Shown: one piece after another, positions 1 to 64,000 of the stretch
Layout of the letters: every line of letters begins with the position of its first letter
Position numbering within the stretch: the first letter of the stretch is position 1
Source of the DNA: Tridacna crocea
Lineage: Eukaryota; Mollusca; Bivalvia; Cardiida; Cardiidae
Length of the DNA stretch: 64,000 nt
Direction: 5' to 3'
Assembly: GCA_943736015.1 (NCBI GenBank)
Contig: OX031070.1
Span: 42,184,173-42,248,172 of the forward strand
Position numbers and translations under genes: made by a program
Notes under the pieces: model-generated
Told to the model about the DNA's origin: nothing
The model's database searches: none
What the model saw: only the letters and a program-made list of their open reading frames with translations

Positions 1-115
1 TTTTATCCCCACAAAACGAATGTTTTTGAGGGGTATACTGGAATCGGCCTGTCTGTCTGTGTGTCTGTGTGTTTGTCTATGTAAAGAATAGTTCTTAACT
101 ATGAAAAGATAAACC
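1..115 (+). repeat. CCCCCGCAAAACGA-type repeat, 5' part
   Basis: Begins with the small hairpin CCCCACAAAACGAATG...GAGGGGTATACTGG and continues into CTGT/GTGT microsatellite. The same family is at 21067, 39535, 40980, 59898 and 63260. Confidence 0.7.
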
Positions 116-119
116 TGTA

Positions 120-305
120 CAACAGGGGCAGGTAACCAGCAAAATGTTTTTGATAGTTATGTCCCTTTTTTTGACTTGGAAGGTTCACTGAAAACCAAAC
201 ACTTGTACGGGTGCCATCACCTGCATGTGATGCTCTTGTTCGACTTAGAATTCTCACCAAAAGCAACCGAAGAGGGCCATTGGCATGCATTAGTGATGCT
301 CTTGT
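120..305. repeat. Repeat fragment ending GATGCTCTTGTT
   Basis: Contains GCAGGTAACCAGCAAAATG and two copies of the end motif GTGATGCTCTTGTT (around 227 and 293). A related stretch occurs at 25030-25175. No coding signal is seen. Confidence 0.45.
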
Positions 306-526
306 TTAGCCCTTTACCCCATAAGGCATCTCTAATTGACCCTAAATGACAGCAAGGATGAAGCCGTTTCTTATGTGTAAATGACACCTATTGATAGCAT
401 AGAAAAACATTGTGACAAAAGGTGAAATTGCTCGTCACGAGCAATTTCACCTTTTGCCACAATGTTTTCCAAAGGCTCCTACATGCAATGTGTATAGAAA
501 TGAGTATCTATGGAGTAAAGGGTTAA
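306..526 (+). mobile_element. Family B TTAA element
   Basis: Starts TTAGCCCTTTACCCCATAAGG and ends TATGGAGTAAAGGGTTAA. Central hairpin GGTGAAATTGCTCGTCACGA, shared with 3989, 6324, 23231, 24570, 33192 and 55251. Confidence 0.8.
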
Positions 527-844
527 AAAACATTCAAGGAAAAGCTGAAATTGCTTGTGGAAAGCCATTGTATCTTTTTCCGTAATACTTTCCATAAACT
601 TTCCAAGTTTTTTTTTTCCTTTTTGTGCTTTCATTTGATTTGTAAAAAAATTGCTGGTAATATGAATATAGGTTTAAACAAGTGGAAAGAAATTGATTTT
701 TTGATAAAAATCTACAGATTAATGAATTGTTATTCCGGAATATATTCATCACTATGGCAACAGATGTCATCTCGAGTTAAAGCTTTCATATTGTCTTGCA
801 TAGCAAGAAATGAAATACTGTTAATCTTTTTGGCCTATATGTTC

Positions 845-1076
845 TAAAGCCATCACCAGACGACAAAAGCAAAGACTTGTCCAAATTGAAAGCATTTACA
901 GACGACAATTAAAATGTACCTCTCAAATGAAAGAACTTGACTTTGATGGGGGTAGAAAACAGTGAAGGGAAAAGAGAAAATGCAGGTTACCAGCACTTTC
1001 TTCTTCTTCAACAACGTTTCAAAAGGCTTATTTCTCAGGGTCGATAAAACTTGGGATTGTGTGGTAGAGGATGAAC
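845..1076 (+). mobile_element. Family A TTAA element, diverged
   Basis: Long arm (CCAAATTGAAAGCATTTACAG) first, hairpin core, then short arm ending GATTGTGTGGTAGAGG. The termini no longer read TTAA. Confidence 0.7.
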
Positions 1077-1083
1077 TCTGCAC

Positions 1084-1739
1084 TTAACTCTTTACAACAC
1101 AATCCCGACTTTTAACAACCCTGAAAAAGAAGCCTTTTGAAAACTCTGTGGGAAAAGGAGAAAATGCTGGTAACTAGCATTTTCTCCCTTTCTCACAGTG
1201 TTTTCCACCCTTCCCAAACCAAATTTTAATTTTTCAGTCACCTTTATTTTGTCGTCTGTAAATGCTTTAATTTGGACCAGTCTAAAATTTTCTCGTGTGA
1301 TAAAGAGTTAACTCTTTACCAAATGACAAAATTTTAGACTGATCTAAATTAAAAGCACTTGCAGACGACAAAATAAAAGCAACTTAACCCCTTACCACAA
1401 AGCAGAATTTTAGACATCGAAATGGAAAGCATTTGTAGACTCAAATGATGCAGTTTTTCTTTGATAGTTTAGAAAACTTTGTTGGAAAAGGAGAAAATGT
1501 TTGTAACCAACATTTTCTCCTTTTCCCACAAAGTTTTCAAAAGGCCTCTTCCTCAGGGTCATTAAAAGTCATGATTGTGTTGTAAAGGGTTAAAAATTGA
1601 AATTTTTTCCAAGGGTAGAAAACACTGTGGGAAAAGGAGAAAATGCTGGTTACCAGCATTTTCTCCTTTTCCCACAATGTTTTCTAAAGAATTTTATCTC
1701 AGGGTCTCAAATACCAGGGATTGTGTGGTAAAGGATTAA
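1084..1739. mobile_element. Tandem cluster of four family A elements
   Basis: Copies 1084-1311 (-), 1308-1387 (left fragment, +), 1384-1593 (+) and 1594-1739 (right part, +) sit end to end and share TTAA boundaries at 1308 and 1384. TTAA sites made by one insertion seem to be targets for the next. Confidence 0.8.
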
Positions 1740-1834
1740 ACAAAAAGTTTAACCTCTAACTGTACAGATCAATTTTTTAGACCTATTCGTATTGGGAGTA
1801 TAACCCTATGTCAATCAAAATTAGGTTCAATTAA

Positions 1835-3667
1835 TCAGTGATCGGGAAAGAATTTATTTCAATGAGACAATGTCTCCTGTTTTTGAAAACCAATGAGACA
1901 TTTTCAAAAGTAATGAGACATTTTTATTTTCAGATGAGACATTATACAGACTTCAAGTAAAACTCTTTATTCTGTTTTATTAACACATGAATAATCAATA
2001 ATGTTCATTTTTTCCATATATTTTAATTTCCAACGAGTTTAAAAAAAAAAACAATCGGACATATTTCAAGCATTTGCAGACGACGAATTCAACCACCTCC
2101 CCCACCCGTCTGCCATAGATCTATATTTTTATTTCATAAAACAACATTTTTTCACTCACGAACCCGGAAATTTAGCTTCCAATTATTGTTTTATTCCGAG
2201 ATTTGTGTAAATTCACTATATAAATTCATTACTAAAGATGAGAAGATACTTTGAAGTCCCCCTGATCGGACGATGCCACGCTGCTCTTTGTAGCTTCATG
2301 GGTTTTCACGCTTTTTTGGCGATCTATTTTTTCTTGACAGTTAACTTTTGGAAAAGTATTGCAACATGATTTGACATCAGTTAGTCAGTTTAAATAGCAA
2401 GTAACTTAAAAATCTGTCACTTTACACACCTTTGCTATTCTGTCATAAATGACTCGCCAGCTTCTTTATCATCCTTCTGCTATAGATCTATATTTTCATT
2501 TCATAAAACATTTTTTTTTCACTCATGAACAGAAATTTAGCTTTCAATTATTGTTTTATTCAGAGATTTCTGTAAATTCATTGTATAAATTCATTATTAT
2601 TGATGAGAAGATAGTTTGAGGTCCCCATGATCGGACGATGCAAAGCTGCTCATTATAGTGTCATGGGTTTTCACGCTTTTTTGGCGATCTATTTTTTCGT
2701 GACAATTAATTTTTGGAGAAGTATTGCTACATGATTTGACATCATTTAGTCAGTTTAAATAGCAAGTAACTTAAAAATCTGTCACTTTACACTAGATAAG
2801 AGGAATAACATCTTTGTAACTCTGTCGTAAGTGACTCGACAGCCTCATTATCATCCGTGTGTCCTTCGCATTTTATACTGATTGTGTTTAGCCAAATTTT
2901 CTGCCGGGTGCGCGCAAGCTAGGTTATATGAAGCTCTAGACGATAATTTCATGCGTCATATTGACATTTTGGCAGATATTTTCCATCGTCAGAGACAGGT
3001 CATTTCAAATTTCAAGGTCTCAAAACCCGGGCTCAGGGATCAAATGCGAAGCGTGCCGAGTTGTTAAGTTTTGTCAAATAATCCATGGACAAAAATTTCT
3101 TCCCCTTTTTCGCAGCCAATTTTGATGTTTGTTATCTACTGTTAAACCGAAGACTGTCATTTATAATAGTCACAAAACCAATTCAAGTTTAGGCACCAAG
3201 CGAGTTCAAGAACCGACTACAATCGATTCCGGGATTTCTGAATCGATTATTGGAATCGGAAGCCAAAACTAAATGACTTTCGACTATAGTCGATCTCAGC
3301 CCACCACTAAGTGATAGATACAAGGACTTCCTGCAATGAGCAGTATAATTTATGGCTCTGTCCCGATGATTCAATCACAATATCTCGGATATAAAGTCAC
3401 ACTTTATCAATGTATTATCGAGTAACATTCCCGAATACCGATGTTAAAATTAGATTCTAAAGCATACAATCAATAATGATATTCACAAAATACGAGAATA
3501 TTTTACTTCACTTTTCTTTTGCTTTAGTTTTAGAATATTTTCAAAAAATATAGGCGCAACTTCCATATTACTATGGGACAGTTGGGCGCATTTCTAGGAT
3601 TTTGAATGAGACATTTTTGGTTTTTATGCGCCAATGGTGCATGGCGCAGGGGTTTCCCAATCACTGA
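1835..3667. mobile_element. hAT-like non-autonomous DNA transposon, 1.83 kb
   Basis: Ends are 15-bp inverted repeats with one mismatch: TCAGTGATCGGGAAA at 1835 and TTTCCCAATCACTGA at 3653. CAGTG fits the YARNG start of hAT ends. Both sides are flanked by ATTAAT, so a 4-bp TTAA or a 6-bp duplication fits; the usual 8-bp hAT duplication is not seen. The inside has GAGACA repeats near the left end, a ~372-bp tandem duplication and GCGC-rich sequence at the right end. No transposase reading frame. Confidence 0.7.
2098..2855. repeat. ~372-bp tandem duplication inside the hAT-like element
   Basis: Copy 1 runs from ~2098 to ~2470 and copy 2 from ~2471 to ~2855. Both carry CCATAGATCTATATTT-like starts, GATCGGACGATGC and TTTTTTGGCGATCTATTTTTTC. 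They are roughly 85-90% identical by eye. Confidence 0.8.
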
Positions 3668-3670
3668 TTA

Positions 3671-3789
3671 ATGGTAATAGTTCTTTGAAAATGCAGAAAA
3701 CATTGTAGGAAAAGCAGAAAAATGGTGGTTCCCTGCATTTTCTCCTTTCCCCGCAGAGTTTTCAAAAGCATTCTTCCTTGTGTTTTTAA
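3671..3789. mobile_element. Degraded family A fragment
   Basis: Core-like GAAAACATTGTAGGAAAAGC with a broken hairpin; abuts the next element. Confidence 0.5.
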
Positions 3790-4244
3790 ACTCTTTACCG
3801 CATAATTCTGACTTTTGATGACCCTTAAAAAGAAGCTTTCTGAAAGCATCGTAGGAAAAGGAGAAAATGCTGGTAACCAGCATTTTCTCTTTTTTTCTTA
3901 CAATCTTTTCTATTCTTCTTAAGTCAAGGTTCAATTTTTGAGTCACTTTTTCTTATGTCATCTGCAAATGCTTTCAATTGGAACAAGTTTAACCCTTTAC
4001 CCCATAAGGCATTTCTACGGTATCTCTAATTGATCCTAAATAACAGCAAGGATGAAGCCGTTTCTTTCGTGTATATGACACCTTTTGATAGCATAGAAAA
4101 CATAGTGGCAAAAGGTGAAATTGCTTGTCATGAGCAATTTCACCTTTTGCCACAATGTTTTCACAAAGGCTCCTACTAGCAGTGTGTAGAAATGAGTATC
4201 TATGGAGTAAAGTGTTAAAACTTTGCCGTTTGGTAAAGAGTTAA
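3786..4244 (-). mobile_element. Family A element split by a family B insertion
   Basis: The short arm and core run to 3988. A family B copy then occupies 3989-4218, and the rest (AACTTTGCCGTTTGGTAAAG) continues to TTAA at 4241. TTAA is duplicated on both sides of the insert. Confidence 0.85.
3989..4218 (+). mobile_element. Family B TTAA element nested in family A
   Basis: TTAACCCTTTACCCCATAAGG to GGAGTAAAGTGTTAA. Core GGTGAAATTGCTTGTCATGA. Confidence 0.88.
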
Positions 4245-4246
4245 AC

Positions 4247-4475
4247 TTAACCCATTACCACACAATCCCTACTTTTGACGCCCCTGAGAAAGAAGCCTTT
4301 TGAAAACATTGTGGGTAATGGAGAAAATGCTGGTACCCAGCATTTTCTCCATTTCCCATAGTGTTTTCTACCCTTCCCAGAACAAATTTCTATTTTTTAG
4401 TCACCTTTATTTTGTCGACTGCAAATGCTTTCAATTTGAACCAGTCTAAAATTTTCTCGTGTGGTAATGGGTTAA
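4247..4475 (-). mobile_element. Family A TTAA element
   Basis: 229 bp, ends TTAACCCATTACC and GGTAATGGGTTAA (ATTACC-type pair). Core GGTACCC instead of GGTAACC. Confidence 0.88.
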
Positions 4476-4718
4476 GACATTTTGGTGAAGGGTTGATCAG
4501 GGAAGATACAGCATCATGAGTTATTTAGAAAATATAAAAGCTATCACTATTTCTGCTACAATTGTTTGCAACTTTTGCTTTATGGTCTTTACCCTCTGCT
4601 AAACAATTACATGTACATGTCATTATGATTCAAAGGAAATAAACTTATGAAAAGATTAGAGGAAAAGGAGAAAATGCTGTATATTGTTTTATACCCTTTC
4701 AAAGACGCATACTGTCAT

Positions 4719-4906
4719 TTAATCCTTTACCACACAATTCCTACTTTTAACGACCCTAAGAAAAGAGCCTTTTGAAAACAATGTGGGAAAAGGAGAAAAT
4801 GCTGGTAACCAGCATTTTCTCCTTTTCCCCACAACGTTTTCCACATTATCATAGACAAACTCAATCCTTTGAACAATGTTTAAACTGTCATCTGCAAAAT
4901 TTTAAT
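4719..4906 (-). mobile_element. Family A element, right end decayed
   Basis: TTAATCCTTTACCACACAATT start and intact core GCTGGTAACCAGC; the far terminus is lost. A scrap of core lies at 4643-4712. Confidence 0.7.
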
Positions 4907-4979
4907 GTTTTTAATCCATACAAGTTTTTATTTTGCTTGTGCAATTTCTGTGACCCTGCTGCAATTTGTTGCAGAATTA

Positions 4980-5078
4980 TCTCCCCTTGAACTTTTTTCA
5001 ACTCTTGTGCTAAACCATTCTGCATTTTGTGACAAAGACCTGTTCTGTGGGGGGTATAATAACATTCAGTGATAGCTC
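4980..5078 (+). repeat. CCCCCGCAAAACGA-type repeat, 3' fragment
   Basis: Carries ATCTCCCCTTGAAC and CATTCAGTGATAGCTCTAGTT, the tail motifs of this family. Confidence 0.55.
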
Positions 5079-5081
5079 TAG

Positions 5082-5324
5082 TTCATATTGAAAGCATTTG
5101 CAGATGACAATGTCAATGTGGCCCAAATTACAAAATTTTACCATGATAGGGTAGAAAACATGGTGGAAAAGGAGGAAATGCTGGTAACCAGCATTTCCTT
5201 CTTTTCTCTCAATCAATTTTTTCCTTCCCCAAAATTTCAAAATTTGAGTCACATTTATATTTTTCGTCTACAAATGCTTTGAATTTGGACCAGACTATAA
5301 TTTTGTTGTTTGGTAAAGAGTTAA
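5082..5324. mobile_element. Family A variant with two long arms
   Basis: Both halves are the long arm (AAGCATTTGCAGATGACAA on the left, the complement on the right), so the whole element is nearly palindromic. Confidence 0.7.
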
Positions 5325-5412
5325 AGCTGGCATTATTTTGATAAAGGGTTCGCTAAAACTAATGCTTTATTTCCTGTTGTTTCTCATATTTCTCTTTCTC
5401 TTTTTGCTTCAG

Positions 5413-5611
5413 GTTTGCCATTGCTGATTCAGCATATAGGTCGATGAGAGGAGAAAATCGTGATCAGTGTATCCTGATCTCGGGGGAAAGTGGTGCGGGA
5501 AAGACGGAAGCCTCGAAGAAAATTTTACACTACATCGCAGCAAGCAGCACACATTCTAAAGAGGTTGAACGTGTTAAAGATAGACTACTCCAGTCTAACC
5601 CTTTGTTAGAG
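5413..5611 (+). CDS. MYO1C: MYO1C exon with P-loop
   Basis: The first myosin exon in the window; its first base completes a split codon from an upstream exon. It encodes [11 protein letters not shown], then the ATP-binding P-loop [11 protein letters not shown], and ends in [11 protein letters not shown]. The acceptor is TTGCTTCAG and the donor GTATCA. A family A repeat starts 33 bp after the donor. Confidence 0.95.
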
Positions 5612-8600
5612 GTATCACAGAGTTGTCTGCCTTAGTAACTCACTTAACTCTTTGCCCCACAATCCCGACTTTTAACGATCCTCAGAAAGAGGCCTTTTAA
5701 AAACTCTGTGGAAAAAGGAGAAAATGCTGGTAACCAGCATTTTCTCCTTTTCCCACAGTGTTTTCTACCCTTCCCATACCAGATTTTAAGTTTTCAGTCA
5801 CCTTTATTTTGTCATCTGCAAATGCTTTCAATTTGGACCGGTCTAAAATGTCCTTGTGTGGTAGAGTTAAAGATGCTGATTAGGTTTTTATCATTATGAA
5901 CCTCAGGATTGTTTTGTCCCTGAATTTTGTGTAGAAAAAGTTAACAAGCCACCCATAGAAAACAAATTCTCAGTAACATCCAAATGTAAAGTTGCCTATT
6001 TATAAAATCAATTTCATTTTTAACATGTGAAAATATGATGATTTTTATTACTTTTACAATATGTAAAGGTGCAGTTTGTAAAAGTTCCAGATCATACCAT
6101 GCCATATTATCTGTTTGTTTATATACGGTAGATGATCGCCGACAATTAGCCAACTTTTTGTCGTAAATCTCCGCAGTAACGTAATAGTGATGTAAACACC
6201 ATGTGATAATTCAGTGTGTCGAGACAAAACTTTCATTCCTTTGATTGTTTTGTCCCATTCTAGGCTTGAAAAACCAAGTTTTTGGACACTGTAAATAGAA
6301 ACACAACAAAAGCTGATTGTTTCTTATCCCTTTACTCCATAGATACTCATTTCTATGCATTGCTTGTAGGAGCCTTTGGAAAACATTGTGGCAAAAGGTG
6401 AAATTGCTCATGACGAGCGATTTCACCTTTTGTCACAATGTTTTCTATGCTATCAAAAGGTCCTATTCTTTAAGATCTTGTTCAAAATTTGTGAATGTAC
6501 TCCACAAATCTATATCACTACCTTAGCAGTTTGCTCTTGTTTCAAAGCAGGTTGTGCAGTTCAATTGAACAAGCTATGAGCAGAATGACAAAGTTTTCTT
6601 CTCATCAACAAAATTAATATAAATCTGTTTTTCAGGCCTTTGGTAATGCAAAAACTACCAGAAATGACAATTCCAGCAGGTTTGGAAAGTATATGGATAT
6701 TCAGTTTGATTTTAAGGTATGCTTTTTTTTCATTTCTTAGCCACTAATCACACTGTTTAGAGTTATAATGATACCGAGTAGGAAGGCTTTTGAAAACTTT
6801 GTTTTGAAAACTTTCTTGAAAAAGAAGAAAATGCTGGTAAACAGGATTTCTGTTGCCAACAGTGTTTACAATCTTATTTGTAATCTTATAAATTTTCATT
6901 GGAGCCAAATCTAAACAACCCTGGGGAGTGTTTTTCCAAAGACTAGTTCCCTCGGGGGCTTTAGAATATGGGATAATTGACTACAGCATTAGAAGAGAGG
7001 CCACAGGCTTTCAAGTAAATCTTCTTTTCCGATTCCATGATTATTTTTACAGGGTGCTCCAATTGGTGGACACATTTTGAACTATCTATTAGAGAAATCT
7101 CGTGTTGTACATCAAGCCCCAGGAGAGAGAAACTTTCACATTTTCTACCAGTTGTTGACAGGAGCGGCCCCTGTGACCCTCGGCCAGCTCAAACTCGAAT
7201 CCTTGCCTGACAGTTACCATTTCACCAATCAGGTATTGTTTATTTCATGCACATAATGCACAGTGGAAGACAATTTTATGTTAAGGAAATCTTACAAAAA
7301 CCCTCCAATTTTAACAACGTTTTTCCATGTTTTAATGCACTTAACCTTGATTTAGACTGATAATTCTGATTACATGTATATGATAACTGTTTTGAATGTT
7401 TTCTGCTACAAGTTTGTTTGACTCACTTTTGGAAGACCAACTTCTGAACTAGACAAAATTCAAAGCATTTATAGACAATTAACCCTTTACCACACAATCC
7501 CAACTTTTGACGACCCTAGAAAGGAAAGCCTTTGAAAACATTGTAGGAAAAGCTCCTTTTCCCCACAATGTTTTCTTTCCTTCCTGAAACAAATTTTGAT
7601 TCTTTAGTCACATTTACTTTGTCGTCTGCAAATGCTTTCAATTTGGACCAATCTAACATTTGTCTTTTGGTAAAGAGTTGATAGATGAAGCTCATATGAC
7701 AACTTTTGTGTTTGAAAATAAAAAAAACGTTGAAAGGATAAAATGCTGGTTACCAACATTTTCTCCATTTCCCATAATGTATTAATCCATTACCACACAA
7801 TCCCTACTTTTGACGCCCCTGAGAAAGAAGCCTTTAGAAAACATTATGGGAAAAGGAGAAAATGCTGGTAACCAGCATTTTCTCCTTTTCCCACAATGTT
7901 TTCTACCCTTCACAAAACAAATTTAAAATCTTCAGTCACTTTTATTTTGTCATCTGCAAATGCTTTTAATTACGACCAGTCGAAAATATAGTGGTTTGGT
8001 AATGGGTTTAAGAGACATCTTTATCAGGGTGCTTTGCCGAACTCATTACCAAACAACAAAATTGTAGACTGGTCCAAACTGAAAGCATTTGCAGACAACA
8101 TAATAAAAGTGACTGAAAATTTGAAATTTGTTTTGGGAAAGGAAGAAAACATTGTGGGAAAAGGAGAAAATGCTGGTTACCAGTATTTTCTTCTTTTCCC
8201 TCAATATTTTCAGAAGGCTTCTTTCTTTGGGTCATTAAAAGTCAGGATTGTTTGGTAAAGAGTTAAAGAGGTAAATAATATTTTTGTTGTATTGTACATG
8301 ACAATTTCTTTATTGACAGGGTGACAGCAGTTCCCTACAGACTATGGATGACTTATCTAATTGGAAAGCAGTACAGCACAGTTTAAATGTTTTGGACTTC
8401 TCCCAACAAGAACAAAAAGTAAAAACATTATCTCTTTTCAAGGCAACAAAATTTTAGAAAATTCAAAATTTAACTCTTCACCAAACAACAAACTTTTGGA
8501 CTAGACCAAATTGAAAGCATTTGCAGAAGACAATTCAACCCTTGCTCAAAAGATGATTTCTGTCTATGATAGGGTAAGAAACATTGTGGGAAAAGGAAAA

Positions 8601-11600
8601 AATGCTGGTTACCAGCATTTTCTCTTTTTCCCACAATCTTTTCAAAAGGCTACTAATCTAGACCTGTAAAAACCAGGGATTGCTTGGGAAAGGGTTAAAG
8701 TAATTGCACATGACATTAAATCTGACCCAAATTCTGAGATTTATCTTGGCAAGGGCAAAAAATATGGAATACTACCTGAAAGACTGTTAGTAATTCATCT
8801 TACCTTTTTACCAGACAACAAACTTCTAGCATTTATCCAAATTGAGAGCATTTCCAGACGACAATTTAGATATGGCTGAAATGGAGTATTATTTCTTTGA
8901 TTGCATAGAAAACATTGAGGGGACAAGAGAAAATGCTGGTTACCAGCATTTTCTCCTTTTCCCACAATGTTTTCAAAAGGCTTCTTTCTCAGGTATGTGA
9001 AAATCAAGGATTGTTTGGTAAAGGGTTAAGCTCGTCCTAGGAATCCAACTTGTACTTTCAAGTAGCCAGTCTTACGAAAATGAAAGTGAGCAGCATATGT
9101 ACATCTGAAATACCAACTGAACTTGTAGAAGTTCCAACCCGTGTGGAGAGATCCTTGTTTTTCAAGGTTTAACTCATTACCAAACGACAATATTTTATGG
9201 TTGTCTAAATCAAAAGCATTTGTAGACGACAAAATAAAAAAGAATGAAAATTTGAATTTTGTTTTGTGCAGGGTAGAAAACATTATGGGAAAAGGAGAAA
9301 ATGCTGGTTACCAGCATTTTCCCCTTTTCCCACAATGTCTTCTAAAGGCGTCTTTCTCAGGGTTGTCAAAAATAGGGATCGTGTGGTAATGGGTTAAAAG
9401 ACTAATACCATAACCACTGAGCTAAAGAGAATTCTCCCCAACACAGTTGTTAGTTATTGATCGTATACAAGAGGATGCTATGCAGTCAGGAAATAGAGGA
9501 TATTTGTTTTTTTCGGTGAAAGATCGAAATTTATTTCATCGAGTGGACACCATCAGTAATATTTTCACGAGTGGCACAGCCACGAGTGAAAATATTACCG
9601 ATGGTGTCCACTCAATGAAATAAATTTTGATCTTTCACCAAAAAAAACAAATATTCTATTTATTTTATGCTTTTAACCCTTTCTGGGAGGAGCTTTGTCA
9701 AAATTCAGTACAGTTCTTTTCCCTTATTCCCCGTGGCGTACCCCTCCCGCATAGCAACGTTACATCAAGCGCGAGAAATGTAAGGTATATGACATCATAT
9801 TTCCCATCTGGTTGTTAGGCACGCGCAATTTACCTAGGCAACAAGAACGTGAAAATCGGTATTTGCACTGGTGGTACCAGTGTAAGATCAAAAAATATTT
9901 TCACTGCTATTTCTCGATATCCTACCGGAAAGCATGAAATAAGGACTGATCTTCCATAATACAGAGACTTTTGGTTCACTAGACTCGTGCCCTAACACTT
10001 GAGCTATTCTGGATGCTTGAACGGCTGTCTTTGACTTTCGTGAACCACTTTAGCTGATAACTGTGTGTGTTTTGTGATTTTCAGGCTCTGTTTTCCATTG
10101 TTGCCTCAGTTTTGCATTTAGGCAATGTCAAGTTTATGTCGAACGAGGATAGTGACCATGCTGTTGTGGTCAATAAAGACACAGTGACCACTATCTCTGA
10201 GGTAAGTAGAACTGAATCTCTTGTCCATCTCTTTTAACTCATTACCAAACGACAAAATTTCAGACTTGTCCAAATTGAAGGCATTTGCAGACGACAAAAT
10301 AAAAGTGACCGAAAATTTGAAATTTCTTTTATGATGGGTTGAAAACACTGTGGGAAAAGGAGAAAATGCTGGTTACCAGCATTTTCTCCTTTTCCCACAA
10401 TGTTTTCTAAAGGCTTTTTTCTCAGGGGCGTCAAAAGTAGGGATTGTGTGGTAATGGGTCAAGCTTGACAGTTTTTAGCTCCACTGGCCGAAACTTTATG
10501 GCCAGGTGTGCATCCTTCTGTGCATGCATGCGTGTGTCTGTTATCTTTTATTTCAAACATCTTCTTCTCTGAAGCTACCCCTCCAATTTTGAGGAAACTT
10601 CACAGAAATTATCCTGCCATGGTCCTCTTCAGAATTTTTGAAAGAATTTGATTCCTTCAAAACCCCTGGTTGCCATGGCAACAAAACTTTAAAAAAAAAT
10701 GGGAAATCCTTGAAAATCTTCTTGTCTGAAAGTATAAGGCCTAAGGCTAAGGCCTAAGGCTACCAAATTTGACATGTAGCTTTATCTAGTAGACCTCTAA
10801 TTTTAGTTCTGTTTCATGGGTCTCATGTTCAAAACCAATTTACCAAGTTGTAAAGTTTGGCATGTGGTGATTTTACTTATTAGCCATTAGAGCGATACAG
10901 GGCCATGATGGCCTCTTGTTGAAGAAAGCAAGAGGTCATGCAAAAACTGATACATTTTCTAGTGTCTATATCATTACTTAAAATACATGCATCTACTTTT
11001 AACTTGGGCTAGTTACTAACTCTGTACCACACAATTCCGAGTTTTAATAGCCCTGAAGAAGAAAACTTTAGAAAACATTGTTAGAAAACAAGAAAATGCT
11101 GGTAACCACCATTTTCTTCTTTTCCCATAATATTTTCTATCCTTTTAAAAGCGAAGTCCCTTCTTTTGTGCCACATTTTAATCGTCTTCTGCAAATGCTT
11201 TGAGTTTGGACAAGTCTACAACTTTGTTTGTTTGGTAAAGAGTTAGATACTGAAACGAACCCCATACACCAAAGACAGATAACCCTAAAAGTATTTTTGA
11301 CTCAGTTTTGCCAGTCTCTTACTAAGTCTCTTCTCCTTACAATGTTTTCAAGACCATTCTTCTGCACTTTTGTCATAGAAGATAAATCTGTTTTGGTATT
11401 TGTTTTTCAGTTACTTGGATGTCAAAACCAACTGCTGTTATCAGCTCTGGAAAATAAAACAATCGAAGTGAATCGGGAAAAGGTAACAACAGTCAATATT
11501 TGTATTTCATTTGATAATTTTCAATTTGTTATAGTTCTGACTGTTTTGATCCTGTAATTTTTCTTCAAAGAATTATGGACCATCTTTAGCATGCAAGTGT

Positions 11601-14600
11601 AGATAGTTTATCTTGGTGAGATGAAATTATAAGTTGACTTGACTCTTTCATACCAGTCAGGTCTTATGCATTATGTACCTCGAACCATTTAGATATTTCA
11701 ACTTGGATCACATTTCTTGAAATCTTATAAAATATAAGAGAAATAGAGAGGAATAGAAATCCACATTTTGTTTTCTGTTACTATGAAAAACTTTTGAAAT
11801 AAATCCATGTGCAATAAATTTTGTACTAAATCTTAAAACGGACCAGGGCCCGTATTCACCAACCATTCTTGAGAATATTCTTAGGCTTATTCTTCAGAAT
11901 TTTGCCAATGTGAAAGTAACAGAACGTCTGATTGGCTAAACCAGATGGTTTAGCCAATCAGACGTTCTGTTACTTTCACAGTCAGGAAATCTTGAAGAAT
12001 AAGACCAAGAACGTTCTTGAGAATGGTTGGTGAATACGGGCCCTGGTTTGTATTTTTTAAGTCTATACATCATGATAAAATTTTATGCTCTTTCTAATTG
12101 AAAGCACTTAACTCATTACCAGACGACAAAATTTTAGACGTGTCCAAATAGAAAGCATTTGCAGATGACAAAATAATAGTGACTGCAAATTTGAAATTTG
12201 TTTTGTGAAGGGTAGAAAACATTGTGGGAAAAGGAGAAAATGCTGGTTACCAGTATTTTCTTCTGTTCCCACAATTTTTTCTACCCTGTCACAAATCCTG
12301 TATGTTCAAACAAATTTGATGTCATCTTCAAATGCTTTCAGTTTGGACAAGTCTAAGATTTTGTCATTTGGCAAAGAGTTACATGATAAAAATTGTCAAA
12401 GGGTGTACAAGGTTGAGAGAAAGGAAGAAAATGCTGGTTTCAGGCATTTTCTCCTTTTCCCACAGGGGGGTCCTGCTTGATTTAGTGCTAAAGTGTAGGA
12501 CTGGTAACCTGGTGGCCCTGGGCTTGAGCCTCACTAACAGAAGTGAATCTGTTGATGGAGTGGCCTTAGGCAAGACAGCTTAGTGCCAGAAAAACCCAGG
12601 ACGTACACAAACATGTGACCCGTAGTCATGATGAAATAATGTTGAAGCAGTGTAAAACACAATTCAGTCGATCAATTAACTGTTCAAATTTTAGATTGGT
12701 CCAAATTGAAAGCATTTGCAGATGACAAAATTAATGTGACTCAAAAATTGAAATTTGTTCTGGGAGGGTAGAAAACATTGTGGGAAAAGGAGAAAATGCT
12801 GGTTACCAGCATTTTCTCCTTTTCCCACAATGTTTTCTAAAGGCTTCTTTCTCGGGGTCATTAAAAGTTGGGATTGTGTGGTACAAGGTTAAACATTTTC
12901 AGCCATGTTTTCAGAGGATTTCATTCTCAACATTGTTGTAAAATGGAATTATTCTATGTAGGGTTACTGTATTTACAGATGAAATCTCCGCTGACAGTGG
13001 ACCAGGCCCTGTATGCACGAGATGCACTAGCTAAAGGGATCTATGATAGACTGTTTACATGGATCGTTAAAAAGATAAACTCATCACTTTCCAGCAGGGT
13101 AAGTATATGGCTCTTCAGAGAGTGAGTTCAACCTGTCACTGTGCTAAGCTCTGGTAGCATTATGTTAACATGCAGGGAAAGCTATCTTGGAGTTGCAAGT
13201 TTGAATCCCTTGCTTTGGAAAAACTTTCTGATGATTTTTAAAAGTTATTTGGATGGTACTTGATTCTCTCCCACCAAAGGATATTGTTTTAATTGTTTTT
13301 AATGGGAAAGCAGCCATCTGTTTGTATGATTTTCTTTTTATTATTTATTTATGAGTGGGAATGTGCCCAAAGGTTTTATGTAATGTTTTTTTGTGTGTGT
13401 GTGTTGGAAAGTGGCATTGATTTTGAAGAATTTGCGTTTAGTTAACCAGTTACCACGCAGCAAAATTTTAGACCTATCCATATTGAAAGCATGTGCAGAC
13501 GACAATTTCAAAGTGGCTCAAATGGTGCAATTTTGCCTTGATAGGGTAGAAAACTTTGTAGGAAAAGGAGAAAATGCTGGTTCCAGCATTTTCTCCTTTT
13601 CCCACAATGTTTTCAAAAGGCTTCTTCCTCAGGGGAGTTAAAAGTCGTCATTATGTAGTAAAGGGTTAATGCAACTGAAACTCCTGAATTAGTGTTCTAA
13701 CTGTGGTGACATAAGAGGAATATCTTTACATTGAATATTGTTTAAATTAAAGAAATGCAAGAATGGGTGCAATGACAGTCATGACATCTCTGAGTTCCTT
13801 CTTGATTTGATATTAACTTATTACCAAACAACAAAATTTTAAAGTGATCCAAATTGAAAGCATTTGCTGTTGATGTAATTTTATTAGGTTTAGCTGAATT
13901 GATTGCTGGGCACTTATCAGCACTTTCTACTTGTTCCAGAAGGTTTTAACCCTTTCCCAAACAACAAATTTTGGACCCTTCTAAACCTAAAGAGTTTGCA
14001 GACTACAATTTTAGATTTGGAGAAAATTGTAGAAAGTTCTCAAAAAGGGTAGAAAAAACTGCGGGAAAAGGAGAAATTGCTCGTTACGAGCAATTTCTCC
14101 TTTTCCCACAGTGTTTTCAAAAGACTTGTACTACAGACACGTAAAAACAAGGGCTTGTTTGAGAAAGGGTTAAACTGGCCATTGCCTCAGGAATGTTAAA
14201 ACTCTGGATTGTGTGGTAGAGAGTTAACTCTTTACCAAACAACAAAATTTTAGACTGGTCCAAATTGAAAGAATTTGCAGACAACAAAATAAATGTGAGG
14301 AAAGAATTGAAATTTGTTTTAGGGAAGGGAAAACAACATTGTAAGAAAAGGAGAAAATGCAGGTTACCAACATTTTCTCCTTGTCGCACAATATTTTCTA
14401 AAGGATTCTTTCATAGGAGTGTTAAAAGCCGGGATTGTGTGGTAGACAGTAAACCTTTGACAATACAATGCTGACTTTTGACACCCCTGAAAAAGAAGCC
14501 TTTTGAAAACATAGTGGGAAAAGAAGAAAATGCTGGTAACTAGTATTTTCTCCTTTTCCCACAATGTTTGCTAATACTGAAATTGTCATCTGCAAATGCT

Positions 14601-17600
14601 TTCAGTTGGGACAAGGCTAGAATTTTGTTGTCTGGTAAAGGGTTAAACAACACAGTATTAGATGCTACACTAATACTTGCTTATCTACAAAATGCGCTAG
14701 ATTTGGATAAGGTGTTCAATAAAGCCTCATTTTAGACATATCTTTGTGACAATTTTTTCAGGCTCGTCAAAAATGTTCCCTGATGGGACTGCTAGACATC
14801 TATGGGTTTGAGATATTCCAGTCTAATTTGTAAGTAATCTTATTTCGTATTTTGTGTCAGATTTACACGAACCATGTTCTTTGAAAAGAGGATTTAATGC
14901 ATAAAGGCATTGACCCAGGTTAGCATGTACAGTGCTGCTGACCTGATTGGAAACATTTGCTATTGGTCAATTTTCTGCATGTCAGAGGACCAGTCTATTT
15001 CATGACTCACTTGGATGTCAGGAAAAATCGACTTAATGGATCAATGATATAATTTTTTGTAGAGTATTATCAAGTTACATTAACGCACAAAGTGCTGAAA
15101 CCGAGTTAAGTTGTTTTCGCGGAAAAAGACCTAGACTGCACAGAATGTGTAGTCTGATCTTGTTTCTACATTGTCCACTACTTTGGTACATATTCTTGTT
15201 ATAACATCAATGAAAATTTGTTACTGCGGATTCTTTTCATAATCGAAGCGGGCCATTATTTTAGTGTTAAGCCCTCTTGCAAGAGCCTTGCTCAAAATTT
15301 GTTACATACTGAAATAGCCCATTACCAAACAAACATTGACTAGCCCACACAGCTCAATAGGTAAAGGAGAAAAAACCTGTAAATGCTAAGTACTATTATG
15401 AATTTTTATGAATTTTCTCTAATTCAATCATCTTTTACTAGTTTTGAACAGTTTTGCATCAACTACTGCAATGAGAAACTTCAGCAGCTATTTATAGAAC
15501 TGACCTTGAAATCCGAACAAGAAGAGTATCAAAGGGAGGGAATCCAGGTAGGTTTTGAAAACAAATCCCTTCATTAGGATTATAACTATTTTCCAATCTT
15601 CAGATGCCTTCAGTCTTTGCATTTCTGAAATCTTGAGATCTTGTTAACCCTTTACCACGCAATCTCACGTTTTGATGACCTAATAGAAAAAAAGCTTTCA
15701 AAAACATTGTTGGAAAAGGAGAAAATGCTGGTAGCCAGCATTTTCTCCATTTTCAACAGTGTTGTCTGACCCTCTCATAATTAATTTCAATTTTTGAGTC
15801 ATACTGATATTGTTGTCGGCAAATGTTTTCAATTTGGACCAGTAAAGAATTTTGTCTTCTGGTCTTGTTACAAATTGTCGATAAAAAACATTGTGGGAAA
15901 AGGAGAAAATGCTGGTTACCAGCATTTTCTCCTTTTTGCACAATGTTTTCAAAAGGCTTCTTTCTCAGGGTTGTCAAAAGTAGGGATTGTGTGGTAATGG
16001 GTTAAGAACATTCACTTCTTAGTTATAAATTGTCGATTGTTTACAATTCTATCTTTTTGCCAAACGAGGCAACTAAAGCCTATGATATCATTACTGGAAT
16101 TAGAGAAAATTCAGGTAATTTTTTGTTCCGGCAAATGCTTGCAATTTGGACAAGTCTTTACCAAAAGTTCTTTGGGCTATTTACCTGGGGCCTTTTAAAG
16201 CCACTATGGGAGAAAAGAGTAAATGCTGGTGGCCAGTATTTTCTCAATTTTCCACCATGTTTTTAGGTTCATCATTAAATTCATGATTGGGTTACTCTCT
16301 ACAAAGCTGCCATTGCGGCCAATTCTATAATTTTGGTCTTAAGTAAAGTATTTAACAAAAGGGGAGATTATTTTTTACAATTTTACAGTGGGAACCAGTT
16401 CAGTACTTTAACAACAAGATTATTTGTGACCTGATTGAATCCAGACCCCTGGGCATCATTTCTGTCATGGTAAGTGTTTGTTAAATATATTAGCCATGCT
16501 TTGTTGAAAGCGGGACTTAATGCATAAAATAATGCATAATAACTTAATGCTACAAAACCAATCAACCCAGGTTAGCCTGTGCAGCCCATGCAATGTGATT
16601 TTGGATGATACTTTTTGCTCTTGGGCAATTTTTGGTATGCCAAAGGACCACTCTACCTCATGATTCAATCGTTTGTTAGCCAAAATGGATTCTCTGATTA
16701 TGATTCAATTAATTAATCCTTTCCCAAACAACAAATTTTGGACTCTTCCAAACTGAAAGAGTTTGCAGACAACAATTTTAGATTTTGAGAAAATGGCAGA
16801 AAGTTCTCAAAAAGGGTAGAAAACACTGTGGAAAAAGGAGAAATTGCTCTTAATGAGCAATTTCTCCTTTTCCCACGGGGTTTTCTAAAGACTTTTACTG
16901 CAGACACCTAAAAACCAGGGCTTGTTTAGGAAAGGGTTAAGGTAGTGGACCCATGATAGAAAGCCGCTATTTACACTATAATGTTTTTTAACAAAATCTG
17001 CTATGATTAAAAATGAGTATTATTGTACTGCTTTTACCGAGCCACTTTTTCTTTTTTTTTTTCCTTCTTAGAATTATCATTTATAAACCTTAAACCACTA
17101 TATTTTCATTACAAAGGAAGATGGTAATTAACTCCCTTTTCTGGAAAATTACAAAAGTATCAACAAGTAATTTCAAGATAGACATCAAAGAAATTTCTGG
17201 TCGATTAAAAATGTGCAAAAGTATCATGTCTGTACATATGCCTACATGTACTTATCAGCTATCAAGAAATTTTATTCCATGTTGCACTAAAAGTGTTATG
17301 GGTTTACTACCTTAAGGAGATGGCTTAGGCCACCCTTTGCTAGAGTGTAGCTCAATTTAATATATTTGTTCTCCTTCATCCTAAAATGTTTCTAGATAGG
17401 TATAGATCTTTAGCATCTTCTGGTGTATCTGGATGGATGGATGGATGGATGGATGGATGGATGGATGGATGGATGGATGGGTGGGTGGATGGATGGATTG
17501 ATCGATTGTAAATAGTTTTTGTCTGACAAGTTTTTGGTTTTTGTTCGTTTTACATTTTTTCATAAAATTCCTGACTTTAGGATGAAGAATGCTTGAGACC

Positions 17601-20600
17601 AGGTGATACGACAGATCAGACTTTCCTGGATAAGCTGTCAGGAATGATCGGGAAACATCCTCACTTTGTCAGCCATAGTGTCACAGATACCAGCACCAGG
17701 AAAACTATCGCTAGAGATGTAAGTCAGCTTTCAACAACCCTTTCCCTAACAATCCCCGTATTTTACAACCCTAATATCGAAGCCTTTTGAAAACATTGTG
17801 GGAAAAGGAGAAAATGCTGGAAACCAGCATTTTCTCCTTTTCCCACAATGTTTTCTACCCTGCTGGAAACAAGTTTAAAATCCAAATTGTTTTCTACCCT
17901 GCTGGAAACAAGTTCCAAATCCAAATTCAGTTTTTGATTCACATTTATTTTGTCGTCTGCAAGTGCTTTAAATTTGGACCAGTCTAAAATTTTGTTGTTT
18001 GGTAAAGGTTAAAGATTTGACTTATTAGAGAAAGATCTTACATTTATTCTTGAGAGGAAAAAAACTATCTTTGCAGTCTGGTTTTCATCTACACAACCCA
18101 CAGAAGCAAGTTCACCTTTTACCACACAAACCAAGTTTTAATAACCTATAGGAAGAAGGGTTTTACCTTTGTAAATATACATTTGATAATTTTTCTCACA
18201 TTTAGATTGTCTCAGAATGCTTTCAATATCCAGGGGTCTAAAATGATGCATGTATTAATCCATTACCACACAATCCCTTTTCTTGACGATCCTGAGAAAG
18301 AAACATTCAGAAAACATTGTAGGAAAAGGAGAAAATGCTGGTTACCAGCATTTTCTCCTTTTCCCACAATGTTTTTTACGCTTCACAAAACAAATTTCAA
18401 ATTATCAGTCACTTTCATTTTGTCGTCTGCAAATGCTTTCGATTTGGACAAACCTAAAATACTGTAGTTTGGTAATGAGTTAACTAGTAAGGATTTTAAT
18501 TTATCATGGAGCAGGTTTGCAACTTTATCCCTTTACAATACAATCTGGAGCCATAATGACCCAAAGGAGGAAAACTTTTGAAAACATTAAAAAAAAAAAG
18601 TGAGAACCAACATTTTCTATCCTTTCAGTGAGTTTTCTATCCTTTCAATGACATTATTTTTTTCATTTCAGTCACGTCATTTGTTGTCTGCAGAAACCTT
18701 TAATTAGGACAAGTCTAGAATTTTGCTATTTGATTATACTAAACTATTTGGACATTTAATTGAATGTGTAAAATAAATCTGATCATTCTAGGAATTTCGT
18801 CTGCTGCACTATGCTGGTGATGTAACCTACAACATTAAGGGATTCTTGGATAAAAACAATGATTTATTGTTCAGAGACCTAAAAGAGGTAAGAAAGGATT
18901 TTGTCCCCAAAAACTGCTTCATTATCAAATATTGTGATTAACACCACCACTACCACCACTTATACAACAACTACTTCTACTACATGTACTACTACTACAT
19001 GTACTAACAACTCCTTCAACTTCTACTACTTTTATCTTTGTTTATTTGTTGGTGGTGTTATTTATGGTCTGTAATGTTCTTGGAATAAGTATATTTGCTT
19101 GGCTTAGAATGTCATAGCACTGTGGATTCAAAAAATTAGTTGCTGCCCCCCAGACTTATTTGTAGTGGATAACTTTGAAAACTTCTTTGAAAATATGTAT
19201 GGCTAATATCACCTAACTCTGTGCCACATGATGAATATGTATACCTGTCCAAATTAAAGCATTTGCAGATGACATTGTAAATGATGCTCAGATGATGGCC
19301 TTTGTTTGTGATAAGGTAGGAAACATTTTGGGAAAAGGAGAAAATGCTAGCTACCAGCTTTTTAGCTCACCTTAGCACAAAGTGCTAAAGGTGAGCTATT
19401 TTGATCTCCCAACGTCAGGCGTTCATCTACAATTTCTTTAAACATTTTCTTCTCCTAAAATACTGGGCCAATCTTGATGAAACTTGGCAGGGATGTTTCT
19501 TGGGTGAAGCTCTACCAAAATTGTTCAAAGAAAGAACAAAGAAGGAAAACTTTAAACATTTTCTTCTCTGAAACTTGATGGCATGGAGCTTTGATATAAA
19601 GCTGTAGTCTAAGATGAGTGCTCCAAGGCCAATGGCCCTCTTGTTTTCTGTTGCCTTTGGTGGTTTGAGAAGCCTTTTCCATAGAGTTGAGACCCAGGGA
19701 TTGTTTTGTTTAAACTTAATTTTTCTCTCAATTGCAGGCAATGAGTGCAACGACAAACATCATTACCAAACAGTGTTTTCCCAAAGATGAACTCATGAGC
19801 AAAAAGCGACCAGACACTGTAAGTTGACTGTTTATTTTCTGTCGATTCTTTCTCAAATGACAAAATGTTATACCTGTCCACAGTCAAAGCTGTTGCAGGT
19901 AACAAAGTAAATAAAGGTCAAATGATCAAAGTTGTCTCTGCAGAAGCAGAAAACATTGTGGATAAGGGAGAAAATGCGGGTCATGAGCATGTTCTCCTCC
20001 CAAAATGTTTTCAGAAAGCTTTTTTCTCGTTAAAACTTGAGATTGTATGCACAAGGGTTAACATAGCATCAAACGACAGATTCTTTAACTGGTTCATTAT
20101 GGAAGAATCTTCAGTTGAATTATTACTGGTAATTGTGACTTAAATCTTGCGATTTGTCTCTGAATTTGCAGAAAAGATTGTAGGAAAGAAAGAAAATACT
20201 GGTTACCAGCATTTTCTTCCTTTCCTACTGTGTTTTCAAAAGGCTTCTTCCTTGTGGTCATTAAAATTTAGGATGATGTAGGAAAGAGTTAACTATTCAC
20301 TTATCCTGTTTCATTGGTTCATATGATGAATATGAATGATTTGGAAATTATAATATGGAAAAATTGATAAAACTGTACTTACTAGTTGCATATCCATCAC
20401 TGGAGCAAAATCACAAATTTGCCGTTTGTGTGTAGGTCTGTCCATTGTTCAGTGTGCTTTATCTTTCCATTGGTCCGTCTGGTTGAATCTGGTAAAAAGT
20501 CAAAATCTTTAAGAGCCAGCTTGATAGAACTGCAAATGCCTTAACTCTTTACCAGACAACAAAATTTAGACCTAGTCCAAATTGAAAGCAATTGCAGACG

Positions 20601-21139
20601 ATAAAATAGATGTGACAGAAAAATTGAACTCTGATTTTGGATTTGGTTCCCAGCATTTTCTCCATTCCCACAGTGTTTTCAAAAGCTGGTTTTTTTTCTT
20701 CATGGTTGTTAAGAAATGTGATTGTTACAGGAAGGATTAACGTGAATAGAATCTGAAATATTACTTATGTTGATATCTTTAAAGGCTGCAACCCAGTTTA
20801 AAGTGAGCCTGGCCCAGTTAATGGACATTCTGATGTCGAAAGAGCCGTCCTATGTGCGCTGCATCAAACCCAATGAGTACAAAAAGGCTGGACAGTTTGA
20901 CGAGAAAATTGTCAGCCATCAAGTGAAATATTTGGGTCTCATGGAGAATCTGCGGGTCCGCAGGGCTGGGTTTGCTTACAGACGACCGTATGAAGTATTC
21001 CTGAAAAGGTAAGAGCTTTCATTTTGTTCTATTTAGCATTGATACTTTTGGAGAAAACCAGTGTTATTATACCCCCGCAAAACGAATGTTTTCGGGAGTA
21101 TACTGGAATCGGCCTGTCTGTCTGTGTGTTCAAAAGTCA

Positions 21140-21173
<34 letters not shown>

Positions 21174-24100
21174 GTACAAAATACTGTCAAAGCACTGGTG
21201 GGGATATAGAGTCACATTCCGTGACAGCTCTAGTTTCATTGCCTTGTTGTGTTCTGCGCTGCATTCATGGAAATACTTAGATATTTTCTTGTTTTTGAAG
21301 ATACTTACTTCAATTGTGGGTTTTCATTTGCTATCAAACAAGGAACTCATCAAAAAAATTTTTGACTATGATTATCTTCATTGTTTTGACTCTTTCATTT
21401 TCACAAAAAAGGAACTGAACTTGAGTGTTTGCACCCATGTGCAGTACTTTTTCTTTTTCAAATCTTTACCACATAATCCAGAATTTTTACAACCATGAGG
21501 AAATGGGCCTTTGAAAACAGTGTGGGAAAAAGGAGAAAAAACTAGTAAACAATTTTTTGTCCTGTTCCGACAATTCTACTCTTTGAAAAAATAGGTATCT
21601 TTTTTTGAGTAACATTTACTTTGATGTCTGCAAATCCTTTCAGTTTTGACAAGTCTACAATTTTGTTACTTGGCAAGAGTTAACCCTTTACCACAAAATG
21701 ACGACTTTTGACGACCCTGAGGAAGAAGCCTTTTGAAAACATTGTGGGAAAAGAAGAGAATGCTGGTAACCAGCATTTTCTCCTTTTCCCACAATGTTTT
21801 CTGCCCTATCAAAGGGAAATTGAGTCATTTGAGCCACCATGAAATTGTCATCTGCAAATGCTTTCAATTTGGATTGGTCTAAAATTTTGCCATGAGGTAA
21901 ATAGTTAATACAGGATCATCTACTGAATAGTTGGAATTTGATTATTTTCGTTTATTTATCGTCGATACCGGTTGTCCATCTGAGCGACGCCCCCCCCAGA
22001 AGACGGTTAGTTGTTACGGGGGATAGGTCAAGGATACAGGACGAAACTACTGAGAATTCCGCTTGGTTCTTTAACATGCTCAGTGTGTAGCACCGTCACA
22101 CGGGACATCGGTTTAATGTCTCATCCGAAACAATTGTAATTTTTAGTTGGCCAGCCGGGGATTCGAACCCGCAACCTGTAGGACATTGTGTTCACAAGTC
22201 CTACGCTCTACCTACTGAATTATATTGGCTGGTGAAAAACAGTTGGAAGAAACAAATGTTTCTATTTATAGATATAAAAGTTTGTGCCCAGCTACATGGC
22301 CTCAGTATCCTGGCTCAGCAAAAGACGGGGTCCAAACCTTAGTATCCTACCTACAGTATGGAGAGAATGATTATAGAATGGGAAAGTAAGTTTTTTTTGT
22401 TTGCCATTGTTTTTTTCTAACCCTGTGTTAAGTTTTAAAACTCAGGGGAAGGAAACCATTGAAAATATTGTAGGAAAAGGCGAAAATGCAGGTGACCAAC
22501 ATTCGATTTCTCTTTGCCATTGTTGTGTTTTTTCTTTAGCCTTTATTAAATGGTTCTGTGTTTTAACAATCTTTAGAAAACATTGCTGGAAAAGCAGAAT
22601 ATGCTTGTAGTGATTTCTCTTTGGAATTGTTTTATTTCCTAAACTCTTTACCAAAAGGTTCCCGGTTTTAGCTGTCCAAAAAGGGTTTTTGAATACATTA
22701 TGGGAAAAGGAGAAAATGCTGTTGGCCAGCATTTTCTCCTTTTCCCAAAATGTTTTCAATCCCACCTAAGATGGATCCCATCATCAGGGGTCCAGTGTGG
22801 CTTGATGATAAAGTGTAGGACTCGCATCATGGAGGTCAGAAGTTTGAGCCTCATCGAAAGCATAATTTTTTTTTATGGAAGTGTCATTGGGCAAGACAGC
22901 TCAGAGCCATAGCATAGTACAATGGAAAGCCAGGACATACATGTACACAAATATGTGAGCTGACACAGTGGTTTGTCTAAATGTTGAAATTAGCATTAAA
23001 CAACATTCATTTAACCCATTACCACACAAACCCTACTTTTGAAGACCCTGAGAAAGCCTTTAGAAAACATTGTGGGAAAAGGAGAAAATGCTGGTAACCA
23101 GCATTTTCTCCTTTTCCCACAATGTTTTCTACCCTTCAAAAGCCAAATTTCAAATTTTCAGTCAATTTAATTTTGTCGTCTGCAAATGCTTTTGATTTGG
23201 ACAAGCCCAAAATACTGTCGTTGTAATGAGTTAACTCTTTACCCCATAAGGCATTTTTTTGGTATCTCTAATTGACCATTAATAACAGCAAGGATGAAAC
23301 CGTTTCTTATGTGTATATGACACCTTTCGATAGCATAGAAAACATTGTGACAAAAGGTGAAATTGCTTGTCACGAGCAATTTCACCATTTGCCACAATGT
23401 TTTCCAAAGGCTCCTACAAGCAGTGCGTAGAAATGAGTATCTATGGAGTAAAGGGTTAATCAAATTCTCTCCTTCAGGACCAAGCTGTTTATACGATTTC
23501 CTAGAATTTTATTCGCTACCGAAGATGCATTCCAGCAAAGAAAGCACGAACTTGCGACACAGATTCAGGCTAAATATAGAGCATTCCATCAACAAAAAAT
23601 ATATCGGCGTATGAAACTTTCAGGTAGGCATTTAGAGCAGTTTCTATATAAATTTAATCTGTTTAGCCTTTTCCCAAACAATATCTGGTTTTTACGACTC
23701 TTGAGATAGAAGCCTTTTGAAAACATTACGGGAAAAGGAGAAAATGCTGGTAACCAGCATTTTCTCCTTTTCCCACAATGTTTTCTATCCTGCTGGAAAC
23801 AAATTTCAATTTTTGAGGTATATTTATTTTGTGGTCTGCAAGTGCTTTCAAGTTGGACCAGTCTAAAATTTTGTCGTTTAGTAAAGGGTTAATAACCTTG
23901 AAGGCTTGCTGTAAGAACTTTGTAATTACACAGGGGAGAAATCATAGGCAAAAATTGTATAGACTGTAATGAAAAAAACAACTACTTGTAAACAATTACC
24001 TGGTTTTTCCTTGAAAGGGTAGGAAATACTTGTTGGAAATGGAGAAAATGCTTGTTACCAGCATATACTCCTTACCCATGCTCTTTTCAGAAGCCCTTAA

Positions 24101-27100
24101 CTCTTTCCCAAACTAGCCCTGGTTTTTACGTGTCTGCAGTACAAGTCTTTACAAGTCTTTAGAAAACACTGTGGTAAAAGGAGAAATTGCCCGTAGTGAG
24201 CTATTTCTCCTTTTCCCCCACTGTTTTCTAGCCTATTGGAAAAGTTTCTGCTGTTCTAATCAAATTCCAAATTGTCATCTGCAAACACTTTGAGTTTGGG
24301 ACAGTCTAAAATTTGTCATTTGGGAAAGGGTTAAAGTCATGACTGATACTGAAAAAAAAATTTAATGTTTTTATTCTCCTAGTGCCATCTTATCTTTCTT
24401 TACAGCGATTCTGGTACAATGTCACTGGAGACGGTATCTAGCCAAGAAGCTGCTAGAGAGACGAAGATGGGCAGCAAGGGTCATTAGGAAGTATGTTTTA
24501 ATTAATTTATAGAAAATAGTAAAGACCTCTGTGTGACTCTTTACCAGATAACAAAATTTTAGACTTGTCATAACTCTTTACTCCATAGATACTCATTTCT
24601 ATGCATTGCTTGTGGGAGCCTTTGGAAAACATTGCGGCAAAAGGTGAAATTGCTCGTGACGAGCAATTTCACCTTTTGCCACAATGTTTTCTATGCCATC
24701 AAAAGGTGTCATATACACATAAGAAACTGCTTCATCCTTGCTGTTATTTAGGGTCAGTTAGAGATACCATAGAAATACCTTATGGGGTAAAGGGTTAACT
24801 CTTTGCCAAACGAAAAAATATTAGACTGGTACAAATTGAGAGCATTCACAGACAACAAAATAAATGTTACTAAATAGTTGAAATTTGATTTTAGGAAGGA
24901 AGAAAACATTGTGGGAAATGTTATTGTCATGTCTCTGGTTTCGTTATTAACATCATTGTGAAAAAACATTGCAATATCTCTTTAATTAATGAAGATGTTA
25001 ACTTCAAATAAGGTCAAGTTTTAAAGTATCAAAAGGGAAGCCTATACAGCAATGGCAGGTAACTATCAGTGTATTTTTGACCCAGTTTTGCCCTTTTCAA
25101 CTTATAAGTTTCACCAAAAATCATGCACTTGCAGTCAAGCTTTGGCACATTCGTGTGGTGCTCTCGTTTTCTGACTGGTTAGAGAGAGCATTTCATATTG
25201 CAACATGAATAATCATTCTTAGCTCACCTGAGTATCGAATTCATAGTAGTATTCTTAGCTCACCTGAGTATCGAATTCAAAGTAGTATTCTTAGCTCACC
25301 TGAGTATCGAATTCATAGTAGTATTCTTAGCTCACCTGAGTATCGAATTCAAAGTAGTATTCTTAGCTCACCTGAGTATCGAATTCATAGTAGTATTCTT
25401 AGCTCACCTGAGTATCGAATTCAAAGTAGTATTCTTAGCTCACCTGAGTATCGAATTCATAGTAGTATTCTTAGCTCACCTGAGTATCGAATTCATAGTA
25501 GTATTCATCCAACAAGTGATGTAATTTTCTTAGTCTTTTGGTATACATGTAATAGCAGAAAAGGTTTATCCCTCTTCTAACTCATTACCAAACGACAATA
25601 TTTTACGCTTGTCCAAATCAAAAGCATTTGCAGACGACAAAATAAAAGTGACTGAAAATTTGAAATTTGTTTTGTGAAGAGTAGAAAACATTGTGGGAAA
25701 AGGAGAAAATGCTGGTTACCAGCATTTTCTCCTTTTCCCACAATGTTTTCTAAAGGCTTCCTTTCTCAGGGTCGTCAAAAGTAGGGATCGTGTGGTAATG
25801 GGTTAAAGGAGTAAATTGTATATTTGAATTTCAAATTTGAAATCATTTGCAGATGACACATTAATATAAATCTGACAAAGGGTCTCTTTGTTGAAAGGAT
25901 TGAAAACTTTGTGAAAAGAAGGCGAAATGCTTGTTACTAGCATTTTTTCCTTTTCCAGCAATGTTGCAAATGTTTGCCTTACCAGGGTTGTTAATACATG
26001 TGACTGTTTCATAAAGGTTTTAATCTTAGAAAAATACTCAACATTATTTCAGATTCGTCAAGGGATTCAAGTACAGAAATGATCCAGAGTGTGAGGAAAA
26101 CAGAGAGTTCATTAAATACACAAAGATCAACTTCCTGTCTCGCCTGGCAAAGTGTGCACCAAAAAGTGTTCTGGATAAGTCTTGGATGACAGCACCTAAA
26201 TTACTGCACGAGGTCTGTTACACCTAAATGTATTACGTGCAATGTGCATGTACAGTATATTGTACACTTTGGTGTACTTTTAGTTTCAATTGTTTAACCA
26301 CATAGCTTCTAAGCTTGAATCATTGAACATTTGTGGACAGTCTTGATCAAAATCAGACTTCATAGAGCATGCAGTTCTACTCTGCATGGTCGGACAGTTC
26401 CTTTTTGGGGGTGAAGGGGGACAAGTAAAAGTATTTTATATGTTAGAATATTGTGAATTTTTCTTCATTTACATAAATAAAGAAAGTAAGGCTCAAAGTT
26501 AAACGAAAAATTGAAAAAAAAAAAGGTGAAAGCGTTCCCAATGTTACTATCAAAATTTGGGATTGAACCTGTCTCTGCAATAGCTACATACATGTACAAT
26601 TTCTACACACTCTTTGGAAAACAGATTTATTGTAGCTTTTGTAACTCTTTACCAAACAACCAAATTTTAGACTGGTCCAAACTAAAAGCATTTCAAGGCA
26701 ACAATTTCAGTGTGGCTCAGATGGTGCAATTTTTGTTTGACAGGGAAGAAAACATTGTGGGAAAAGGAGAAAATGCTGGTAACCAGCATTTTCTCTTTTT
26801 CCCACAATGTTTTCTCAAGGCTTCTTACCCAGGGGTGTTAAAAGTCGGGATTGTGTGGTTTAAGAGTTAAGATTTATATCAAGCGATTTGTTGTAAAATA
26901 TGATCATTATTTCTAAAACCGAGTGACTTACAAGGTGTAATCCTTCTTTGAGCAGAAGAAAATTTGGACCCAGGTCAGCCAATACTGACTTTGGTTGATA
27001 CTTTTTGCAGACTCATTTAAATGCGTGTACGGTCAAAACATTTTAGTGTTGAAAGCTTGCAAAATTTATTTTTACATGTAAAACAAAACAACATTTCAGA

Positions 27101-30100
27101 TTACCTAGAGGAGATAGATTTTTATGATAAAATATAGACTTTTAAATTAACATTTTATTCTGCCGTTTCTAAATATTATTTTCATGCACGCTAAATGACC
27201 ACAGATATTGATGCGCCATAAAACACCAATTAATAATAATTATAATAATCATCATCATTTAAATGCCTCTTTGGCAGACATGTCCATTGTGAAGAATGAG
27301 CCTGTGGCCTCTAACTCACATATACATTTAGAAAGATGGTAACTGCTGAGATTTGCGGAATAGCCTTCATGAAAACGTAGATGTTAAAGGATATTTACCG
27401 ATGAGTTAGGTGTCATAATCCTGAATAGAAATTTTAAAGTTTGTAGAGTGATCATTTAGAGAGAATCTCTTTACTTTCAGGCCTCTGAGTATCTCAAATG
27501 GTTATGTATGAGGAATCTGGTTCTGAAGTATGTGAAATTTACCACCCCAGCCAAGAAGTCACAGGTATAAATCTGTAATTATTTATCAGACATCAAAATT
27601 TTAGATTTGTCGAAATTCAAAGCATTGGGAAATGACATATGTAGTTATATTCAAAACGTAATCAATCAAATATTTGGAGAACCTTGAGGCCACATTTTCA
27701 GTTTAATACTCCTGAACGGTCAGAGTGTTTGTATTGATAATATCTGGTGTGAGTTTGAAAATGGATTGCATAGGGTAAAAAACTAGGTCGCTAGTTCAAA
27801 TTATTGGATAACCTAGTGTACGTTTTAGAGGCCTAATTTTCAGTCCAATAGCTATGAAGATTTGTCAAAATGTTTGTCTTGATAATATTTTGTAGGAGTT
27901 TAAAAATGGGTCATGAACTACGTTAATCTTTGAAATACTAGTACCTTATTTACACTCTTAGAGGCCACATTTTTTGGAACAACATGCCTGAAGAACGGTC
28001 AAAATATTTGTCTTTGTAACATCTCGTCATGGCCCTCTTGTTGTCACTGTTGTTTTAGTTTTCATTCTTATCAAATCAGGAATATATTCCTCTTCTGATT
28101 GCAGATGGAGCAAAAAGTAGTGGCAGAAAGACTATTTAAAGGCAAAAAGGACAGCTATCTTCACAGTGTTAAAGATTATTTCTCTGACAATAGATTAGGT
28201 ACCCTTTCTAGCATTTCTTCTTTTTATCTCGGCTCTTTTTGAAGAAAACATAGAGGTATATCTTCATACATTGTGTTGCCATAGCACTGGTTGTCATCTG
28301 TATCCTGTGTTGTTGTCTTGTGAAGTCGTTTGACATTTACACATTTTTTCTGTTATTACTTAAAATTATGTACTGCAAGTTTTAAGGTGGGTATTTAGAT
28401 TTTTACAAATCATCAACGATTAAGAATCATAAGATTACAAAAAAAAAATGATGGTGTTCCCTTGAAAGGCTGCGTAGCCTCTTAAGGTACTTTTAGATTA
28501 ATTTGCACCAGAAATCAAAAACACATTGTGGGAATGTCAGTGACTGGCATGTGACTAATGACGCTTAAATTCCATAACATAACAAATATGTAATTATTTC
28601 CATAATTTCTTCTTTGGATGCTGTTTGAAGCTTTGTTTGTGTACTTCTGGTATGTAAATGAGCAAACTGTTCATATAAAAATAGAAAGTGTTTCTCGTCG
28701 GTGTTGACCTGGGCCATAGTAAATCTCTAAGACTCGGGATTGTGTGGTAAAGGGTGAAAAAAGTGTTAAATACCATGCAGCTAATTATCACATGTTTAAT
28801 TTTATCTTGGGCTTACTATAATTTTAGCTGCCAACAAGATCTATATTTCAGCTGCTAATTATAATTATAATTTTTGCTCCTTACTGTAATTTCAGCTGCA
28901 CATCATGAGACACTAAGAACAACAACATTCAACGTTATTAAACAACATGATGAGACAGTCAAGGTAAACGGAAATAAATAAGATCCTTTAACCCTTTTAA
29001 AGTTTACCAAACAATCCCTGGTTTTTACGACCATGAGTTAGAAGCCTTTGAAAACAATGTGGGAAAAGGAGAAAATGCTGGTAACCAGCATTTTCTCCTT
29101 TTTCCCCACAATGTTTTCCACCCTGCTGGAGACAAATTTCAATTTTTGAGTTATGTTTACATTGTCATCTGCAAATGCTTTCAATTTGGACAAGTCAAAA
29201 ATTTTGTTGTTTGTTAAATAACTCTATTGCAGATAACAGATACTCAGGATTAGTCCAAATCAAAAGCATTTCAGATAAGAAATCAATTGTTGTTTTTTCT
29301 AATCATACTACAAAAAGGTTCCTCCATTAAAGTGTCTATACTGCAAGTTGTTAAAGATTATTTTTCTTTTTAGTGAAATGAAACTTTCTACTTCCGGTGA
29401 ATTAATCCTTTACCAAATGATAAAATTTTAGACTGGTCCAAACTGAAAGCATTTGCAGCAACAAAATAAACCTAACTCAAAAATTTGGTATTTGTTTTCA
29501 GCAGGGTAGAAAACATTGTGGGAAAAGGAGAAAATGCTGGTTACCAGCATTTTCTCCTTTTCCCGCAATGTTTTCAAAGGCTTCTAACTCAGGGCCATAA
29601 AAACCAGGGATTGCTTGGTAAAGGGTTAATTCTAGTAGTGTTAGCATAATCCCAGGAAAAAAACTGTTACAACCGAAATCAACTTAATATTTTTTGAATG
29701 ATTGTATATAGCTTCTCTACGGATTTTATCATTTTAGTACTGCACATATGTGACCAAATATGATCGTCATGGTTACAAGACCAGAAAGAGGGTATTGTTT
29801 CTGACAGACACGACCTTATATGTTTTGGAAGAAAAAGATTTCAAGGTCAAGGACAAAGTTCCATTTTCTTTACTGAATGGTGAGTCACACTGTGTACTAC
29901 AGAGCGATTTTATTTTGATTTTTATACTGCTTTAGTTTTTAGGTGGGGAGATAGTTGAAGCAGGTTATCGGTCTATCTGTCAATAGATGTAATTTTGTGT
30001 CCTTTTCTGCACCTTGAAGCCAAATTGACCAAAATTTAATTCAACCATTTCTAGTACAGGTACTTGTGTTATTCTCATTCTTTTTTGATAACTATGACAG

Positions 30101-33100
30101 AAGCCATAGCCCTTTAACTTTTTTCTCCTAATCCAGTGACAAGACAACAGGCAGCAGAGGTGGGATGGGGTATGTACTTGTCAGCCTTGACAGTCCAAGT
30201 GTTAGTCTTTACCAAATGACTGGTCCAAATTCAAAGCATTTGCAGATGAAAATTTAAATAGAGTTCAAATGATAGAATATGCTTTTAACTCTTTACCAAA
30301 CGACAATTTTTTGGACTGGACTGGACCACAAATTAAATGTTGCCAAAATCATGACTTCTCACTTTGGTAGGGTAGAAAACATAGTGGGAAAAAGATAAAA
30401 TGCTGGGTACCAGCATTTTCTCCTTTCCCTACAGTGTTTTCTACCCTTCCCAAGACAAATTTCAATTTTTGTGTCCCATTAATTTTGTTGTCTTCAAATG
30501 CTTCCAATTTGGACTATTCTAAAATTTTGTTTTTTGGTAAAGAGTTAAATGTTAAAAGTCTCCTCTGATAGACTTTTATTATTACAAGCATCAAAATGAC
30601 CAACTGTGGGGCTTGAATTTGAGTGGCCAGAGAGTCAGAGTTTAACTATTTACCAAGCGACAAAATTTTGATCAAGTCCAAATTGAAAGCACTTGCAAAT
30701 AACAAAATAAATGTGAATCGAGAATTGAATTTTGATTCTGGGAGGGTAGAAAACATGGTGGGAAAAGGAGAAAATGCTGTTTACCAGCATTTTCTCCTTT
30801 TCCCACAATGTTTTCAAAACCTTTCCTTCTCAGGGTCATTAAAAGTTGGGATTGTGTGGAAAAGACTTAAGTCCTACACTCTACCACTTGAGCTGTTTAG
30901 GCATCTGGTGAAGGCTAATGACTTGCTGTTTATAAACATTGCATTTATTTTTCCCTGCTTCAGGAATCCAGACCAGCTCATATACTGACGGGATATTTGT
31001 ACTTGTCGTTGGTACATCAGAAAATGGAACCAAGGTAAGTTCCATTGTTACCGATGAGACATTTGTCTTATTTGAGTGCGTTCACTTTGGCCTGGCCTTA
31101 ATTTCTTTTTCTATTAACCCTTTACCATACAGTGATGGCTTTTAACCCCCCCTGAAAGAGAAGACTATTGAAAAACATTGTTGGAAAAGGAGAAAATGCT
31201 GGTTACCAGCATTTTCTCCTTTTTCCACAATATTTTCTACCCTATTAAAGAAAAATCATTTTGTATGAGCTGCATTGGAACTGTCATGAGCAAATATACT
31301 TTTAATTCTGACAGGTCTAAAATCTTGTTATGTGGTAAAGGGTTAAAGAGTTACCTATTTATTAGAGAACAAAAAGTAGATTGTCTAAGTTGAAGCATTT
31401 CCAATTAATAATAATTAGGCAAAGTAATGGTATACAAAAAAGTTTGGAAAAGGAGAAAAAACTTGGAAGAAGCACTCAACTGGCTGTGAACTTTCTACAA
31501 AAATATAGAATGTGTCTCCCTCTTGCAAGTAACACAGTCGGTAGCATACAGGACTTGAGAAAAGGGGATTGTGGGTTTGAATCCAAAGCTTGGCCGACTT
31601 TTTCCCTAGGATTTATGACAGTCTTTGTAACAGGATTCATCCCCTCTCTCACTGTTTATCGTTGTTTTGATGATGGTTTTTGGTGAAAGCAGCCAGTGGC
31701 TTGGAAAGAATATTATGTTAACTCATTACCAACTGACAAAATTTTTGGCTTGTCCAAATCAACCAGAAATAGGGACACAACAGAAGCCTACCATAACCCT
31801 TACCACACAATCCCGACTTTTAACGACCCTTAGAAAGAAGCCTTCTGAAATCATTATGGGAAAAGGAGAAAATGCTGGTAGTCAGCATTTTCTCCTTTTC
31901 CCACAATGTTTTCTACTTATCCACATTCAAGTTTCATTTTTTTAGCCACATTCATTTTGTCGTCTGCACGTGCTTTGAATTTGAACCAGTCTAAAATTTT
32001 GTCGTTTGGTAAAGAGTTAAAGAATATGTATAATAACCTAACAATTTCTGTGTGTAATTTTGCTTTTTTTCACAAAGGTTGGAAAGGTAATTTTGAACAG
32101 TTTATTTAACCCCTTTTCTGTAAATTGTTACATTAAATGGATTGCATATGCATCATATTTAGATACTTGGGAAAAATGGAGGGGTGTAGAATTTCTTTAT
32201 TCTTATTGGACAAGACACTGTGTCAGTCATTCAAGTTACACATAGAATGTAGTATGTAAACATTTTAAGCAAGGAGGATTAAAAATTTTATAGTTTGGTG
32301 AAGACTTGTTTTTGATAATATCCCTTAGACCATCCTAATGTGGGTTTATGAGATTTTTTTTGCTTTTTTTTAATCTTGAAGGGTAAAAGGGTATGTACAC
32401 ATGTTTATTGTTGTTGAACCTAGAGCTTAATGCTTTCTCCCTTCTGTTGCCCCCACCCCTTTCCATTTAATGTCTTGTGTTGTGTCACCCATTTTGTCAC
32501 CAGACAACTTAAGTATAGAATTTCTTGTGAGTGGAGGAAAATCTGAATTTATAATAACAGCAAAGATCTTAAATAATGATTGAAAATCTTCTGTTAACCC
32601 TTTACCATACAACAAAATTTTAACTCCCAATAACTCACAAACAGAGTTCTATAGAACTAGACCTGATTGAATTGAAAGCGTTTGCAGATGACAGTTTTAA
32701 TGTGGCTCATATGAAATGATTTTTCTTTGATAGGTAAGAAAACAATGTGGGTAAAGGAGAAAATGCTGGTAACCAGCATTTTCTCCTTTACCCACAATGT
32801 TTTCAAAAGCCTTCTCTTTCAAGGGTGTTAAAAGTGGTCATTGTGTGGTACAGGGTTAAGGTAGTCAAAATATGGATTGTGTAACTATATCTTCTGTTTA
32901 ATTTGTGGTCTCACTCAAAAATCAAAAGTATTTCATTTGCATGAATTGTAACTGCAGCCAGTTGAATCACTCATGCATTCTTATATAGACTACATTGAAA
33001 ATTATGTCACATGTACTGGTGCACTGTACAATTTGGAAATTGAGTAAAAGAAAAAAAAAAGATTCATGCGAGGTTTTCACAAGGTAGCAAAGATGCTATG

Positions 33101-36100
33101 CATTGCTAAAAAAGAAATGGTGATTTTGAATCTTGAATAGGAATTATATTGTTGCAGAGTAAAAATTGGTATTGGAAATATCATAGATAAATTAACCCTT
33201 TTCTCCATAGATACTCATTTCTATGCATTGCTTGTAGGAGCCTTTGGAAAACATTGTGGCAAAAGGTGAAATTGCTCGTGACAAGCAATTTCACCTTTTG
33301 CCACAATGTTTTCTACACTATCAAAAAGTCTCATAGACACATAAGAAACAGCTTAATCCTTGCAGTTATTTAGGTTCAATTAGAGATACCATAGAAATAC
33401 CTTATGGGGTAAAGGGTTAGTGATCAAAGAAATGTGACATTTTGTTATGGTTTTGGTAACTACTAGTACATTCTTTCCATTTCTTCATTTGAGGGCCATC
33501 AATCGGTCATCAGTATTTTGAATACATGCACTCTGTTTATAACCAATAGCCCATTATAAGATAACAAAATTTGAGAATTTCAAATCAAAACTATTAGCAG
33601 ATGAAAAAATAGGGTACATGGTACTTGTGATTTGTCAATGAAAGGGCAATAAACATTGTTGGGAAAAGGAGAAAATACATGTAACAAATTTGTTTCTTTC
33701 CCTTGCTATTTCTCAAAATACTATCTACCTCTGGACCAGAAAAGCACAGAGTTGTGTTGTAAACATCCAAATAACCCTTTCCTAAACAATCCCTGGATTT
33801 TACGACCCAGAGGTAGAAGCCTTTTGAAAACATTGTGGGAAAAGGAGAAAATGCTGGTAACCAGCATTTTCTCCTTTTCCCAGAATATTTTCTACCCTAC
33901 TAGAAACAAATTTCAGCTTTTGAATTACGTTTATTTTGTCGTCTGCAAGTGCTTTTAATTTGGATCAGTCTAAATTTAAATTTTGTCGTTTGAGAAAGGG
34001 TTAGACTAGCCAAAAAAGTGTTTCTTTTTTTCAGGGAGACATCATTTTACAGAGTGATAACATTATAGAGACGTTGACAAAACTTGTGATGATTGCTGAT
34101 AAAGAAAATGTATTGAAAATAGCTTCAAATGGAGTGTAAGTGTTGTCTGGAATCTTTTTATAAATCTTTATTGTGAGTTATGTTTCACGAAAGGAAACTG
34201 AAAGCATTTGCAGAAAACAAACTAAAGGTAGTTTAAATGTTGACTTTTTATCTTTGATAAGGCAGAAAACATTTTGGAAAAAGAAGAAAACGCTGGTAAC
34301 CAGCATTTTCTTCTTTTCCCACAACGTTTTCAAAAGCTTATTCTCTCGGTGTTGTTTAAACCCTGGGTTGTGTGGTAAGGGGTTAATAAAGGGAGATAAT
34401 TTTTATACGCCCGTCGAAGACGGGACGTATTATGGGATCACCCGTGGCGGGCGGGCGTCCGGGCTGGCAGGCGGCGTCCAGTTCTTTGTCCGGAGCATAT
34501 CTCCAAAACTATTCTAGCTAGGGTTATGAAATTTCATGGGTGGATAGATCTCATCGAGGGGGAGTGCAGTGCGCAGGAATCATAACTCTTGCTTGCTTAA
34601 TTTTTGAGTTATTGCCCTTTGTTGTTTTTCATACTTGAATTTTGTCCGGAGCATATCTCCAAAACTATACTACCTAGGGTTATGAAATTTTATGGGTGGA
34701 TAGATCTCATCGAGGGGGGGGTGCAGTGCGCAGGAATCATAACTCTAGCTTGCTTAATTTTTGAGTTATTGCCCTTTGTTGTTTTTCATACTTGATTTTT
34801 GTCCGGAGCATATCTCAAAAAGTATACTAGCTAGGGTTATGAAATTTCATGGATGGATAGATCTCATCGAGGGGGAGTGCAGTGCACAGGAATCATAACT
34901 CTAGCTTGCTTAATTTTTGAGTTATTGCCCTTTGTTGTTTTTCATACTTGAATTTTGTCCGGAGCATATCTCCAAAACTATACTACCCAGGGTTATGAAA
35001 TTTCATGGGTGGATAGATCTCATCAAGGGGGAGTGCAGTGTGCAGGAATCATAACTCTTGCTCACTTAATTTTTGAGTTATTGCCCTTTGTTGTTTTTCA
35101 TACTTGAATTTTGTCCGGAGCATATCTCCAAAACTATACTAGCTACGGTTATGAAATTTCATGGGTGGATAGATCTCATCGAGGGGAAGTGCAGTGCGCA
35201 GGAATCATAACTCTTGCTCACTTAATTTTTGAGTTATTGCCCTTTGTTGTTTTCCATACTTGAATTTTGTCCGGAGTATATCTCCAAAACTATACTAGCT
35301 AGGGTTATGAAATTTCATGGGTGGATAGATCTCACCGAGGGGGAGTGCAGTGCGCAGGAATCATAACTCTTGCTTGCTTAATTTTTGAGTTAATGCCCTT
35401 AGTCGTTTTCCATACTTGAATTTTGTCCGGAGCATATCTCCAAAACTATACTAGCTAGGGTTATGAAATTTCATGGGTGGATAGATCTTATTGGATGGGA
35501 GTGCAATGTGCAGGAATCATAACTCTAGCTTGCTTAATTTTTGAGTTATTGCCCTTTGTTGTTTTTCATACTTGAATTTTGTCTGGAGCATATCTCCAAA
35601 ACTATACTACCTACGGTTATGAAATTTCATAGGTGGATAGATCTCACATAGGGGCAGTGCAGTGCTTAGGAATCATAATCCTTGCTTGCTTAATTTTTGA
35701 GCTATTTCCCTTTGTTGTTTTTCATACTTGAATTTTGTCCGGAGCATATCTCCAAAACTATACTAGCTAGGGTTATGAAATTTCATAGGTGGATAGATCT
35801 CATCAAGGGGGAGTGCAGTGCACAGGAATTATAACTCTTGCTCGCTTTATTTTTTTTTTTTTATACTTGAATTTTGTCCAGTGCATGCCCCAGCTTTACA
35901 ACTTGGGGTCAGACGGGCGTATCTTGCGACAATTTGCCGCTCTTGTTCAGTTTCACATCTATTTTACAGAATCACCCATGACCTTGCCAGTGGCAAACAG
36001 GGTTCTATAGAATTCAGTAAAGGGGACACATACAGTGTGAAAAAGGGCAAAAATGGGCAGCTCTGCGTCGTAGGTACTCTACATTTCTTACTTTTTTTTT

Positions 36101-36748
36101 CCTTTTTCAAATTCCATTGCCAACTTCTCTTTTTTTCAACCCATAAATAAATCTTTTTATTTCCTTATAGTTGTAACATTTAATAGAGAAAACGTTGTAG
36201 GGAAAAAAGAAATTACTTAAAGTATTAAGCAGTTTCTCCTTTTCCTAAATTTTCCTAACAACAAAATGGAGAAATAAAGATTTCACTCTTATTTTTCCTT
36301 GGTGTAGTTCTAAACCCCACAACAAGTTTAATGGCCTAGGTGGGTTTTCTGAAATGTTGTTGTGCTTCGATTCTTTTGCAACATACCAATATCATTTTTT
36401 GACCTTCAGAAAAGATCTTTGGGTAGTTTAGTTTGTAATGGTGTTTAACTGGTTTCCAGCTTTTTCTACTTTTCCCACAGTGTTTTCAAAGGCTTTCTTT
36501 TTCAGGGTCGTTAAAAATCTGGATTGTGTGGCAAAGTATTAAGTGGTTCTTTACCAAAAGTGCTCAAACTATTTTGCTGAACCGAGCAAGAACAGGGGAA
36601 TACACTTTACATTTTAGTGTATAAATGGACATTATGGCCCACTTGTTTAGATATCCTCTAATTCTTGTTGTTTTACCTTTTAACAGATGGCCCCCGGCCC
36701 ACCTTGAGCATGTCAGACTTGAGAATGAATGGAGAGAGAACCAGCTAA
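5413..36748 (+). CDS. MYO1C: Class I unconventional myosin, myosin-Ic-like (5' part outside window)
   Basis: Actin-based motor that links membranes to the cytoskeleton. Exons: 5413-5611, 6636-6716, 7053-7232, 8320-8418, 10085-10201, 11411-11482, 12979-13098, 14762-14829, 15442-15547, 16389-16469, 17581-17718, 18792-18887, 19738-19818, 20785-21008, 22272-22385, 23478-23623, 24406-24490, 26053-26212, 27481-27564, 28105-28198, 28896-28963, 29738-29879, 30964-31034, 34035-34135, 35970-36073, 36687-36748. All junctions are GT-AG and in phase; together they encode 963 residues and a TAA stop. Order: P-loop, switch I, switch II, converter, three IQ motifs, TH1 tail with PH-like fold. Motifs such as [27 protein letters not shown] and FKGKKDSY match vertebrate MYO1C/MYO1H better than MYO1B or MYO1D (from memory of the families). 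Vertebrate MYO1C is ~1030-1060 residues, so only ~85-90 N-terminal residues are missing, in exons before position 1. I found none in 1-5412. Confidence 0.95.
5644..5870 (-). mobile_element. Family A TTAA element
   Basis: Starts 33 bp after the P-loop exon donor. Ends TTAACTCTTTGCC and GTAGAGTTAA. Confidence 0.85.
6324..6466 (-). mobile_element. Family B element, truncated
   Basis: CCCTTTACTCCATAGATACTC start and core GGTGAAATTGCTCATGACGA; the far terminus is missing. A degraded family A scrap is at 6783-6870. Confidence 0.75.
6636..6716 (+). CDS. MYO1C: MYO1C exon with switch I
   Basis: Encodes [20 protein letters not shown] and the following DIQFDFK, the switch I region (NDNSSRFGK) that contacts the nucleotide phosphates and Mg. 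It is 27 codons, phase 0 on both sides. Confidence 0.95.
7053..8418 (+). CDS. MYO1C: MYO1C motor, upper 50K (2 exons)
   Basis: Exons 7053-7232 and 8320-8418. The first encodes [20 protein letters not shown] and [12 protein letters not shown], the conserved HF/loop region following switch I. The second (from [18 protein letters not shown] to DFSQQEQK) is a variable surface segment. The intron between them carries several TTAA elements, including one that has lost the middle of its hairpin. Confidence 0.93.
7479..7681 (-). mobile_element. Family A element with hairpin centre deleted
   Basis: TTAACCCTTTACCACACAATC to GGTAAAGAGTTGA, but the core jumps from GTAGGAAAAG to CTCCTTTTCC: one hairpin arm tip and the loop are gone. 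A long-arm fragment (7440-7478) precedes it. Confidence 0.82.
7782..8011 (-). mobile_element. Family A TTAA element
   Basis: ATTACC-type ends, core GCTGGTAACCAGC intact. A core fragment lies at 7735-7781. Confidence 0.85.
8038..8265 (+). mobile_element. Family A TTAA element
   Basis: Left CATTACCAAACAAC, right TTTGGTAAAGAGTTAA. Ends 54 bp before the MYO1C exon at 8320. Confidence 0.85.
8470..8698 (+). mobile_element. Family A TTAA element
   Basis: 229 bp, TTAACTCTTCACCAAAC to TTGGGAAAGGGTTAA. Confidence 0.85.
8800..9029 (+). mobile_element. Family A TTAA element
   Basis: Left end blurred (CTTTTTACCAGACAACAAAC), right end GTTTGGTAAAGGGTTAA; core intact. Confidence 0.8.
9169..9397 (+). mobile_element. 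Family A TTAA element
   Basis: 229 bp, CATTACC/GGTAATG end pair, core GCTGGTTACCAGC. Confidence 0.88.
9500..9657. repeat. Palindromic foldback, ~158 bp
   Basis: Two arms (TTTCGGTGAAAGATCGAAAT and its near complement ending TCTTTCACCAAAA) meet at CACGAGTGGCACAGCCACGAG. A diverged relative is at 57549-57680. Confidence 0.8.
10085..11482 (+). CDS. MYO1C: MYO1C motor, relay/cardiomyopathy-loop side (2 exons)
   Basis: Exons 10085-10201 ([17 protein letters not shown]) and 11411-11482 ([18 protein letters not shown]...). The residue 16 before the DALAK motif of the next exon is a glutamate, codon 11477-11479. This is the TEDS position; an acidic residue, as in vertebrate MYO1C, implies that no heavy-chain phosphorylation is needed for activation (family knowledge). 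Confidence 0.9.
10234..10462 (+). mobile_element. Family A TTAA element
   Basis: Begins 33 bp after the exon donor at 10202. CATTACC/GGTAATG ends (right TSD TCAA). Confidence 0.87.
10468..10920 (+). mobile_element. TTTAGCTC...CTCTTGTT element
   Basis: TTTTTAGCTCCACTGGCCGAA start and ATGGCCTCTTGTT end, with a short internal duplication CCTAAGGCTAAGGCCTAAGG. This is a type I recall as frequent in bivalves; a second copy is at 19361. Confidence 0.6.
11016..11245 (-). mobile_element. Family A TTAA element
   Basis: CTAACTCTGTACCACACAATT to GGTAAAGAGTTAG; core partly decayed (GGTAACCACC). Confidence 0.8.
11843..12046. repeat. 204-bp foldback element
   Basis: Outer ends CCAGGGCCCGTATTCACCAA and TTGGTGAATACGGGCCCTGG are perfect complements. 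The centre GATTGGCTAAACCA...TGGTTTAGCCAATC is also a hairpin. Relative at 41633-41927. Confidence 0.85.
12108..12382. mobile_element. Family A variant with two long arms
   Basis: Left CATTACCAGACGACAAAATTT, right AGATTTTGTCATTTGGCAAAG; 275 bp rather than 229 because both arms are of the long type. A core fragment follows at 12416-12464. Confidence 0.8.
12465..12675 (+). mobile_element. tRNA-derived SINE
   Basis: A-box-like TGCTTGATTTAGTGCTAAAG and B-box-like GGGCTTGAGCCTC, then GCAAGACAGCTTAGTGCCA. A second copy with the same body is at 22787-23010. Confidence 0.65.
12676..12892 (+). mobile_element. Family A TTAA element
   Basis: Its left arm reads GATGACAAAATTAATGTGAC, which preserves the uninterrupted TTAA site seen filled in the copy at 38568. 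Confidence 0.82.
12979..13098 (+). CDS. MYO1C: MYO1C exon with DALAK motif
   Basis: Encodes [20 protein letters not shown] and on to the [10 protein letters not shown] helix. DALAK anchors the TEDS numbering. Forty codons, phase 0 at both ends, acceptor TTTACAG. Confidence 0.93.
13442..13669 (+). mobile_element. Family A TTAA element
   Basis: 228 bp; core shortened to GCTGGTTCCAGC. Confidence 0.85.
13815..13949 (+). mobile_element. Family A left arm, truncated
   Basis: Left arm only, running into the family C copy at 13946. Confidence 0.65.
13946..14173 (+). mobile_element. Family C TTAA element
   Basis: TTAACCCTTTCCCAAACAAC to GAGAAAGGGTTAA. Core GGAGAAATTGCTCGTTACGA is a mosaic of the A and B cores. 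Other copies: 16713, 24097, 61577. Confidence 0.85.
14224..14646. mobile_element. Two family A elements back to back
   Basis: 14224-14452 (+) and 14449-14646 (-) share the GTAA at 14449. The second has a shortened long arm. Confidence 0.8.
14762..15547 (+). CDS. MYO1C: MYO1C switch II and SH1-side helix (2 exons)
   Basis: Exon 14762-14829 encodes switch [15 protein letters not shown]. Exon 15442-15547 encodes [17 protein letters not shown] and [18 protein letters not shown]. The codon split over the junction reads TT|T, giving N-F-F-E-Q where nearly all myosins have N-S-F-E-Q. The splice sites (TT|GTAAGT and TTTTACTAG|T) are good, so the change appears real unless the base is a sequencing error. 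Confidence 0.9.
15644..16005. mobile_element. Family A element (-) plus right half of another (+)
   Basis: 15644-~15865 is a short-arm-first copy; 15880-16005 is core plus short arm ending GGTAATGGGTTAA. A badly decayed copy follows at 16191-16290. Confidence 0.75.
16389..18887 (+). CDS. MYO1C: MYO1C lower 50K domain (3 exons)
   Basis: Exons 16389-16469 ([19 protein letters not shown]), 17581-17718 ([19 protein letters not shown]) and 18792-18887 ([20 protein letters not shown]). They cover the lower 50K part of the actin-binding cleft. The strut-region sequence [13 protein letters not shown] is kept. The intron before the second exon holds a GGAT microsatellite; a TTAA element starts 17 bp after that exon's donor. 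Confidence 0.93.
16713..16940 (+). mobile_element. Family C TTAA element
   Basis: TTAATCCTTTCCCAAACAAC to TTTAGGAAAGGGTTAA; core GGAGAAATTGCTCTTAATGA. Confidence 0.85.
17430..17500. repeat. GGAT microsatellite
   Basis: About 17 GGAT/GGGT units in a MYO1C intron, 80 bp before the exon at 17581. Confidence 0.95.
17735..18012 (-). mobile_element. Family A element with internal duplication
   Basis: Starts 17 bp after the donor at 17719. A ~39-bp piece starting TTTTCTACCCTGCTGGAAAC is directly repeated (17849 and 17888), so the copy is longer than usual. Confidence 0.82.
18255..18483 (-). mobile_element. Family A TTAA element
   Basis: 229 bp, CATTACC/GGTAATG ends. Decayed relatives lie on both sides (18110-18254 and 18523-18745). 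Confidence 0.86.
18938..19030. repeat. Imperfect CAC/TAC trinucleotide microsatellite
   Basis: ACCACCACTACCACCACTTA followed by CTACTACATGTACTACTACT. Confidence 0.8.
19211..19360 (+). mobile_element. Family A left half, broken by an insertion
   Basis: The long arm and half core end at CTAGCTACCAGC, where the element at 19361 begins. Confidence 0.7.
19361..19648 (+). mobile_element. TTTTAGCTCACC...CTCTTGTT element
   Basis: Head hairpin TAGCTCACCTTAGCACAAAG...CTAAAGGTGAGCTA and tail AATGGCCCTCTTGTTT. The head resembles the unit of the 36-bp array at 25219. Confidence 0.65.
19738..21008 (+). CDS. MYO1C: MYO1C actin-binding loop and converter (2 exons)
   Basis: Exon 19738-19818 ([15 protein letters not shown]...KKRPDT) precedes loop 2. 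Exon 20785-21008 encodes [29 protein letters not shown] (SH1 region), [20 protein letters not shown] and ends at FLKR. The YVRCIKPN and RRAGFAYR motifs are myosin signatures. Confidence 0.95.
19848..20292 (+). mobile_element. Two diverged family A elements
   Basis: 19848-20061 and 20070-20292; both keep the arm order and a right TTAA but have mismatched cores. Confidence 0.65.
20541..20740 (+). mobile_element. Family A element missing the left half of its hairpin
   Basis: The long arm jumps directly to TTCCCAGCATTTTCTCC; the left core arm is deleted. Ends 45 bp before the exon at 20785. Confidence 0.8.
21067..21237 (+). repeat. CCCCCGCAAAACGA-type repeat with CTGT microsatellite
   Basis: Head ACCCCCGCAAAACGAATG, then nine CTGT units, then GTCACATTCCGTGACAGCTC. 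It starts 59 bp after a MYO1C donor and creates open frames rich in C-L-S-V that are not genes. Confidence 0.8.
21461..21908 (-). mobile_element. Two family A elements in tandem
   Basis: 21461-21683 (diverged) and 21680-21908 share TTAA at 21680. Confidence 0.8.
22150..22240 (-). mobile_element. tRNA-like SINE head
   Basis: On the - strand: TTCAGTAGGTAGAGCG (A box) and GCGGGTTCGAATCCCCGG (B box) with a partly paired acceptor. Probably a SINE with body 21960-22149, ending 32 bp before the exon at 22272. Confidence 0.65.
22272..24490 (+). CDS. MYO1C: MYO1C converter end and IQ motifs 1-2 (3 exons)
   Basis: Exons 22272-22385 ([19 protein letters not shown]...), 23478-23623 ([18 protein letters not shown], then IQ1 around [15 protein letters not shown]) and 24406-24490 (IQ2 around [20 protein letters not shown], with the start of IQ3, AARVIRK). 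The IQ motifs bind calmodulin light chains. Three IQ motifs match the MYO1C neck. Confidence 0.93.
22640..22772 (-). mobile_element. Family A short arm and core, truncated
   Basis: Short arm plus core GCTGTTGGCCAGC; cut off before the SINE at 22787. Decayed core scraps lie at 22418-22530 and 22565-22640. Confidence 0.65.
22787..23010 (+). mobile_element. tRNA-derived SINE
   Basis: TGGCTTGATGATAAAGTGTAGG (A box) and AGTTTGAGCCTC (B box); the body GGGCAAGACAGCTCAGAGCC is shared with 12465. Confidence 0.68.
23011..23234 (-). mobile_element. Family A TTAA element
   Basis: TTAACCCATTACC to GTAATGAGTTAA; shares TTAA with the family B copy that follows. Confidence 0.86.
23231..23459 (+). mobile_element. 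Family B TTAA element
   Basis: 229 bp; ends 19 bp before the MYO1C exon at 23478. Core GGTGAAATTGCTTGTCACGA. Confidence 0.87.
23663..23892 (-). mobile_element. Family A TTAA element
   Basis: TTAGCCTTTTCCCAAACAAT to GTAAAGGGTTAA. A decayed copy follows at 24000-24096. Confidence 0.85.
24097..24334 (-). mobile_element. Family C TTAA element
   Basis: TTAACTCTTTCCCAAAC to TTTGGGAAAGGGTTAA; core GGAGAAATTGCCCGTAGTGA is mildly decayed. Confidence 0.82.
24570..24798 (-). mobile_element. Family B element between two family A pieces
   Basis: Left neighbour 24536-24569 is a family A left end; right neighbour 24795-24920 is a family A left arm sharing TTAA. Core intact. Confidence 0.83.
25219..25506. 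repeat. 36-bp tandem array, 8 units
   Basis: The unit contains TTAGCTCACCTGAGTATCGA. Units differ at one base (CATAG or CAAAG), in the order T,A,T,A,T,A,T,T, so expansion was probably by 72-bp pairs. Confidence 0.95.
25577..25806 (+). mobile_element. Family A TTAA element
   Basis: CATTACC/GGTAATG ends, perfect core. A diverged copy follows at 25828-26020. Confidence 0.87.
26053..28963 (+). CDS. MYO1C: MYO1C TH1 tail, proximal (4 exons)
   Basis: Exons 26053-26212 (from [19 protein letters not shown] to [11 protein letters not shown]), 27481-27564, 28105-28198 ([18 protein letters not shown]) and 28896-28963. The FKGKKD(N/S)Y segment is diagnostic of the class I TH1 tail. Donor GTCTGT at 26213 is weak but usable. 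Confidence 0.9.
26213..26640 (+). other. MYO1C intron, no clear element
   Basis: AT-rich intron sequence with an A-run near 26515. I recognise nothing here. Confidence 0.5.
26641..26870 (+). mobile_element. Family A TTAA element
   Basis: GTAACTCTTTACC to GTTTAAGAGTTAA; core intact. Confidence 0.85.
27650..28042 (+). repeat. Three diverged ~125-bp tandem monomers ending CTCTTGTT
   Basis: Each monomer has GAGGCC(A/T)(C/A)ATTTTC, a GTCA(G/A)A segment and GTTTG(T/A)(C/A)TTG. The end ATGGCCCTCTTGTTG places it in the CTCTTGTT class. It lies between MYO1C exons. Confidence 0.6.
28199..28895 (+). other. MYO1C intron with one small repeat fragment
   Basis: Only a family A short-arm end (CTCGGGATTGTGTGGTAAAG, ~28734) is recognisable; the rest is unremarkable. 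Confidence 0.5.
28988..29217 (-). mobile_element. Family A TTAA element
   Basis: 230 bp; the left terminal motif is slightly scrambled (CCCTTTTAAAGTTTACC). Confidence 0.82.
29402..29629 (+). mobile_element. Family A TTAA element
   Basis: TTAATCCTTTACC to GGTAAAGGGTTAA; core intact. Confidence 0.86.
29738..36748 (+). CDS. MYO1C: MYO1C TH1 tail with PH-like phosphoinositide site (5 exons)
   Basis: Exons 29738-29879, 30964-31034, 34035-34135, 35970-36073, 36687-36748. [17 protein letters not shown] holds the Lys and the Arg 11 residues later that correspond to the pair known to bind PIP2 in vertebrate MYO1C (K892/R903). [17 protein letters not shown] and [11 protein letters not shown] follow, as in the family. 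The last exon begins DGPRPTL and ends MNGERTS at TAA 36746-36748, about a dozen residues longer than the vertebrate end. The final exon is assigned by acceptor TTTTAACAG, phase and the PR motif, so it is slightly less certain than the others. Confidence 0.88.
30285..30548. mobile_element. Family A variant with two long arms
   Basis: 264 bp, TTAACTCTTTACCAAACGAC to TTTTTGGTAAAGAGTTAA. A left-arm fragment precedes it at 30200-30284. Confidence 0.8.
30642..30870 (+). mobile_element. Family A TTAA element
   Basis: 229 bp; ends 94 bp before the exon at 30964. Confidence 0.86.
31114..31346 (-). mobile_element. Family A TTAA element
   Basis: TTAACCCTTTACCATACAGTG to GGTAAAGGGTTAA; starts 80 bp after the exon donor. 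Confidence 0.85.
31525..31710 (+). mobile_element. tRNA-derived SINE
   Basis: AACACAGTCGGTAGCATACA (A box) and GTGGGTTTGAATCC (B box), then TTGGCCGAC and AAAGCAGCCAGTGGCTTGGA, a tail shared with the SINE at 60988. Confidence 0.68.
31717..32020. mobile_element. Family A left fragment (+) and full element (-)
   Basis: 31717-31790 is a left end only; 31792-32020 is complete, with core GCTGGTAGTCAGC. Confidence 0.8.
32021..32593 (+). other. MYO1C intron without recognised elements
   Basis: AT-rich sequence; I see no conserved coding or repeat signal. Confidence 0.5.
32594..32859 (+). mobile_element. Family A TTAA element with small insertion
   Basis: The long arm carries ~37 extra bp (around 32625-32660) that partly repeat its own start. 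Confidence 0.78.
33192..33419 (-). mobile_element. Family B TTAA element
   Basis: TTAACCCTTTTCTCCATAG to GGGGTAAAGGGTTAG; core GGTGAAATTGCTCGTGACAA. Confidence 0.86.
33546..34004. mobile_element. Diverged family A copy followed by an intact one
   Basis: 33546-33772 (+) is strongly mutated. 33771-34004 (-) is intact with CCCTTTCC/GAGAAAGGG ends and stops 30 bp before the exon at 34035. Confidence 0.8.
34178..34386 (+). mobile_element. Family A element, left end lost
   Basis: Right end GGTAAGGGGTTAA; core with GAAAACGCTGGTAACCAGC. Confidence 0.76.
34405..35950 (+). mobile_element. Element with ACGCCCGTC ends carrying a 156-bp satellite
   Basis: Left end TATACGCCCGTCGAAGACGG, right end GACGGGCGTATCTTGCGACA and CCGCTCTTGTT. 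Inside are nine 156-157-bp monomers starting with TTGTCCGGAG at 34486, 34642, 34799, 34955, 35111, 35267, 35423, 35579 and 35735, plus a partial one at 35874. The right end is ~20 bp from the acceptor of the MYO1C exon at 35970. Confidence 0.9.
36180..36541. mobile_element. Family A fragments
   Basis: 36180-36265 is a decayed core; 36443-36541 is a right half ending TGTGTGGCAAAGTATTAAG. Confidence 0.6.
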
Positions 36749-37012
36749 AGATCTGAGGGAAAACTTTACAACAGAAGCTGTATTTGCCAAACATTCTTGA
36801 CACACCACTATAGTACTATCAGAGATCAAACAATTGATAAGTTGGGATAGTGTGGTAAAGAGTCAACAAAACATTCCGAGAAAAGGGGAAATTGCTGATA
36901 GAATTTGGATCAGTCTAAGATTTTTGTTGTGTGGTTAAGAGTTAAGTCCAAATTAAATTACCAGTGTTATTGTTAAAGGAGACCACTCCTTCATGCATGG
37001 CTTCATCCTGGT
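36749..37012 (+). other. MYO1C 3' flank
   Basis: Follows the stop codon; includes scrambled family A pieces (36838-36944). No AATAAA here; the first good AATAAA downstream is 37493-37498. Confidence 0.5.
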
Positions 37013-37241
37013 TTAACTCACTACCAAACAACAATATTTTAGGCTTGTCCGAATCGAAAACATTTGCAGAGGACAAAATAAAAGTGACTGAAAACTTGAA
37101 ATTTGTTTTGTGAAGAGTAGAAAACATTGTGGGAAAAGGAGAAAATGCTGGTCACCAGCATTTTCTCCTTTTCCCACAATGTTTTCTAAAAGCTTCTTTC
37201 TCAGGGTCGTCAAAAGTAGGGATTGTGAGGTAATGGGTTAA
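37013..37241 (+). mobile_element. Family A TTAA element
   Basis: 229 bp, perfect core, CACTACC/GGTAATG ends. Confidence 0.87.
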
Positions 37242-37267
37242 ATACAATACCTAACAATTGCAATAGG

Positions 37268-37500
37268 GAGAATTCCCTTTGGCTCAGTGGTTATGGTGTT
37301 GGCCTTTTGTCCTGGCATTCTAGGCTCAAATCCTGCCTGGTCTCTTTATTTCTGCCATTCACTTGTTCATTTGTTTCTTTGTTACGGACTTTGTAAGACT
37401 GTTGTAAGGGAAAAGTACCATGCCCAGAGAAACTTTGACTACTATGGGCTCAAGGGTGAAACTCGCTTTGAATACCAATTTTATGCCTTTTAAATAAATT
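37268..37500 (+). mobile_element. tRNA-derived SINE
   Basis: TTGGCTCAGTGGTTATGG is an A box and GGCTCAAATCCTGCC a B box. The body ends near AATAAA (37493). A fragment in reverse is at 9405-9440. Confidence 0.68.
37493..37498 (+). terminator. Candidate polyadenylation signal for MYO1C
   Basis: AATAAA 745 bp past the stop codon. It lies in a SINE tail, so it may be fortuitous. Confidence 0.3.
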
Positions 37501-37609
37501 CTGTGATTAAGTGTTATCTCTGTTTCTGCAAGTGCCTCTGTCTGTGCAAAGGTGTTTTCAATACTACAGTTAAGTTTGGATGAATTTTGATCCAAGCGAT
37601 ATGTAACTC

Positions 37610-37920
37610 TAAACCCTTTACCAAGTGATTTGTAGTTTTGACGACCTTTAGGTTAAAGGCTTTTGAAAACATTGTGGAAAAAGAAGAAAATGCTGGTAAC
37701 GTTTTCTACCCTTTTTAAGATACATGTCATTGAAAACATTGTGGGAAAAGGGAAAAGGTAACCAGCATTTTCTCCTTTCCCAACTATGTTTTCAACTCTT
37801 TCTAAGATGCATGTCATCTGATTGTGGCTAAAATGATCAGATTGTCTTCAAGGGAAAATTAAAAGAGGTGAGGTAAAAAGGAGAAAATGCTGGTAACTAG
37901 CATTTTCTCTTTTTATACGC
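37610..37920. mobile_element. Rearranged family A pieces
   Basis: Short arm, then two partial cores (37670 and 37735), then a third core at 37865-37920. The hairpin has apparently been broken and duplicated. Confidence 0.65.
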
Positions 37921-38484
37921 GCCTGAAAGGTCATATTACATTATGGCCTATTGTCCTTCAGTAAGCAATTTCTTGTACATGCAACTCCACCCAAAGAATT
38001 CATTGGAATAAGTTCAAACTTACCACAATGAATCTCTATGATGTCTCGTTGTGCATGCGACTTTTAGAATTTGAATATCTGCAGGCGTTTTAAATTTTAA
38101 CCCATTTCACTGACTAGCCCTTTGGGCATATATGCCCAGCTTTGCGAAGCCCATTCCCAACATTTTATTCAAAGGCTGTCCATCTCAAGGTCGTCAAAGT
38201 ATGGGACCCTTCAGTTTTGAAAAGGGTGAAAGCTGTCATATGCATGGGATTATAAAGTGATATTTGTATAGAGAAGGGTTAAAATTTTGACTGTATTTTT
38301 TACATTGTATGTCTCTGTTTTGAATGGTGATGTCATTTTGTGAATCTGTTGATATTTGGTAAAGGTGCTCTCTAAATCTTATTTATTTTGTATTGTTTAT
38401 GTACATAGTATTTACATGATATTGATATTTTCATTTGTCTTGGTCTGATTTTTTTCCAATTATTTTCTTTGACATTGATGTCGT
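37921..38484. other. Intergenic sequence between convergent genes
   Basis: One weak short-arm fragment (38150-38235). Otherwise nothing recognised. Confidence 0.5.
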
Positions 38485-38567
38485 GTAACTCGTTACCAAA
38501 CAAAAAAATGATAGACTTGTCCAAACTCAAAGCTTTTTCCGCACAACAGATGAGATAGGATTTGTCT

Positions 38568-39020
38568 TTAACTCTTTACCAGACAACAAAGTTGTTAACT
38601 GGTCCAAATTGAGAGCAATTGCAGACAACGAAATTAACCCTTTACCAAACAATCCCTGTTTTTTATGACCTGAGATAGAAGCCTTTTGAAAACATTGTGG
38701 GAAAAGGAGAAAATGCTGGTAACCAGCATTTTCTCCTTTTCCCATGATGTTTTCTACCCTGCTTGAAACAAATTTCAATTTTTGAGTTACGTTCATTTTG
38801 TCGTCTGCAAGTACTTTCAACTTGGACTAGTCTAAATTTTTGTTGTTTGGGAAACAGTTAATGTGACTCAAAAATTGAAATTTGTTTTGATTAGGGTAGA
38901 AAGCAGTGTGGGAAAAGGAGAAAATGCTGGTTACCAGCATTTTCTCCTTTTCCTACTATGTTTTCATAAGCTTTCTTTCTTATGGTCATTAAAAGTTGGG
39001 ATTGTGTGGTAAAGAGTTAA
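38568..39020 (+). mobile_element. Family A element split by another family A insertion
   Basis: Left part 38568-38637, insert 38634-38861, right part from 38858 to TTAA 39017-39020. Removing the insert and one TTAA restores ACGAAATTAATGTGACTC, matching the uninterrupted copy at 12676. Confidence 0.9.
38634..38861 (-). mobile_element. Family A TTAA element nested in family A
   Basis: 228 bp including both TTAA copies; CCCTTTACC and TTTGGGAAACAG ends. Confidence 0.9.
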
Positions 39021-39153
39021 AAAGGAAAAAGGAAAACACGGTGGAAAGAAGAGAAAATGCTAGTTACCTGCATGTTCTCCAATTTTACAACAATATTTTC
39101 ATAACCTGTATACAAGACTTTCAAAATTTAAGGATTGTTTGGGAAAGGGTTTA
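39020..39153 (+). mobile_element. Family A right half
   Basis: Diverged core and GTTTGGGAAAGGGTTTAA end. Confidence 0.65.
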
Positions 39154-39364
39154 ATGCATTGGTACATTTTAAATTATCATTGCAGAAGGAAAAAGTACTT
39201 GGAGGAAGCAATTTCTCCTTTAACCGATATGATTTTTCCATCTTATTTTTTGTGTATATATAAAATGGTCTGCCATCATACCAACAATACAATTAAAGTT
39301 GTCTGCTGGGAGAATGTGTTTAAGGACCAAGCTGACTAAAATGAGTGCTGTTGTTTCGGAACAA

Positions 39365-39534
39365 ATGAGCAATGCTCTGTGAAAAGGGGGTTTAATGAAA
39401 CGGCGAAAAGTAGCAGCCCATGTCGGCTTGGGCAGTCCGTGCAGGCTGATATGAGCAGAAACTTTTCACTATTGTTCGATTTTTCTGAATCTCCGGGACC
39501 CAGTCGACCTCATTTATAGCGAAGTTGGTTGTTA
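39365..39534. repeat. GCTCTGTGAAAAGGGGGTTT repeat fragment
   Basis: A bivalve-type small repeat: GCTCTGTGAAAAGG, TTTAATG and GTGCAGGCTGATATGAGCAG. Related pieces are at 14880-15005, 15250-15290, 16498-16640, 39870-39915, 56575-56600 and 63815-63905. Confidence 0.55.
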
Positions 39535-39841
39535 AACTAGAGCTGTCACTGAATGTGACTTAATACCCCAGCCAGCGCTTTAACAGAAAAAAGTGTCATC
39601 TTCAAGGGGAGATAATTCCTCAATCTGTAACACTTGGCATTTGAAAATTGCACATTACAAATCTTCATTATATGCAAATGAATGATATATGTGCAAAGTT
39701 TTGATACAATTGATGGAAAACTGTATGAGGAGTTTACGACACAAAATTTCTAGTATTTTGTTACGCAGACGGACACGCGAACAGACACATGGTCTGACAG
39801 GCTGATTGCAGTATACCCACGAAAACATTGCGGGGGTATAA
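39535..39841 (-). repeat. CCCCCGCAAAACGA-type repeat, full length
   Basis: Reverse orientation: starts AACTAGAGCTGTCACTGAAT and ends AAACATTGCGGGGGTATA, ~307 bp. Confidence 0.82.
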
Positions 39842-40049
39842 AAATGTGACTAATATGGAGCCATAAGTATGTTATCGCGTGCATTAAGCCCCCTTTTGCC
39901 AGAGCATGGCCCAAGTACATTTTTGCTTTCAAATAATTGGGTCTTCATGTTGTCTTTTGTTATAACTATTGAGAGAAATGTCTATATGAAATAAAATCTA
40001 GTCAGAATGAACAGTGTTGATTTATTATTATTATTGCAAACTTTCATTG

Positions 40050-40681
40050 TTAAAATCCTCACCAAGACAACAGTATGTTAGACTTGCAAAGATTAAAAGC
40101 CTAATCAAACTACAAATCAAATGTGTCTCAAATAATGAAGTTTGTTTGTGATAGGGAAGCAAACATTGAGGGAAAAGGAGAAAATTCATTATCTCCTTTT
40201 CCCACAATGGTTTCAAGTTGAAGAGCTTTCCTCGCCAAAGTATTTAAATTCGAAATTGTGTGGGAAAGTTAAATTAAACCACCTACCAATCTGTCAAATA
40301 TTTTGCACTCGAGGTTTGATAGGGTAGACAACATTGAGGGAAAAGGAGAAAATGCTGGTTACCAGCATTTTCTTCTTTTCCCGTAATGTTTTCAAGTTCA
40401 AGAACCTTCCTCCTCCAGGTGGTTGAAACTCTGGATTGTGTGGAAACGGATTAGCTCTTTACCAAATGACAAATTTTTGAACTGGACCAAATTCAAAGCA
40501 TCTGCAGACAACAAATTAAATCTTGGTAAATCTTGATGATTTCTAATTTTGATAGGGTAGAAAATATTGTGGAAAAAGGAGAAAATGCTGGTTACCAGCA
40601 TTTTCTCCTTTTCCCATAATGTTTTCTATAGGCTTCTTTCTCAGAGTCTTTAAAAGGCAGGATTTTTTGCTAAAGGGTTAA
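40050..40681 (+). mobile_element. Three consecutive family A elements
   Basis: 40050-40272 (diverged, shortened core), 40285-40454 (left-truncated) and 40451-40681 (complete; shares TTAG with the previous one). They lie just past the UFD1 stop. Confidence 0.78.
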
Positions 40682-40853
40682 ATTGCACTACCAACCAATT
40701 CAATAGGTTGTTCATTTTGCACTCATTGTCTAGATAAATAACGGCACATTTTAACCTTGAGGTTTTCATTTGCTGTATATCACTGGTTTATAGAACACAC
40801 AGTCACAAATGAAACAAAAGTAACTGAACAATATCAATAACGGGATCATCCTC

Positions 40854-40922
40854 TCATCTCCTTCCTCTCGGTTTACGTAAACTCTGCCCCGACCCAGAGA
40901 ATGCCTCAAATGCATCTTTTTC
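40854..40922 (-). CDS. UFD1: UFD1 last exon, SHP box 2 and stop
   Basis: Encodes [20 protein letters not shown], two arginines and TGA (40856-40854). The FSGSG box and basic C-terminus match human FSGEGQSLRKK. The preceding exon, 42109-42028 ([20 protein letters not shown]...), joins it in phase 0. Confidence 0.92.
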   Translation of the reverse strand, partial: EKDAFEAFSGSGQSLRKPRGRR

Positions 40923-43900
40923 CTGAAATGTAAGTTTACTGAGTTTTAATACTAGTTTCAGCGCAACATCGTTCCAGTGAAAACTAGAACAGTCACTGAA
41001 TGGGACTCATTAACCCCCCCCCCCCCCCCCAGCGCTTTGTTGGGAAAAAAAAGGTGCCCAATTCAAGGGGAGATAATTCCTCGATCAGGAAGAGTTGACA
41101 CTTGAAAATTGCATCTTGCAAATCTTCACTGTGTGATCAACATATGTGCAAAGTATTACAATTTAAGGAAAACTAGGAGAGTTTGTGACACAAAATTACT
41201 AGTATTTTGAACACAGACGGACGAACGGTCAGACACAGACTTACACATGGACAAAAAAGGTGAATCCAGTAACCCACCTCCCCCCCAAAAAAAAACACAT
41301 TTGTTTTGCGGGGGTAAAATAAATTTGAACAGAAAGTAGCAAGTCATATTCTCAAAATAAGTCCCAAAACATTTTAGACAAAGTAATGCCCCCGTTTTCT
41401 CCACAAAATTCCACTGGAAAAGCATAATTATGCAGGCAAGCATTGGCTCCTACATTCAATGCTTTTCTTTTCAATGCAGCAGCTTCTTTCCCATATAAAC
41501 ATCATCAAAATGATTTTCAGCAAAGACAGAGAAATAAACATTGTAACAATGATCAATTGATTATCAATCCTGAGAGAGAATTTCCCCAGGTCAGGTATCA
41601 AAACCAATGATCACTTAGTAACGAGGCCCAGCTGGGCCAATATTCAACAACCAGTCATAAGAACGTTCTTTGTCTTGTTTTCTAGAATTTTCTACATTTG
41701 TAAGAAACATGACTTCTGATTGGCTAAACCAAATGGTTTACATTTGTAAGTAACATGACTTCTGATTGGCTAAACCAAATGGTTTACATTTGTAAGTAAC
41801 ATGATTTCTGATTGGCTAAACCAAATGGTTTAGCCAATCAGAAGTCATGTTACTTACAAATGTAGAAAACCTGGGAGAATTAGACTAGGAATATTCTAAA
41901 GAACGGTAAATATGTGTCCTGTTTGTGTCCCAACTGAACAACTGGGCTTGGTAATACAGCACTAAGATAAGAAATTACATTCTGATTTTTGAAAAGTGTT
42001 TGCAAAGAGGTAAAATAACATGCTTACTTCTGTTGTGCCATTTTCTACCCGTTTTGGAGTTCGTATAAATGTAATTGTGCCTCTTTTGTGGTTGTAATTT
42101 GGAATTCCCCTGAAATGTATGAAGTATTGGATATGGTACATTTCATTTAAGTCTTAGTCTTTAAATGGTGAAAAAGGTCTTGATTTGTGAACTACGGTAT
42201 ATATAAACCTGTGTAAAAGAAGAGATTTGAAATGCAGACTTATTTCTGAGATGGGCTTCATCTTATCCCTCTCTACCAAACAACAAAATTTTAGACTGAT
42301 CTGACTAAAAGTTGTTGTAAGTAAGTATTAAACAAAAAACAACACGTTTAACAACATTTCATATTTTATCCAACGTTTCGGCGTAATGCCTTCTTCAGGA
42401 ATAACATTTATTAACGGACATGATGTCACGTCAAAAAAACATTAATTAATATGAAATAATTTGGCGGAAATACACTGTTTCGCGGAAAAGTGATTAAATA
42501 AAAGAATGTCAATACAAGGGAAAACAGATTCAGATTGGATGCCATATCAGCGAAATGTTTTCCAATCAAGGTGTGTCTCCCGTGAAATGAACATATTAGA
42601 CTATATAAATAGTGTAGATTCTGATGGGCTGTCTCATCAAAGGCGGAACCCTTGAACGAGGTCTACACTATTACGTTTGGAATTTAAACGTTTGAATCAT
42701 GCTGGGTGTCATTGGATCATTAATATACTTAATTTTCTATATAAATTGTACACAAAAAAACCTTTTTTTTTAAAAGTTGTTGTAGAAGACAACCGAAGCT
42801 CAAAAGATGATTTCTGTCTTTGAAATTGTCAAAACCAGCTTGGGAAAATAAGAAGATGCTGGAAACCAGCATTTTCTCATTTTTTGACAATGTTTTCTTT
42901 CCTTCCCAAACCAAATTTCAATTTTTCAGTCACATTAATTTTGTCGTCTGCAATTGTTTTCAATTTGAAACAGTCTGTAATTTTTGTCATTTGGTATAGG
43001 GTTAAAGACAATCCTGCCCACCGACACAACTTTGGGCTGGGTCAAGGTAGCATCAGAGACGAGGGACAATAAGATAGCAAACCTTTTCGGAGGTCCAAAG
43101 GATGTGTCCATCTGCTCAACTTCCAGCCCCTTGTTCTTCCCATCCAGTCTGTTACCTTTACCTTGAAATATCTGAAAAGAGAAGACAGTCAACCTTGAAA
43201 TATCCGACAACGGAAGCCAGTCAACCTTGAAATATCCGACAACGGAAGACGGTCAACCTTGAAATATCCGACAAGGGAAGACGGCCAACCTTGAAATGTC
43301 CGACAAGGGAAGACGGCCAACCTTGAAATGTCCGACAAGGGAAGACGGCCAACCTTGAAATGTCCGACAAGGGAAGACGGCCAACCTTGACATATCCGAC
43401 AAGAGAAGACGGCCAACCTTGACATATCCGACAAGAGAAGACGGCCAACCTTGACATATCTGACAAGAGAAGTCAGTCAAACCCTGTGTAAGCACCAACT
43501 CCTATCCAGTGATTACCTGCAACCATTATTTCAACTCTGTACAAGCAAAGTTTGGATGTGCCAGAATCAAAATCATTTTACAGACAAATAAAATGTGGCC
43601 CAAAACATTGGGGTGTTTTTGAAAAAAAAAAAAAAAAAAAAATCAGCGGTTCAGAAGTCTCCTTCTTCAAGGTCATTACCCCAAATCCCTAATTTTGATG
43701 ACCCTGAGAAAGAAGCCATTAGAAAACATTGTGAGAAAAGGAGAAAATGCTGGTAACCAGCATTCTTGCCTTTTCCCACAATGTTTGCTACCCTTCACAA
43801 AATAAATTTCAAATTTTCAGTCACTTTTATTTTGTCATCTGCAAGTCCTTTCAAATTTGACAAGCCAAAAATTTTGTCATTTGGTAAAGTGTTAGAAGTC

Positions 43901-46900
43901 AAAATTGTGTGTTAGAAGGATAAAATATCAAGTCAAAGGGCTTGAGGAGTTGAGGCAGAAAATACCAACCTTAAAACTGTTGTCAGGCTCTGCTTCCATA
44001 TCATGCTCCTGAAATGATTGAATGACAGGCTATATACAGGATCTTACACTCATGTTTGTGTACTATCAATTTTATCAAAGATGTTGACCGAGTGACCAAG
44101 TATGATGCCAGCTTTGATGAGTGTCAAATACATCAGTAAGTTTGATAAAAGTGACAATACAAGTACATAACATGAATGTGAGATTCTATTGTAGTTCAGT
44201 TTAAAATGTGTACACACAGAAGTAGAAAGCTCTTTGACATTTACGTCAAAAGTAGAATGAAACAGTTTCTAGAAAGGATATATCAAACTTTTTTGCATTT
44301 TTTTTTTAGCAATATTACTTGCTTCTCACTTACATGAAAATTAAAAACTTTCAAGGCATTTATGTTTTCACAAGAATATTGTCATTTTTCCATGAAATGG
44401 CATATGAATTCTGGCTCACGTTGTGGTTGGTTCCTCCAGCTTTTCGCATTCATGACTAAAAAATTACCAGAATCAGGACAAAAAAACAATAACACACTAG
44501 TGTAGTTTCAAAAATAAGTCATGGGTTCTATACACGGAAGGAGGAGGTTTTATGTGATATAAAATATTTCCTTCCTTATTAATATACTAAACTGTACACT
44601 CTTTACACAGAAAAATTCCAGACTTGTCCAAAGTAAAAGCTTTTGCTGACAGTGATTCAAATGTGGCTAAAAACATACAATTTGTTTTTGATACGCAATA
44701 AAAAATTGTAGGAAAAGGAGAAAATGCAGGTGGGAGAGGAATGAATCCTGCCGCAATGACTATCATCAATCCTCGGGAAAAAAAATGTCCGAGCCGGGGA
44801 TCGAACTACCCTGTGTTCTCAAGTCCTGTATGCTACTGACTGAGCAACTCGGGCTTGGCCATAAATTCTCTAAAAGAATTTGGCTAAGCAAAGCATCATA
44901 CCAGTGACTCCAGGACTACAAGACCAGTACATTATCAATTGATCTTCTGCAAAAGACAACAACTTACCTCTATTTTATCTTCTGATGAACTTTGTTGAGG
45001 CTCAGGTTCTTTGTATCCGACGGGAGGAGCAAAATCCACCTGTAAAGGGAAACATGATCATTAAACCTTTACCACTCAGTCCTAAGTTATAATGACCCTG
45101 AGGAAGACACCTCTTGAAAACATTGTTGGAAAAAGAGGAAATGCTGATAACCACCATTTCCCCCCCTTTTCCACCATGTTTTTCTACCCTTTCAGTCATA
45201 AATCTATAAAATTTCTCTTGAAAACATAACAGAAAAAGGAGAAAATGCTGGTAACCAGCATTTTCTTCTCTTTCTCAATGTTTTGAGAAGGCTCCTTTCT
45301 CAGGATCGTTAAAAGTCAGGATTGAGTAGTTAAGAGTTAGGTAGGGTCCAAATAACAAGATTTGTTTTTGAAAAAATTGAAAACATTGTGAGAAAAGAAG
45401 GAAATACTTTCAATTTGGGTGAGCAAAATACTACGCCATCAGTTAACAGGTTAGGGTAAACCCCTAATACTTACATTCATATCACATTCTATTATAGACA
45501 CAGCTTTACCAGGTTTTGTTTCTAACACTCTCAGTTCATATATCTGAAAAAAGAAAATTGTTTTTATTAAAAATTTTAGAATTTGCATTAGCAAAAAAAA
45601 AGTTTAACCCTTTACCACACAATGACGACTTTTTACCACCCTGAGTAAGAAGCCTTTTGAAAACAATTGTAGGAAAAGGAGAAAATGCTGGTAACCAGCA
45701 TTTTCTCCTTTTCCAACAATGTTCTCTATCCTATCAAAGAAAAATTATTCCATATGAGCCACATTAAAACTGTCATCAGCAAATGCTTTCAATTCGGACA
45801 GGTCTAAATTCTTGTCATGTGGTAAAGGGTTAAATGTGGGTAAGTACAATTTTTTTTCCATGAGGTAAAGGGTTAAAGAATTCAAGAAAAGTAAAGTTTA
45901 AATGCACTGGCATCTGTGATATGACTGAAGTAATGTTGAAATCAGACTTTTCCTTTTAACACATACTCCCAATTAACCAAGAAGCATTTTCTCCTTTTCC
46001 CACAATGTTTTCATAAGGCTTCTTTCACGGGTGTTGAAAGTCAAGATTGTGTGGTATTGGGTTAATGGGAGAGTTAGGGGCCACAGACCCTCAGAAACAA
46101 ACATGCAGTACAGATTAAACAAAACTAAAACGGGTGAGTAAGGAGAGATTTACCTACCTTGTCATTATATTTGAATTCGATGAGATCCTCACAAGTTAAA
46201 CAAGCAAAACTTCGTAGCGCATTTTCTAATCTGACAAAGTTAAGGATATCAAGAGAATGAATATTTCCTTTATCTGTTTATGCAAATACAGGACCAGTAT
46301 TCGCCAACCATTCTTTATTCTCTGTTTAATTCTCAAAACTTACCTAAATTTCAAAGTAATGCCAATTCTGATATGCTAAACTTTCAAAACCTTTGACAAG
46401 ACTATGAATAAACAGGAGATAATTTGATTGTATCTAATGAATTATCAAAACAGCAACTGTGTTATCGATCAATTAAAATCTGTGAAATGTTGAATCTAAA
46501 GTGAAATATAAGCTAGAATAAAACTGAAATAAACGCTCTTTCTCTTTGTATTCGACGTCATTTTCTGGTTAGCTTTTCAGGCATCACAACCGAGAAACCC
46601 CATTACTAAGGAGGGCGTGCCAAATTCGCGTTTATAGAAAGGTCAATTCCCTTGTTATTTCTGGATATATACTAAAGACTGGTATGCAGTAGGAATCAGA
46701 CATGGTTGTAGGACATGAAAGACTCTTTTCAACAGTCTAGAAGACATAAATGTAGTTCCTCATTTGTTCACATGTTCCCGATTTCATAAGCTCTGGTCTA
46801 GATCTGTGAAATGTTTTACCTCTCCCATATTAAACCATGCGCTTTGAATAAGAACTTAATCAAGGGCCGCCTGATTGCAAATACTACTCTTTACCAAACA

Positions 46901-49900
46901 ACAAAAATTTTGACAGGTCCAAAATGAAAGCACTTGCAGACAACAAATAAAACGTAACTCAAACACTAAAATTTGTAACCAGCAAGGAAGAAAACATTGT
47001 AGGACAAAGAGAAAATGCTGGTTACCAGCATTTTCTCCTTTACCCACACTGTTTTCAAAAGGCTTCGTTGTAAAAACCAGGAGTTGTTTGGGAAAGGGTT
47101 AACTACCAAGCCAAGCAGGGACCCTCCACCGATCCTAGATCAAATAAAAAAAAAAACTTCTAAAAATAAACAACAGAACAAAGGATACACTGCTTTTGGG
47201 TTAGATATATCTAAGAAATCTGTACTCTGAGGTTGAAACTTGGCAAATGTTGCAATAGACAGGGACACATTTTCTGCTTGAATCAGGTCACCCTCTGTCA
47301 GTAACAAGTTTTTCATCATCTGAAATGAAGTCGAACTTGTTATAGAAGCTGCCTGTACTAACTGTGCAGTCTGTTCCATACAATTCAAAGTTATTAACCC
47401 ATTATCACACAATCCCTACTTTTAATGCCCCTGAGAAAGAAGCCGTTTGAAAACACTGTGGGAAAAGGAGAAAATGCTGGTAACCAGCATTTTCTTCTTT
47501 TCCCACAGTGTTTTCTACCCTTCCCAGAACAAATTTCAATTTTTCAGTCACCTTTATTTTTTCGTCTGCAAATGCTTTCAATTTGAACAAGTCTAAAATT
47601 TTGTCGTGTGGTAAAGAGTTAAAACCCCGAGGAAGAAGCCTTTTTGAAAAACATTGTTAGAACCAGCATTATCGCTCCTTTTCGAAATGTTTTCTACCCT
47701 TTCAAAGAAAAGTTCCATGAAAATATCAAACATCAGGTCTCTCTCTATCGGTAAAAAGTCTTTCGTCATCTGAAATGAACCTGTTGAAATGGCAGCTTAT
47801 GTTAACTCTTTACATGGTGTCCATGGTCGTGAGGTATGGCGTCGGCCTCATAACCTAAAGGTCCTGATTTCGATACCCGGGAGCGGGCATCAACTTTGGG
47901 ATTTTTCATTGGCCAAAACATTTGGTGCGAGTAGTGGTGTAGTTCCCAAGACGCAGAATCAAGAGAGATTAGTATAAGACGTAAGAACTTGTTTCTCAAT
48001 CAATGTAAAATAAATATGTTTATACTAACTCTTTACCAAATGACAGAATTGACTACGCCAATTTGAATGCTTTTTGCAGATTATAAAATAAATGTGACTT
48101 AAAAATCTGAATATGTCTATGCATGGGTAGAAAACATTGTGGGAAAAGGAGAAAATGCTGGTAACCAGCATTTTCTCCTTTTTCCACAATGTTTTCAATC
48201 CAAGAGAGAAATCATTATTTGAGACAAATCCAGTTTGTAATCTGCAAATGCTCTGAATCAGCCAAGTACAAAGTTTTGTTGTTTCGTAAAGGGTTAAATG
48301 AACTAGATTGGATCAAAAGGCCACCTGCTATATGAAGTCATTTTTTTCCGTTTCTCTTGGATGGTCTTCGAATACAGGTTTGACTGTAGATTGCACATTA
48401 TATGTTCCACAGAACTTGTATTTTTGTTATTTGCTTGTGCACCTGCAGATCCATAAATTCCTTCTGCTTCTTTCCCTAGAACCAGGCAAACACATCCCAA
48501 GCCACTGGCTACTTGCCAACACTCTGTCTTAGCCAAGAGCTACTTTCATAGAATCTTTCCAAGCCACTAGCTGCTTTTCCATATTTTTTTCTAAGCCAAT
48601 GGCTGCTTTCAAACATATAAAGAAAATCCAAACCATGTCCAGTTGAGAGCATCGGCTGGATCTTATTGCAATTGTTGTGTTGTAGTCTGACCATGCATTT
48701 TAATGTGTAGATAATTTGATGTAGTCTGACCTCTTCTTCTGTGTATCTAATTGAACGTGTAGACATAGCCATGTTCTCTTCTGATTTTTAAATTAGCCCA
48801 AAACACAACAGCAATGACTTTCATCAATCCTTGGACCTAGTTCTGGCTGTGCTGAGGTCAGGACTTGCGCAGCCAGCATTACTAACATTGAAGGTTTCTT
48901 TCAAAACTACCAAACCTCTATTCTGAATAAGGAACAGTCATTACAGTTCATTTCATTCCTATGAACATGACACAAAAAAGTTCATGTCTACAATAAAAGT
49001 AAATTGAATGTGCTTCAAATTAGGATATTTTTGAAATTAGAGAAAACATTCTAGAAATAGACAAAATTTCTTGTTATCAGCATTTTCCTATGTTCTAACT
49101 ATGTTTCAGAATTTGCCTTTCTCCTAAAATAGACAAACACTTCAAGAGCAAGAATAAAATGAACTTTTATTTATGGACAATCAAGTTTAACTCATTACCA
49201 AATGACAATGTTTTAGGCTTGTCCAAATTGAAAGCATTTGCAGACAACAAAATACAAGTGACTGAAAATTTGAAATTTGTTTTTGTGAATGGTAGAAAAC
49301 ATTCTGAGAAAAGGAGAAAATGCTAGTTACCAGCATTTTCTTCTTTTCCCGCAATGTTTTCTAAAGGCTTCTTTCTCAGGGTCGTCAAAAGTAGGGATTG
49401 TGTGGTAATGGGTTAAATAAAACTTCAACAACCCCAAAATGATGGTAAAGGGTCTTTAAAAAAAAACATCATTCAAAATCACTTGCAATTTCTTACCCAG
49501 TACGGAATATAAATTCTGCCTTCATCAGCCACAAATTCCAGTACCCCACAATGTGTCTCTCTCTTTATCTTCTTATTGGTCAGTTTGAACAACATGGGAT
49601 ATTGAATATTTAAACGTGCTGTAAACAAAAAAGTAGGGTATTTCTAAATTTATTTTTGACAAAAATTTGGAAATGAAGTCCATGAAAGTAGGGAAAATCA
49701 TAATTCATAATGAACAAGCAATTTCGTTAAATTGATATCCCTCCCCCAAAAAATTTACTTGACCCCTGGAACTTAAAATTGTTCCCAGTCGGCCATTTTT
49801 CATTGAATTAAAAAATGAAAGAAAGTGTATCAGCAGAATGGGTTATTGAACACATGTATAAAGTTCACGAAAATCCATCCGATTGTATTGGAGATATTCT

Positions 49901-52900
49901 CCCAGATGGAGAGACAGATAGGAGGAAGGACGGACGGACATTGCCAAAACTATATCCCTCTGCCTCAGGCAGTGGATAATAATGGTATGATAAAGTAATA
50001 CAACTGAAAACATTATGGCAAAAAGAGGAATTCTTTATCATGTGGAATTATTCCTTCATTCAAAAAGCTTTTGAAAGGGGTCACCGTCTGCATACAGACA
50101 CACAAATTTACCCGAAGAGGGGATTTGGATTTAAAAAGAAGGTTGAGTACATGTATTGTAATAAGTTCTGAAATTTACTCTTTTACAGACAATGTAAGCA
50201 CAGACAAGTCCACATTAAATTCAGTTACAGACAATAAATAAAATGTGGCCCAAATGATAGGATTTGTCATTAAAATGTTGGTAAATATTGTGAGAAAAAG
50301 AGCAATTACTGATTAACATTTCTGCCTTTTCCCACAATGTTTTCTGTCCCTTCAAGGACTACTTTCACCATTTCAACCATCCTTGATATGTGGTCTGCAA
50401 ATTTGGACATGTTCGAAATTTTGTTGTTTGGTGAAATTTGTTTTGTGAATGGTAGAAAACATTGTGGGAAAAGGAGAAAATGATGGTTACCAGCATTTTC
50501 TCCTTTTCCCACAATGTTTTCAAAAGCCTTCTATTGTCTTTTATGACTGTTAAAACTTGGGATTGTATGGTAAAGCGGTAACCATCAACAGGCAAAGAAT
50601 AAGAGACAAAATAATTCAAAAACAATAAATTGCATGACAGACTATGAAACAGCCAGAAAAATTGACTTACTCAGTCTATCCAGGGCTGATGGAGGCATGA
50701 TAACTGTAAATATAAAAAATAAATTCTATATTAATTCTTTTACACTTAACTAAGAATGTTTCTATTTAACTAGGTTAAAAGCAAACAAAAGAGACAGTGA
50801 CCTGGCAACTTTTAGCCTGTCATCTGCGCATGTCATATTCTTCGAAGATTCGACTGTCTATTATGACGCATCACTAGCCCCGAAAGCGGGCAGACTGTAA
50901 TATTGCACTCTATAAAGTAGTAATGTAGAAAATAGCTTTTATCAATACGTTTGAGGAGAAATGAGACCTGCTTTAGCTCCATATTTCTCTAAACTGCTGA
51001 TCATAGCTAAGTGAATTGCACAAATTAGCCTTTTATTGAGTAAACGTTTATTTTAGTTAGAAATTCAAAGTAACTGTTGTCGTGTAGGAAGGTGGTTTGG
51101 TTCTGTACCCAGGATGCCCAAATTAGACAGATGAGTATCTATCGAATGCCATCTAGCGGGAGACAATGCTTTTAGCCTAGTCTTAAAACTTATTCTTCTG
51201 CCAGTGATTAACACTTGGACCAATAGAATAATAACAGATTTTCTTCGTCACAATAATTTTCATTCTTTCAAATGGTATCATTTAAATGCATTTGCAGCCA
51301 GTGTAAATCAAAATCAGACAGCAAAAATGTGCAGAAAAAAACCCTGACTTCTAATGACCCAGAGTAAGGAGGCTTTTGAAAACAAAAGATAGAAAATGCT
51401 GATAAACAGCAATCCTCCTTTTTCCACAAGGTTTTCTACTGTATCATGCACAATTTTTCTCAGTTGGACCACCCTATTTGTAGACCGTAAATGACTTAAA
51501 TTTAGACAAGTTTAAAAACTTTCATGTTTAGTAACTAGCCTGCAGATCACCAATTACCTCTTTATCAGACAACAAAATTTTACAGTTGTCTAAATAACTC
51601 TTTACCATAGAACAACGTTTTGAACTGGACCAAATTCAAACAACAAAATAAATTTTGCTAATATGATGATTTTCTGACTTTGATAGGGTAGAAAATATTG
51701 TGGGAAGAGGAGAAAATGCTGGTTACCAGCATTTTCTCCTTTTCCCACTATGTTTTCTATTGGGTCATTAAAAATCAGGATTGCGTGGTAAAGAGGTAAT
51801 AAATATTTGCTGACAAAAAATTAAAGGTCGCTCAAAGTTGTCTTTGATAGCCAGTTGGTATTTTCTCCTTTTCCCACAATGTTTTCAGCAGCAATCTTCT
51901 CCGGGGCTGTGAGAATATGAGCTTGTTTTGGACAGGGTTAATACATTGTACAGCAAATGACAGGAATTTGTTCATTTACACACATTCTCCTATTGCACCA
52001 ATATTTTCATAGTTGTCCAATACAAGATGTATGTTCAAAATAAAAAAAAGTTTGCTTACTTTTTCCACCCCTTTCCACATCCTCCCTGTCACCCAACATT
52101 GAGACAGAAAAACATCTGTAGGTCTCGCTAAAATGTCTTCCAGATACATCCGGGAACATGCGCCCAAACTGAAACTGAAAACCGGAAATAAACATTTTTT
52201 GTCTTGCAGGAGTTTTCACAAAATTGAGGAAAATGTAAAATCAAATAATCAGTGTTTAATTTGTTTATAAGGTTTGAACATTTATAAGGTTTGAAAGTAC
52301 AGATTTGCACAAAGGTAAGAATTTGATATTAACTAACATAACATTAATTTTTTTGTAAAGATTAATCATTTATCTAATGATCCATGCCCATTTTATTAGC
52401 CGTCATTAGAAATTTTGTCGCATAGAGGCGTTCGAAAAGATGCGGGTAAAATCGTATTTGTTTCAGATACTTTAAATGAAGGTTGGTCTGAAGGTGTATG
52501 CGAAGAACAGTATCAAAAGTAGCACTGGGGCAGACACCTTCAGACTGAAGGCAGGTGTCAACATGAAGTTAAATCATTCGTCTATCATTTCATGTCCGTT
52601 TTCTTAGGTGACAAGCAGATTCAAGACACATGAAGCAGATGAAAGATTTGACAGGTAAGATTTTGAAATTTCCAGATGGTGTTAAAGAAGGGCTGATGTG
52701 TAGGGATGTGGCAACCCAATCATAAAAATAACATCGGAGCAACCCTTCAGACCACAGGAATCTGACATTCTATAACCAAAATAAATGATAAAATATGGAA
52801 AAAAAAATCCCCCCCATAGATAATATATACACAAGGAGTGCAACGTCTCGATTGCTGGTGCGAGCACCCGACAGCCTTTCCGAACCAAAATCACCCACGA

Positions 52901-53907
52901 AACATTGATCATAATCTCCTTCAGCCTAGCCATAGACAAGACATTAATGTACCTGCGACATCCGGCGATACCTCAGTAGACACCTTTCATCCGGAGATAT
53001 CCGTCATGTTTTACAGCTCTATCAGGACATTTTGATTTATCCGGGTGGCCATTCGTTGACGTCACAAGAAGTGCAAGGAAGCATATTTTCGTATTACTTA
53101 TTGCTATTATTTTTTTCGATTTTAAGACATTTATGGACATCAAATGATACTAAAGATTCTAGAAAAATCTGTAGTATCATGTGATGTCCATAAGTATCTT
53201 AAAAACGAAAAAAATAATAGTAGAAAGTAATACGAAAATACGCTACCTGCTACTTTCTGTGATGTCAGCGAATGGCCACCCGGATAAATCAAAATGTTCT
53301 GATAGAGCTGTAAAACATGACGGATATCTCCGGTTGAAAGGTGTCTACTGAGGTATTGCCGGATGTCGCAGGTGCATTAATGTCTTGTCTATCGCTAGGC
53401 TGAAGGAGATTATGATCAATGTTTGTTTCGTGGGTGACTTTGGTTGGGAAAGGCTGTCGGGTGCTCGGCCCAGCAATCGAGACGTTGCACTCCTTGTGTT
53501 TATATTATATAGGGGGGGGATTTTTTTTCCATATTTTTTCATTTATTTTGGTTATAGAATGTCAGATTCCTGTGGTCAGACTGAAGGTAAAGCCATAGAG
53601 GCTTCTCAGGAGAAGAATGTTACTTCTCACATAAAAGCCTAAATATTCTAAGAAATAACCCAAAGTAAACTTTAAACCGATGATATTGGCTCAACGATAG
53701 TATCTATTAGTCAAATAAATTTCTGTCGGTCTCATTTTTGTTGCTGTCAAATAAGAACGCATTATCCGGTTTACCCATTATCCCACCCACAAAATGTGGC
53801 AGTTAAGAATAAAGAATTCTACATTAAAGCTACAGTGCGTTCTTTAGTCTGCAAGTTACATTAAACGACATACTTTACTGAAACTCGTAAAAGACTTTTC
53901 TTACCAT
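40854..53907 (-). CDS. UFD1: Ubiquitin recognition factor UFD1, complete
   Basis: Adaptor that, with NPL4, recruits ubiquitinated substrates to the p97/VCP unfoldase (ER-associated degradation; also removal of the CMG helicase from chromatin). Exons in transcript order: 53907-53905 (start codon only), 52174-52060, 50703-50671, 49618-49497, 47319-47189, 46230-46158, 45543-45475, 45039-44968, 44008-43970, 43171-43083, 42109-42028, 40922-40854. Total 897 nt, giving 298 residues and TGA; human UFD1 is 307. Domains: double-psi barrel Ub-binding UT3 domain ([56 protein letters not shown]), then the C-terminal region with two p97-binding SHP boxes, [11 protein letters not shown] and [10 protein letters not shown]. 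All junctions are GT-AG and in phase. The donor GTATCC after exon 5 is weak. Confidence 0.95.
40980..41327 (-). repeat. CCCCCGCAAAACGA-type repeat, full length
   Basis: Reverse copy with a C-run at ~41013-41028, ending TTTTGCGGGGGTAAAAT; in UFD1 intron 11. Confidence 0.78.
41633..41927. repeat. Foldback element with tripled arm
   Basis: Relative of 11843-12046. A 46-bp unit with GATTGGCTAAACCAAATGG occurs three times (41694-41831) against one complementary copy after it. Confidence 0.85.
42268..43005. mobile_element. Family A two-long-arm element with a retroelement insert
   Basis: Left piece to 42319, insert 42320-42770, remainder to TTAA 43002-43005. The right arm is again of the long type. 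Confidence 0.78.
42320..42770 (-). mobile_element. Penelope-like retroelement fragment
   Basis: 451-bp insert between 14-bp direct repeats TAAAAGTTGTTGTA (42306-42319 and 42771-42784), as left by retrotransposition. On the - strand 42399-42370 reads CCTGAAGAAGGC, a short loop, GCCGAAACG: the CUGANGA / stem II / GAAA pattern of the hammerhead ribozymes found in Penelope-like elements. No reverse transcriptase frame remains. Confidence 0.6.
43083..43171 (-). CDS. UFD1: UFD1 exon 10, SHP box 1
   Basis: Encodes [15 protein letters not shown]...GPPKR. FQGKG fits the F-x-G-x-G SHP box that docks on the p97 N domain. The first 12 nt of this exon and its acceptor form the terminal unit of the 32-bp tandem array 43160-43479. 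Confidence 0.9.
43160..43479. repeat. 32-bp tandem array, 10 units, containing a splice site
   Basis: Units start ACCTTGA(A/C)AT at 43160 and every 32 bp. Unit 1 spans the UFD1 exon 10 acceptor and its first 12 coding bases; units 2-9 carry CGG where the acceptor has CAG; unit 10 has CAG again. Confidence 0.95.
43671..43894 (-). mobile_element. Family A element, left end damaged
   Basis: Short arm CCCTGAGAAAGAAGCC, core GCTGGTAACCAGC, right GGTAAAGTGTTAG. A decayed piece with an A-run precedes it (43538-43670). Confidence 0.78.
44009..44595 (-). other. UFD1 intron 8, no recognised elements
   Basis: AT-rich; nothing conserved was seen. Confidence 0.5.
44596..44880. mobile_element. Family A left half joined to a tRNA-derived SINE
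   Basis: 44596-44730 is a left arm and half core. 44735-44880 on the - strand has GTTGCTCAGTCAGTAGCATA (A box) and GTTCGATCCCCGG (B box). Confidence 0.7.
45061..45342. mobile_element. Two partial family A elements
   Basis: 45061-45200 (short arm and diverged core, -) and 45216-45342 (core and short arm, +), starting 22 bp from UFD1 exon 8. Confidence 0.7.
45604..45833 (-). mobile_element. Family A TTAA element
   Basis: TTAACCCTTTACC to GGTAAAGGGTTAA; core intact. Confidence 0.86.
45981..46066 (+). mobile_element. Family A right half
   Basis: Begins at the hairpin centre (AGCATTTTCTCC) and ends TTGGGTTAA: a break exactly at the palindrome axis. Confidence 0.72.
46231..46880 (-). other. UFD1 intron 5, one foldback fragment
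   Basis: 46291-46400 resembles one arm of the 11843 foldback (GTATTCGCCAACCATTCTT). The rest is unassigned. Confidence 0.5.
46881..47102 (+). mobile_element. Family A TTAA element
   Basis: CTCTTTACCAAACAAC to TTTGGGAAAGGGTTAA. Confidence 0.82.
47394..47715 (-). mobile_element. Family A element plus a fragment
   Basis: 47394-47622 is complete (TTAACCCATTATC to GGTAAAGAGTTAA). 47620-47715 is a decayed short arm and core. Confidence 0.8.
47805..47965 (+). mobile_element. tRNA-derived SINE
   Basis: GTCGTGAGGTATGGCGTCGG (A box region) and GATTTCGATACCCGGGAGCG (B box region); no clean cloverleaf. Confidence 0.55.
48025..48297. mobile_element. Family A variant with two long arms
   Basis: CTAACTCTTTACCAAATGAC to TTTCGTAAAGGGTTAA, 273 bp; core intact. 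Confidence 0.78.
48298..49186 (-). other. UFD1 intron 4, mostly unassigned
   Basis: Three loose repeats of (A/C)AAGCCA(C/A)TGGCTGCTTTC-like sequence near 48500-48610, a SINE-like scrap at 48810-48870 and a decayed family A core at 49000-49130. Confidence 0.5.
49187..49416 (+). mobile_element. Family A TTAA element
   Basis: CATTACC/GGTAATG ends; 81 bp from UFD1 exon 4. Confidence 0.87.
49725..49990. repeat. Dispersed repeat with GGACGGACGGAC
   Basis: Contains CCATCCGATTGTATTGGAGA and GGAAGGACGGACGGACATTG. The flanking sequence is otherwise plain intron. Confidence 0.45.
50180..50582. mobile_element. Composite of two family A elements
   Basis: 50180-50432 has two long arms with a broken core. 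50433-50582 continues as an intact core plus short arm, joined inside the long arm (GGTGAAATTTGTTTTGTGAA). Confidence 0.7.
50704..51334 (-). other. UFD1 intron 2, no recognised elements
   Basis: Nothing assigned. Confidence 0.45.
51335..51941. mobile_element. Cluster of partial family A elements
   Basis: 51335-51536 (decayed, -), 51594-51799 (+, intact core) and 51861-51941 (right half, +). Confidence 0.7.
52060..53907 (-). CDS. UFD1: UFD1 exons 1-2: start codon split from the rest
   Basis: Exon 1 contributes only ATG (53907-53905), followed directly by GTAAGA. Exon 2 (52174-52060) continues [12 protein letters not shown], matching the MF(S/Q)F start of known UFD1 proteins. The exon 2 acceptor is a tandem TTTCAGTTTCAG, so a version lacking two residues (F-Q) could also be made. 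An internal Met (FGRM) is an alternative start. Intron 1 carries the giant inverted repeat 52744-53587. Confidence 0.85.
52744..53587. repeat. ~845-bp inverted repeat in UFD1 intron 1
   Basis: Arms of ~420 bp fold around ~53165. For example ATTTTGATTTATCCGGGTGG at 53028 pairs with CCACCCGGATAAATCAAAAT at 53277, and the outer ends pair at CCTTCAG/CTGAAGG. Few mismatches by eye. No reading frame of interest; probably a foldback DNA element. Confidence 0.9.
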
Positions 53908-54219
53908 ATTTGGATGCCTTTATAGACGGATCTTTAGGATTTGTTAACTCACGATCGACAAAAATGACAACGACAATCTGGTACTACTTTCGGGTAAAAT
54001 GTTGTTGGATATTTTCTTTAAAAGACGGAATCCAGCCCATGTACCGGATGTTGACTGACCTGCGTTAAAAATAGAAATTGCAACAGTTTAAACGAAACGC
54101 AAAGTGATTGGTTCACAATCCTGGAATTTCCCCAATCTTGACCAATGGAAACTTGCGTTGTTCACCCCTTGTTTGGCTAATTCAGCGCCATAAATTGAAC
54201 CTACAACAAATGTCACAAC
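53908..54219. promoter_or_regulatory. Bidirectional UFD1/CDC45 promoter
   Basis: The only 312 bp between the divergent start codons. An inverted CCAAT box TGATTGGT (54105-54112) and a direct one ACCAATGG (54141-54148) lie ~30 bp apart. GCGCCATA (54185-54192, reverse TATGGCGC) resembles an E2F site, as expected for a replication gene. I see no TATA box and no repeat insertion here. Motif calls are by eye. Confidence 0.75.
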
Positions 54220-57200
54220 ATGTTTGTTAAAGATTTCATCAAAGAATTTTATTCTGTCATTCAAAACCAGGTAACATTTATGCTATGGATACTTAGAGGC
54301 ACTCAAATAAATCGTTATTGATTCACTAGAACCTTTAGATGTCTGATGATGGAATTTGGCCAGAACTGGCTTTGTATTTTTTTTTTTCAAAAACTTTTAT
54401 ACCCCTTATGGCTTATGACACGATCCAGAGTTTTAATAAGAAACAAGTAGGAAATGGCTTTTCATAATGCTAAGAAACATTGAAAGAGGTATCAAATTAA
54501 TGGGAGACCAAAGGGCACTTTGATTCACATGATTTGGTTGACACTTTACCAAACAGCAAGATTTTAGACCTGCAGTAAATCAAGGAAGAAAAGTGCCCGA
54601 AGTGGGACTCGAACCCACGACTCCCAAAATAATAATACTGCAGCTCTACCAACTGAGCTAGCGGGGCATCTAATCATGAGTCCACCCAATGTCATGTATC
54701 ACAACACTCCTCCCCCTCCTGATTTTTTGAGAGTATTAACCAACTCTGCCAGTGTTGCCTCCCGCATTCACCACTTGTCCTTGTTGCCAAATGCAATGAA
54801 GTAAATGAAGGGAGAAAAGTGTGCCCAACATGTGACTTGAACCCACAACCCCTGAAACACTAGTACTGCAGCTGCACCAACCAAGGTAGCCAGGCATCTG
54901 GTCATGATTGAGTCCACCCAACGTCGTATATCACAACAGACTAAAGGATTTGCAGAAACCTTTGAACCGTTTGAAGGGTTGCTCTGATGTTATTTTTGTG
55001 GTTGTGTCTCTGCAACCCTTAATTCTTGAATACCATCAGGAAATTACAAAATTCTATCAGTCATTTTTCAGTCGGTTTAATATATAGTGTTTATTCTAGA
55101 GCGGAATGATAGGGTGAGCCACCTTCAGTGTCTCGGCTTCGTCTCATCAAGCTTGCACAGTCACAAAAGTCGCCATAAATTTCTTCCAACCTGTCCATAT
55201 TCATGAAATGTGGGAAATCTAAGACTGCTTATCCTCTATCAACTTTTTCAGTAAACCCTTTACCCCATAAGGCATTTCTATGGTATCCCTAATTGACCCT
55301 ATATAACAGCAAGGATGAAGCTGTTTCTTATGTATATGACACTCTTTGATATTGTAGAAAATAATGTGATAAAGGTGAAATTGCTTGTCATGAGCAATTT
55401 CACCTTTTGCCACAATGTTTTCCAAAGGCTCCTACAAGCAATGCGTAGAAATGAGTATCTATGGAATAAAGGGTTAAGACAGGACAGCAGGGTGTTATGA
55501 TCCGTATCTGTCACAAGCTAACCATCCCTTTATCCCTCGAAACCCAGACCTTTTCCCACTCAGGTACTTTAGCGTCTATGCTACCAAGCAGATTAAAGAC
55601 ACATTATTAATGTCTTTAGTCTGCTTGTCAGACAGCATAGTACAGCTAATGCCCAAATTTGAAAAAAATCGATGTATGGTCTCATTATTGAGACTAATTG
55701 TCAGCTGTGAAAATGGACATGAATTGATGCATAAATGATTTGACTTCATGTTGTTGGCGATTGAAGTGCAAGGTTTTCATTGAATTTTTTGTAATTTTTG
55801 TGTATAAACACACCTAGTTAACCCATTACCACACAATCCCTATTTTTGATGGCCCTGAGAGAGAAGCCTCTAAAAAACATTGTTGGAAAGGAGAAAATGC
55901 TGTTAGCCAGCATTTTCTCCTTTTCCCACAATGTTTTCAACCCTTCACAAAACAAATTTCAATCGTATGCAAATGCCTTCAATTTGGACAAGCCTAAAAT
56001 ATTGTTGTTTGGTAAAGACACTCATTAAAAATTCATGCATGCTCAGCATGGTCAATTTCATTTGATTTTCTTTACCCAGGTCGTTAAAACTCATGCATTT
56101 TCCATAAAGAGTTAACCCGTTAACCTCTTAACACAATCCGGTTTTAATAACCCTGAAAATATTAGCATCCTTCTTTACCCATTTTTTCAAGAATCTTCTT
56201 ACCTTTGCATTGTTAAAACTCATAGATGCAGTTATTTGATAAAGTATTAAATTAACCCTTTACCACACAATGCCGACTTTTGACGCTCCTGGAAAAGAAG
56301 CCTTTTGAAAACATTGTGGGAAAAAGAGAAAATGCTGGTAACCAGCATTTTCTCCTTTTCCCACAATGCTTTCTACTCTGTTAAAGATAAATTACACCAT
56401 TTTAGCCTCACTTTTAAAAATTGTCATCCGTAAATGCGTTCAATTTGGACAAGGCTAAAATTTTATCGTCCGGTAAAGGGTTAATGTTTATATTTTGCTA
56501 ATTTCAGAGAGTGCTGATTCTTGTTGCCTTTGATGTGGATGCTCTTTGTGCTTGTAAGATACTTCAGGTAATATATGAGCGTTGCTCTAAGAAAAGGGGC
56601 TTAACCCTTTCCCAAACGGCAAATTTTGGACCAGACCAAATCGAAAGCATTTTGCAAATGACAAATTAACAGTTGCTAAAAAGATTATTTTTCTATATAG
56701 TAGGGTAGAAAACATTGTGGGAAAAGGAGAAAATGCTGGTTACCAGCATTTTCTCCTTTTCCCACAATGTTTTCAAAAGGCTTCTATTCCTGACCCGTAA
56801 AAACCAGGGATTATTTGGGAAAGGGTGAAAGGTGGCCCTTCAGAGTTTGGGTCGAAAATTTTACAAAAATGCTAAAAAATCATCCATATACTCCCAAAGC
56901 CTTTTAATTTCTGTTAATAAAATCCCAGTAGTCGAAAACCATCCGACAACACGAGAAATTAGAGATTTACTCTGGCCCTAGTTGACACCAACGGGAGACA
57001 TTTTTAGATTATCAATTTTCTTATTTACATACAGGAATACACAGTCGAAGTTTCAAAAATTGTGTCCGAAGAAGACATTATGGAAAATAATTATTATACA
57101 TGTTTGTTATGTAATGGAATTTAAGCGTTATAAGTCACATGCCTTGGCACAGTAAATAAAGATTACTGAAAAAATTAATATTACTTGATACATGTAATGG

Positions 57201-60200
57201 ATGATTTAGCAGTCACTTTACATATTTTTCAGACTCTTTTCCAATGTGATCAGATTCTCTACACAATTATCCCAGTATCGGGGAAAGATGACCTAGAAAG
57301 AGCCTATGTGGAAAATTCAGAAGGGGTAAACAATTTTATCATAGGAGGGAGAAAAAAAGAAATATTACAACTGAAAACTTTTCATTGGCTGTTAGAAAGA
57401 TACAGTATTTTGATTGTTTCATTATGTGTTTTCAACATGTGTGTAACTGTGGATGGCATTAGATTGATCAATCAGGATAAGAATACATCAAAATATACAT
57501 GTAGTTAGATACAGAGTGGCATCACCCATGATTTATGTTGTCTACGTAGAGAATATTTGATTTTTACCGAGAAAGATCGAAATTTATTTCATCATGTGAA
57601 CATTATCGTTAATATTTTCATGAGTGGTGCAGCCACGAGTGAAAATAATATCAATGATGTTAATGGGATAAAATAATTGCATCCTACTTCCAATCAGAAT
57701 TTGTGCACTTGCAATTTTCACTATGAGTGGTTGATACTTGACAATTGACAGGGATAAATAGAAATGTCTATAAATTTACTTGGTGGCTTAATGATCAACA
57801 AGCTGGAATTGCTTAACCCATTACCACACAATCCCAACTTTTGACAACCCTGTGAAAGAATCCTTTAGAAAACATTGTGGGAAAAGGAGAAAATGCTGGT
57901 AACCAGTATTTTCTCCTTTTCCCACAATGTTTTCTACCCTTTACAAAACAAATTTCAAATTTTCAGTCACTTTTATTTTGTCGTCTGCAAATGCTTTCGA
58001 TTTGGACAAACCTAAAATTTTGTCGTCTGGTAATGAGTTAAATAGCTTAAAATTGTTGACTATGCAGATCATTGTGTAGTCTGATCTTGGATCTACACTT
58101 TCAGCTTCTTGGAGAAAATCCTGAATAGCAGCAGTTTGTCTGTTTTTCCTTTAACTCTTTACCAAACGACAAAATTATAGACTGGTCCAAATTGAAAGCA
58201 TTTGCAGACGACAAATTAGAAATGGCTCAAATGGCAGAATTTGTCCTTGATAGAGTAGAAAACATTGTGGGAAAAGGAGAAAATGCTGGTTACCAGCATT
58301 TTCTCCTTTTCCCACAATGTTTTCTAAAGGTTTCTTTTTCAGGGTCGTTAAAAGTCGGGGTTGTGTGGTAAAGAGTTAACTCAAAGAGTGTTTCATCAAT
58401 TCATTGCTCTAAAGATTAATTCTTTACCACTCTACAAAATTTTAGACTAATCTAATTTGAAAGCATCTGCAGATAACACGAAATTGTGGAAACATTTTTG
58501 GAAAAGGAGGAAATGCTCTTTACCAACATTTTTTCTTTTTTCCACAATGTTTTCAATAGACTTGCTGCTTCTCGATAGGGTTGTTAAAATTGTGGATTGT
58601 GTGGTAAAGAGTTGATCTAACATTGGTATACTGGTAAATTTGTTCTCATGTTATACATGTAATTGTTTTCAGGTAAAGCATGTTGTACTGATTAATTGCG
58701 GTGCCAATCTTGATATAGTGGAAACGTTACAGCCGGAGGAATACATCAAATTTTATATATGTGACAGGTACATATGGAATATTATACTGTAGTGACTTCT
58801 GTTGCGTGGATTTGATTAGAGTTATGTGAGATAATTTTTTACCACATAAATCCCCTTGTTTTCAATGTAATAGATCTACAGCCATTATGAATTTTCTTGT
58901 CTCAGACATGTGTGACATAAGAAAATACTGCTGTGTTTGGTCAACACGCTCTAATTAACTCTTTACCACACGAGAAAATTTTAGACTGGTCCAAATTAAG
59001 CATCTGCAGACAACAAAAGAAAGGTGACTGAAAAATTGAAATTTGTTCTGGGAAGGGTAGAAAACATTGTGGGAAAAGGAGAAAATGCTGGTTACCAGCA
59101 TTTTCTCCTTTTCCCACAATGTTTTCTAAAGGCTTCTTTCTCAGGGGTGTCAAAAGTAGGGATTGTGTGGTAATGGGTTATACACTTCATTTCTAAAGCA
59201 TAGCTGACCTAGGTTCCTGGAGGAAATTAATGATCAAAACTATCAATCATGATAAAGTTGTTAATTTGATCACATTGTGATTCCAAACAAAATCAATACA
59301 GTTTCTTCGAAATAACTTCTGTTTGTAAAGTACCTGTCAAAGAGGCATATAAGCTTCATGTACGATATGCTATAGAAAAAAAAAAAAGGGTGGGGGGGGA
59401 GGGGAAATGTCCTTTGCATTTTGGTTAACCTGTTAGACTCTGAAGACTAACTCAAGGACCTTTTGTGGATTGTGAAGATCAAGATCAAACTGCACAGAAT
59501 GTGGTAGAAAGGTTTCTACCTCAGGGTCGTCAAAAGTCGTCATTGTGTGGTAAAGGATTAACTTGCAATTTATTTTGCTTTTATTTAGAAGGTTAGGGCT
59601 TAATTTTTCAAGTGATGAATAATGTGGAAAAAGATGCTTTTGATCTACCATCACATGTGCAACTGCTCCTAGCTCAGCAATGTTTTCTAAAACTATGACT
59701 GGCTGGTGGGGGTATTTATACAATAATAATGTGATTGTTATTTTTCTGTTTCAGCCATAGACCAGTTGATGTACATAATGTATATAATGGAGTACAAGTT
59801 AAATTATTAATGAGATCATCAGAGTTATCTGTCCCTGCTTATGATGACGTTTTTAGAGACGATGAAGATGATGAGGTTTGTTTTCATGAAGTTTGTAATT
59901 ATATCGAATGTTTTCGGGGGTATGCTGGCATCCGCCTGTCTGTTGGTGTGACCGTCTGTGTGTTCGCCTGTGTACAAAATACCAGTAATTTTGTGTCGCA
60001 AACTTCTACAGTTTTCCTTCAAATGTATAGAAACATTGAACATATATTGATCATATATTGAAGATTTGCAAGACGCAATTTTTTAAGTCTCAGCTCTTCC
60101 TGGTTGAGGAATTATCTCCCCTTGAACTTGACACTTTTTTCTGTCTAAGTGCTGGCGGGGGAATTAACCCTTCACCAAACAATCCCTGGTTTTTACGGCC

Positions 60201-63200
60201 CTGAGATAGAAGCCTTTTGAAAACATTGTGGGAAAAGGAGAAAATGCTGGTAACCAGCATTTTCTCCTTTTCCCACAATGTTTTCCACCATGCTGGAAAC
60301 AAATATCAATTTTTGGGTTATGTTTATTTTGTTGTCTGCAAGTGCCCTCAATTTGGACTGGTCCAAAATTTTGTCGTTTTGGAAAGGGTTAGGTCACATT
60401 CAGTGACAGCTCTAGTTTTCACTACTTTATGTAACTAGCTTTTTAAGCCGATCAGACTATGTAAACTCTTTACCACACAACAAAATTTAACGTTCGTCCA
60501 AATTAAAAGCATCTACAGACAACAAATTCATCATGGCTCAAATGGTGAGGTTTGTCTTTGACAGGGATAGAAAACATTGTGGAAAAAGGAGAAAATTCCT
60601 AGTAGCAATATGAAAAAAAAAAATATGTTGGTAGAATGTATAATACTAACCTTGAATGGCTAAACCATTCAATTTAGCCTATTAGAAAATCTGTTACACT
60701 AAAAATTTGAAGTAGTTCATTAGAGGTCAAGCTAAGAATGTGATTATGGATAATAAGTGAATATAGAAATAGGGTTAATTTCATGGTTATTTTTATGTAG
60801 TCTGGTGAGGATTCTGGGAATGATAGTGATACATCAGAACGTTCTGGTAAACGGAAAAGGTTTGATGATGCAGCAATTGAGCGGAGAATTGAGAGGAGAA
60901 AATGGGACGAAAACAGGTATTTATTTATGCGTATATTTCTCAACATTTTTTTTTGTCTTACCCTAGACTGCTTTTGAAAACATTGGCCGAGCCCTGGTTG
61001 CCCAGTTGGTAGCATAAGGGACTTGCAAACGGGGGTTGCCGGTCGAATCCCTGGTGTGGCCAATTTCTTTGACTGACCATTGCTTTGACGGCGGGTATGT
61101 GGGAAAGCAGCCAATGGCTTAGAATAAATATTGTACAAGTACTAGTAAAAAGACATCCAGGAAAGTATGGATAGGTGCACTGGCCATGGTGATATAACTG
61201 AAATAATTTTGAAATTGACATCAAACAATTCAGCAAATGAGGACTTTACTTCCATCAATACATGGGTCCTTTGTTCATATTGTTAACTCTTTTCCAACTA
61301 ATCCTTTTAACAATGCCAAGGGAATAGAGATCTAAAAAGAAAATTGGTGGAAAAGCAGTGTTTTTAACCCTTTCAAGAAAAAAAAACTCGCCTCTTGAAT
61401 CCTATTCAATATATGTCATCTGCACTCGATGAGACAATTCTAATGAGTACTCACAACATAGGATTTTGTGGAGAATAATTAACTTTTTCAAGTTTGAAAT
61501 CAAAATCACTTCCTCTTTCTGCAGCTCTGTGATAAATTCACCTTTAATAATAGTAACCCTTATCCTGCTAAATGAATGAACTCTTTCCCAAACGACAAAA
61601 TTTTGGACTCTTCCAAACTGAAAGAGATTGCAGACGACAATTTAAACTTGATGATAATGACTGAAAGTTCTCCAAAAGGGTAGAAAACACTGTGGGAAAA
61701 GGAGAAATTGCTCGTTACGAGCAATTTCTCCTTTTCCCACAGTGTTTTCATTAGATTATATATTGCAGACATGTAAAAACCAGGGCTTGTTTGGGAAAGG
61801 GTTAATAGTTAAGATGATAGTAAAGACCCAAAAAGTTTTTTAACTCATTACCACACAATCCCTACTTTTGACGCCCCTGAGAGAGAAGCCTTTAGAAAAC
61901 ATTGAGGGAAAAGAAGAAAATTCTGGTAACCAGCATTTTCTCCTTTTCCCACAATGTTTTCCACCCTGCACAAAACAGATTTCAAATTTTCAGTCACTTT
62001 TATTTTGTCGTATGTAAATGCTTTTGATTTGGACAAGCCTAAAATATTGTCGTTTGGTAAATGAGTTAAACATATTTTTTAGAGGTGCCTATCTTCTTAT
62101 TGGACAGTGTATATTCAAGATCAGACTGCACAGAACATGCAATCTGATCTTGATCTACACTATCTGCAAAGGTCAGTGGGTAGCCAAACTATTCCAGATC
62201 CTATTATCAAATGTAAATAATCTGTTTTTTTTTTTAATTGCAGAAACAAGGTTCTGTTTGATTATTCACAGTTTTCAGCATATGGCACATCGGTAAGTTA
62301 AGATTGTAAATTTTGTCACTCTGAGACAAAATCCAACTGTATACAAATAGGATTTTTTAGATGTCAGTATGGAATAACAATATGGGAAAAGAAGGAATTG
62401 CTTGTTAAAAGCAAGTACTCCAAGTAATGGTCTTTTTAATCTAATTACTCTCTCTGCTTCAACCCTTTACCAAACAATACCAGGTTTTTACGACCCTGAG
62501 ATATAGGCCTTTTGAAAACATTGTGGGAAAAGGAGAAAATGCTGGTAACCAGCATTTTCTCCTTTTCCCACAATGTTTTCTACCCTGCTTGAAACAAATG
62601 TCATTTTGTCAGTTACAGTTGTTTTGTTGTGTGCAAGTGCTTCCAATTTGGACTAGTCTGAAATTTTGTTGTGTGGTAAAGGATTAATGAGATGACTTTA
62701 TCGTATCCTTCACCATCCATCATGAAGTTTAAGACTAGGGGCACTATATTTCAATTTTATACAGAACTTATTACTGCTTTTAATTGTATAACAGTTACAT
62801 CGCTGCAACATAGCTTTGTAACTCTGTAACATGCAAAAAGGGGCATTCGGACATTATTATATTGTTATTTTTCCACCTTCAATTAAGATGAGTCGAAAAT
62901 GTTGTTGTGTGGTAGAGAGTTTATCATTTCTTTCATACTATGTTTTCAGTCTGCTCTTTTGATGTTTGAATTAGCGTGGAAAATGTCAAAGGACTCGAAT
63001 GACTTATTGTGGCTTGGTATCATTGGTGTAACAGAACAGTATATTCACTATAAAACATCACGGGAAAAGTATATTGAAGACGTAATGGCCTTGCAATCCC
63101 ATGTCTCAAGATTAAATCACAGGTAAAAAACCAAGGATATCTTTCTGTGTTGAGCTGACCGACCATCTAAGATTTAGAACTAATTCTAAAATTCATTCTC

Positions 63201-64000
63201 AGCTATTTGATTGGCTTACACAAACCATCTTGGCCAATCAGATTGTTTGTTCTGGATATGAGGGGGGTATACTGGAATCTGTCAGTGTGTCCGTCCGTCC
63301 ATCTATCTCTTCATCCGTCCCTGTATCCATCTATGTGTCCAAATAATTGCCTGTTTTCTGTCAAAGTGCTGACGGGAGTATTGAGTCACATTCCATGACA
63401 GCTCTAGTTGAATATGGGTCATTATTTCAATATCATCTCCATTGACTGCTAAACAGGGGAGTGAATTGTAGACTTGCCCATATTGAAAGTATTTGCAGAC
63501 AAAATAAATTTGACGCAATTATTGAAATTTGTTTCAGGAGGGGTAGAAAAAAATTGTCGGCAAAAGAGAATTCATAAAATTATACATAAGTATACTGACC
63601 TCTACAATATGAATTACAGTGAGGTTATATTTCATTGTCGGACTTATATATGTGCCATGCTCTAGCAAAATGGGATTAAATGTATCATTGTGAAACATTG
63701 CAGCTACCAAGTAAATCATAGCGTAATTACTGATCTGTAAATCAATTTTGCCTAACAAATAAAACCTGAGGTGAAATGGTCCTTGGACATGAAGAAAATA
63801 AATCAAAAGCACAAACTTTCGACCCAGGTCAGCCTGCGCAAACTGCGCAGGCTGACCTGGGTTGATACTTTTTGCAGATGTCTTAAATCCCTTTTTCCCA
63901 GTGCATGGGTCATAAGCAGTACTGACTTTATGAAAATCCTTTTGTTACAGAGATGATGAAGATATAATATCGATAAACTGTTTAAAGATCATGTATGAGG
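54220..64000 (+). CDS. CDC45: CDC45 replication factor, N-terminal part (cut by window end)
   Basis: Subunit of the CMG (CDC45-MCM-GINS) replicative helicase, nuclear. Exons: 54220-54270, 56508-56567, 57233-57325, 58673-58767, 59755-59875, 60801-60916, 62244-62292, 62950-63122 and 63951 to the window end; 269 residues here of ~570 expected. [11 protein letters not shown] starts at the first [22 protein letters not shown] is the degenerate DHH/RecJ-like motif. [22 protein letters not shown], the acidic [18 protein letters not shown] stretch and LFDYSQF...GTSSA follow in CDC45 order. [20 protein letters not shown] and [11 protein letters not shown] are also family blocks. All junctions are GT-AG and in phase. 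Confidence 0.96.
54271..54584 (+). other. Start of CDC45 intron 1
   Basis: Only a family A left-end scrap (54544-54580) is recognised. Confidence 0.5.
54585..54925 (-). mobile_element. Two tRNA-derived SINE heads in tandem
   Basis: The first (54665-54590, -) has GCTAGCTCAGTTGGTAGAGC (D arm) and GTGGGTTCGAGTCCCAC (perfect T arm), but the acceptor stem has mismatches. The second (~54900-54820) is a diverged copy. Both precede GTCCACCCAA-like sequence. Located in CDC45 intron 1. Confidence 0.7.
55251..55477 (+). mobile_element. Family B TTAA element
   Basis: GTAAACCCTTTACCCCATAAG to GGAATAAAGGGTTAA; core GGTGAAATTGCTTGTCATGA. Confidence 0.85.
55566..55643. repeat. 78-bp hairpin
   Basis: GTACTTTAGCGTCTATGCTA to TAGCATAGTAC... 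ends pair, and AAGCAGATTAAAGACA pairs with TGTCTTTAGTCTGCTT. Confidence 0.75.
55818..56017 (-). mobile_element. Family A element, shortened long arm
   Basis: TTAACCCATTACC start; the long arm lacks ~25 bp and the right TTAA is lost. Confidence 0.75.
56117..56484 (-). mobile_element. Decayed plus intact family A elements
   Basis: 56117-56256 lost its core. 56252-56484 is complete and ends 24 bp before CDC45 exon 2. Confidence 0.82.
56601..56829 (+). mobile_element. Family A TTAA element
   Basis: TTAACCCTTTCCCAAACGGC to TTTGGGAAAGGGTGAA; starts 34 bp after CDC45 exon 2. Confidence 0.85.
57549..57680. repeat. Palindromic foldback, diverged
   Basis: Relative of 9500-9657: AAAGATCGAAATTTATTTCATC and CACGAGTGAAAAT. 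Confidence 0.65.
57813..58041 (-). mobile_element. Family A TTAA element
   Basis: 229 bp, CATTACC/GGTAATG ends. Confidence 0.87.
58151..58379 (+). mobile_element. Family A TTAA element
   Basis: 229 bp, close to consensus: TTAACTCTTTACCAAACGAC to GTGGTAAAGAGTTAA, core perfect. Confidence 0.88.
58416..58615 (+). mobile_element. Family A element, diverged
   Basis: TTAATTCTTTACCACTC to GGTAAAGAGTTGA; ~30 bp missing from the long arm. Ends 57 bp before the CDC45 exon at 58673. Confidence 0.78.
58954..59181 (+). mobile_element. Family A TTAA element
   Basis: TTAACTCTTTACCACACGAG to GGTAATGGGTTAT; the termini do not match each other (CTTT against AATG), unusual in this set. Confidence 0.85.
59182..59754 (+). 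other. CDC45 intron, one short-arm fragment
   Basis: An A/G-rich run at 59375-59405 and a short-arm end at 59500-59562 (GTCATTGTGTGGTAAAGGAT). Confidence 0.5.
59898..60420 (+). repeat. CCCCCGCAAAACGA-type repeat split by a family A insertion
   Basis: Head at GTTTTCGGGGGTATGCTGG, CTGT-poor body, tail broken at GGCGGGGGAATTAA by the element 60164-60392, then GTCACATTCAGTGACAGCTC resumes. Confidence 0.82.
60164..60392 (-). mobile_element. Family A TTAA element inside another repeat
   Basis: TTAACCCTTCACCAAACAAT to GGAAAGGGTTAG; core perfect. Confidence 0.88.
60463..60610 (+). mobile_element. Family A left half
   Basis: Stops in the left core arm (GGAGAAAATTCC). Confidence 0.68.
60801..60916 (+). 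CDS. CDC45: CDC45 acidic/basic linker exon
   Basis: Encodes [20 protein letters not shown], then [18 protein letters not shown]: an acidic serine-rich run followed by a KRKR basic cluster. In vertebrates this disordered loop protrudes from the RecJ-like fold (family knowledge). It is the most divergent part of the protein. Confidence 0.92.
60988..61240 (+). mobile_element. tRNA-derived SINE
   Basis: TTGCCCAGTTGGTAGCATAA (A box) and GGTCGAATCCC (B box), then AAAGCAGCCAATGGCTTAGA and a 3' body ending GACATCAAACAATTC. Starts 72 bp after the CDC45 exon ending at 60916. Confidence 0.72.
61577..61805 (+). mobile_element. Family C TTAA element
   Basis: 229 bp; perfect core GGAGAAATTGCTCGTTACGA. 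CTTTCCC/GGGAAAG ends. A decayed family A piece precedes it (61283-61460). Confidence 0.86.
61840..62068 (-). mobile_element. Family A TTAA element
   Basis: TTAACTCATTACC to GTAAATGAGTTAA. Confidence 0.85.
62459..62687 (-). mobile_element. Family A TTAA element
   Basis: TCAACCCTTTACCAAACAAT to GGTAAAGGATTAA; core perfect. A decayed core scrap is at 62350-62420. Confidence 0.86.
63260..63412 (+). repeat. CCCCCGCAAAACGA-type repeat, internally deleted
   Basis: GGGGGGTATACTGGAATCTG, then a CCGT/CCAT-rich run, then GAGTCACATTCCATGACAGC. Confidence 0.75.
63460..63565 (+). mobile_element. Family A left arm fragment
   Basis: TAGACTTGCCCATATTGAAAG...GGGGTAGAAAA; the core is destroyed. Confidence 0.6.
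63821..63863. repeat. Short perfect hairpin
   Basis: CCCAGGTCAGCCTGCGCA and TGCGCAGGCTGACCTGGG pair exactly across a 3-base loop; part of the GCTCTGTGAAAAGG repeat type. Confidence 0.85.

Follow-up and report, generated by a model that had tools for sequence, protein, structure and literature searches.

UFD1 and CDC45 lie back to back in the genome of the bivalve Tridacna crocea, UFD1 on the minus strand and CDC45 on the plus strand, with exactly 312 bp between their start codons. This spacer is probably an ancestral bidirectional promoter, kept because its breakage would harm two essential genes. The pair was studied in a window of 64 kb (C15:42184173-42248172), whose numbering is used below, and searches covered the whole genome of 1,048,827,098 bases in 31 contigs. 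The background for motif, CpG and 16-mer statistics was the 164 kb around the locus, with some counts made on the 64-kb window only. The initial annotation had placed the two genes head to head over 312 bp, and this was confirmed by splice-consistent gene models and by the positions of the start codons, the one of UFD1 being the likely one. The two are protein-coding neighbours read from opposite strands with their 5' ends facing, as expected of a bidirectional promoter; the definition also sets a limit of 1 kb between transcription starts, and the two start codons are 312 bp apart. The features of the locus are collected in Table 1.

Table 1. Features of the UFD1-CDC45 locus, in window numbering.
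Feature	Position	Strand	Basis or remark
UFD1 gene, 11 coding exons found	40854..53907 (stop at 40854)	-	PDB and Pfam matches
UFD1 start codon, inferred; last three bases of exon 1, abutting donor GTAAGA	53905..53907	-	In frame with exon 2
Spacer between UFD1 and CDC45 start codons, putative shared divergent promoter	53908..54219	.	One genome match, no local repeats
NF-Y type CCAAT site (RRCCAATSR), putative	54105..54113	-	Pattern match
Third CCAAT pentamer, outside RRCCAATSR	54132..54136	+	Pattern match
NF-Y type CCAAT site (RRCCAATSR), putative	54140..54148	+	35 bp from the 54105 site and opposed to it
GCGCCA core, earlier called E2F-like	54185..54190	+	Fuller E2F patterns unmatched
Upstream ATG opening a 6-codon frame that overlaps the CDC45 ATG	54210..54230	+	Reading-frame inspection
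CDC45 gene	54220..64000, on to about 76834 (by eye)	+	Seven exons placed in window
CDC45 coding exon 1, 17 residues	54220..54270	+	ATG at 54220

The seven CDC45 exons span 54220-63122, with GT at the donor and AG at the acceptor sites; spliced together they give a protein of 236 aa that matched CDC45 in PDB (4.6e-89) and in Pfam (5.8e-49). Joining the UFD1 exons gave a protein of 283 aa that matched UFD1 in PDB (E 8.9e-109) and the Pfam families UFD1_N1 (2.7e-41) and UFD1_N2 (7.1e-37). Pattern searches did not recover a short CDC45 exon that the alignment implies between 60917 and 62949, nor a short UFD1 exon between 43171 and 44968. Both genes look single-copy within the limits of the searches. 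The UFD1_N1 profile matched one place in the genome, at the UFD1-CDC45 locus. Of five matches to the CDC45 family, two passed the cut-off, both at this locus; the other three (C1, C5 and C8) fell below it, two of these three with internal stops. Viral contigs and contigs of prokaryote genomes, scanned for possible contamination with animal DNA, yielded no confirmed UFD1 relative. The short upstream frame that runs into the start of CDC45 could reduce CDC45 translation if transcription begins upstream of the ATG of that frame.

The start of UFD1 is likely at 53907, although this is not proven. Exon 2 follows a TTTCAG acceptor, and the junction reads ATG/TTT GGG CGC ATG TTC (the slash marking the splice). 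An ATG directly followed by GTRAG occurs only once on the minus strand of 52168-54500 (at 53907), about 0.09 occurrences being expected by chance on one strand of that interval, and 12 times on both strands of the 164 kb. The predicted N terminus, MFGRMFPDV, is similar to human MFSFNMFDHP; the PDB chain in the alignment begins only at MFDHP. If exon 1 were non-coding and lay elsewhere, translation could start from the ATG of exon 2, which would change the distance between the start codons.

The human genes are the same two in the same divergent orientation. In 2001 a cis-acting sequence common to the two human genes was reportedly described. An excerpt of PMC2887419 gives human UFD1L-CDC45L, at 22q11.2, a bidirectional promoter region overlapped by a CpG island, in agreement with the match to the human divergent pair claimed in the initial annotation. 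With gene identity taken from the PDB and Pfam matches, UFD1-CDC45 would be a conserved pair, divergent also in a distant lineage. The chance of a given pair being both adjacent and divergent is about 2e-5, a rough figure that assumes 20,000-40,000 genes. Five other human 22q11.2 genes were looked for in the genome, HIRA, TANGO2, MED15, MRPL40 and ESS2 (gene list from PMC4487986). Three of them are on the contig of the window, C15: HIRA at 25.11 Mb, TANGO2 at 22.20 Mb and MED15 at 35.47 Mb, the last placed by one match (3.2e-4) over the family cut-off. MRPL40 is on C6 and ESS2 on C14. C15 makes up 4.3% of the genome, and the probability of finding genes there by chance is p = 0.010 for at least two of four and about 7e-4, calculated by hand, for at least three of five. 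Given how improbable it is that the two genes met again by chance, and with three of the five other genes on C15, the linkage very probably reflects common descent, in line with the conservation first proposed. Separate formation of the pair in the human and T. crocea lineages is extremely improbable in view of the figure of about 2e-5, and the sharing of C15 by HIRA, TANGO2 and MED15 fits descent. As the host is a mollusc, the arrangement would be older than the protostome-deuterostome split.

A conserved 22q11.2 block around the pair was ruled out by the myosin-Ic-like gene beyond UFD1, by HIRA at C15:25.1 Mb and by MRPL40 on C6. The gene beyond UFD1 differs from that in human: it is a plus-strand myosin-I gene, convergent with UFD1, for which one exon was tested (1.6e-32). 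Its exons extend over 5363-36147, as judged by eye apart from the tested exon. Human 22q11.2 homologues are described as scattered across every one of the five chromosomes of the fly and the five autosomes of the worm, the places of UFD1 and CDC45 not being stated in the excerpt (PMC4487986). Among the open-access papers listed by the literature searches, none with a statement on UFD1-CDC45 linkage in invertebrates was seen. In extracts of two further sources, a 22q11.2 review gives a shared promoter for TRMT2A-RANBP1 and none for UFD1L-CDC45 (PMC6554986), and PMC8497571 has nothing on a UFD1-CDC45 promoter.

The spacer contains no local repeats, as counted by 14-mers in 64 kb and by 16-mers in 164 kb. 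In the genome search (1.05 Gb), which ignores simple repeats and very common words, it matched only itself, at a single place, so the initial claim of no inserted repeat held both locally and genome-wide. A run of 799 bp (53578-54376) is devoid of any 16-mer recurring in the 164 kb and is the tenth longest such run there. Among 6369 overlapping 312-bp segments of the 64 kb, 11.8% had no repeated 16-mer and 23.3% had less than 30 bp of them. The companion claim, that almost every other 300-bp stretch carries a repeat, was therefore roughly right; since 11.8% of the segments are equally clean, the lack of repeats in the spacer is real, yet common to about one segment in eight or nine.

Several repeats were observed in the introns on both sides. 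A foldback element occupies 52747-53580 in UFD1 intron 1, with arms at 52747-53158 and 53166-53580 that are 92-94% complementary and 7 nt apart; its near end is some 325 bp away from the UFD1 ATG, where the repeat-free run opens. CDC45 intron 1 holds a tRNA-like sequence on the minus strand at 54593-54679 (ARAGORN, undefined anticodon) with a second copy, 76% alike, at 54821-54907, and this looks like a tRNA-derived SINE. In addition, an abundant interspersed repeat, whose copies often lie as inverted pairs, was seen at 44935-46150 and 56250-57000 among other places. One of its frames encodes 22 residues, and by eye it has many intron copies and none in the spacer.

The closeness of the two genes could also be that of bystanders, slow rearrangement keeping a close pair together while two separate promoters, with no shared element, serve them. 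The presence of three of the five other 22q11.2 genes on C15 points to slow exchange between chromosomes, and no spacer motif has been shown to be common with human. However, the distance of HIRA, TANGO2 and MED15 from the pair is 7 to 20 Mb (HIRA 17 Mb), while UFD1 and CDC45 stay within 312 bp, and the absence of repeats from the spacer in a repeat-rich region also argues against this explanation, tempered by the frequency of equally clean segments. On balance it was judged unlikely.

NF-Y promoters typically carry at least two CCAAT boxes that have NF-Y flanks and are spaced by about 30 bp. Three CCAAT pentamers were found in the spacer (54107 minus, 54132 plus and 54142 plus), and two of them fit RRCCAATSR. 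These two putative NF-Y sites, at 54105 on the minus and 54140 on the plus strand, have the flanks and, at 35 bp, roughly the spacing of the rule. They correspond to the two opposed CCAAT boxes that had been claimed. At least two RRCCAATSR sites occur in 1.4% of 312-bp segments of the 164 kb and at least three CCAAT pentamers in 2.3%, and seven further RRCCAATSR pairs within 60 bp were counted in the same 164 kb. The opposed pair is uncommon, not extraordinary, and the motif evidence is suggestive only, because the motif was sought after the initial annotation had named it.

Cell-cycle promoters were assessed with the E2F consensus and the CHR element. The E2F-like site claimed earlier was reduced to the GCGCCA core at 54185, a hexamer expected 0.027 times per 312 bp; TTTSSCGC, TTSGCGC, SGCGCSAA, TTYGAA and TTTGAA were absent from both strands of the spacer. 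TTTAAA, a variant of the CHR element, is present at 54017 and 54087. Assignment to the cell-cycle class (E2F, CDE/CHR) was rejected, GCGCCA standing alone in the spacer. No usefully placed TATAAA was seen: one, at 53919-53924 (minus), is 12 bp from the UFD1 ATG, too near for it to position a start upstream of that ATG. Spacer G+C is 0.389 and the CpG observed/expected ratio 1.01, a value reached in 9.7% of 312-bp segments of the 164 kb and in 20% of low-repeat segments. A vertebrate-type CpG-island promoter was dropped as a candidate, since the ratio was reached in 3.8% of segments in the 64 kb alone, but in 9.7% in the 164 kb. Thus, whereas the human UFD1L-CDC45L region has a CpG island, the T. 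crocea spacer is 39% G+C with unremarkable CpG. DNA secondary structure predicted for the spacer was that of an ordinary fold (z 0.72).

The pair might alternatively be held together by function, if CDC45 and UFD1 had to be co-produced in proliferating cells under NF-Y/E2F control. The idea of a link through helicase turnover is attractive because p97-UFD1-NPL4 dismantles CMG, and this biochemistry, raised in the initial annotation, stands: the complex takes apart ubiquitylated CMG, according to an excerpt of PMC9377798. The two opposed NF-Y type sites, of a kind seen in so few local segments, also speak for it. As a cause of the linkage, however, it fared poorly. Of 73 human tissues, UFD1L is reported in 71 but CDC45L in only 11 (PMC2887419), a difference in breadth that disfavours tight co-regulation, and a human-mouse study states that functional relatedness of the partners is excluded as a preserving force (PMC3403606). 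The spacer also contains neither a full E2F pattern nor TTTGAA. Co-production as the reason for the linkage is accordingly held to be improbable. The more specific proposal that an ancient shared promoter couples CDC45 and UFD1 output, so that capacity for helicase assembly and disassembly would move together and dosage coupling would resist separation of the genes, is quite improbable.

Two pairs that are divergent in human, HSPD1-HSPE1 (bidirectional) and HIRA-MRPL40, served as a small control set. HSPD1-HSPE1 has kept its divergence in T. crocea (C14:5226112-5233834), HSPE1 being on the minus strand and HSPD1, with its start at C14:5233834, on the plus strand. The two genes resemble UFD1-CDC45 in orientation, but the exons found are about 7.5 kb apart; the first exon of HSPE1 was not located. 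HIRA and MRPL40 are split (C15 vs C6).

Short divergent spacers kept over deep time have been described elsewhere. As excerpted, a study of amphioxus reports bidirectional promoters at 25% of neighbouring protein-coding genes, enriched in housekeeping functions, and 372 putatively ancestral ones, most of them lost in vertebrates (PMC6292497). UFD1-CDC45 is like this ancestral set in being a divergent coding pair with a short spacer that would have been kept over deep time; the amphioxus set was compiled from mapped transcription starts and a comparison of chordates. UFD1 and CDC45 do not appear in the main text of that article (PMC6292497). For the sponge Amphimedon, a partial text states that almost a third of genes seem to be bidirectionally arranged (PMC4773876). 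The divergent-pair arrangement is already known, and UFD1-CDC45 in a mollusc is a good further example of it, not a novel type.

A homeodomain search of the same genome found 41 matches, of which eleven form a single cluster on C6 (34662974-36283264), all on the plus strand and two partial. The best match continues beyond its homeodomain as NNIPKLCGPDR, in which KLCGP is close to the Lox5 peptide KLTGP. The cluster fits a complete Hox cluster of a lophotrochozoan, extending over 1.6 Mb; such features point to a spiralian, and a count of eleven would suit a mollusc. A molluscan haemocyanin search yielded no match and is uninformative, and a myosin II that looked non-muscle-like by eye is not diagnostic of the phylum. 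Post1 is inverted in limpet and oyster, according to part of PMC7566022. That inversion was not seen in the C6 cluster, where all eleven places are on one strand, which does not suit a simple mollusc picture.

Returning to the ancestral bidirectional promoter as the probable reading of the spacer, UFD1 and CDC45 would already have been divergent neighbours before the human and T. crocea lineages parted, and both lineages would have retained the layout. Opposed NF-Y sites are able to keep a region open both ways. One short nucleosome-poor region, kept open by NF-Y at the two opposed CCAAT boxes, may bear two core promoters, with CDC45 transcription predicted to start no more than tens of bases from the CDC45 ATG, and UFD1 transcription nearer the opposite end. 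Each gene would retain its own core promoter, level and tuning. Any insertion, deletion or break in the spacer would hit two essential genes, so that selection would keep it short and repeat-free amid repeats; co-regulation is unnecessary to this explanation, because the harm to both genes from loss of the spacer suffices for its retention. Shared promoter activity, NF-Y binding, the start positions and the reason for retention are all putative. The divergence of HSPD1-HSPE1 in T. crocea counts in favour of this reading. Counting against it are the lack of a full E2F pattern, of a well-placed TATAAA and of CpG enrichment, the split of HIRA-MRPL40, the 17 Mb between HIRA and the pair, and a neighbour beyond UFD1 that is not from 22q11.2.

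A pair from the human 22q11.2 deletion region thus occurs in the same divergent layout in a mollusc, with three more 22q11.2 genes on its contig, and this opens the question of what holds such gene pairs together over very long times. The spacer, at 312 bp, is small enough to be tested whole in a reporter. The deletion in DiGeorge syndrome takes in the human pair, and a very old shared promoter, if true, would bear on the reading of regulatory variants there.
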